Shown here one piece after another: positions 1-32,234 of a stretch of 32,234 nt of DNA. Every line of letters starts with the position of its first letter. Within the stretch, counting starts at the first letter, position 1. The translations under genes were made by a program, and so were the position numbers. The notes under the pieces are model-generated. The model saw only the letters and a list, made by a program, of their open reading frames with translations. It did no database searches and was not told where the DNA came from. The stretch comes from Gammaproteobacteria bacterium (GTDB lineage Bacteria; Pseudomonadota; Gammaproteobacteria; Pseudomonadales; Azotimanducaceae), in NCBI GenBank assembly GCA_028821125.1, contig JAPPHD010000176.1:1-32234 (forward strand), in the 5' to 3' direction.

Positions 1-1
1 A

Positions 2-21
2 CCGCTAGAATCCGCTAGAAT
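2..21. repeat. Short 10-bp tandem duplication
   Basis: CCGCTAGAAT occurs twice in direct succession at the extreme left edge of the window. It is too short to assign a role and may be part of a larger element lying outside the window. Confidence 0.4.
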
Positions 22-159
22 CCCGCTCCGTCACGGGACGACCGAACGCTTACCTGCGCAAAATCGCATTTCGGATCGAGGCAGCGCTCTGAGCCTCTCC
101 GCCAAAGGGCAGTAGAAAGTAGTACCGTCTCTCGACAATCGCTCAAAAGTCTATTAGAA

Positions 160-402
160 TCAATAGGTTGATTGGGGTCTGCCGTTGACCCGCACGAAAC
201 CTTCGCGCGCGGGGTCCGAGGCGGCAGGAAATAAAGGAACGCCTTGTGCGACCGGCGCGTTCTTGCGGATCTTCGAGTTCTGGGTGTCGGGTGCGATGGC
301 GGCTGGTGCGGCAACCAGATCGTTGGTGCTTGCCAGGCACGGAAACAAAATTGCGCCGACCGCCGAGATTACCGCGGCAAATGTCAGCACCGGTCGGAAC
401 AT
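160..402 (-). CDS. Small predicted exported protein, function unknown
   Basis: This is an 80-residue reading frame starting at an ATG (402-400). The N-terminus looks like a signal peptide: Met-Phe-Arg, then a hydrophobic stretch over residues 5-20 and a PCLAS segment that could precede a signal peptidase site near residue 25. The rest is Ala/Pro-rich and polar and ends in RVNGRPQSTY. No family is recognised. The frame stays open far upstream through the tandem repeats at 529-670, but that extension translates only repeat DNA, so the internal ATG is the sensible start. The ribosome binding site is weak (GGGCAG about 10 bases upstream). It is a plausible small secreted protein rather than a proven gene. 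Confidence 0.4.
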   Translation of the reverse strand: MFRPVLTFAAVISAVGAILFPCLASTNDLVAAPAAIAPDTQNSKIRKNAPVAQGVPLFPAASDPAREGFVRVNGRPQSTY

Positions 403-528
403 ATTTTCGCTGCCCGTCGTTGCCGAGATTGCAACATAACCCTGTTTTGGGGGCAAAAACGGTTGGGCGGGGATGCTGGTGCTTGACTTTCGTTTGCCAG
501 TTTCATGCGGTAGTGAAAGGTGGCGGAG

Positions 529-670
529 GGTAGGTGTCCCATCTGGAGGGCGTGGTAGGTGTCCCATTTGGAGCCAAGGTAGGTGTCCCATTTGGAGCCA
601 AAGGTAGGTGTCCCATTTGGAGCCAAGGTAGGTGTCCCATCTGAACCAAGGTAGGTGTCCCATCTGAAGG
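529..670. repeat. Six-copy tandem repeat, GGTAGGTGTCCCAT units
   Basis: GGTAGGTGTCCCAT starts at 529, 554, 578, 603, 627 and 650, giving spacings of 25, 24, 25, 24 and 23 bases. The intervening 9-11 bases are themselves similar, mostly TTGGAGCCAA; units 1, 5 and 6 have CTG after the CAT. The block lies between the small minus-strand gene and gspH. Two related copies occur about 29 kb away at 29418-29466. The reverse complement reads GGGACACCTACC. No transposase lies in the window. It may be a non-autonomous repeat, a protein-binding array or a remnant of a mobile palindromic family. Confidence 0.9.
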
Positions 671-680
671 ATGGCTCTTT

Positions 681-709
681 TTGAGTCTTGAGCCCGTGGG
701 AGCTGTGAT
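681..709 (+). promoter_or_regulatory. Possible sigma-70 promoter for the gsp operon
   Basis: TTGAGT at 681-686 and TGTGAT at 704-709 are separated by 17 bases and each match 4 of 6 consensus positions. Transcription would begin close to the gspH ATG at 722, leaving a very short leader. The match is weak and rests only on spacing and position just after the tandem repeat. Confidence 0.22.
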
Positions 710-721
710 AGAGTGCGCGCC

Positions 722-1204
722 ATGGAGACGAGGTCGGCTCTGGGTGTCTGGCGCAGGTTTGCCGGCGCATCGTTGGGGCGCCGTCGGGGGGGATTTACGC
801 TGCTGGAACTGATCGTGGTGCTGGCTCTCGTGGGGCTGGTTGCGGTGCTGGCGGTGCCTAACCTCGAGAGGCTGTACGAGGGGTTCACCCGGAAGGCCGA
901 GCAAGGGCGCATGTTGAATCGGATTGCCGGTCTCGGGCGGGAGGCGATGTTGCACGGACGTGCCTACGCCGTTTATGGAACCGGGGATGATGGGGACGAG
1001 ACCGGAGCTGGCCGGAAGGTGGCGGGATACGAGCCCTATGACCTTGAGATTCCGACCGGTTGGGAGGTGAGTCTCGACAGGCCATTGCTCGTGCGTGCCA
1101 ACGGCGTCTGTCTGGGCGCCACGCTTACGCTTGTACATCGGGGTGTATCAGCCGCTCGGGTTGTCCTGCAAGCGCCGTACTGCCGGGTCGATGCCGATGC
1201 CTAG
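722..1204 (+). CDS. gspH: Type II secretion minor pseudopilin GspH
   Basis: This is a minor pseudopilin of the type II secretion pseudopilus, inserted in the inner membrane and processed by prepilin peptidase. From the ATG at 722 it has a basic leader ending GRRRGG, cleavage after Gly24, then FTLLELIVVLAL with the conserved Glu at mature position +5, followed by a hydrophobic helix to about residue 45. The C-terminal part has two cysteines (NGVCLG and APYCRV) that could form a disulfide, as in some GspH/FimT proteins. At 160 residues it fits GspH. It lacks the glycine-rich C-terminal end and calcium-site look of the major pseudopilin GspG. A GTG at 713 in frame is an alternative start. It is first in the gsp gene order but is separated from gspI by 317 bases. 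Confidence 0.85.
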   Translation: METRSALGVWRRFAGASLGRRRGGFTLLELIVVLALVGLVAVLAVPNLERLYEGFTRKAEQGRMLNRIAGLGREAMLHGRAYAVYGTGDDGDETGAGRKVAGYEPYDLEIPTGWEVSLDRPLLVRANGVCLGATLTLVHRGVSAARVVLQAPYCRVDADA

Positions 1205-1521
1205 CAGCCCGTGGCGAAAGTCCGGCGTCGCACCGAGAGCGCCGATGCGCCCGGCTGACAAGGCGCGAGGAGCGAGAATATCAGTCATATTTCAGCGACG
1301 AGCAACGCAGTCAGGCGGGATGCATCGGGGTTCGAATGCCGGCGTAGTTTTGCCGCGGGTTGCTGGCAACTCGTGTTCACGGCTCATTTGCGAATGGCGG
1401 GATGCGGCCGCCTCCCAGGTGTAACGTCGGCTTCCGTCCGGCTTTGAAGATAGTTGCGCTTGTGAGCCGGGCAAGTCGGGGCAGGCTTCGCAGCAACCCA
1501 GTTTGTCCAGAGCGTTCTCCA
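1205..1521. other. 317-base gap inside the gsp operon
   Basis: All other gaps in this operon are overlaps or a few bases, so this gap is unusual. Open frames that cross it show no family features and are not counted as genes. It holds the palindromic element at 1255-1314. It may also carry an internal promoter for gspI-gspD, but no convincing -35/-10 pair was found. Confidence 0.6.
1255..1314. repeat. Intergenic palindromic element, CTGAC...GTCAG
   Basis: CTGAC at 1255-1259 is mirrored by GTCAG at 1310-1314. The centre is a perfect inverted repeat AATAT-CAGTC-ATATT at 1277-1291. The two internal flanks are not mirror images of each other but share GCGA/GAGC-rich sequence. This layout resembles dispersed intergenic repeats of Gammaproteobacteria with AAGGCGC and CAACGCAGTCAG ends. 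That resemblance is from memory and needs a genome-wide search. Confidence 0.45.
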
Positions 1522-1989
1522 ATGCGGCCGATTCACTGCAAGCCGGTAGAGAAGAACGCGGGAAAGGTACGGGCGTCCGGTTTTTCGCTTCTCGAGACGG
1601 TCGTGGCGCTTGCGATCTTCGCGGCCGGCGCCTTGTCCCTCTATGGTCTGTTCAACACCAATCTCATTGCACTCCAACGGGTTCAGGCGACTGCCGAGCA
1701 CCTCCCCGTGGCGCGGAGTGCCATAGAAGTCCTGTCTACCGTCAATCCCTGGCACCAGGCCGAGGGACGATTCGAGGTCGACGGTTATCAAGTGGTTTGG
1801 TCAGCGAGTTTGATCGAACCCATCCGACACGGGCAGACCAACGTCGGCATGAAAGCCGGATTCGACTTTGGCCTCTTTGATATCGAGTTTGCAATCGCAG
1901 ATGGAGAGCGGCAATTGGGTGCATGGCGGATGCGATCGGTGGGCTATGAGCGTGTGCGGGGCCTGGGGCCGGGAGAGGACATCTTCTGA
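1522..1989 (+). CDS. gspI: Type II secretion minor pseudopilin GspI
   Basis: This is a minor pseudopilin that in the known system nucleates the GspI-J-K tip complex. The frame is open from 1360, but the ATG at 1522 gives a normal 19-residue leader ending KVRASG, then FSLLETVVALAIFAAG with Glu at mature +5; upstream residues look like translated intergenic DNA. Total length is 155 residues, slightly long for GspI (about 120-130). The C-terminal part has the beta-rich character expected of a pseudopilin globular domain. Its stop codon overlaps the gspJ start in a TGATG arrangement, indicating translational coupling. Confidence 0.85.
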   Translation: MRPIHCKPVEKNAGKVRASGFSLLETVVALAIFAAGALSLYGLFNTNLIALQRVQATAEHLPVARSAIEVLSTVNPWHQAEGRFEVDGYQVVWSASLIEPIRHGQTNVGMKAGFDFGLFDIEFAIADGERQLGAWRMRSVGYERVRGLGPGEDIF

Positions 1990-2621
1990 TGCCGCTCATG
2001 CCGAAGTCGGTCAAAGGATGGGGGCGTGCGCATCGAAAGCCGGCGTTCGGCCTGACTCTCGTCGAGATGCTCGTCGTCTTCGTGCTATTGGGGCTCGTCA
2101 GCACATTGCTCTTCCAGGGGACCGGATTCTTCGCCAGCCGCTACGAAACGGTGCAGCGGTTGCATCGCGCGGGCTCCATCACGGGCTTGCAGCGACACTG
2201 GTTCATCTCCACCGTCCAGGCTTTGGTGCCGTACGGCAGGGAGGCGCGGCGCTTCCGCGGCGATGCCACCGCGTTCGAGGGGATTTCACTGCAGCCACTG
2301 GCGGCCGAGCCCGGCATGCCCGCCGGTACGCGGTGGTACATCAGCGAGAGCGACGGTGTCCAGACCGTGATTTACAGGGAAGAGCGGGGACCCTATGCCG
2401 GCGGCGTCGAGTGGCCCGTGTACACCACGGCGGAGCCCGGGCTGAGGTTCCAATATTCGGACGCCCAGGGGCGGTGGCGCGTGCGCTGGCCCGTGGATGA
2501 TGCGCCCACCGACTGGTTGCCCCATGCCATCCGCCTGGTGACTCCGGCAGACGGGGTTGTGTGGGTTGCCCGGGTAGATCCGTCGGCGTCACCCGTCGTT
2601 ACCGAGGAGGAGATACGGTGA
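1989..2621 (+). CDS. gspJ: Type II secretion minor pseudopilin GspJ
   Basis: This is a 210-residue minor pseudopilin, the expected size for GspJ, which bridges GspI and GspK at the pseudopilus tip. The leader ends at Gly21 and the mature protein begins LTLVEMLVVFVLLGLV. Mature position +1 is Leu instead of the usual Phe, and Glu is at +5 (Glu26). A beta-rich globular domain follows, with RWYISESDG and a late RFQYSDAQGRWR strand typical of GspJ/PulJ. The ATG shares its A with the gspI stop codon. The end overlaps the GTG start of gspK. Confidence 0.88.
   Translation: MPLMPKSVKGWGRAHRKPAFGLTLVEMLVVFVLLGLVSTLLFQGTGFFASRYETVQRLHRAGSITGLQRHWFISTVQALVPYGREARRFRGDATAFEGISLQPLAAEPGMPAGTRWYISESDGVQTVIYREERGPYAGGVEWPVYTTAEPGLRFQYSDAQGRWRVRWPVDDAPTDWLPHAIRLVTPADGVVWVARVDPSASPVVTEEEIR
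2604..2610 (+). promoter_or_regulatory. Strong ribosome binding site fixing the GTG start of gspK
   Basis: GAGGAGG at 2604-2610 lies 7 bases before GTG at 2618-2620. It decides that gspK starts at this GTG inside the end of gspJ and not at the upstream ATG of the open frame at 2561. Confidence 0.75.
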
Positions 2622-3619
2622 ACGCCCGGGGATTCGTGCTGGTTGCCACCCTCTGGGTGCTGGCGGGGCTGGCGGCGCTGGCGACTTATATCGATTCGAT
2701 GGTCGCAACCGATTTGGATCGAACCCATCTTTACCGGCAGTCGATCCTGGACGAACTGCACCGGCGTGGCACCGAGGCAACACTTCTGTATTTGCTCTCC
2801 ACAGGCCGCATGAGCCACCGCGGCCTGGTGCTGGAAGAGGAGCAACGCTTCCTGGAGGCCTTTGACGATCCCGAACTGCCGCCGGGAGACGGTGAACTGA
2901 CCATGGCCGGCGAAACCTACGCGGGTCTCGGCAGGATGCGTTTCGCGTTGCAGGACGAGCGGGGCCTCGCGCACGTCAACATACCGAGTTCGCCGATGCT
3001 GGGCGCCGTGCTGGAGCGGGCGGGCATTGCGCCTGGTGATGTGGCCCGCATCCTTCCGCGTATCGGCGATTACGTCGATGTGGACAACCAGCTTACCCTG
3101 AATGGCGCCGAGAGCTTCGATTATCGGGAACAGGGGCTGCCTCCTCCTGCCAACTGGTTCATGGCCGGGCCCATGGAACTGAAGAAGGTGCTGGGCGTCG
3201 GCAGGCTTATCTCGCCCGAACAGTGGCAGCGGCTTAGCCCGCTGCTCTCGGTTCGGGGCGCGGGCATCTACAACTTCAACACGATGCACCCCCAGGTGCT
3301 CGAAGCCCTGCTCGACCTCGACAGCGACGGTGTGCGCGAGATATTGGAAGCCCGGGCGGAACGGCCGATCACCCGGTTCAGCCAGATCGCCATGTTGACG
3401 GGCAGGTATCCGGGAATCGACGAGGAGTCGATCGTGATGTTGCCCTCGCCCTATGTGAGAATCGCCATCTGGCCGGCGGGCGGCGCCAGGAAGTCGGTGG
3501 CGGGATTCAGCCTCACCCCTGGCGGCGCCGCACCCTGGCGTACGGAATACCGGTATTCGGAACTGGTGCTTGAGCATGGACCCGAACTTCCTCAGAAAGC
3601 TGCGACGCCGCTTCTCTGA
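2618..3619 (+). CDS. gspK: Type II secretion minor pseudopilin GspK
   Basis: This is the large minor pseudopilin that caps the pseudopilus. It has 333 residues, normal for GspK. The leader is very short (VNARG), then FVLVATLWVLAGLAAL. There is no Glu at mature +5 (Ala10 instead), a known trait of GspK. The family signature is present around residues 151-165: DYVDVDNQLTL followed by NGAES. The later helix-hairpin-helix-like region (YNFNTMHPQVLEALLDLD) is also typical. GTG is chosen for its strong ribosome binding site and overlap with the gspJ stop codon. The 3' end overlaps gspL by about 44 bases. Confidence 0.92.
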   Translation: MNARGFVLVATLWVLAGLAALATYIDSMVATDLDRTHLYRQSILDELHRRGTEATLLYLLSTGRMSHRGLVLEEEQRFLEAFDDPELPPGDGELTMAGETYAGLGRMRFALQDERGLAHVNIPSSPMLGAVLERAGIAPGDVARILPRIGDYVDVDNQLTLNGAESFDYREQGLPPPANWFMAGPMELKKVLGVGRLISPEQWQRLSPLLSVRGAGIYNFNTMHPQVLEALLDLDSDGVREILEARAERPITRFSQIAMLTGRYPGIDEESIVMLPSPYVRIAIWPAGGARKSVAGFSLTPGGAAPWRTEYRYSELVLEHGPELPQKAATPLL

Positions 3620-4640
3620 CAAGCCGAACGCGATACAGACACGGGATGGCGTTTCGCGGCTGGATGCGAAGTCGCTGCACCGGCACTGGATCGTGGGCCG
3701 AGGGCTTTGCATGTACCGCTGCGAAGACTTCACCAATGTGCCGAAGGGTCGAAGACCGTCCGCGCTCGCCCTGCAGGTGCCGGTTTGGAGCCCCTTCGAG
3801 AATACGGGCTTCCATGCCGTGTGGGCAGGTGCAACGGCGATGGTGTGGTTCTGGGACAGCGATGTGGTCAGGGTGCAGCCCGAGGCGTTGTTCGAGAACC
3901 CCCGCCCCCAGTCGGCGGCACGGGTGCGCGTTCGGCCTGAATCCGTCTTCCTGCCCCGCAAGGACGACGGCGTGCACCTGCAAACCTGCCGGGAAGGCTT
4001 CGAACTGCAGCACTGGCAGGGAGAGGTGCTGCAGGATGCGTTCTGGTTCCAGGACCGCCCGGACGAAGCCCGGATTGATTGGTTCTGCCGGAGGCAGGGC
4101 GTAACCCAAGGGCTGCAAGCCGAGGCAGAAGCTGAGGCCATCTCGCCAGAGCCCTGGCGAGCCGCGGTGCCGCTGCGGGAATGGATGCTGGCGAACGAAC
4201 GACCGCTGGCGGCGGCGGTGCTGACTGTTCTGGTGCTCGTGCTGGTGTGGCAGGAAGTGCGTATCGGCAAGATGGATTACCTGGGGGAAAGCGCCGCGGC
4301 GGAACTGGCTCAAATTGAAGAGCAGCTCGGGCCGGCGCTCGATGCGCGCAATGAACTCTTGCGCCTGCGAGGCCGGAACGAGGCGCTTGGCCGCCTTCTG
4401 GCCCTGCCCTCCCAGGCAAGGATCATCGGCCTGGCCGACCGGGCGGTTCCGGGGGATTCGGCCAGATTCTACCAGTGGCGCTATCAGCAGGGTGAACTGC
4501 GCCTCACGGTGGAAGATCCGAATCTCGATCCAATCGCCTATGTGCGTGCCCTAGAAGCCGTGCCGTTGTTCGACCAGGTTCAGGTTGGACAGTCGCGGCG
4601 CAACGATCGGGTGGAGATCACGCTGAGGGTGCGCCTGTGA
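3576..4640 (+). CDS. gspL: Type II secretion inner-membrane protein GspL (divergent)
   Basis: GspL is a bitopic inner-membrane protein that links the ATPase GspE to GspM. This protein has about 354 residues. The cytoplasmic part (about 1-205) is poorly conserved and I see no clear actin-like phosphate motifs. One membrane segment lies near residues 209-226 (LAAAVLTVLVLVLVW). A periplasmic coiled coil and a small ferredoxin-like domain follow, ending DRVEITLRVRL, as in GspL/PilN C-termini. ATG 3576 is preferred over TTG 3570. It overlaps gspK upstream and gspM downstream (GTGA). The assignment rests largely on position and topology; 'PilN-like' is the alternative description. Confidence 0.75.
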   Translation: MDPNFLRKLRRRFSDKPNAIQTRDGVSRLDAKSLHRHWIVGRGLCMYRCEDFTNVPKGRRPSALALQVPVWSPFENTGFHAVWAGATAMVWFWDSDVVRVQPEALFENPRPQSAARVRVRPESVFLPRKDDGVHLQTCREGFELQHWQGEVLQDAFWFQDRPDEARIDWFCRRQGVTQGLQAEAEAEAISPEPWRAAVPLREWMLANERPLAAAVLTVLVLVLVWQEVRIGKMDYLGESAAAELAQIEEQLGPALDARNELLRLRGRNEALGRLLALPSQARIIGLADRAVPGDSARFYQWRYQQGELRLTVEDPNLDPIAYVRALEAVPLFDQVQVGQSRRNDRVEITLRVRL

Positions 4641-5224
4641 ACGCGCTGGCACGCCTGTTCCAGGATTTCCGCGCCGAATTTTCCGTCAACGCGCGTCTGC
4701 GCGCCGGGGTTTGGTTGATCGCGGCTGTGGTGTTGTTCTACGTGGCACTCGTCCAGTCCGACCGGGTGACGGCAGCGTACGAGGAATTTGCCGCCGAAGC
4801 GGGACGGCTCGCACGGGCCGAGGGGCTGCTGGAACGCGAAGACTGGCCACAGTTGCTTGAAGCCGAGCGGGCCGCCAACCAGGCGCTCGAGGCTGCGTTC
4901 TGGAAGGCGGACACGGAGGGCCTGGCCCAGGCGCAGTTGCAGGCAGCGCTGGCGGGCATCGCCGGCCGGCTGGATCTGCGCGAAGTGCGGATTCAGCCGG
5001 GATTGATTCAGCCGGTGCCCGAGGTGCAAGGGGTATGGCGGGTCCAGGCGCAGTTCAGCGCCAGCTACGACTCCGGTGCGCAACTCCAGGTGCTGTACGC
5101 GCTGGCCACCCATCCGAACAAACTGGTCGTCGACCGGCTCGACATGGTGCGGGGAAGGGCGCGGCTGGTTGCGATCCTCTCGGCCTACTTCGTGGGCCTC
5201 GATGTCGAGGCGGGTTCGGAGTGA
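4637..5224 (+). CDS. gspM: Type II secretion inner-membrane protein GspM
   Basis: GspM is a bitopic inner-membrane protein that pairs with GspL. This 195-residue protein has a short cytoplasmic N-terminus, one membrane helix at about residues 24-41 (GVWLIAAVVLFYVALVQ), a periplasmic coiled coil (about 45-105), and a small ferredoxin-like domain to the end. It starts at a GTG that overlaps the gspL stop codon (GTGA), indicating coupling. Sequence similarity to classical GspM is not obvious by eye, so the name leans on topology, size and gene order. Confidence 0.75.
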   Translation: MNALARLFQDFRAEFSVNARLRAGVWLIAAVVLFYVALVQSDRVTAAYEEFAAEAGRLARAEGLLEREDWPQLLEAERAANQALEAAFWKADTEGLAQAQLQAALAGIAGRLDLREVRIQPGLIQPVPEVQGVWRVQAQFSASYDSGAQLQVLYALATHPNKLVVDRLDMVRGRARLVAILSAYFVGLDVEAGSE

Positions 5225-5228
5225 CGGC

Positions 5229-5768
5229 ATGGTGTCCTTTGCTGCAGACATGACCGGTTTGCGAGATGTCGCGGGGCGCTACCGCATGCCGCTGACGGCG
5301 GCCGCGGCTGCTTTCGGGATTGTGCTGGCTGCCGCGCTTGCCATTCCCGTGACCCTGCCGCATGCCGGCTCCTCCGGCGGCCGCGACGCGGCAATGGGCG
5401 CCTTGCCGGACGGTGCGTTGCAGGCGGAGGATCTGAGCGCCTTTCTCACCAGCAGCCGGTGGGGCGTGGTGCTGCAAGACATCATCGACGAGGAAGCCGC
5501 GGCCGCGGCGGCCGCGGCGCAGGCTGCCCTGGCAATCGAGATGACCCGGGAACTCGCGGAGATCGGTTTCGTCGGGCTCATGGTGGAATCCCGGGAATAC
5601 GCGGTGTTGCTGGTGATGCCGGATGGTAAAATCGCGCGCTTGGCCGGGGGTGATACACTGCCGGATGGCCGTACTTTGGTGTCTGTCACCGGAAACTCCC
5701 TCACGCTCGCTGGAAGCGAAGGTCAACAGGATGTGTTGCCCCTGTTTCCGAGGGTTCGCACGGAGTAG
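5229..5768 (+). CDS. gspC: GspC-like inner-membrane protein, HR domain only
   Basis: This is a 179-residue protein with one membrane segment at about residues 21-41, an Ala-rich linker (eight alanines in a row near residues 89-96, encoded by GCG/GCC repeats), and a compact C-terminal beta domain from about residue 110. The stretch VLLVMPDGKIARLAGGD and TLPDGRTLVSVTGNSLTLAG matches the pattern of a GspC homology region, which docks on the N0 domain of GspD. There is no PDZ or second C-terminal domain, so it is a short GspC (PilP is the closest alternative). It starts 4 bases after gspM and ends 6 bases before gspD, placing it next to its expected partner. Confidence 0.65.
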   Translation: MVSFAADMTGLRDVAGRYRMPLTAAAAAFGIVLAAALAIPVTLPHAGSSGGRDAAMGALPDGALQAEDLSAFLTSSRWGVVLQDIIDEEAAAAAAAAQAALAIEMTRELAEIGFVGLMVESREYAVLLVMPDGKIARLAGGDTLPDGRTLVSVTGNSLTLAGSEGQQDVLPLFPRVRTE

Positions 5769-5774
5769 AAGACG

Positions 5775-7847
5775 ATGATTGTCCGCATCTGCATGGCGCT
5801 CGCCGTTCTGGCCCTGGCCGGGTCCTGCTCCACGCTGGGTGTCGACCCGTTCCCTGAACCCATCCGTGAACCGAAACCGGCGGTTCCGGTGGACGGCGGC
5901 GCCCTCGGAGACGGCGAGGGAGAAGAGGCCGAAGTCGAGGGTCTGCGCATCACCGGCACACCCGGCGTTACCATCCAGAAGACTGTTGCAGAGGGTATCG
6001 CCGACCGGCTGGGCGAAAACCTTCGCGGCGACCCAATCCAGGTGAGTTTCCACGACGTTCCTGTTGTGGCCTTCGTCAACGAAGTGTTCGGGGAACTGCT
6101 TGGCCTGTCGTTCTCGATTTCCCCGGGGCTCAGCCAGAAAGAAGACCTGGTAACGTTGCGGCTTACCGAGCCGCTGCCACCGAGTCAGCTCTTTGCCACC
6201 GCTCGGCGGGTCCTGGAGGACTATGGCATATCTCTGGGAGAGCAGGAGGGCGTCATTACGTTTGCCCCTACCCAGGAAATCTCATCGGCAGATATTCCGC
6301 TCCTCATCAGCGGCCGCACGCTGCCGGAAGTTCCGCCCACCCACCGCACGATTTTTCAATTGGTGCCGATCAAGATCGTCCGCCATCCGCTGGTCAGCCG
6401 CTGGCTGAGAGACGCGTTTCCGGCGGACGAACTCGCAATCATCCCTGACGCAGACCGCAACGCCTTGTTGTTGAAAGGCAACCTGGAAATCATCGGGCGG
6501 GCGCTGGACATGATTGAAGTGCTCGATCAACCGATGTTTCGCGGGCAGCACGGCCTCATTTTCGAGCCGCAGTTCCTGGAAGCGGAAGCCATGTCAGAAG
6601 ACCTCGAAGCGGTTCTGCGCGCCGAGGGTTATCAGGCCGGTACGCGTGGCCTGGGCGGCATCGTGCTGGTGCCCCTGACGAGCGTAAACAAGCTGGTGGT
6701 TTTCGCTCCGGACCGGCAGGTGCTGAATCACATCGAGAAATGGGCGCGCGAGCTGGACGCGCAGCAGCAGCAGACCATCCAGGATGCGGTATTCACCTAC
6801 CAGGTTTTGCACACCCAGGCCGAGGAGATGACCGACACGCTGAACGGCATCCTTGGAATTGCAACCGCTCGGCCCACGGATCTTGCGCCGGCTCTGGACG
6901 AGGGCCCGTCGTCGGACGGTGACAGCCGACGCCGGGGCGGCCGCATCGTCGTGGACAAGAATCGCAACATGCTGCTGTTCCGGGGCTCCGGCAAGGAATG
7001 GGGGGAACTGCTCGACGTCATCAGGGAATTGGACAAACCCGTTCCGTCCGTATTGATTGAGTTGCTGGTCGCCGAGGTGACGCTGAGCGACGAAGAGCAA
7101 TCGGGCATCGAGTTCATGTTCCGCTCGACGCTCGGTGACGGCCGCAGCCTGACCGGCGGTACGCTAAATTCGCTGGGCCTGCAGGACAAGGCGTTTTCGC
7201 TGACCCTCGACAGTGCCGGGCAGACCCGGGCCATGTTGAACTTCTTCTACGACGACAGCCGGGTGATCATTCGTTCGCGGCCGCGACTGCTTGTCAAGAG
7301 CGGCGAAACGGCGACACTTGAGGCGGGTAACGAGATCCCTGTCGTGGTGCAGAGTTCCGATTCCGATACGCAGCTCGGCGGTTCGACCAACGTGCTGCAG
7401 CAGGTCAGCTACCGGAAAACCGGGGTGATCATGGAAATCGAACCGATCGTCCAGGCAAACGGCCTTGTAGACCTCAGCATTTCGCAGGAACTGAGCGAAG
7501 CGCGGCCGACCGCGGCCACCAGCCTCGAAGGGACACCCACCATCCTCAACCGGCGCATCAGCACCAACCTGACGCTTCGCGATGGCGGTTCGCTCGTGAT
7601 GGGCGGGCTGATCTCCAACAGCGCGAGCACGGGGCAGGCCGGGATTCCCGGGCTCGGCCGCATTCCCGGGCTGGGGCGCCTGTTCCGCTCCGATACGTTC
7701 ACGGAAGATCGTACGGAACTCATGATCATGGTGATCCCTTACGTCGTCGCCGACTTCGAGGAAGGCCGGGAACTCACCGACCGCATCAAGGAAGAACTGG
7801 AACTGCACGAGCACTACATGCGGGGGTCGGCTGACTCCGGTTCCTGA
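5775..7847 (+). CDS. gspD: Type II secretion secretin GspD, probable lipoprotein
   Basis: This is the outer-membrane channel of the type II system, 690 residues as usual. The N-terminus is a signal peptide ending LALAGS-C18, which fits the general lipoprotein pattern, so Cys18 may be lipidated; Ser at +2 would favour the outer membrane. An acidic linker follows, then an N0 domain (about 90-165), N1-N3 modules with IFQLVPIKI and FTYQVLHTQAEEM segments (about 190-420), and the secretin core (about 425-685). The hallmark near residues 622-640 is GIPGLGRIPGLGRLFR, followed by TELMIMVIPYVV. HxcQ of Pseudomonas aeruginosa is a known liposecretin. The ATG lies 6 bases after the upstream gene. It is the last gene of the operon. 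Confidence 0.93.
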   Translation: MIVRICMALAVLALAGSCSTLGVDPFPEPIREPKPAVPVDGGALGDGEGEEAEVEGLRITGTPGVTIQKTVAEGIADRLGENLRGDPIQVSFHDVPVVAFVNEVFGELLGLSFSISPGLSQKEDLVTLRLTEPLPPSQLFATARRVLEDYGISLGEQEGVITFAPTQEISSADIPLLISGRTLPEVPPTHRTIFQLVPIKIVRHPLVSRWLRDAFPADELAIIPDADRNALLLKGNLEIIGRALDMIEVLDQPMFRGQHGLIFEPQFLEAEAMSEDLEAVLRAEGYQAGTRGLGGIVLVPLTSVNKLVVFAPDRQVLNHIEKWARELDAQQQQTIQDAVFTYQVLHTQAEEMTDTLNGILGIATARPTDLAPALDEGPSSDGDSRRRGGRIVVDKNRNMLLFRGSGKEWGELLDVIRELDKPVPSVLIELLVAEVTLSDEEQSGIEFMFRSTLGDGRSLTGGTLNSLGLQDKAFSLTLDSAGQTRAMLNFFYDDSRVIIRSRPRLLVKSGETATLEAGNEIPVVVQSSDSDTQLGGSTNVLQQVSYRKTGVIMEIEPIVQANGLVDLSISQELSEARPTAATSLEGTPTILNRRISTNLTLRDGGSLVMGGLISNSASTGQAGIPGLGRIPGLGRLFRSDTFTEDRTELMIMVIPYVVADFEEGRELTDRIKEELELHEHYMRGSADSGS

Positions 7848-7949
7848 TCCCTGTCGACGAGGTCCGATCCCGGAATTGCCTCGGCGTCGGGCATGGCAGG
7901 AACGGATGGGCTCTACCTACTGGCGAGCAGTGCGCCGGTGTGCCGGCCG

Positions 7950-7973
7950 CAATCGGCGAATCGTCCCCGATTG
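7950..7973. terminator. Inverted repeat between convergent gspD and wzt
   Basis: CAATCGG (7950-7956) and CCGATTG (7967-7973) form a perfect 7-bp stem with a 10-base loop in the gap between two convergent genes. There is no T-run on either side, so intrinsic termination is uncertain. Confidence 0.3.
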
Positions 7974-7991
7974 GCAGTCCGCCATCCGCGG

Positions 7992-8684
7992 TCATTGCAT
8001 GTATTCGTCCAGCACTTCCCCGGTTGCCGCCGCGGCCCGGACCCTGCCGTTGTCAATCCACACCACCCGGTCGCACAGTTCACGGATGGTGGCCAGGTTG
8101 TGCGAAGCCAGGAGCACCGTGCGGTTCGACCGGATCAGGTCCTTGATCGCGGCGTTGGACTTGACCCGGAAATTCTGGTCCCCGACGCCCAGCACTTCGT
8201 CGATCAACAGTACGTCCGCTGTGGAGTGGAGGGCGCAGGAAAATCCCAGCCGGGCGCGCATCCCGGAAGAGTAGGTTGCGAGGGGCTCGTTGAAATGGCC
8301 TCCCAGATCCGCGAACGCCTCGATATCGGCGACCCGGTGCTCGGCGGCGTTTCTGTCCAATCCCAACAACATGCCACTGAGGATGGCGTTTTCGCGGCCG
8401 GATAGCTGCGGCAGGAAACCGACCTGCAGCGACAGCATCGACAGGTTGATTTCCTCCCGTGCGATGCTGCCCTGGTCCGGCTCGATGATTCCGGCGATGG
8501 CCTTCAGCAGCGTCGTCTTGCCGGCGCCGTTCCTGCCGACGATGCCGATGGTCTCGCCTGGATACACATCGAAACTCACGTCGGAGAGCGCCCAGTATTC
8601 GGTGGCGCCGCCGAGCAGGCGGCCCCGGCTGCGGTAGCAGACGCCGACCGAGCGCAGCGATACGACGGGGGCGTCAGTAGGCAA
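7992..8684 (-). CDS. wzt: Polysaccharide ABC transporter ATPase (Wzt/KpsT type)
   Basis: This is the ATPase that powers export of a finished lipid-linked polysaccharide across the inner membrane with its Wzm-type partner. In its 230 residues it has Walker A GRNGAGKT (50-57), the ABC signature YSSGMRARL (138-146), Walker B ending VLLIDE (158-163) and the switch His195 in LLASHN. The wording GIVGRNGAGKTTLLKAIAG and IDEVLGVGD is typical of O-antigen/teichoic-acid type exporters. There is no C-terminal carbohydrate-binding domain, so it is the short form. It begins 11 bases inside the end of the permease gene. Confidence 0.93.
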   Translation of the reverse strand: MPTDAPVVSLRSVGVCYRSRGRLLGGATEYWALSDVSFDVYPGETIGIVGRNGAGKTTLLKAIAGIIEPDQGSIAREEINLSMLSLQVGFLPQLSGRENAILSGMLLGLDRNAAEHRVADIEAFADLGGHFNEPLATYSSGMRARLGFSCALHSTADVLLIDEVLGVGDQNFRVKSNAAIKDLIRSNRTVLLASHNLATIRELCDRVVWIDNGRVRAAAATGEVLDEYMQ

Positions 8685-9435
8685 TTTTCGCGTACCGTGA
8701 TTCGTTCGCCCGCATCAGCGCAAGACCGGCCAGGCCCAAGACCGTGGCCAGCAGGAAAACGGCCGCGAGTTCCCCCCAGTCGGGGAACTGGTTGCGCAGC
8801 AGCACGGACCGGAGATTGTCGATCAGCAACGCCACCGGATTCAGTTCGAAAACGATCCGGTAGGGGGTCTGGAACGAGTTGATGTCATAGAAGATCCCCG
8901 ACATGAACAGCAGCGCACGCATGCCGTTCTCGATCAGTACCCTGAGGTCTGGCACAAAAGGCGTGATGGCGGCCACCAGCGCCGTAGTCCCGGCGATGAA
9001 GGCGCCCCCCACGGCCAGTACCGGTAACGCTGTAAACCAGGGGGCGGATGGATTGATGCCGTAAACCAGCAAGAACAGCAGCAGCACCGCCAGGACGACC
9101 CCGAACTTGGCGGAGTTCTTCAGCATGACCACCGCGGGAAAGAGGTACTTCGGCACGAATACCTGGTTGTAGAGGACGCGATTGGCCTGCAGCGTGTCGA
9201 CTCCCTGCATGACGGTTGACTGGAACCAGTGCCAGAACACCAGGCCCGTCAGCAGGAAAACCACGAAATCCTCGGTTCCCCGCTGGAACAGGATGCCGAA
9301 GACGAAGTAGAAAACCAGCATGTAGATCACTGGCTCGATGAGCCACCACAGGAAGCCCAGGTAGTAGCGCTGGGATTCCGCCTTCAGTTCGGCGTAGGTC
9401 TTGTACTGGATGATGTCCCTGATTCGCTGTTTCAT
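8674..9435 (-). CDS. wzm: Polysaccharide ABC transporter permease (Wzm/KpsM type)
   Basis: This is an ABC-2 type permease with 253 residues from the ATG at 9435 and about six membrane helices. Its N-terminus, MKQRIRDIIQYKTYAELKAE followed by SQRYYLGFLWWLIEP, is the classic opening of Wzm/TagG-like permeases. It ends in ANESRYAKIAY, also typical. The frame is open to 9630, but the upstream 65 residues look unlike a permease and are rejected. It precedes and overlaps the ATPase gene by 11 bases, forming a two-gene minus-strand operon divergent from the methyltransferase at 9722. Confidence 0.92.
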   Translation of the reverse strand: MKQRIRDIIQYKTYAELKAESQRYYLGFLWWLIEPVIYMLVFYFVFGILFQRGTEDFVVFLLTGLVFWHWFQSTVMQGVDTLQANRVLYNQVFVPKYLFPAVVMLKNSAKFGVVLAVLLLFLLVYGINPSAPWFTALPVLAVGGAFIAGTTALVAAITPFVPDLRVLIENGMRALLFMSGIFYDINSFQTPYRIVFELNPVALLIDNLRSVLLRNQFPDWGELAAVFLLATVLGLAGLALMRANESRYAKIAY

Positions 9436-9721
9436 TGCCTGTGTGCGCTGGGCGCCTCCTCGAGGAAGCAGTTTTTGAAGACGAAGCAACGGCTTCGGTA
9501 CGGTGCCGGCTGTCGCGGCCGATTGGCCGGAGCCGATGGTCCGGTCGGTTCCCGATGCAACATGACCCGATGCCCGGTGGACCCGTGTAACGGGATGGGG
9601 CTTGACGACTATACCGGATGCGCCCTTCAATGGAAGGCGGCGCTACGGGATGGCCGACGCGTATCGCCAGACGATTTCCTGGCCGCAACACGAACGATTC
9701 GGCATACCGACAGGAGGGAAT
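9436..9721. promoter_or_regulatory. Divergent intergenic region, wzm / methyltransferase
   Basis: This 286-base gap separates two divergent operons and so should carry promoters for both. TTGACG at 9602-9607 (+ strand) and TATAGT read on the minus strand at 9613-9608 are the only elements resembling sigma-70 hexamers; neither has a convincing partner. The right end carries AGGAGG at 9712-9717, a strong ribosome binding site for TTG 9722. Confidence 0.4.
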
Positions 9722-10462
9722 TTGAAACGACCCAGGCTGGCCGGCAGGTGGTTGGCAAACATTCTGTCCGATTCCAGGCGTGACGAACCGCCCGAAGTGT
9801 CGGACGAACCACAAATGACGATAGAAGAGTCGATCAGGGCCCTCGGGCCCTGGTTTCACCAGATCAAGATAAAGGGGTACGGAACCCGGGACATTGCCCC
9901 GGCGCCGGGACCGCAACGAAAGTACAAGGACTTCCCTCTGTTCCGGTGGCAGGCGATCAAGGATCACTTGCCGGACTTGAAGGGTGCTCGAGTTCTGGAT
10001 GTCGGCTGTGCGGACGGATTCTTCTCGATCGAGATGGCCAGATTGGGAGCGAAAGTAGATGCCATAGACCGGTCGGCAGACTTCATCAAGCGATTGCGCT
10101 GGGCAGCCAATGAACTGGAGCTCGATATCAATGCTCGGGTAAGCACGGTTGAAGATGTCTCGGGGTCCTATGACTTCATTCTGTTTCTGGCGGTTCTATA
10201 TCATCTGAAGGGCCCTTTGGTCGGTTTGGAGAAACTGTCCGCCATGGCCGATACCATGCTCCTCGAGACGACGTTGGCTCGGGTGGATGGCCCGTATATG
10301 TGGTTCAAGCCACCGCAGCCGGGTGTTCACCCCATACCCAAATGGTTCCCCAGCGCCGACTGCGTTGAGGCGATGCTGGAATTTGTCGGGTACAAAGAGA
10401 TAGAGCGTCTGCCCTACGAGAGGGACAACACCGGCAGAGGATTGTGGATGTGCCGCAAATAG
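9722..10462 (+). CDS. SAM-dependent class I methyltransferase (CmoB/DUF1698-like)
   Basis: This is a soluble methyltransferase of 246 residues. The core has WFHQIKIKGYG, a region like the WFH motif of CmoB/DUF1698 relatives, then SAM motif I VLDVGCADGFFSIEMA, an acidic motif II (VDAIDRS) and DFILFLAVLYHL. The context in a glycan cluster suggests methylation of a sugar or lipid intermediate rather than tRNA modification. The frame opens at 9602, but TTG 9722 with AGGAGG four bases upstream is the best start; ATG 9815 is a shorter alternative without a good ribosome binding site. It is followed 33 bases later by a family 2 glycosyltransferase on the same strand. Confidence 0.75.
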   Translation: MKRPRLAGRWLANILSDSRRDEPPEVSDEPQMTIEESIRALGPWFHQIKIKGYGTRDIAPAPGPQRKYKDFPLFRWQAIKDHLPDLKGARVLDVGCADGFFSIEMARLGAKVDAIDRSADFIKRLRWAANELELDINARVSTVEDVSGSYDFILFLAVLYHLKGPLVGLEKLSAMADTMLLETTLARVDGPYMWFKPPQPGVHPIPKWFPSADCVEAMLEFVGYKEIERLPYERDNTGRGLWMCRK

Positions 10463-10495
10463 GGACTGGGCGAAGAGAACGCAAGGGCTGGAAGG

Positions 10496-11473
10496 GTGGG
10501 TGTCCCTGATGGAACGAAAGTAGGGGTCGTGATCCCGAGTTATCGGGTGTGCGACCAGATTCTGGGCGTCGTTGCCAACATTGGCCCGGAAATCAGCCGC
10601 ATATACGTCGTTGACGATTGCTGCCCGGATGGTTCGGGGGATGTGGTGCGGGAAAATTGTGACGATCCCCGGATCACCGTACTGCGCCACGCTGAAAACC
10701 AGGGGGTCGGCGGGGCGGTCATCACCGGCTACCGGGCCGCCCTGGACGACGGGATGGAGATCGTCGTCAAGGTGGACGGCGACGGCCAGATGGATCCGTC
10801 CCTGATTCCGGACTTCATTGCGCCCATTGCCGCCGGGGAGGCGGATTACGCGAAGGGCAACCGTTTTTTCAACCCGGAAGATATCCGCGGCATGCCGAAG
10901 GGGCGCCTCGCGGGCAACGCCGTACTCTCGTTCATGACCAAGCTGTCTTCCGGATACTGGGACCTCTTCGACCCGGCCAACGGCTTCACGGCCATCCACG
11001 GCGAGGTGGCCCGGCACCTGCCGCTGGAGAAGATCAGCAAGGGCTATTTTTTCGAAACCGAGATGCTGTGCCGCCTCAATACGCTGCGGGCCGTGGTGGT
11101 GGACGTTCCGATGCGCGCGAAATACGGCGACGAGCACAGCAGTCTCAAGCCCTCGCGGGTAGCCGGCGAGTTCCTGGTGAAGCACATCCGCTTTCTCTGC
11201 AAACGCATTGGCTACAACTACTACGTCCGGGACATGTCACTGGCCTCCATCGAGTTGCCGCTCGGGTTGATGCTGGTGTGCTTCGGGATGCTGTTCGGTG
11301 GTTATCACTGGATGGAGTCGGCGCGCGCGGGGGTGCCGGCATCGCCGGGCACCGTCATGCTGGCGGCCATGCCGTTGCTGGTCGGCATCCAGTTGGTGCT
11401 CGCGTTCATTGGTTTTGACATTGCCTCCGTGCCCAGGCGGCCGATACAGCGGAAATACGTAACCGGACAATGA
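10496..11473 (+). CDS. Family 2 glycosyltransferase with membrane tail (DPM1-like)
   Basis: This 325-residue protein has a GT-A fold domain followed by two membrane helices. The first strand and nucleotide-binding region read VGVVIPSYR (9-17) and IYVVDDCCPDGSGD (36-49). The DXD-type metal site is KVDGDGQMD (D94/D96). The acceptor-side region contains DPANGFTAIH and GYFFETEML, as in dolichyl/polyprenyl-phosphate sugar synthases. Membrane helices are near 252-275 and 285-310. It probably makes a polyprenyl-phosphate-linked sugar or adds a sugar to a lipid-linked glycan. It starts at a GTG. The next gene encodes a GtrA domain, a usual partner of this kind of transferase. Confidence 0.85.
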   Translation: MGVPDGTKVGVVIPSYRVCDQILGVVANIGPEISRIYVVDDCCPDGSGDVVRENCDDPRITVLRHAENQGVGGAVITGYRAALDDGMEIVVKVDGDGQMDPSLIPDFIAPIAAGEADYAKGNRFFNPEDIRGMPKGRLAGNAVLSFMTKLSSGYWDLFDPANGFTAIHGEVARHLPLEKISKGYFFETEMLCRLNTLRAVVVDVPMRAKYGDEHSSLKPSRVAGEFLVKHIRFLCKRIGYNYYVRDMSLASIELPLGLMLVCFGMLFGGYHWMESARAGVPASPGTVMLAAMPLLVGIQLVLAFIGFDIASVPRRPIQRKYVTGQ

Positions 11474-11518
11474 GATTCGCGAAATGAGCCGGACGAGGAG
11501 GCTTCCGCCGGAAATCGG

Positions 11519-12745
11519 ATGCTGAGGTTTGCGCGCTACGTCGCCGTACAGGCGGCGACATACGGCCTGGACATGGGCCTGTTCCTGCTTCTGTTCATTC
11601 TTGCGCGGCAGGATGCGGTACTGGCCAACGTGGCCGCCAAGGTGTTTGCCGGCATCTTCGCCTTTCTGGCGCACCGGTACTTTACTTTCGAGGCGGCGCG
11701 GGAGGGAAAGCAGACTCGTCAGGCGGCCCTCTATGTTGCGTTGTGGTCGCTCAACGTGCCGTTGTCAACCGGCCTGCTGGCGTTCTTCCTACTGCTTGGC
11801 ATGCCGGCGGTTGTCGCCAAGATCGTAGCCGATGTCGTCTGTGTCGGGTTCAACTACTGGGTGAGCCGCAAGTACATCTTCACGGGGCCTCGGGAATCGA
11901 CGGCCGGCGCCGGTCCGGTCTGTCCTGCCTGTGGGGACGCGATGAATGTGGAGGAAACCTGGGTCCGCCGGTGCCCTGCCTGCGCCTTCATGGCGTCTGC
12001 GCTGCCGCCGGGTGCAGGCAGGGGCGTTGCCGGGCTCGGATTCTTGCGGACGCGCAATTTCGAAACCATCCTCGACCGCCTCGAGGATTTGCTGCCGAGC
12101 AGCGGCGCGAACCTCCTTGAAGTGGGTTGCGCCAGCGGCTGGTTTCTCGAGCGTGCCGCGAGGCGCGGGATGCGCGTCGAAGGCATCGAACCGGAACCCG
12201 GCGTCGAGGGGGCCTGCGCCGTTGCCGGCGTCAACGTACGCGCCGGCTATTTCCCCGACGCCCTGGACGAAGATTCCCGTTATCAGGTTATCGTCTTCAA
12301 CGATGTTTTCGAGCACTTGCCGGATCCCGGCAGGGCCATCGCCGAAGTGGAGCGACGGCTTGAACCCGCTGGGCTGGCCGTGCTGAATCTGCCTTCAACG
12401 GATGGGCCGATTTTCCGCACGGCGCGGCTGCTCAACGGATTGGGGCTGGCGGGGCCGTACGAGCGCCTGTGGCAAAAGGACATGGAATCTCCGCATGTCA
12501 CGTATTTCAATCCGCTCAACCTGCGTTCCCTGGTAGAGCGGCATACCGGCCTGCGCCTCGTGCACGCTTCCCGTCTTTCCGTCCTGAGCCGGAAAGGGCT
12601 ATGGTCGCGCATTGCCAGCACCTGGTCGCCGGCCGCTAGCGCCGTCCTGTTCCCGGTTGCCTGGTGCGCCTCGTTTGTACTGGACTGGTTTCCTTCGGAT
12701 ATTGTATTGACGATTTTTCGGAAGGAAGCGGCGCCCGGTGTGTGA
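11519..12745 (+). CDS. Fusion protein: GtrA membrane domain, zinc ribbon, methyltransferase
   Basis: This single 408-residue frame joins two normally separate proteins. Residues 1-122 are a GtrA-like domain with four membrane helices and its signatures HRYFTFEA and FNYWVSRKYIF; GtrA proteins are thought to flip polyprenyl-phosphate sugars. Residues 135-155 carry CPACGD and RCPAC, a four-cysteine zinc-ribbon pattern. Residues 185-330 are a class I methyltransferase with LLEVGCASG (199-206) and VFNDVFEHLPDP (259-270), similar to sugar methyltransferases. A hydrophobic stretch follows near 380-400. ATG 11519 is the only good in-frame start; GAGGAGG lies rather far upstream at 11495-11501. No stop or frameshift separates the parts. 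Confidence 0.82.
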   Translation: MLRFARYVAVQAATYGLDMGLFLLLFILARQDAVLANVAAKVFAGIFAFLAHRYFTFEAAREGKQTRQAALYVALWSLNVPLSTGLLAFFLLLGMPAVVAKIVADVVCVGFNYWVSRKYIFTGPRESTAGAGPVCPACGDAMNVEETWVRRCPACAFMASALPPGAGRGVAGLGFLRTRNFETILDRLEDLLPSSGANLLEVGCASGWFLERAARRGMRVEGIEPEPGVEGACAVAGVNVRAGYFPDALDEDSRYQVIVFNDVFEHLPDPGRAIAEVERRLEPAGLAVLNLPSTDGPIFRTARLLNGLGLAGPYERLWQKDMESPHVTYFNPLNLRSLVERHTGLRLVHASRLSVLSRKGLWSRIASTWSPAASAVLFPVAWCASFVLDWFPSDIVLTIFRKEAAPGV

Positions 12746-12910
12746 CCGCGACTTCAGTATCGACGACGGGAAATGTGAAGGACATGCGGTTCCCGGCATC
12801 GCGGTGAAAGCCGACCTGACAGGCTTTCGGTTGGGGAGGGCCGGTCGGAAGGAAGGGTCGGGTCGATGGCGATGATGTTCGCCGACTCCCATTCAGGATC
12901 GAGTTAGCCG
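12746..12910. other. Short intergenic gap, nothing recognised
   Basis: These 165 bases separate the GtrA fusion gene from the large membrane protein gene. No gene-like frame, clear promoter or terminator is visible. The next start at 12911 has only a weak ribosome binding site. Confidence 0.4.
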
Positions 12911-15445
12911 ATGCCGCCCACGGCAAGCGTAAGCGTAAGCGGCGCCATCGGCAAAACCGGCACGTTGCTGACCGTCTTCTGCGTGTTTGCGGGCTTGGTC
13001 ATCACCGCTTACGGGCTGGTCCAGCAGGACTGGCCCGCGGTGCTGCCATTCTGGCGGCCAGGCGCAACGATGGGTTACCTGGGGTTCGTTGCCTCCTGCG
13101 CATTGGCAATCGCGTTGGCGCGTATCGTTCTTCGTGCCAACTATTTCGCCAGCACCACCTGCCTGGGAATGGTGATCGTGCTCTTCGGCGAAGGCGTGGC
13201 GTCCCTCCTTTCCGTTCTCTACTTTCTCGCCGCGTCCTGGTCGCTCGGGTTCATTGCCATCAAGGCCATATGCCGGCCGGATCCGCCCACCAACGAGTCG
13301 GCCCGGGCGCTGGTGGGCGCGGGGCTATGGGCAACCGGGGTCAGCCTGACCGCACATTTCGAAATCAACACCGGTTGGGTCTACTCGACGGTGCTGGCGT
13401 TGCCTATCGCCGCGGCCCGCCACGCTCTGATCGACCTGGTTCGAAAAATCGCCGACCAAACGCTGCATGCCCACGCCGAAAGGCGGCACATCGTCGAACG
13501 GTCTTTGCTGGGCGCGCTCTTTCTCACCTTTCTGGCGTTCGCGTATCTCCCCGAACTGGCCCATGACCCGCTGGCGGTGCACCTGTTTGTTCCCGGGTAC
13601 GTTGAAGCCAACCATGCATGGGATTTCGACCCGGCCCGATACGTGTGGACGCTCATGCCCCTGCTGGCCGACTGGGCGTATACGATCGGGTTCCTTCTCG
13701 GTGGAGAAGCCGCGGCAAAACTGGTCAACCTGGCATTTCTGATGGCCTGCGCCCATCTGGTGCGGCAACTGGTGCTGACGCTGGGCGGAAGCGAGCGCGG
13801 CGCCGACTGGGGCGCCCTGGTGCTGCTGTCCACACCGCTGACGTTTCTGCTGGGCAGCGCGCTATACGCGGAACCCTTCTGGTCCGCCTACCTGCTGGCC
13901 GGCGCCCTGTTCGTGTTCAGGGTCTTCCTGGGTCGTGGAAACCGTCTTTCGCAACTGAAGCTCGCAGCGATTCTGCTGGCGTTTTCCGCTGCATCCAAGG
14001 CCGTGGCGCTGGTCATCCTGCCAATTGTGCTCGCCATGCTCATACCGCGAGCACCAGGGCTGCTTGCGAAGGGAAGCCGGCTGTCGGCATTCGGCGCCGC
14101 CGGACTGTTTCTTGCCTTGGGGGGCATTCCCTATCTGGTCGCATGGTTCATCTCGGGCAATCCGGTTTTCCCTTTTTACAACGGCCTCTTCCAGTCGCCG
14201 TTCTATCCTGCCGAGAATTTTCTCCATAGCGGGTTCGATTCCGACCTGAGTTGGAAACTGCCTTATCAACTCGTTTTCCTTGGCGGGAATTTCACCTCGG
14301 GAATGACCGGCAGTACCGGTGCGGCGGGCTTTCAGTGGCTGTTGCTGCTGGTCCCGAGCGTGGTGGCGGCCCTCTTCCTGCGTGACTGGAAAGCGGCGTC
14401 CGTGGCCGGTGTCTGCCTGTTGCCCCTGCTGGTGATATTCGAGTTCCAGACCTTTCTCAGGTACGTGTTTCCTTCCTTCCTGTTCCTGAGCGCCCTGATC
14501 GGACTCGCGATTTCGAGATGCACCGCTGCCGGCCCGACGGTGCGATGGGCCATGGTGGGAGCGGCGGGGCTCACCCTGGGGCTCAACCTGCTGTTCTACG
14601 GGTCCTGTTCACCCAACTATCGCGATGTGCCCGTCCTGGAGATCTTCGACCCGGAGGGGCGGGAAGAAATCGTGCGCCGGCGCGCGCCCATCCGCAAGGC
14701 CGTCGAACTCGTCGAAGAGCTGAACCAGTCGCGTTCCCCGGTGGTGTTCCTGGCGCCACCGCTGGCGGCAGGGCTGACTTCGGATGCGCTGTTTGCCAGT
14801 TGGTACAACAGGACGTTTGACCGGGAGCTGCGTTCCAGCAGGGATTACGGCTCTTTCGTGAGCCTGATTCAGAAACACGGTGCGCGTTTCCTTATCGCCG
14901 ATTCGAGATGGCGCGGTCACAGGGAAGGCGTGGCTGGATTCGTTGACCAGGCGTTTCGCGAAGTGGCGAGATTCGGGTCCGTGTCCTTGCACAGGGTGGA
15001 CGACTCCGTCTTCTTCGCTGATGAATTGCTTACCGGAACCACCGAACTGTCGTCGCCCCCATGGCAATTGAGGGAAGGTACGGAAGTCCAGGGCGACGGC
15101 ACTGTGCTGGTGACGGCCACTTCCCCCGTTACGCAGTCGGTTCCAGTCGAGCCGGGGCGACGATACCTGAACGAGATAACTGCGAAGTGTGCCGATCAAC
15201 CCGCCAGGGGGAGGGTGCAGGTAAGCTGGCGAGATGCGCAGTGGAATCCGCTTGGCACGGAGATCGCCAGCTTTCATTGCAGGACGGGCTGGGTTGTCGA
15301 GAGCCTGGAAGTGACGGCGCCGCAGGGCGCGGCCAATGCCGTGGTGTTTGGCGCCGGCCACACCGCCACGCCGGTCCGGATATCGGAAATATCCTTCCGG
15401 ACGAACGCACGCCAGCCCGTACCGCGGACAGGCGGCGCAAACTGA
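12911..15445 (+). CDS. Large multi-span membrane protein, probable GT-C-type glycosyltransferase
   Basis: This is an 844-residue protein. The first two thirds (about 15-575) hold many hydrophobic helices with short loops, including a YLPELAHDPLAVHLF loop after a helix, followed by ARYVWTLMPLLADW. That resembles the first extracytoplasmic loop of GT-C enzymes, which often carries acidic catalytic residues (here Glu and Asp before PLAVH). The remaining part (about 590-844) is soluble: an alpha/beta segment (PVVFLAPPLAAGLTSDALF, RFLIADSRWRG) and then a beta-rich terminal domain like a carbohydrate-binding jelly roll (GTVLVTATSPVTQSVPVEPG). No close family is recognised by eye. The likely role is transfer of a sugar from a polyprenyl-phosphate donor on the periplasmic face, fitting the GT2 and GtrA genes just upstream. 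Confidence 0.65.
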   Translation: MPPTASVSVSGAIGKTGTLLTVFCVFAGLVITAYGLVQQDWPAVLPFWRPGATMGYLGFVASCALAIALARIVLRANYFASTTCLGMVIVLFGEGVASLLSVLYFLAASWSLGFIAIKAICRPDPPTNESARALVGAGLWATGVSLTAHFEINTGWVYSTVLALPIAAARHALIDLVRKIADQTLHAHAERRHIVERSLLGALFLTFLAFAYLPELAHDPLAVHLFVPGYVEANHAWDFDPARYVWTLMPLLADWAYTIGFLLGGEAAAKLVNLAFLMACAHLVRQLVLTLGGSERGADWGALVLLSTPLTFLLGSALYAEPFWSAYLLAGALFVFRVFLGRGNRLSQLKLAAILLAFSAASKAVALVILPIVLAMLIPRAPGLLAKGSRLSAFGAAGLFLALGGIPYLVAWFISGNPVFPFYNGLFQSPFYPAENFLHSGFDSDLSWKLPYQLVFLGGNFTSGMTGSTGAAGFQWLLLLVPSVVAALFLRDWKAASVAGVCLLPLLVIFEFQTFLRYVFPSFLFLSALIGLAISRCTAAGPTVRWAMVGAAGLTLGLNLLFYGSCSPNYRDVPVLEIFDPEGREEIVRRRAPIRKAVELVEELNQSRSPVVFLAPPLAAGLTSDALFASWYNRTFDRELRSSRDYGSFVSLIQKHGARFLIADSRWRGHREGVAGFVDQAFREVARFGSVSLHRVDDSVFFADELLTGTTELSSPPWQLREGTEVQGDGTVLVTATSPVTQSVPVEPGRRYLNEITAKCADQPARGRVQVSWRDAQWNPLGTEIASFHCRTGWVVESLEVTAPQGAANAVVFGAGHTATPVRISEISFRTNARQPVPRTGGAN

Positions 15446-15515
15446 CTGCGACCGTCGGGACGCGCTGAAGTGCCGTCGGAGGCGCCCTGTCTGCGAACCG
15501 GAAGGCCGGCGCTCC

Positions 15516-16292
15516 CTATTCGCCGGACGGAACGGCCCGAACCCGGAAGTGGCCGATCAACTGCTTGCCCCGGCTCGGCTCGACAAGATATACGGGATGG
15601 GCGTCCACGCGCGAAACAAGGTTCATCGTCTGCCGTTGGCTCAGGTTCGCCACGGCGAAGAGCTCACCCTGCCTCACGACCGTCCTCGCCCGGAGCGACC
15701 CGATGAAAATCTCGTAGGGCAAGGCGCTCAATTCGGAAAACCGGAACCAGAGAGCCGATTCACCGCTTGGCTGGACGTTGAATGGCTGGCCGACTCCGGT
15801 GGATGTTGGCCCCCAGCGGTCTACCTTTCCGAAGGGGGCGTCCGGCAAATGCGCAAGCGGCCCTTTTGGTTCCCCGGGGCGTCTTTCGATGATGCCGCCT
15901 TTGCGCACGTGGAGAAACGCGATCGCCGCCAGCTCACACTCGGTTCGGGACAGTTGCCACCCGTCGACGCGGCACAGGGCGCCCTCCTCGAAATCCTGCG
16001 CTATGCGTTTTCGTATGGCCGCCGAAAGGCCGTCTGCGGAGCTTCCGCGCGGGATCCCGTTGACGAGGCGTTCGAGTTCCTTGCCGTTGTCTGCCGATGC
16101 GCCTTGAACTTGCAGGTACTTTTCTCCCAGTTCAACGGAAAAGGCCCCTGCAGAAACGATCTCCCGCAGAGAAGGTTCCAGTACAAGCGGTTCGATCTCC
16201 TGTGCAGGGGCTCCGAAAACCTGCCAGGCTGCCGCGGCCCCTGCGGCGCCGCCGGCCAGCATGATGAACTGACGGCGGGTCTGTTCAGGCAT
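15516..16292 (-). CDS. Tat-signal protein, possible small subunit of the GMC oxidoreductase
   Basis: This 258-residue protein begins with a twin-arginine signal: TRRQFIMLAGG, then a short hydrophobic AAGAAAAWQVFG, with cleavage likely near residue 30 (GAPAQ). The first part (about 35-125) is helical with REIVSAGAF and two cysteines (ALCRVDGW and RTECELAA). It broadly resembles gluconate 2-dehydrogenase subunit 3 proteins, which are Tat-exported partners of GMC flavoproteins. The second half (about 140-258) is beta-rich and unrecognised. Its start overlaps the end of the upstream GMC gene by 8 bases, which supports a stable pair. The partnership is inference from this coupling and family precedent. 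Confidence 0.65.
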   Translation of the reverse strand: MPEQTRRQFIMLAGGAAGAAAAWQVFGAPAQEIEPLVLEPSLREIVSAGAFSVELGEKYLQVQGASADNGKELERLVNGIPRGSSADGLSAAIRKRIAQDFEEGALCRVDGWQLSRTECELAAIAFLHVRKGGIIERRPGEPKGPLAHLPDAPFGKVDRWGPTSTGVGQPFNVQPSGESALWFRFSELSALPYEIFIGSLRARTVVRQGELFAVANLSQRQTMNLVSRVDAHPVYLVEPSRGKQLIGHFRVRAVPSGE

Positions 16293-17766
16293 CGGCGATG
16301 CCCAATCTCCGGCGCAGATGCTCCGCGAGCCTGAGGGTCAGCGCTACGATGGTCAAGGTCGGGTTGGCGAACCCGAATGTCGGAAAGACCGATGAACCGG
16401 CAACGTAGAGATTGCCGACATCGTGACAGCGCAAACTCGGGTCAATCACACCGTCGTCCGGATTCCTGCTGATGCGTGTAGTACCCATCTGATGGGACTG
16501 ATAGGCTCCGGTGTAGGTGGCGGTTGCGGTTCTGGCGTTGACCCGGAACCTGCCCCCGGCCTTTCCGATCGCGCGCCCGAGAACTGTGCACAGCCGTTCG
16601 ACACAACTCATGTCCAATGGGTTGAGCTGCCAGTTCAACGAAACCCTCGGCAGACCCGAGGCGTCCAGCTCGTTGGTGAGTTCGATCCGGCTGTTCGGGT
16701 TGGGCGTGTTCTCCATTCTCAGCAGAACCCTGAATCGATTTTTTTCCGATCCGGCCACGTACTCCAACTGCCGCTCGACACCTTCGCCCAGAAGACCCAG
16801 GGGCTGACTGTCCCATCGATGAAAAATGAGGCCGAAATTCACCAGTTGCTGCTCCTCGAGTATTTCGTCCCGGAACGACAGGTGGGGCAGCACCCGAAAC
16901 TGCCGGCCGTCGTGGACCGCCTGGTGCAGGTGATACCTGTTGTTGAAGTCCAGCAGCGCAACGCCGATGGTCTTGCCCAGGTGATCCGAGAAGCATCTCC
17001 CAACGAAACCGCTGCTGTTTGCGACCCCCGAGGCGAGCAACACACGAGCGTTCTCCACGGCCCCCATGGCCAGTACATGACAATGCGCGGACACCCGCAG
17101 TCGCGATCCGTCCGGGGTTGCAAGCAGGCATCGGTCTACACTGCCGTCGGCAACCAGTACCTTGACCAGCGTTGCGTTCAACAGGCACTCGACGTTTTCA
17201 GCCGCTTCGATGTCACTTCGGTAGCGTACCCCGAACCGGGTTGGCGGACTGAACAGGAAACTCTTGTATGTCAGCTCGGCCGAGGCGCGTTGCGTCAACT
17301 CTCCGAACCCGAAATCCCTGTCGAAAGCCGCCAGCCCCAGGCCTCCAGTCGGTACTTCGCAGATGTCCAGCGCTTTCTCCAGGTAGGGATCCAATTCTCC
17401 GCGAGATAGGGGCCAGCCGCTCAGCGGTATGTGGCTGTGCGCCTGAAAATCATGGGGGTCAAGTGGGCGACACCATCCGCCCCAGTGATTTGTGGTGCCA
17501 CCGAAGTAGCGTAGCCGGGTAGCGGTGAGGTCATAAGGCAAACCGACGATCTTGCCCGCGAAGGGGTGGCCGGGTCCCCCCGGCGGACGCCCGAAGCCAC
17601 CCGCCTCGAACAAGCCTACTCGAGCGCTTTTGCGAGACAACGCCCTGGCCAGGGTTATGCCGGCCGCTCCGGCGCCATAGATGGCGACGTCATAAGACAG
17701 GTCTGCTGCGCCCCGCCACGCATCGTAGATCGTCAACCCGCCGCTCCGTACCCTGCGCATCCGCAT
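16285..17766 (-). CDS. GMC-family FAD-dependent oxidoreductase
   Basis: This 493-residue flavoprotein has the FAD dinucleotide motif VAIYGAGAAGITLA (GxGxxG at 31-36), a second FAD contact EAGG (55-58), and the GMC signature RYFGGTTNHWGGW (87-98). The C-terminal active-site block contains HQMGTTRIS (from His425), NLYVAGSSVFPTFGFANPT and a closing LTIVALTLRLAEHL helix, as in alcohol or sugar oxidoreductases of the glucose-methanol-choline family. It has no signal peptide of its own and may be exported with the Tat protein encoded downstream. Placed within a glycan cluster and divergent from manC, it may oxidise a sugar residue or a lipid-linked intermediate; the substrate is unknown. Confidence 0.88.
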   Translation of the reverse strand: MRMRRVRSGGLTIYDAWRGAADLSYDVAIYGAGAAGITLARALSRKSARVGLFEAGGFGRPPGGPGHPFAGKIVGLPYDLTATRLRYFGGTTNHWGGWCRPLDPHDFQAHSHIPLSGWPLSRGELDPYLEKALDICEVPTGGLGLAAFDRDFGFGELTQRASAELTYKSFLFSPPTRFGVRYRSDIEAAENVECLLNATLVKVLVADGSVDRCLLATPDGSRLRVSAHCHVLAMGAVENARVLLASGVANSSGFVGRCFSDHLGKTIGVALLDFNNRYHLHQAVHDGRQFRVLPHLSFRDEILEEQQLVNFGLIFHRWDSQPLGLLGEGVERQLEYVAGSEKNRFRVLLRMENTPNPNSRIELTNELDASGLPRVSLNWQLNPLDMSCVERLCTVLGRAIGKAGGRFRVNARTATATYTGAYQSHQMGTTRISRNPDDGVIDPSLRCHDVGNLYVAGSSVFPTFGFANPTLTIVALTLRLAEHLRRRLGIADA

Positions 17767-17936
17767 TCGAAGGGATCATCATACCCGCCCAGCCATGTCG
17801 TCGATCCGGAACGCGCTACAGATTGCTTTCGGCTTGTCCTACAATCGCGGCGCCATTTCGACGACAAGGTCATGTCGATGCGCCGCGACGCACCGCGCCG
17901 GCTCGGTCTTCCCTCGACCACCCGGCGGAAGCCCGT

Positions 17937-19352
17937 TTGAAACCGTTGGTACCGGTTATTCTGGCCGGCGGTGTCGGCAGCCGCCTTTGGCCGCTGTCCA
18001 GAGCGCTATTCTCGAAGCCGTTTCATGCCCTGTTCGGCGAACGCACTCTGTTGCAGAACACCGTTCTGCGGGCGCACAAGGCGACGCAACGGCGGCCGAT
18101 AATCGTTTGCAACGAAGACAACCGCTTTCTGGTCGCCGAGCAGTTGCGGTCTATCGGTGTTGCCTGGGAGCACATTGTCCTGGAGCCTGAAGGCCGAAAC
18201 ACCGCTCCGGCAATTGCGCTGGCCGCTCACATGGCGTTGGGCGACACCGATGATTCCCGGTTGCTCATCCTGCCTGCCGACCACCTTGTTGAAGACGAGG
18301 CGGGTTTTGTCGAGGCGGTCGAAATGGCGGCTGACGCGAGCGAGGGAGGGGCGGTAGTCACGTTCGGAGTCAGGCCGACCCGTCCCGAGACCGGGTACGG
18401 TTACATCGAACTGGAGGCGGAGGGGCGGCAGGGCGTTCAACCGATCAGGTCCTTTGTCGAAAAGCCCGATCAACAACGCGCCCGGGCTTTTTCAGACTCT
18501 GGACGGCATCTGTGGAACAGCGGCATGTTCCTGACCGATGCCCGAATTGCCTTGACAGAGATAGCAGCGCACAGCGCGCACATTGGGGAAGCGGTTGCCG
18601 CTTCGGTCCGTGAAGGCCGCTCCGACCTGGACTTCTTTCGCCCGAGCAATACGTTTCTGCAAAGCCCGGCCATCTCGTTTGACGTGGCGGTCATGGAGAA
18701 AACCGCTCGTGCAGCGGTACTGCCGGTCGACTTCGGCTGGAGCGACATCGGGTCCTGGGAATCGGTGCTGGAAGCGACGGGCGTCGATGGGCAGGGCAAT
18801 TGCTTCGCCGGGGACGTGCTGCCCCTGGATGTGGAAGACACGCTCATCCATGCGGACCACCGCTTGGTGAGCGCCATCGGCGTGGGCCGGCTGATCATCG
18901 TCGAAACCGCGGATGCGGTACTGGTCGCCGACCGCGGCCGCGCGCAGGATGTGACAAACCTGGTGGCGCGGCTGAAGGGTTCCGGCCGATCGGAACACCT
19001 CCTGCACCCGGAAGTGTTCCGTCCCTGGGGCAGTTACGAGGTCGTCGCACGCGGTGAGCGCTACCAGGCCAAGCGTCTCAGGATCAAGCCAGGCGCCAGA
19101 ATTTCGTTGCAGAAACACCGTCAGCGGGCGGAGCACTGGGTGGTTGTGCGGGGCGCCGCCGAGGTTACCCGGGATGACGAGATCTTCACCCTGCGCGAGA
19201 ACGAGAGCACCTACATCCCGATCGGCGTCAAGCACCGGCTTGGAAATGCCGGCAACCAGATGCTGGAGATTGTCGAAGTCCAGGTCGGCAGCTATCTGGG
19301 TGAAGACGACATTGTGCGCTTCGAGGACCGGTACGGCAGAACGACGGATTGA
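17937..19352 (+). CDS. manC: Mannose-1-phosphate guanylyltransferase / mannose-6-phosphate isomerase
   Basis: This bifunctional enzyme makes GDP-mannose from mannose-1-phosphate and can isomerise fructose-6-phosphate to mannose-6-phosphate. The N-terminal nucleotidyltransferase begins KPLVPVILAGGVGSRLWPLS, with VGSR where GTR or GSR variants are usual, and contains EPEGRNTAPAI, LPADH, FVEKPD and WNSGMFL. The C-terminal cupin (about 355-471) has FRPWGSYE, ISLQKHRQRAEHW and a YIPIGVKHRL segment, matching the type II isomerase domain (AlgA/ManC/CpsB). TTG 17937 gives 471 residues, the normal family length, and the usual short N-terminus; the frame opens at TTG 17823 without an in-frame ATG. It lies divergent from the GMC gene and supplies a precursor for this glycan cluster. 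Confidence 0.92.
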   Translation: MKPLVPVILAGGVGSRLWPLSRALFSKPFHALFGERTLLQNTVLRAHKATQRRPIIVCNEDNRFLVAEQLRSIGVAWEHIVLEPEGRNTAPAIALAAHMALGDTDDSRLLILPADHLVEDEAGFVEAVEMAADASEGGAVVTFGVRPTRPETGYGYIELEAEGRQGVQPIRSFVEKPDQQRARAFSDSGRHLWNSGMFLTDARIALTEIAAHSAHIGEAVAASVREGRSDLDFFRPSNTFLQSPAISFDVAVMEKTARAAVLPVDFGWSDIGSWESVLEATGVDGQGNCFAGDVLPLDVEDTLIHADHRLVSAIGVGRLIIVETADAVLVADRGRAQDVTNLVARLKGSGRSEHLLHPEVFRPWGSYEVVARGERYQAKRLRIKPGARISLQKHRQRAEHWVVVRGAAEVTRDDEIFTLRENESTYIPIGVKHRLGNAGNQMLEIVEVQVGSYLGEDDIVRFEDRYGRTTD

Positions 19353-19552
19353 ACGCTGCCGCGGGCCAACCGAGCCTGCCCGCCTATTGCACCAAGCCGC
19401 TCATCCGGTTTACCAATTGTGATGGTTGCTGCCTGACTGCACTTTCTTCTGCGAAGGGTATCCTGGCGCTCCTCGGATGAGGGCCCCTCGCGAATACGCG
19501 CAGAAGGGCAAAGTCCGGCGCGATCATCGCGGCCCTTGATGCAATCTGGAGC
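19353..19552. other. Convergent gap after manC, nothing firm
   Basis: These 200 bases lie between two convergent genes. A short dyad, GAGGG-C-CCCTC at 19479-19489, is present without a T-run. No gene or promoter is supported here. Confidence 0.35.
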
Positions 19553-20389
19553 TCAGCTCATTTGCGTTCCGGCTGCCCTGACGATCTCCCGGGAAGCTGC
19601 GCGATGAATGTCCAGATCGATCCGGTTGGCCGCCAGCAACTCCCGGTAGAGGTCGCCGCCAATTGCCTCCCTGATTCCGGCCAGCCGGTCGGACAGGGAC
19701 TCGCTCGACCGGTCGCTGGCATTCTGCCAGGCGGGCAGAACCTGAAAACCCGGAAAGTGAGGCGCAAGCCAGCGTTCCAGGGCGTGCATGGATTGATCGA
19801 ACAGTTCCACGACGCCGACGAAAGGCAACAGCTTCAGCGCCTTGAACGCCCGTTGCCGGAGCCGGTCCGGCGAACCCGGAACCGCGGCGGCCAGGCGCAC
19901 GGACGAGAAGTTCCGGGCCATGCTCTGCCTCTTCATCTCCAGCAAACCGCGCAGGTAGCCGGCAAGGTCGTTTTGCCCGGCCAGGGTTGTCGTCCTGTTG
20001 TGAAAACCGGATTCGAACCGTTTGCGCTGAAACAGGTAGCTCGACTGCAGCCGGATCACGGGATTGCGCACCATGATGATCGGAAAGACGCGGGTTGCCG
20101 GCAGTTTCGGAAGCGGCATGACCGCGGTGTGCGAAGACAGGACCAGAACCTCGGGATGCCCGGCGAGCCAGTCCTGCACCAGTTGCGCATTGGACCGGCC
20201 GGTGAGGATGGCGGCGGTGTTGGTGGGGCGTGGAAACTCCTCGCTGTGCCAACGGCCTTCCCCAAAGTTCTCCCTGAGAATGTGGTCGATGGACGAACCG
20301 GCGTTCTTGAAGAGATGGTAATGGAGAATGATCTTTCGGCAGTCGCCGGGGGGCGGCTTGCCGAACCATCCCAGCTTGTCGAGGATCAT
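19553..20389 (-). CDS. Sulfotransferase, copy B of a paralogous pair
   Basis: This 278-residue PAPS-dependent sulfotransferase starts at ATG 20389. The 5'-phosphosulfate loop is in IILHYHLFKNAGSSIDHIL, in the Sulfotransfer_2 style of carbohydrate sulfotransferases. The 3'-phosphate site is IIMVRNPVIRLQSSYL. It is closely similar over nearly its full length to the gene at 26101-26964, for example in the shared runs VLSSHTAVMPLPKLP and GQNDLAGYLRGLL. The frame is open to 20536, but that extension lies inside the 3' end of the giant gene and is unlike protein, so the later ATG, 14 bases after the giant gene's stop, is chosen. It is last in the minus-strand block. It probably sulfates the glycan made by the cluster. 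Confidence 0.85.
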   Translation of the reverse strand: MILDKLGWFGKPPPGDCRKIILHYHLFKNAGSSIDHILRENFGEGRWHSEEFPRPTNTAAILTGRSNAQLVQDWLAGHPEVLVLSSHTAVMPLPKLPATRVFPIIMVRNPVIRLQSSYLFQRKRFESGFHNRTTTLAGQNDLAGYLRGLLEMKRQSMARNFSSVRLAAAVPGSPDRLRQRAFKALKLLPFVGVVELFDQSMHALERWLAPHFPGFQVLPAWQNASDRSSESLSDRLAGIREAIGGDLYRELLAANRIDLDIHRAASREIVRAAGTQMS

Positions 20390-20403
20390 GGCGACAGGGC
20401 TGC

Positions 20404-23400
20404 TTATTGAACGATCCGGGCGGCCATCGGGGCATCGCCGTTGAGGCAGAGTATTCTCTTGAGTTCCTCTGCCCCGGCTTCCAGGGTGTGGCGCTTGCGC
20501 ATCGCGTCGAGGCCGCCGGTGGAAAGCACTCGCCATAGGGCCTCATCGCAGTACGCTGCTTGCAGGTGCTTCACCCACCCGGCCTGGTCCTCGGCAATGA
20601 GGATGTCGCGCCCGTTCTCCAGACTCATGCCTTCGGCGGCGACCGGCGAGGCGACAACCGGCACGCCGTGGCACAGGCTCGAGACAACCTTGCCCTTGGC
20701 GCCGGCGCCGTACCGCAACGGTGCAACGGTCAGCCGGATGCGGTTGAACAGGCCGGCCAGATCCTCGACATAGCCGATCGTACGCACGCCCTCGGTCTCG
20801 CCGAGGTTCTCGACCTCGGCGGGCATCTGCGCACCGCCCAGGATCAACTCCGCGCCGGGCACGGCGGCATGGAAGTCCGGCCAGATTTCTCGAACGAAGT
20901 AAAGAACGGCATCCAGATTGGGCGGATGCAGGTAGTTGCCGAGAAAGGCCATGCCCTGGCGTTGGCTGAATTCCGTCTCGCCAGCACCGGGGATGTCGCG
21001 AATCAGCGGGAGGTGGAACACGTCGGTGTCGGGAACGGCCTCCTGAAGGAGGTTTTTTTCGTGGTCGCTGACCACGACTATGGCATCGGCCTTGCGAGCG
21101 AGCCGGATTTCGGTTCTTTTCGTGATGCGCGCCTGCTTTTTCAGTTTCTCCGACTGCTCCGTTTCCGCTTGCCGCGCCTCGCGGATGTGGTGCAGGTCGA
21201 CGGTGTGGAAGACGATGCGGGCGTTCGGGCAAAGCGTTCGCAACGTCGAAGCCAGTTCCTTGAATACGCCGACCCGGTGGACGAGCACAAAGTCGATGTC
21301 CTTGCCCGACTGTTTCAGATAGCTCCTGAGCGAGTCGACGTAGGGTGCGTACAGCACCTCGGTGCCGAGCTTCTGCAGGTCGTCGGTATAGGCGCCCCAG
21401 TAGTCGAGGTCGCGGTGAGCGGCGAAGGTGGATTTGATGCCCAGGCGCGCGAGCATGCGCACGAGGTTCAGGATGTCGACGGAGCCGGAATCGTGATCGG
21501 GCATGGGGGTGGCCCAGTCGATGACCAGCGCCCGGCCGGCGGCGGCCCGGTCCCGGGCGATATCCGGCCGGGTGGATGGGGCGAGATGGCGGGCCTCGAG
21601 CGTCTTGCGCCAGCGGCCGAGAAAGCGGACACGGTTTTCCGCCTGATAGCGCTTCTCGCCCTGGGACAGGTCGGTGCCGGATGTGGCGCCTTCGCTGTGG
21701 ACGAGCTTCGCGAAGGGCTGGTACAGGACCCGGTAGCCGGCTTCGCGAACGCGCATGGCGAGGTCGGTGTCTTCGTAGTACGCGCGAACGTAGTAACTGT
21801 CGAAACCGCCAAGTTCGCGCCACAACGCGAGTGGCAGCATGATGGCCGCGCCGCTGCAGTAGTCCGCATCGCGAACGTAGTTGTACTCCGGCTTGCGTGG
21901 GTCGTCGCCGCGGCCGTAGTTCGATGCCGAGCCGTCGGAGAAGACGATGCCGCCCGCTTCCTGAAGGCTGCCGTCGTCGAAATAGAGCTTTGCGCCCACC
22001 AGCCCCACATCGCCGTGCATTTCGAAGGTATCCGCCAGGGCGTCGATGGCGCCGTCCTGAACCAGGGTGTCGTTGTTCAGCAACAGGAGGTGGCGTCCCC
22101 GGGCCTGGTCCGCGCCCCGGTTGCACGATTGCAGGAAACCCAGGTTTTCGTCGTTGCGAATGTAGCGGATGCCGGGTAGCTCGGACAGCACCGCCCCGCT
22201 TTCGTCCTGAGAGCAGTCGTCCACGACGATGATTTCGATGGACCGCCCGTCGGTGATGGCGGCAAGGGACTTGAGGCAATGCAGGGTCGTCTGACAATTG
22301 CCGTAAACCGGGATCACGATCGAGATGTCGGGCGAATCCGGATACTCCGGCGATTTCAGCCTGATGGCGGCAGGCGCAACCGGATGGCGGTTTTCCACCG
22401 GCGCCACCTGCTTGGAGATCAGGGCTGCTTCGCCCCTATCGGCGCCTGCGGCGTACAAGGGATGGGCGTGCACGGGATTGACCGGGTGTTCGGCCACCTC
22501 CTCCACAGCGTCCCGAGTCGCCTGCAGAAACGCGTAACCGAAGCGCTGGTCGGGTTCGAGGTAAGCCCCTTCGCCCCATTCGTTCCAGGCGTTGATGAAC
22601 AGCAGCCGCTCGTCGGGCGTGCGCTCCTGAGCGAGGGTCCAGCGCATGGCGGAGCGCAGCCAGCGGCCGTAGCTCGAGGGCGAATGGCCCTCGAAAAGGT
22701 GCGCCTCGGTTCCCCTGCGCGGGGTGTTGTCCCAGCCCGGCATGACGCCGCGCATCTGCAGCCAGGGTTGGTCCGGTTGCTCTTCGCACTTCTCGGCGTA
22801 CTCGTCCCAGTCGAATACGAAGCCGCGGAATTCGGATTTCCCCGGGACGATGTGGGCGGTCACGTCCGTGGGCATGCCGGTGTGCCAGGGGAACTCTACC
22901 GCGGCTTCCATGCCGAAGGGCCTCGGGTCCAGGCTCTGGAAAGACTGGACCATGGCCACGAAGGGTTCGCTGATGCCGTTTTCGCGGCACCAGCCTTGCC
23001 ATCTTTCGACGGTCTCGGCCGCATCGGGAAGCAGTGCCGGCCGATAAACCAGGAGCAGCGGCCGGCCGTCGACGTGGATGTACCTGGGGTCCTCGAGAAA
23101 GCGTGAGACGTACCTGATGAATTCCAGGTCGTCTTCGGGCGCATGCTCCTGGCCGATGAGCAGGTCCTGTTCCCGCCCGTCCCAGCGCCGCGTCCAGTTC
23201 TCGTTTGCCCAGCAGAGGCAGAAGGGGAAGTCGATCGTGGAGTCGTTCAGGTAGTTCAGTATCGGTGTTTCCAGCAACCGGTGCCCGCCGAACCAGTAGA
23301 AATAGAAGCAGAAGCCACCGATGCCGTAGCGCCGGGCGATTTCCACCTGCCGGTGCTGGACCTTGGAGTCGCGGAGATCGTAGTGGCCCATGTCGATGGG

Positions 23401-25164
23401 GACCCGGGGCTGATAGTGCCCGTCGAACTGGGGCGTCGCCGCGCGTACGTTGGTCCACTCGGTGAACCCTTCTCCCCACCAGCGGTCGTTTTCCGGTATG
23501 GGGTGGAACTGGGGCAGATAGAACGCGATGAGCCGCACAGGGCCCTCGGCGGCCGGTTCGCCTCGAAACTCCGGCACGAAATGGGCCCGGGCGGTTGCGT
23601 CCGCGGTGTCTGAATCCGGTGCGGTGCGGTGCCTGGGCGGTGGGGTAGAAGTGGCCCTCAGCCAGTGACGCACGCGGCGGGGAATGAGGGAGCCTATCCA
23701 TATCGGTGCGTGCCTGCGGTAGAAAGGCAGCATGGCCTGAGCCGCCTTGCGGAACCGTCCGGTGAGAAGCCATCCGGCGATCTGGGCCAGGCGCATGGAC
23801 TTGCGGAACAGCCAGCCCAGTGCGAGCCTGGCTTCGCGCAGCGGCGCCGTCAGCCGCCAACTCGACGATTGCATGAGGGCGGCAATGCGGCTGTCCCGCT
23901 CGTTGACCGCACGCATCAGGGAATCCACCTGCAGCTCCCGTTCCGTGTTCGCTTCGTTGAGCGTCTCGGTCAGGCTGTCGATTTCGGCATCGCGTTCTTC
24001 GGCCTCTCCGGTCTGCCGGGTGATGACCTGGTTCAAGGCGTCGATTTCGGTATCGCGCCGTTCGATTTCGGCGATTCGCCGGGCAATGTCCTGATTCAGC
24101 GCCTGGATTTCGGCATCGCGCCGTTCGGCCGCTTCGGACTGTCGAACAATGGTCCGGTCCAGGGTTTCGAGATGCCCGCTCAGTTCGGAAAGCGTCCCTT
24201 CGAGATCCCGCACCCGGCCTCTCTCGGTTTGGAGATTGGTCGTCAGTTCATTGACTTTACCGCCCAGAATCCGCTCGTTCTGCCGCGCCGTTCTTCCGAC
24301 GAGCAGCGGGCGGCCGAAAACGGGGCCGAGCTCGTCGAGTCTCGCCCGGATTCTGTCCAGCGCTTCGAGGTCTGAAGACCGTTCGTCATCGACAGACCAC
24401 CGTGTCAGGATTTCATGGGTCTCGGTGATCCAGCGGACGTCGCGGGTGGCCGACTCGATTTCGAACCGCCGGTCCGCGTGATGGCGCAGGTCGGGCGTCA
24501 GAAATTCATCGATTTCCAGGTCGGCGGCGCTGGACAGTTTCGGCCAGGACACTTCCAGCCGCTCCCCGATGCGCGTGAGCACGCTGCGCCAGTCATCCAG
24601 CAACTGGTCGAAGCCGACGGCGACTCGCCGGCAATTGCGGCTGCCCGCCTCCGCATCGAGCACGTGCCGCAACCACAGCAGCATGCCTATCGAGGGGTCG
24701 ATGTCGTCCCTGCGTTTCAGCGACGCGGCGACATCTCGAGGATTTCTGACCGTCATCACCACCAGCGGCGTGGCCCCCACGGATTCGAGCGCCTTGGTCC
24801 AGAATTCCATCAGCAGGCAGAAGCGCGGATCCTTGACGACGAACAGCGGGCTGGACGGGAATTCCTCCTGCAGAAGTCGCCGGGCTTCCTGAAAGTACCT
24901 GTCGTGAAGCGGTGAGGTGTACCAGCCGGGATTGAGTGTTTCCCACTGGTCCCAATACGAACCTGCGGAAGCCAGGATCTCGTTGTTCAATTCGAAGATT
25001 CGTTGCGACTCCCAATGGCCGCGTTCGTTGCTCCGGCTGTCTGACTCCATGAGCACCTTGGGCAGGTCGCAGCCCGCGAGATTCAGGGTGCGGCTGAGCG
25101 CGGACGTACCGCTGCGGTGCATGCCGGCGATCAGGACCGCCTTCGACTGAAGCCTTGAGCTCAC
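20404..25164 (-). CDS. Giant fusion: sulfotransferase, coiled coil, WbsX-like, GT2 and GT4 domains
   Basis: This single frame of about 1586 residues carries, in order: a sulfotransferase (about 8-250) with phosphosulfate loop AVLIAGMHRSGTSALSR and VMTVRNPRDVAASL; a coiled coil (about 298-435) with repeated RDAEIQALNQ/RDTEIDALNQ; the spacer SSSWRLTAPLREA, common before glycosyltransferase modules; a WbsX-like domain (about 545-890) with FYLPQFHPIPENDRWWGEGF, CWANENW and FINAWNEWGEGAYLEPD; a family 2 transferase (about 946-1190) with IVIPVYGN, VVDDCSQDES, LLLNNDTLV and YYEDTDLAMR; and a family 4-like transferase (about 1213-1575) ending with RLTVAPLRYGAGAKGK. The start is GTG 25164, 14 bases after the upstream stop with AAGGCGG before it; ATG 25230 is possible but overlaps 53 bases and lacks a ribosome binding site. 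The protein probably extends and sulfates a polysaccharide. Confidence 0.88.
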   Translation of the reverse strand: MSSRLQSKAVLIAGMHRSGTSALSRTLNLAGCDLPKVLMESDSRSNERGHWESQRIFELNNEILASAGSYWDQWETLNPGWYTSPLHDRYFQEARRLLQEEFPSSPLFVVKDPRFCLLMEFWTKALESVGATPLVVMTVRNPRDVAASLKRRDDIDPSIGMLLWLRHVLDAEAGSRNCRRVAVGFDQLLDDWRSVLTRIGERLEVSWPKLSSAADLEIDEFLTPDLRHHADRRFEIESATRDVRWITETHEILTRWSVDDERSSDLEALDRIRARLDELGPVFGRPLLVGRTARQNERILGGKVNELTTNLQTERGRVRDLEGTLSELSGHLETLDRTIVRQSEAAERRDAEIQALNQDIARRIAEIERRDTEIDALNQVITRQTGEAEERDAEIDSLTETLNEANTERELQVDSLMRAVNERDSRIAALMQSSSWRLTAPLREARLALGWLFRKSMRLAQIAGWLLTGRFRKAAQAMLPFYRRHAPIWIGSLIPRRVRHWLRATSTPPPRHRTAPDSDTADATARAHFVPEFRGEPAAEGPVRLIAFYLPQFHPIPENDRWWGEGFTEWTNVRAATPQFDGHYQPRVPIDMGHYDLRDSKVQHRQVEIARRYGIGGFCFYFYWFGGHRLLETPILNYLNDSTIDFPFCLCWANENWTRRWDGREQDLLIGQEHAPEDDLEFIRYVSRFLEDPRYIHVDGRPLLLVYRPALLPDAAETVERWQGWCRENGISEPFVAMVQSFQSLDPRPFGMEAAVEFPWHTGMPTDVTAHIVPGKSEFRGFVFDWDEYAEKCEEQPDQPWLQMRGVMPGWDNTPRRGTEAHLFEGHSPSSYGRWLRSAMRWTLAQERTPDERLLFINAWNEWGEGAYLEPDQRFGYAFLQATRDAVEEVAEHPVNPVHAHPLYAAGADRGEAALISKQVAPVENRHPVAPAAIRLKSPEYPDSPDISIVIPVYGNCQTTLHCLKSLAAITDGRSIEIIVVDDCSQDESGAVLSELPGIRYIRNDENLGFLQSCNRGADQARGRHLLLLNNDTLVQDGAIDALADTFEMHGDVGLVGAKLYFDDGSLQEAGGIVFSDGSASNYGRGDDPRKPEYNYVRDADYCSGAAIMLPLALWRELGGFDSYYVRAYYEDTDLAMRVREAGYRVLYQPFAKLVHSEGATSGTDLSQGEKRYQAENRVRFLGRWRKTLEARHLAPSTRPDIARDRAAAGRALVIDWATPMPDHDSGSVDILNLVRMLARLGIKSTFAAHRDLDYWGAYTDDLQKLGTEVLYAPYVDSLRSYLKQSGKDIDFVLVHRVGVFKELASTLRTLCPNARIVFHTVDLHHIREARQAETEQSEKLKKQARITKRTEIRLARKADAIVVVSDHEKNLLQEAVPDTDVFHLPLIRDIPGAGETEFSQRQGMAFLGNYLHPPNLDAVLYFVREIWPDFHAAVPGAELILGGAQMPAEVENLGETEGVRTIGYVEDLAGLFNRIRLTVAPLRYGAGAKGKVVSSLCHGVPVVASPVAAEGMSLENGRDILIAEDQAGWVKHLQAAYCDEALWRVLSTGGLDAMRKRHTLEAGAEELKRILCLNGDAPMAARIVQ

Positions 25165-25177
25165 GTTGAAAACCGCC

Positions 25178-25966
25178 TTACCGGATTTCCGACGCGCCGT
25201 GCCCGACCGGCCGGCTTTCGTGGAGGTCATGGCCGTGCTCTGCCCAGACGGCCTCGACTTCGGCGAGGTTCAGCACCAGTTGACGGTTGTTCTTGAGTAT
25301 CTTGTTCGTGTTCGAGGCCAGCGGGCGATTGTCGATTTCCAGAAACGCCTGCAGGTCGTCCAGGGAGGTGGAACCGGGCGCGACGATGTCTTCGTAGGCG
25401 ATCGTGAAGTTGCGATGCCTGCCGTAAAGGCGGCTTGCTGCGCGTTGCCGCCCTTTTACGTCGTCAATGAAAGCCAGGAAATGCTCGATGTCGACGGTGA
25501 AAGGCGCTACCCGGGGTCGCTCTTCCTTTCGCCGCAGGAAGAGAACGCCGGTCTTTTCGACGACCCTGTGGGAAACGTATTGATCGATCAGGTTGCGCCT
25601 GATCAGGTGGATGACCCTGATATCCGTGTCGGCTGCCACGGCCTCTCGAACGGTCTTATAGGCAGGCAGGAAGACTTCGTCCGTCTTCAGCTTGAAACCG
25701 ACACAGCGCCGGCCCTGTGGGTTGAAAACGATGTCGTACAGGAAGGTTTTCGGCTCCCGGTCCCGATAGTCGCGCAACCGCCTTTCGAATCCTGGATCGG
25801 TCTTGCGCCTGCGTGCATAAGCGCCGAAAACGGTGGCGGGGCCCCCTTGAGCGAAAACCTCGTGATGGCAGAGAACTTGAGGGTGTGAGCCGATCAAGGT
25901 GCACAGCATCGTGCTGCCGCTGCGCGCGGCGCAACTGATCAGGAATTTGTCGTCTCGAAGATGCAT
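25178..25966 (-). CDS. Sulfotransferase (Stf0/NodH-like)
   Basis: This 262-residue protein starts at ATG 25966. The phosphosulfate-binding loop is FLISCAARSGSTMLCTLI, followed by GSHPQVLCHHEVF, the pattern seen in NodH/Stf0-like sulfotransferases. A VGFKLKTDEVF segment and the 3'-phosphate region VIHLIRRNLIDQYVSH also fit. The end has AEVEAVWAEHG. The frame is open to 26059 but the upstream residues show no family features. Unlike the pair at 19553 and 26101 it belongs to another sulfotransferase subgroup, so this block holds at least two chemistries or acceptors. It lies just upstream of the giant gene and is probably co-transcribed with it. Confidence 0.85.
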   Translation of the reverse strand: MHLRDDKFLISCAARSGSTMLCTLIGSHPQVLCHHEVFAQGGPATVFGAYARRRKTDPGFERRLRDYRDREPKTFLYDIVFNPQGRRCVGFKLKTDEVFLPAYKTVREAVAADTDIRVIHLIRRNLIDQYVSHRVVEKTGVLFLRRKEERPRVAPFTVDIEHFLAFIDDVKGRQRAASRLYGRHRNFTIAYEDIVAPGSTSLDDLQAFLEIDNRPLASNTNKILKNNRQLVLNLAEVEAVWAEHGHDLHESRPVGHGASEIR

Positions 25967-26100
25967 ATGAGCGCGATCGGGTAGGGCCGGGGCTGAAAAA
26001 TGCTTGCGAATACTACCACGCTGCCTTGAGGCAACGAGTTCGTCGCAGGCTTGGAGCAAGGGCCTACTTTACTCTTCGGGTTTCTCCGAACTTCTTGGTA

Positions 26101-26964
26101 TCACCCCTGCGGTCTTGTTGGTTGGGCGCCGTCGGGGTATTGGTGCAAGCCGGGGCGCAAGGCCCCGCCAATCATCCTGGAAGCCGCTTCGTGCACTTCG
26201 ATGTCAAGGCGGTTGGCTTCCAGAATCTCGGCATAGAGACCTGCTCCGATTTCCCGGCGAATCTCGGCAAGGCGTTCAGACACCGGCTTCTCGGCCTGGT
26301 CGGAGGCGTTCTGCCAGGTTGGCAGAACTCGAAACGCCGGGAAATGAGGGGCGAGCCATAGCTCCATCCTTTTCATCGATTGCTCGAACATCTCTGTCAC
26401 CCCAACGAAGGGCAACACCTGCAGCGCCCTGAACGCCCGTTGCCTGATCTGTTTGACCGATCCGGGAACTGCGGCCGCCAGACGCACGGATGTGAAGTTT
26501 GTGGCCCTGCCCTGCTTCAACAACCCGCGCAGGTACCCCGCAAGGTCGTTCTGGCCCGCAAGCCGTGTGGCCCGATCTTCGAATCCGGATTCAAACCGTT
26601 GGCGTTGGAACAGGTAACTCGACTGCAGTCGGACGATTGGATTGCGCACCATGATGATGGGAAATATCTCGGTTTCGGGCAATTTCGGGAGCGGCATGAC
26701 GGCCGTATGGGAAGAAAGAACGACCACCTCGGGATGATTGGCGATCCATTTCTGGACCAACCGGGAGTTTGAGCGGTCGCTCAATATGGACTCGTGGTCG
26801 GGGGTGGTGGGAAATTCCTCGTTGTGCCACCGGAATCCTGTGAAATTGGTTTTCAGGATGTGGTCGATCGACGTGCCCGCGTTCTTGAAAACGTGGTAGT
26901 GGACAATGACTTTCCGAGCCACCTTGGAGCCCCAATTGCGAGGTTCAGACCGACGCCACGACAA
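26101..26964 (-). CDS. Sulfotransferase, copy A of a paralogous pair
   Basis: This 287-residue PAPS-dependent sulfotransferase has the phosphosulfate loop in VIVHYHVFKNAGTSIDHIL (about 19-37) and the 3'-phosphate site IIMVRNPIVRLQSSYL. It is strongly similar to the protein at 19553-20389, with long identical runs such as VLSSHTAVMPLPKLP, and has an extra C-terminal tail (RPGLHQYPDGAQPTRPQG). The start is unclear: TTG 26964 is the longest, GTG 26922 is a shorter choice closer to the conserved domain, and an ATG at 26983 is out of frame and soon stops. It is the first gene of the minus-strand sulfotransferase block. Confidence 0.82.
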   Translation of the reverse strand: MSWRRSEPRNWGSKVARKVIVHYHVFKNAGTSIDHILKTNFTGFRWHNEEFPTTPDHESILSDRSNSRLVQKWIANHPEVVVLSSHTAVMPLPKLPETEIFPIIMVRNPIVRLQSSYLFQRQRFESGFEDRATRLAGQNDLAGYLRGLLKQGRATNFTSVRLAAAVPGSVKQIRQRAFRALQVLPFVGVTEMFEQSMKRMELWLAPHFPAFRVLPTWQNASDQAEKPVSERLAEIRREIGAGLYAEILEANRLDIEVHEAASRMIGGALRPGLHQYPDGAQPTRPQG

Positions 26965-27294
26965 TCTGCCGCTCGACGATCATAGGCGAAAGAAAGCACG
27001 CGTCAAGCTAACTATATGATTTTCTGGGAAAACTGAGAAGCTGACAGTTCGCGGCAACGCTGATGCACAGCCGCATCCGCGTGGTGCGACCCCGGGACGA
27101 TTCAGGAGCTGGAAATCGGACATGCTCGGCGAGAAGAGCTCCCTTCGGCGCCCGGCGATCAACCCGTTCGTGCGCTCGTGGGACATGGCATCCATTCCCG
27201 GGACGGGTTAGATTGTGCCGTACGGCCGGAGACACCCGAAGGGTGACGTGCTGGTGCACGGTCGTCGGCTGGCCCGATTGGCAGGAAGAAAACG
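26965..27294. other. 330-base divergent intergenic region
   Basis: This gap separates the minus-strand sulfotransferase block from the plus-strand PPOX-class gene, so promoters for both are expected. Short open frames exist on both strands but have no protein-like features. No convincing sigma-70 pair was found. AGGAAG just before 27295 serves as the ribosome binding site of the next gene. Confidence 0.45.
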
Positions 27295-27774
27295 ATGACC
27301 GACCTGAATGAGATTGCCCCCGCCTTCGTAAAGATGGCCCACGAAATCGTCTGGTGCTCCGCCGCCACGGTCGATGCGAAAGGCCGGCCGCGCTCCCGGG
27401 TGCTGCACCCGATCTGGCAGTGGGAAGGCGGCAGGCTCACCGGCTGGATCGCTACCGGGGCGACGCCGATCAAGCGTGCCCATCTCGAGGCCAGCCCGCA
27501 TCTCTCGTGCAACTACTGGGCGCCGACCCAGGACACCTGCGTGGCGGAGTGCCGCGCCGAGTGGGTCTTCGACGACGAGGGACGCAGGATGGTCTGGGAC
27601 CTGTTCGCCAACGGCCCGGCGCCGGTCGGATACGATCCGGCCATGATCCCGGGTTGGGACAACGCGCTGTCGCCGACGTTTGCGGCGCTTAGGCTCGATC
27701 CCTGGCGGTTGCGCGTCATGCCAGGCACCGCCCTGATGCAGGGGACCTTCGAGGCCCGGACCTGGCGGGAATGA
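27295..27774 (+). CDS. PPOX-class FMN-dependent flavoprotein
   Basis: This 159-residue protein has the split-barrel flavin-binding fold of the pyridoxamine 5'-phosphate oxidase family. The first strands read VWCSAATVDAKGRPRSRVLHP, the usual position for flavin contact, followed by IWQWEGGRLTGWIATG and later PHLSCNYWAPTQDTC. The end WRLRVMPGTALMQGTF is typical of small PPOX-class proteins of unknown substrate. ATG 27295 is preceded by AGGAAGA at a normal distance. It is not clearly part of the glycan island. True PdxH activity is unlikely at this size and sequence. Confidence 0.8.
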   Translation: MTDLNEIAPAFVKMAHEIVWCSAATVDAKGRPRSRVLHPIWQWEGGRLTGWIATGATPIKRAHLEASPHLSCNYWAPTQDTCVAECRAEWVFDDEGRRMVWDLFANGPAPVGYDPAMIPGWDNALSPTFAALRLDPWRLRVMPGTALMQGTFEARTWRE

Positions 27775-27927
27775 ACCCCCGGAAGGGCGCGACGCCGGAC
27801 GCCATCGGGTAGTTTCCGGGGTGCGGCGGGCGTGGCCCGCCTGCACGATGGATCGCAGCGCCTGCGGCGACCCTGGAACCCATGGGCCGACGGTGCGAGA
27901 TCTTGTGCCTCCTGTATAGTACGTCGC

Positions 27928-29235
27928 TTGGCCCAGGCATCCGACACCACCCCTGCTTCCACGGCGCCTCCGCCCCGGCGGCCGGCGTACTTCTTCGGCT
28001 GGAACATCGTGGGGTTCGCCTTCGCCGCACAGTTCGTCACCATGGGAACGCTGTTCTACGCCTTCGGCGCGCTGCTGAAACCGCTCTCCGAAGCGCTGGA
28101 CGCGGACCGGTTCGAAATCTCCATCGCCCTGTCGATCCAGTCGCTGGTGGCGGCCCTGGCTGGGCCCTGGGTGGGCAGGCTCGTGGCGGAGCGCTCGATT
28201 CGTGTGCTGATGCTCGCCGGTGCCGGGCTTCTGCTGCTCGGCTTTCTGGGCATGGGGCAGGTGCGGAGCATCTGGCAGCTCTATCTCACGTTCGGCCTCG
28301 TCCTGGGCTTCGCCATGGCGTTCGCGGGGCCGATCCCGTCCAATACCCTGCTCGCCAACTGGTTCGACCGGCGCCGCGGCATGGCGTTCGGGATCGCCGG
28401 ATTCGGCATTTCGGTGTCCGGTACCGTGGTGATACCGGTGACGTCGTGGATGGTGCTGGAATACGGCTGGCGCGAGGCGGTGACCTCCTTCGGCATCGTC
28501 GCGTTCGTGGCGTTCGCTCCACTGGTCTGGTTTTTCGCGGTCAAGCGCCCGGAAGACCGGGGACTGCTACCGGACAATGCCGACCCGGGTACGGAAACCG
28601 AATCGGAGGCGGGGGTGCAATACCCGGCGTCCGCCCGCTACTGGACCTTCGGCCGCGCCATCAGAGACCGGCGCATCTGGCACCTGGTGCTCATCATCGG
28701 CACGAGCTTCCTGGGTATCGGCGGCGCGCTGCTGGCGCTGCATTCGCACATGACGGACATCGGGCTGTCGCCCATGCAGGCGGCGTCGGTGATGGCCGTG
28801 CTCACCTTCACGGCCGCCCTCGCCAAGCCCCTGTTCGGCGTTACGTCCGACCACCTGAACAAGCGCCTGACCATGGGCATCTCCCTGTGCTGCCAGATCG
28901 CCGGCCTCGGGCTGATCATGGTTGTTGAGACCCAGTTGGCGCTGACGCTGTCAGCCATCGTTTTCGGGCTCGGCTACGGTGCGGTGTCGCCGATGTGGTC
29001 AGTACTGCTGAGCGCCATGTTCGGGCGGGAAGCGTTCGCGCGGGTGATGGGAATAACGAGCCCGCTGACCACGCCGTTCATGCTCGGCGGCATGCCGTTC
29101 ACCACCTATATCTACGAAACCACCGGCAGTTACCTCCCGGCTTTCGGGGTGTTGATCGGCGGGTTCGCCGTCTCGCTGGCGGCGCTCTTCCTGCTTCGCC
29201 TGCCCGAAGAGAGGCGCCCGGGGGAATTCGCCTGA
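27928..29235 (+). CDS. Major facilitator superfamily transporter
   Basis: This inner-membrane transporter has about 435 residues and twelve predicted helices. The N-terminal region YFFGWNIVGFAFAAQFV and the loop RRRGMAFGIAGFGISVSG, a variant of the RxxRGxAxGI element between helices 4 and 5, mark the oxalate/monocarboxylate-like MFS branch. The second half begins near RRIWHLVLIIGTSFLG and contains FGVTSDHLNKRLTM. TTG 27928 is chosen because it gives a normal short N-terminus; the frame extends to GTG 27832 through an Arg/Trp-rich stretch unlike a transporter leader. The substrate cannot be read from the sequence. The gene is convergent with tRNA-Arg. Confidence 0.87.
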   Translation: MAQASDTTPASTAPPPRRPAYFFGWNIVGFAFAAQFVTMGTLFYAFGALLKPLSEALDADRFEISIALSIQSLVAALAGPWVGRLVAERSIRVLMLAGAGLLLLGFLGMGQVRSIWQLYLTFGLVLGFAMAFAGPIPSNTLLANWFDRRRGMAFGIAGFGISVSGTVVIPVTSWMVLEYGWREAVTSFGIVAFVAFAPLVWFFAVKRPEDRGLLPDNADPGTETESEAGVQYPASARYWTFGRAIRDRRIWHLVLIIGTSFLGIGGALLALHSHMTDIGLSPMQAASVMAVLTFTAALAKPLFGVTSDHLNKRLTMGISLCCQIAGLGLIMVVETQLALTLSAIVFGLGYGAVSPMWSVLLSAMFGREAFARVMGITSPLTTPFMLGGMPFTTYIYETTGSYLPAFGVLIGGFAVSLAALFLLRLPEERRPGEFA

Positions 29236-29246
29236 AGCGGGATAGC

Positions 29247-29323
29247 TGGCGCGCCCGGTGCGACTCGAACGCACGGCCTTTGGCTTCGGAGGCCAACGCT
29301 CTATCCAACTGAGCTACGGGCGC
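29247..29323 (-). tRNA. tRNA-Arg (anticodon CCG)
   Basis: Read on the minus strand, the gene begins GCGCCCG and ends CGGGCGC, discriminator G and an encoded CCA (29249-29247). The D-arm is GCTC-AGTTGGATA-GAGC. The anticodon stem TTGGC/GCCAA encloses loop CTCCGAA with anticodon CCG. The T-arm is GTGCG-TTCGAGT-CGCAC. All stems pair well. Upstream, TATTGT at 29339-29334 (minus strand) could be a -10 element, without a good -35. Confidence 0.97.
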
Positions 29324-29417
29324 GGGGAAACCGACAATAGCAGGAAACTGCCGTCGTTGGCGACGTTGGCGGGACGCTCGGATTCACGCGTTTGAAGGCG
29401 CCAAACGTTGGCAAATG

Positions 29418-29466
29418 CAGGTGTCCCTCGCCGGCCTTGCCTAAAGTAGCCAAAGGTAGGTGTCCC
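29418..29466. repeat. Two further copies of the AGGTGTCCC motif
   Basis: GCAGGTGTCCC begins at 29418 and CCAAAGGTAGGTGTCCC ends at 29466. The second shares 15-16 bases with units of the tandem array at 603-640 (CAAAGGTAGGTGTCCC-like). This shows the motif is a dispersed repeat and not a local duplication. Copies here are not in a regular array. Confidence 0.8.
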
Positions 29467-29505
29467 TGCTTTGTACTCCCTGCTTTGTACTCCCTGCTTT
29501 GACCT
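29464..29505. repeat. 14-base tandem repeat, three copies
   Basis: CCCTGCTTTGTACT occurs exactly at 29464-29477 and 29478-29491; a third copy, CCCTGCTTTGACCT, fills 29492-29505 with three changes. It starts within the last CCC of the GGTAGGTGTCCC motif, so it may have grown from the edge of that element. Confidence 0.9.
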
Positions 29506-29628
29506 CCTTTTGTCGTTAGGCTTCGTACGTTATGTCGGAAATACGTGTAGGAGATTGGCCATTACCCCCTCCATGTCTACGAGGGCATCCGTAATATTCA
29601 GCGTGTCTGGTAGCAGTGTGGAGTGGGC

Positions 29629-30501
29629 ATGACGCACAAGATTCAATATGCCGGCCTGGTGGCGGCACTACCTGTGATTCTTTGTCTGCTGTTGTCCTTC
29701 GTCGTCGTCGACAGTGGCCATGTCGGAGTGGTGCGGCGGCTGGGCGCCGTGCAGATGGAGCATCTGCCGGAGGGCTTTCACCTCAAGGCGCCGTTTCTCG
29801 ACAGAGTCGAGGAAATCGATATCCGGTTGCGGGCCGCGCAGAAGGAGGCCAGCGCATCGTCCAGGGACCTGCAGGTGGTGCGCACACAAGTGGCGGTGCA
29901 GTACTCGATGGCCGGCCCGGTGATGCCGTTGACGTTCCAGAAGATCGGCACCCGCCAGATGGTGGAAGGCACCCTGATCGACCCGGCCATCCAGGAGTCT
30001 GTGAAAGCCATCACCGCCCAGTACACCGCCGAGGAACTCGTCACCCGGCGGGCGGAAGTGAAAACCCAGATTCAGGGAGCCATCGAGGCGTTCGTCAATG
30101 CCACCCTGGACCAGAAAGGCGTGGTCGGCGCCGTCAGCCTGGCCAATGTGGCAATCACGGATTTCGATTTCTCGGACGAGTTCAACCGGGCTATTGAAGA
30201 AAAGGTGAAGGCCGAACAGGAGGCGCTGAAAGCCAAGAACGAGAAGCTCCGCCGGGTGACCCAGGCGGAAGCCGCCGCCGCTGAACGCACGCTTGCGGCG
30301 GATGCGGAGGCCTACCAGATCGAGGTTGCCTCGGTGGCGCGTGCCGAGGCGATACGGCGCGAGGCGGAAGCGCTACGCGACAACCCCTCGCTGATTCAAC
30401 TGCGCATTGCCGAGAAATGGGACGGTCAGTTGCCCCAGGTAAACGGAGGCAGCGCTATTCCGCTGCTGAACATCGATGCGGCTGGAGGGGCAAAGCGTTA
30501 A
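29629..30501 (+). CDS. SPFH/prohibitin-like membrane protein
   Basis: This 290-residue protein starts at ATG 29629, with GGAG five bases upstream; GTG 29623 is less likely. It has one N-terminal membrane helix (about 8-28, LVAALPVILCLLLSFVVVD), followed by an SPFH domain (about 30-190) with the typical GHVGVVRRLGAVQMEHLPEG, LKAPFLDRVEEID, and VVGAVSLANVAITDFDFS. A charged coiled coil follows (about 190-250, rich in KAEQEALKAKNEKL and AEAEA-type repeats). Such proteins form ring-like membrane scaffolds and help control membrane proteases such as FtsH. The coding strand is opposite to the two following genes. No partner gene is adjacent. Confidence 0.9.
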   Translation: MTHKIQYAGLVAALPVILCLLLSFVVVDSGHVGVVRRLGAVQMEHLPEGFHLKAPFLDRVEEIDIRLRAAQKEASASSRDLQVVRTQVAVQYSMAGPVMPLTFQKIGTRQMVEGTLIDPAIQESVKAITAQYTAEELVTRRAEVKTQIQGAIEAFVNATLDQKGVVGAVSLANVAITDFDFSDEFNRAIEEKVKAEQEALKAKNEKLRRVTQAEAAAAERTLAADAEAYQIEVASVARAEAIRREAEALRDNPSLIQLRIAEKWDGQLPQVNGGSAIPLLNIDAAGGAKR

Positions 30502-30538
30502 CCAACGCGGCCGGGCCGGTGGCCCCGTTGCGGGAGTC

Positions 30539-30554
30539 CTGCCTCGCAAGGCAG
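30539..30554. terminator. Short hairpin after the SPFH gene
   Basis: CTGCCT (30539-30544) and AGGCAG (30549-30554) form a perfect 6-bp stem with a CGCA loop, 38 bases after the SPFH gene stop. No T-run follows, so termination is only possible. The rest of the convergent gap to 30717 shows nothing firm. Confidence 0.35.
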
Positions 30555-30717
30555 CCGCCGTCCGGGTAGCGGCGTGATGGCCCCTGTCGGCCGAGGGGCT
30601 ACACTCCCAGGGTCACGGTCTCGCTCAAGCGGCCGCCGTTGCCGAAGTGAATGACTTCGTTGTCGCTCGCCGAGGTTGACTCGTATGAGCGTTTCGGCCT
30701 GCGCGTAGACGATTCTG

Positions 30718-31326
30718 TCAGCTCGCCATTGCCTTCTGAAATGCCGGCCTTGCCGCAATGCGGTCGACGTAACCCTGCAGGTTGGGCATGTCCTTGCTGA
30801 TGAGTCCCAGACGCCCGCACATGAAACTGGCGTGGCCGAGCATGATGTCGGCGCCACTGAGGTCGCCGATCAGGTAATCCCTTCCTTCCAGCGCCTCGTC
30901 CACCGGCGGCAGCGCCTTGCCCACCAGCCGCTGTGCCTGGCCGAGCACCACCTCGTCGCGGCGTTCCGGCGGCAGCAGTACGGTGTGCACCACGATGGTG
31001 TTGATGGGCGGCATGACCATGCCCTCGCAGTAGTGGAACCACTGCAGGTAGGCCGGAAACTCCGGGTCGTCGACCCCCGGCTTCATGGCGCCTTTGCCGT
31101 AGCGGGCGAGGACGTACTCCACGATGGCGCCGGACTCGAACAGGCGCACGTCGCCGTCATCAAGAACCGGTACCCGGCCGAGCGGGTGCCGTGCGCGGTG
31201 CTCGTCCGACTTCAGGTCCTTGGGGTGGAAATCCATGCGGTTGATTTCGTAGGGCAGCCCGAGTTCTTCCAGCAGCCAGACGATTCGCCCGGCACGGCTG
31301 TTCGGGGCAAAGTGCAGCTTGAGCAT
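30718..31326 (-). CDS. Glutathione S-transferase family protein
   Basis: This 202-residue cytosolic protein has an N-terminal thioredoxin-like domain (1-78) and a helical C-terminal domain. Near the usual active-site position are APNSRAGRIVWLLEEL with Ser10, the cis-proline in GRVPVLDD (Pro53), and the glutathione gamma-glutamyl contact FESGAIVEYV (Glu64-Ser65). The C-terminal domain has DYLIGDLSGADIMLGH, the N-capping/hydrophobic-staple region of GSTs. It likely conjugates or reduces electrophiles with glutathione; the class is not assigned. The ATG at 31326 is used. It lies downstream of the protease gene on the same strand with a gap of about 110 bases. Confidence 0.92.
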   Translation of the reverse strand: MLKLHFAPNSRAGRIVWLLEELGLPYEINRMDFHPKDLKSDEHRARHPLGRVPVLDDGDVRLFESGAIVEYVLARYGKGAMKPGVDDPEFPAYLQWFHYCEGMVMPPINTIVVHTVLLPPERRDEVVLGQAQRLVGKALPPVDEALEGRDYLIGDLSGADIMLGHASFMCGRLGLISKDMPNLQGYVDRIAARPAFQKAMAS

Positions 31327-31438
31327 TGCGAAGTTCTCCGCGTTTGGTTTGATCGATGGTTCGCTTCCCGGCGGGCTTTATATCACAGCAGGTTGTTCGT
31401 GCCGGCTGCCGGGCATACCCGTTCAAGGCCAGGTGCGG

Positions 31439-32071
31439 CTAGACCAGCGAAATCCAGCCCAGCAACAGGTAGGAGAACTCGGCGAGGTAGCGGAACACCG
31501 GCAGGCCGACGATGCCGAGCACGATCAGTGCCAGCAGCGCCCCGGTGCCGTAACGCGCATTGAACATCCGGTAGCGATGCGCCAGGTGGGCGGGCAGGAA
31601 GTGCGGCAGTATGTAATGGCCGTCCAGCGGGCCGAGCGGTATCAGGTTGAACACCATCAGCAGCAGGTTGATCTGCGCGAGCAGCACGAAAAAGATCTCG
31701 CCGCCCGGGCTCTCCCAGCCAGCGGCGCGCAGGAACAGGTAGAAGTTCCAGGTCACCAGCGCGAGCAGCAGGTTCATGAAAGGGCCGGCTGCCGCCACCC
31801 AGAGGTCCGACGTTCTCGAACGGAAATTGCGCGGGTTCGTGGGCACCGGCTTGGCGTAGCCGAACCCCACCAGAATCACCATGAGCATGCCCACGGGGTC
31901 GATGTGGGCGAGGGGATTGACGGTGAGCCGTCCTGCGCGCTGGGCGGTGTCGTCCCCGTGCCACTTGGCCACGGCCGCATGGCCGAACTCGTGGAACGAC
32001 AGCGAGATCACCAGAGCGATCAGCAGCAGCGCGAACACCGCGTACTGGCCGCTTTGCAGCAAGCCGATCAT
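31439..32071 (-). CDS. Site-2-type (M50) zinc metalloprotease
   Basis: This is a 210-residue intramembrane protease-like protein with about five or six membrane helices. The zinc site is HEFGH (27-31) in the second half of the first helix; the third ligand is Asp150 in NLIPLGPLDG (142-151). AAAGPFMNLLLAL (93-105) is the usual core helix. It belongs to the short bacterial subgroup without PDZ or CBS domains, often annotated only as 'site-2 protease family'. Substrate is unknown. ATG 32071 is taken as the start. No clear ribosome binding site is visible. It is followed on the same strand by the GST gene. Confidence 0.9.
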   Translation of the reverse strand: MIGLLQSGQYAVFALLLIALVISLSFHEFGHAAVAKWHGDDTAQRAGRLTVNPLAHIDPVGMLMVILVGFGYAKPVPTNPRNFRSRTSDLWVAAAGPFMNLLLALVTWNFYLFLRAAGWESPGGEIFFVLLAQINLLLMVFNLIPLGPLDGHYILPHFLPAHLAHRYRMFNARYGTGALLALIVLGIVGLPVFRYLAEFSYLLLGWISLV

Positions 32072-32234
32072 GGGCCGGGGCGCCTGTGGAAGGTCCAGCC
32101 CGGAATTGTGGAGGATGCAATGCGTCTTTGCGAGTCGGAAACCGGCACGCCGGGACGCTGACTCGAAAGGAAAAACGCAGAATCTCGGGAAAGAGTTCGC
32201 ATGCGGGGCTTCCCTTTCGGCGCGTTAAGCTCGT
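32072..32234. other. Window edge, nothing recognised
   Basis: These 163 bases upstream of the protease gene probably hold its promoter or the edge of another gene, but no protein-like frame or promoter pair is clear. Confidence 0.3.

Follow-up and report, generated by a model that had tools for sequence, protein, structure and literature searches.

The window, by which we mean the whole 32,234-nt stretch of gammaproteobacterial DNA analysed in this work, contains a giant gene read without interruption on the minus strand, either from a GTG (20404-25164) or from an ATG at 25230, which gives the longest open reading frame (Table 1). The plus-strand frame across 20404-25164 is interrupted by stops. 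An SD-like ggtaaggcgg is located upstream of the GTG, and homologues from the same genus can start near this point; residues of the giant protein are numbered here from the ATG. From the N- to the C-terminus, the protein begins with a sulfotransferase (ST) of the PAPS type, continues with a coiled coil that has 21-residue repeats and with a helical segment that is conserved, and ends in WbsX, GT2, and GT4-like modules.

Table 1. Features of the giant gene and its surroundings in the window; residues are counted from the ATG at 25230.
Feature	Residues	Position	Strand	Basis or remark
Wzt-like ABC ATPase, without Wzt_C		7992..8684	-	Profile search
Wzm-like ABC-2 permease		8674..9630	-	Pfam
ManC (GDP-mannose) gene		17823..19352	+	Pfam; near the giant gene also in L095, L096, L098
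ST_C, sulfotransferase-like gene downstream of giant gene		19553..20389	-	ORF; resembles ST_A
Giant-protein gene		20404..25164	-	GTG start, 1586 aa; longest ORF from ATG 25230, 1608 aa
GT4-like module	1222-1594	20449..21567	-	Pfam; NCBIfam
GT2 module	967-1215	21586..22332	-	Pfam; NND and ED motifs present
WbsX domain, GH99-like fold	567-905	22516..23532	-	Pfam; Foldseek
NEWGE, catalytic-type glutamates	E884, E887	22570..22581	-	43/43 aligned sequences, window included
SxSWRxTxPLR motif and helical segment	~455-525	23656..23868	-	Gap-free in three same-genus relatives
Coiled coil	287-453	23872..24372	-	AF2 single helix, ~25 nm if straight; self-similarity at periods 21 and 14
Three 63-nt (21-aa, three-heptad) tandem units inside coiled coil		23980..24170		Nucleotide repeat
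Sulfotransferase domain	29-285	24376..25146	-	Pfam Sulfotransfer_3; AF2 and Foldseek; profile match to TPST and SULT1A1
3'-phosphate-binding motif RNPRDVAAS	162-170	24721..24747	-	R162, S170 in 29/29; P164 in 26/29
5'-phosphosulfate-binding motif GMHRSGTS	36-43	25102..25125	-	Alignment of 29 sequences
ST_B, sulfotransferase gene directly upstream of giant gene		25178..25966	-	ORF can begin at 26059
ST_A, sulfotransferase gene		26101..26964	-	Sulfotransfer_2 (Pfam)

This one-frame composition, already proposed in the initial annotation, is confirmed by Pfam-A matches and recurs elsewhere, since the same domain order in one frame is found in L003, L004/L014, and L015, which represent other genomes of the genus and a Desulfofustis genome. 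The assembly that contains the window has 193 contigs, of which the window is one, and separate genes could in principle have been fused by an assembly or frame error; however, because one-frame homologues keep the same order in independent assemblies, and the ST domains of same-genus relatives align without gaps, we regard the probability of such an artefact as negligible. Nor is the architecture common, as the exact ST-coiled coil-WbsX-GT2-GT4 order is rare: a class-wide draw of 274 genomes, from which all 36 ST-family matches besides that of the window were retrieved, contained a fused WbsX in 0/36 of these other ST regions. In phage and plasmid collections, no record covering 80% of the giant protein was found.

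The giant gene is flanked by three other sulfotransferase or sulfotransferase-like genes. ST_B matches Sulfotransfer_3 at 26.4 bits, slightly below the cut-off of 27, and the same neighbour is present in L014/L096 and L095; ST_C has no Pfam-A match of its own, and its position is kept in L095 and L098. The Wzm/Wzt exporter is encoded ~11 kb from the giant gene, and an APS kinase, for PAPS supply, is present.

The ST domain is recognized by Sulfotransfer_3 at aa 32-230 (30.0 bits, cut-off 27). The PAPS-binding residues, which the initial annotation had proposed to check, are intact in both motifs: seven of the eight positions of GMHRSGTS are invariant among 29 aligned sequences (window included), with R39, G41, T42, and S43 in 29/29 and S40 in 27/29. 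Judging from these motifs and the modelled fold, the domain is probably a PAPS-dependent sulfotransferase. Its AF2 model is closest by Foldseek to tyrosylprotein sulfotransferases with PAP (E 5e-6 to 9e-5), at low TM-scores of 0.4-0.5 depending on the target, the query having included the long helix. TPST-1/2, the closest solved structures, have the RSGT and KDP motifs in common with the ST, but the acceptor expected here would be a glycan; the nearest modelled fold is uninformative on the sugar acceptor. The same fold similarity would fit an ST that acts on a lipid-linked primer, a first adaptor sugar, or a protein instead of the finished chain. We consider this very improbable, as a long variable spacer from membrane-proximal glycosyltransferases would seem needless for a primer-modifying enzyme.

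The segment that follows the ST is predicted by AF2 as a single helix over residues 287-453, with pLDDT only 50-60 past about residue 400. At the nucleotide level, it contains three copies of 65 nt each, spaced 63 nt; at the protein level, self-identity at period 21 is 0.258, compared with a maximum of 0.206 in 2000 shuffles, each scored at its own best period in the range 5-44. A home-made heptad score, which also flags globular stretches and served solely to separate coiled-coil STs from the others, is only modestly above shuffles (11/500 reach the value of the window). With the ST (aa 29-285) ahead of the predicted helix, a modifying enzyme sits at the far, N-terminal tip of the putative coiled coil. 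When three homologues from the same genus are aligned, no gap falls in the ST, the SWR/helical segment, or WbsX, and GT2 has three gap columns; in the coiled coil, there are 13-38 gap columns at an identity of only 30-38%, so that nearly all length change among close relatives falls in it. Its anchor-to-anchor length is 136, 151, 104, and 129 residues in the window and the three relatives, and the differences (+15, -32, and -7) are not heptad-exact steps. The spacer role of the WbdD type suggested in the initial annotation is favoured by this comparison, as the length varies between gap-free ST and WbsX domains and a linkage to wzm-wzt is seen (below), while the action as a molecular ruler is still to be read as a proposal.

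The SxSWRxTxPLR motif after the coiled coil recurs in several of the ST and WbsX proteins compared. The accompanying helical segment is predicted at low confidence and is possibly membrane-associated.

The next domain matches WbsX (PF14307) at 439.8 bits (cut-off 25.1). Foldseek relates it to GH99 (E 3e-12, identity 12-15%), within the GH99/GH71 glycosidase fold, and its NEWGE motif lines up with GH99 NEWHE in a profile alignment, so the domain combines the GH99 fold with both catalytic-type glutamates. For this reason, the Pfam name 'Glycosyltransferase WbsX' was not taken at face value, and of the three glycan-building domains originally proposed, the GT2 and GT4-like modules stand but WbsX is no proven transferase. 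GH99 endo-alpha-mannosidases/mannanases have the same fold and NEWxE glutamates, yet WbsX is located within a putative glycan synthase. These similarities would also suit a protein in which WbsX trims or transfers the lipid-linked glycan and itself, rather than the ST, sets chain length or branching. Six ST-coiled coil-GT2-GT4 proteins without WbsX in the class-wide draw argue that the layout does not need this domain, and wzm-wzt linkage also occurs without it; we therefore hold such a role of WbsX to be improbable. The C-terminal part is matched by Glycos_transf_2 at aa 970-1091 (83.2 bits) and Glyco_trans_1_4 at aa 1427-1560 (58.9 bits), the latter module also by an NCBIfam model of an XrtA-system glycosyltransferase, under cut-off. 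Both modules presumably polymerise the chain.

The relation to the exporter was followed at two scales. In the class-wide draw, Wzm and Wzt are encoded together within a ~20-kb stretch (10 kb each way) for 10/20 coiled-coil STs, compared with 0/16 other STs (p = 0.0008), a coiled-coil ST being one with at least 48 scored residues within 250 after the ST, a threshold picked after data inspection. Half of the coiled-coil STs in this draw have no nearby pair. At the genome level, Wzm is found in 19/20 genomes with a coiled-coil ST and in 98/254 others, and in 6/9 of the genomes whose STs lack a coiled coil. Of 20 ST-plus-WbsX loci, eight have wzm-wzt directly ahead of the ST gene. In L150, wzm and wzt are followed by an ST/coiled-coil gene (354 aa, exact heptad repeats), a GT4/GT2 gene (739 aa), and two GT4 genes, an order like that of O9a with the ST in the place of WbdD.

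In the clade of the giant protein, the exporter is 96 kb off in G008 and on a separate contig in G006, and no Wzm-Wzt pair was seen at the loci L014, L015, L017, L095-L098, and L104-L106. Two genomes of the genus, G001 and G005, yielded no copy of the giant protein, and they encode another ST-family protein (L107, L109) ~130 bp or less from a Wzm-Wzt pair. A co-occurrence of the giant protein and Wzm within the genus (5/5 versus 1/4, p = 0.048) was withdrawn because the search took only close relatives of the window's Wzm, and a profile finds Wzm-Wzt in G001 and G005 too.

Wzt_C, the cap-sensing domain, is an O9a-type feature and does not define the whole class of coiled-coil terminators. It is present in 8/10 Wzts picked for scanning from ST loci. 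In nine of the ten class-wide linked Wzts, the protein ends no more than 25 residues past the ATPase part, leaving no room for it, which rules it out as a general companion of coiled-coil STs; the tenth (L160) has a Wzt_C match under cut-off. With these counts, and with no Wzt_C in the Wzt of the window by profile search, the giant protein is not classed as an O9a-type member.

WbsX proteins without an N-terminal ST (n=11 scanned) carry other domains at that end: four methyltransferases above cut-off, one weak methyltransferase, one sulfatase-fold domain, one PIG-L plus GT2, one DUF4915, and three stretches without a match. At least 62 coiled-coil-like residues precede WbsX in 10/11 of them by the rough score.

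These observations bear on the possibility that the ST sulfates internal residues during synthesis, with the coiled coil as a scaffold near the polymerase that counts nothing. The three flanking sulfotransferase(-like) genes, two of them conserved in relatives, suggest that the glycan is heavily sulfated; Cobetia marina offers a known case of a sulfated capsule that has an ABC exporter (PMC11766843), and most linked Wzts of the class-wide sample are without the cap-sensing domain. However, internal sulfation predicts neither methyltransferases and other enzymes at the same end nor a coiled coil in which the length variation is concentrated, and we rate it as rather unlikely, though the most credible of the alternatives.

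Several known proteins offer points of comparison. WbbB of K. pneumoniae O12 joins polymerase and terminator in one protein, as the giant protein would, but its terminator is a Kdo transferase and its glycosyltransferase families differ. In WbdD of E. coli O9a and K. pneumoniae O3, a coiled-coil ruler carries the terminator, and an amphipathic helix lies close to the membrane (PMC11231755); WbdD is a kinase-methyltransferase with a separate polymerase, WbdA, whereas the ST protein bears its own glycosyltransferases. Another example is ORF6 of K. pneumoniae O7, which comprises a methyltransferase-kinase, a CBM, a coiled coil, and two GT2 domains (PMC11231755). It resembles the giant protein in having an N-terminal modifying enzyme, a central coiled coil, and C-terminal glycosyltransferases in one polypeptide, and some of its orthologues stop after the coiled coil, like the STs L150 and L094. 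In contrast, the O7 terminator is a methyl-phosphate, no WbsX is among the ORF6 modules described, and the word 'sulfotransferase' is absent from the main text of that paper. In Aeromonas salmonicida, a 216-aa sulfotransferase-domain protein, ORF19, is encoded between wzt and wbbB and was left unexplained by the authors, who found no sulfate in the O-antigen (PMC4483657). There, too, a sulfotransferase gene directly follows wzt in an ABC-type O-antigen cluster, but that cluster also holds a WbbB-type protein.

We propose, with confidence that is evenly balanced, that the giant protein acts at the membrane as a terminator-ruler-polymerase comparable to WbdD and WbbB for an ABC-exported surface polysaccharide, with the ST as terminator. 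Synthesis of the polysaccharide would take place in the cytoplasm on a lipid carrier, and the ABC transporter would export it. Chain elongation would be the task of the membrane-held WbsX-GT2-GT4 part, and the coiled coil would position the ST up to ~25 nm away, so that sulfate from PAPS would be added to the terminal sugar only once the non-reducing end gets that far. The capped chain would stop growing and be handed to Wzm/Wzt; the cap may double as an export signal in related loci with Wzt_C, but it would not do so in the locus of the window. The ST is better viewed as a possible terminator of the chain than as the general coupling of sulfation to synthesis that was first proposed; coupling and ruler action are both putative.

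In this assessment, we counted coiled-coil length variation, interchangeable N-terminal enzymes, wzm-wzt linkage, Wzt_C in chosen loci, the L150 order, and the APS kinase in favour of the terminator. Counted against it were the remote exporter in the clade, the mostly absent Wzt_C class-wide, the adjoining sulfotransferase genes, the TPST-like fold, non-heptad length differences, coiled-coil STs without a nearby pair, and the occurrence of non-coiled-coil STs in Wzm genomes too.

In the ruler-terminators described so far, the cap is a methyl, phospho-methyl, or Kdo group (PMC11231755). In the literature searched, no published sulfotransferase terminator was found, and a mention in a 2020 JBC O-antigen review is possible; the layout resembles known chain-measuring and capping proteins, with sulfate as the likely cap, undescribed in that literature. 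More tentatively than the mechanism itself, we suggest that sulfate forms a class of terminator chemistry so far overlooked, that a family of coiled-coil STs, either fused to glycan polymerases and wzm-wzt or encoded next to them, caps ABC-exported bacterial polysaccharides with a single sulfate, that length is set by the coiled coil, that Wzt_C reads the cap in some loci, and that the chassis takes interchangeable caps. As methyltransferases and possibly sulfatase-fold enzymes are placed on the same kind of chassis, the ruler may be a general platform for such caps. The idea is directly testable, because natural homologues vary in coiled-coil length and a split ST/coiled-coil version exists in Cereibacter sphaeroides, a laboratory species, in a region that also has a GH99-like gene and an ABC permease (L094); Dyella flava (L087) and Massilia eburnea (L028) are other culturable carriers. 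If true, a sulfate cap would be new chemistry among ruler-terminators, and since one sulfate per chain would easily be overlooked in repeat-unit analysis, it might explain otherwise enigmatic sulfotransferase genes next to wzt, ORF19 of A. salmonicida being one example.

The giant gene lies on the minus strand, where the longest open reading frame (20404-25230, 1608 aa) starts with ATG. Position 25164, the end coordinate chosen in the initial annotation, coincides with a GTG start codon of this gene; because an SD-like sequence is located 5' of it and relatives can begin nearby, the 1586-aa product starting there is the likelier one. Residue numbers in this work count from the ATG. Pfam found the domains in one frame, in the order Sulfotransfer_3 (the sulfotransferase, ST), WbsX, GT2, and GT4-like. 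In the AlphaFold2 model (16 sequences; mean pLDDT 75.9), the ST domain is well folded.

The ST domain matches profiles of tyrosylprotein sulfotransferase (1.8e-6) and aryl sulfotransferase (5.3e-6), and its best Foldseek matches are TPSTs, several with PAP bound. G36, M37, H38, R39, G41, T42, and S43 show no variation across the 29 aligned sequences, window included, nor do N68, G71, E74, K133, P135, R162, S170, and R174; the residues to be checked for PAPS binding (R39, G41, T42, S43, R162, and S170) are thus intact throughout. In terms of the sulfotransferase family, GMHRSGTS is the 5'-PSB motif and RNPRDVAAS the 3'-PB motif.

The repeated units noticed in the coiled coil are borne out by three 63-nt copies and by self-similarity at 21 residues exceeding all 2000 shuffles. 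Residues 287-453 are predicted to form a single helix, ~25 nm if straight, with pLDDT of 50-60 past ~residue 400. When the window protein was compared with those of three relatives (L003, L004, and L005, the last cut within GT4), the ST (64-71% identity), the SWR/helical segment (66-78%), and WbsX (75-81%) aligned without gaps, GT2 had 3 gap columns and two linkers 0-5, whereas the coiled coil had 13-38 at 30-38% identity, a pattern that favors a spacer role for it. Against Desulfofustis, the ST is again gap-free (41% identity), while the coiled coil has 19% identity and 50 gap columns; in this comparison, gap columns also appear within the SWR/helical segment (18), a linker (42), WbsX (36), and GT2 (23). 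Anchor-to-anchor lengths of the coiled coil are 136, 151, 104, and 129. Among proteins bearing the SWR motif (SxSWRxTxPLR), the distance to it from the ST end ranges from ~120 (L087) to 460 residues (L067).

The WbsX domain was modeled with a mean pLDDT of 89.1, and GH99 enzymes make up most of its top Foldseek matches (best E 3e-12, identity 12-15%). E884 and E887, which align with the GH99 NEWHE motif, are kept in 43 of 43 aligned sequences. The GT2 and GT4-like pair resembles one annotated plasmid glycosyltransferase, e.g., in Azospirillum argentinense (40% identity over 964-1594).

The fusion is real and recurrent across genomes. Five of nine same-genus genomes carry the giant protein; it is complete in three of them (G000, G006, and G008) and truncated at a contig end in the other two (G002 and G007). 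Scanning of genome contigs gave at least 578 confirmed candidates, the best 80 of which were taken as loci. Among these 80, ST and WbsX share one frame in 18 and are adjacent genes in two (L048 and L076); L006 and L017 end before reaching an ST. Local phmmer found all four domains in two of the 80, L014, whose protein is identical to that of G006, and L015 (Desulfofustis). Of 274 genomes drawn from across the class, 29 had an ST of the giant-protein family at E <= 1e-20, with at most nine candidates scored per genome. All 36 matches besides the window's own were examined: none had a fused WbsX, and six regions are ST-coiled-coil-GT2-GT4 (L146, L147, L151, L152, L155, and L166). Since only two of the best 80 loci are complete and fused WbsX is absent from these 36 matches, the exact four-domain order is rare, with combinatorial component parts, yet it recurs in other genomes (G006/L014, G008, and L015). 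In L142 and L161, family STs lie mid-frame in large frames (aa 428-682 and 338-527), with no coiled coil nearby.

The N-terminal head of WbsX proteins appears to be interchangeable. Eleven non-ST N-termini of such proteins were also scanned for domains. Methyltransferases were found over the cut-off in four and weakly in one, PIG-L plus GT2 in one, DUF4915 in one, and a sulfatase fold in one (L060, a Methanoperedenaceae archaeon); three gave no domain match. By a rough score, at least 62 coiled-coil-like residues separate head and WbsX in 10 of the 11 (just 29 in L062). The archaeal protein (L060:6024-12896, 2291 aa) has Wzm-Wzt upstream, and its head may add a further kind of cap to this chassis. 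Six ST proteins lacking a WbsX match (L007-L012, some partial) carry RgpF (one), GT2 (two), a methyltransferase (one), or no domain beyond ST (two). A split version occurs in Cereibacter sphaeroides, with a GH99-like gene and an ABC permease nearby.

Wzm plus Wzt, the ABC-transporter permease and ATPase, were found in the stretch examined for 10 of 20 ST loci versus 13 of 60 others among the best 80, and directly upstream of the ST gene in 8 of the 20 (L016, L025, L028, L033, L048, L076, L085, and L087), using profiles derived from those same 80 loci, with the L076 Wzm resting on a separate result. Class-wide, the pair lay inside the ~20-kb stretch for 10/20 coiled-coil STs versus 0/16 other STs (p = 0.0008), and Wzm was present in 19/20 genomes with a coiled-coil ST versus 98/254 remaining (p = 5e-7), or 17/20 versus 86/254 at a stricter cut-off (p = 9e-6); these statistics count two contigs of ~3 kb (L147 and L165) and take genomes as independent, some of which share genus or family. 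Wzm also occurs in 6/9 genomes whose family ST has no coiled coil near it, so at the level of genomes the association is not confined to coiled-coil STs. In the same-genus search, the giant protein was not found in G001 and G005, where another family ST protein (L107 and L109) lies ~130 bp or less from a Wzm-Wzt pair; G004 has a family ST protein (L108) and no such pair in the stretch examined. Wzt_C, the cap-sensing domain, is present in 8/10 Wzts hand-picked from ST loci, whereas 9/10 class-wide linked Wzts stop within 25 residues past the ATPase part; L160, the remaining one, has a Wzt_C match below the cut-off. In L150, wzm and wzt come first, followed by a 354-aa ST that contains exact heptad repeats and has the SWR motif at its end, and after it by a GT4/GT2 protein and two GT4s. 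Separately, L160:7582-15390 is a row of Wzm, Wzt, ST/coiled coil, Sulfotransfer_2, a sulfatase-fold protein, and GT2.

In the window, the wzm-wzt pair, whose Wzt is short, is 11 kb from the giant gene. The distance is 96 kb in G008, the pair is on a separate contig in G006, and none was found in the other stretches examined around full-architecture genes. Instead, the genes conserved right next to it are additional sulfotransferases and manC. The connection with ABC export therefore rests more on the wider ST family than on the window's clade. For the same reasons, the ST may alternatively sulfate internal residues of the glycan. Four sulfotransferase units, the giant gene's ST included, are consecutive in the window; ST_A and ST_C look like paralogues, and the window genome has 21 Sulfotransfer_3 matches, many within frames of 560-814 aa. 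The type II secretion (T2SS) run beside Wzt/Wzm recalls the Aeromonas salmonicida O-antigen cluster, which is described as having S-layer T2SS genes between wzm and wzt (PMC4483657).

Features of the window beyond the giant gene
Feature	Position	Strand	Remark
Tandem repeat, 25-bp unit	529-663		5.6 copies, 91% matches; no evident gene there
Type II secretion run (pseudopilin-like, T2SS K, secretin)	1360-7847	+	directly beside Wzt/Wzm genes
GMC oxidoreductase gene and small partner with TAT-like signal start	15516-17766	-	within glycan region
Sulfotransferase(-like) gene ST_C	19553-20389	-	flanks giant gene
Sulfotransferase(-like) gene ST_B	25178-25966	-	flanks giant gene
Sulfotransferase(-like) gene ST_A	26101-26964	-	flanks giant gene

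A similar layout is known from the WbdD/WbbB class. In the systems described by Kelly et al. 2024, a coiled-coil ruler carries the terminator at its distal end, and the polymerase modules are supplied either in cis or in trans; the chemistries are methyl, methyl-phosphate, and Kdo, and the word 'sulfotransferase' is absent from the main text (PMC11231755). In A. salmonicida, a gene encoding a sulfotransferase domain is reported to lie between wzt and wbbB, where its presence was left unexplained (PMC4483657). No proposal of a sulfotransferase terminator was found in the open-access literature searched. As the exporter evidence is mixed in the window clade, and terminal chemistry and length control are predictions, membership in the class is putative; the giant protein most likely acts like the WbdD/WbbB class, with its sulfotransferase as the candidate terminator.
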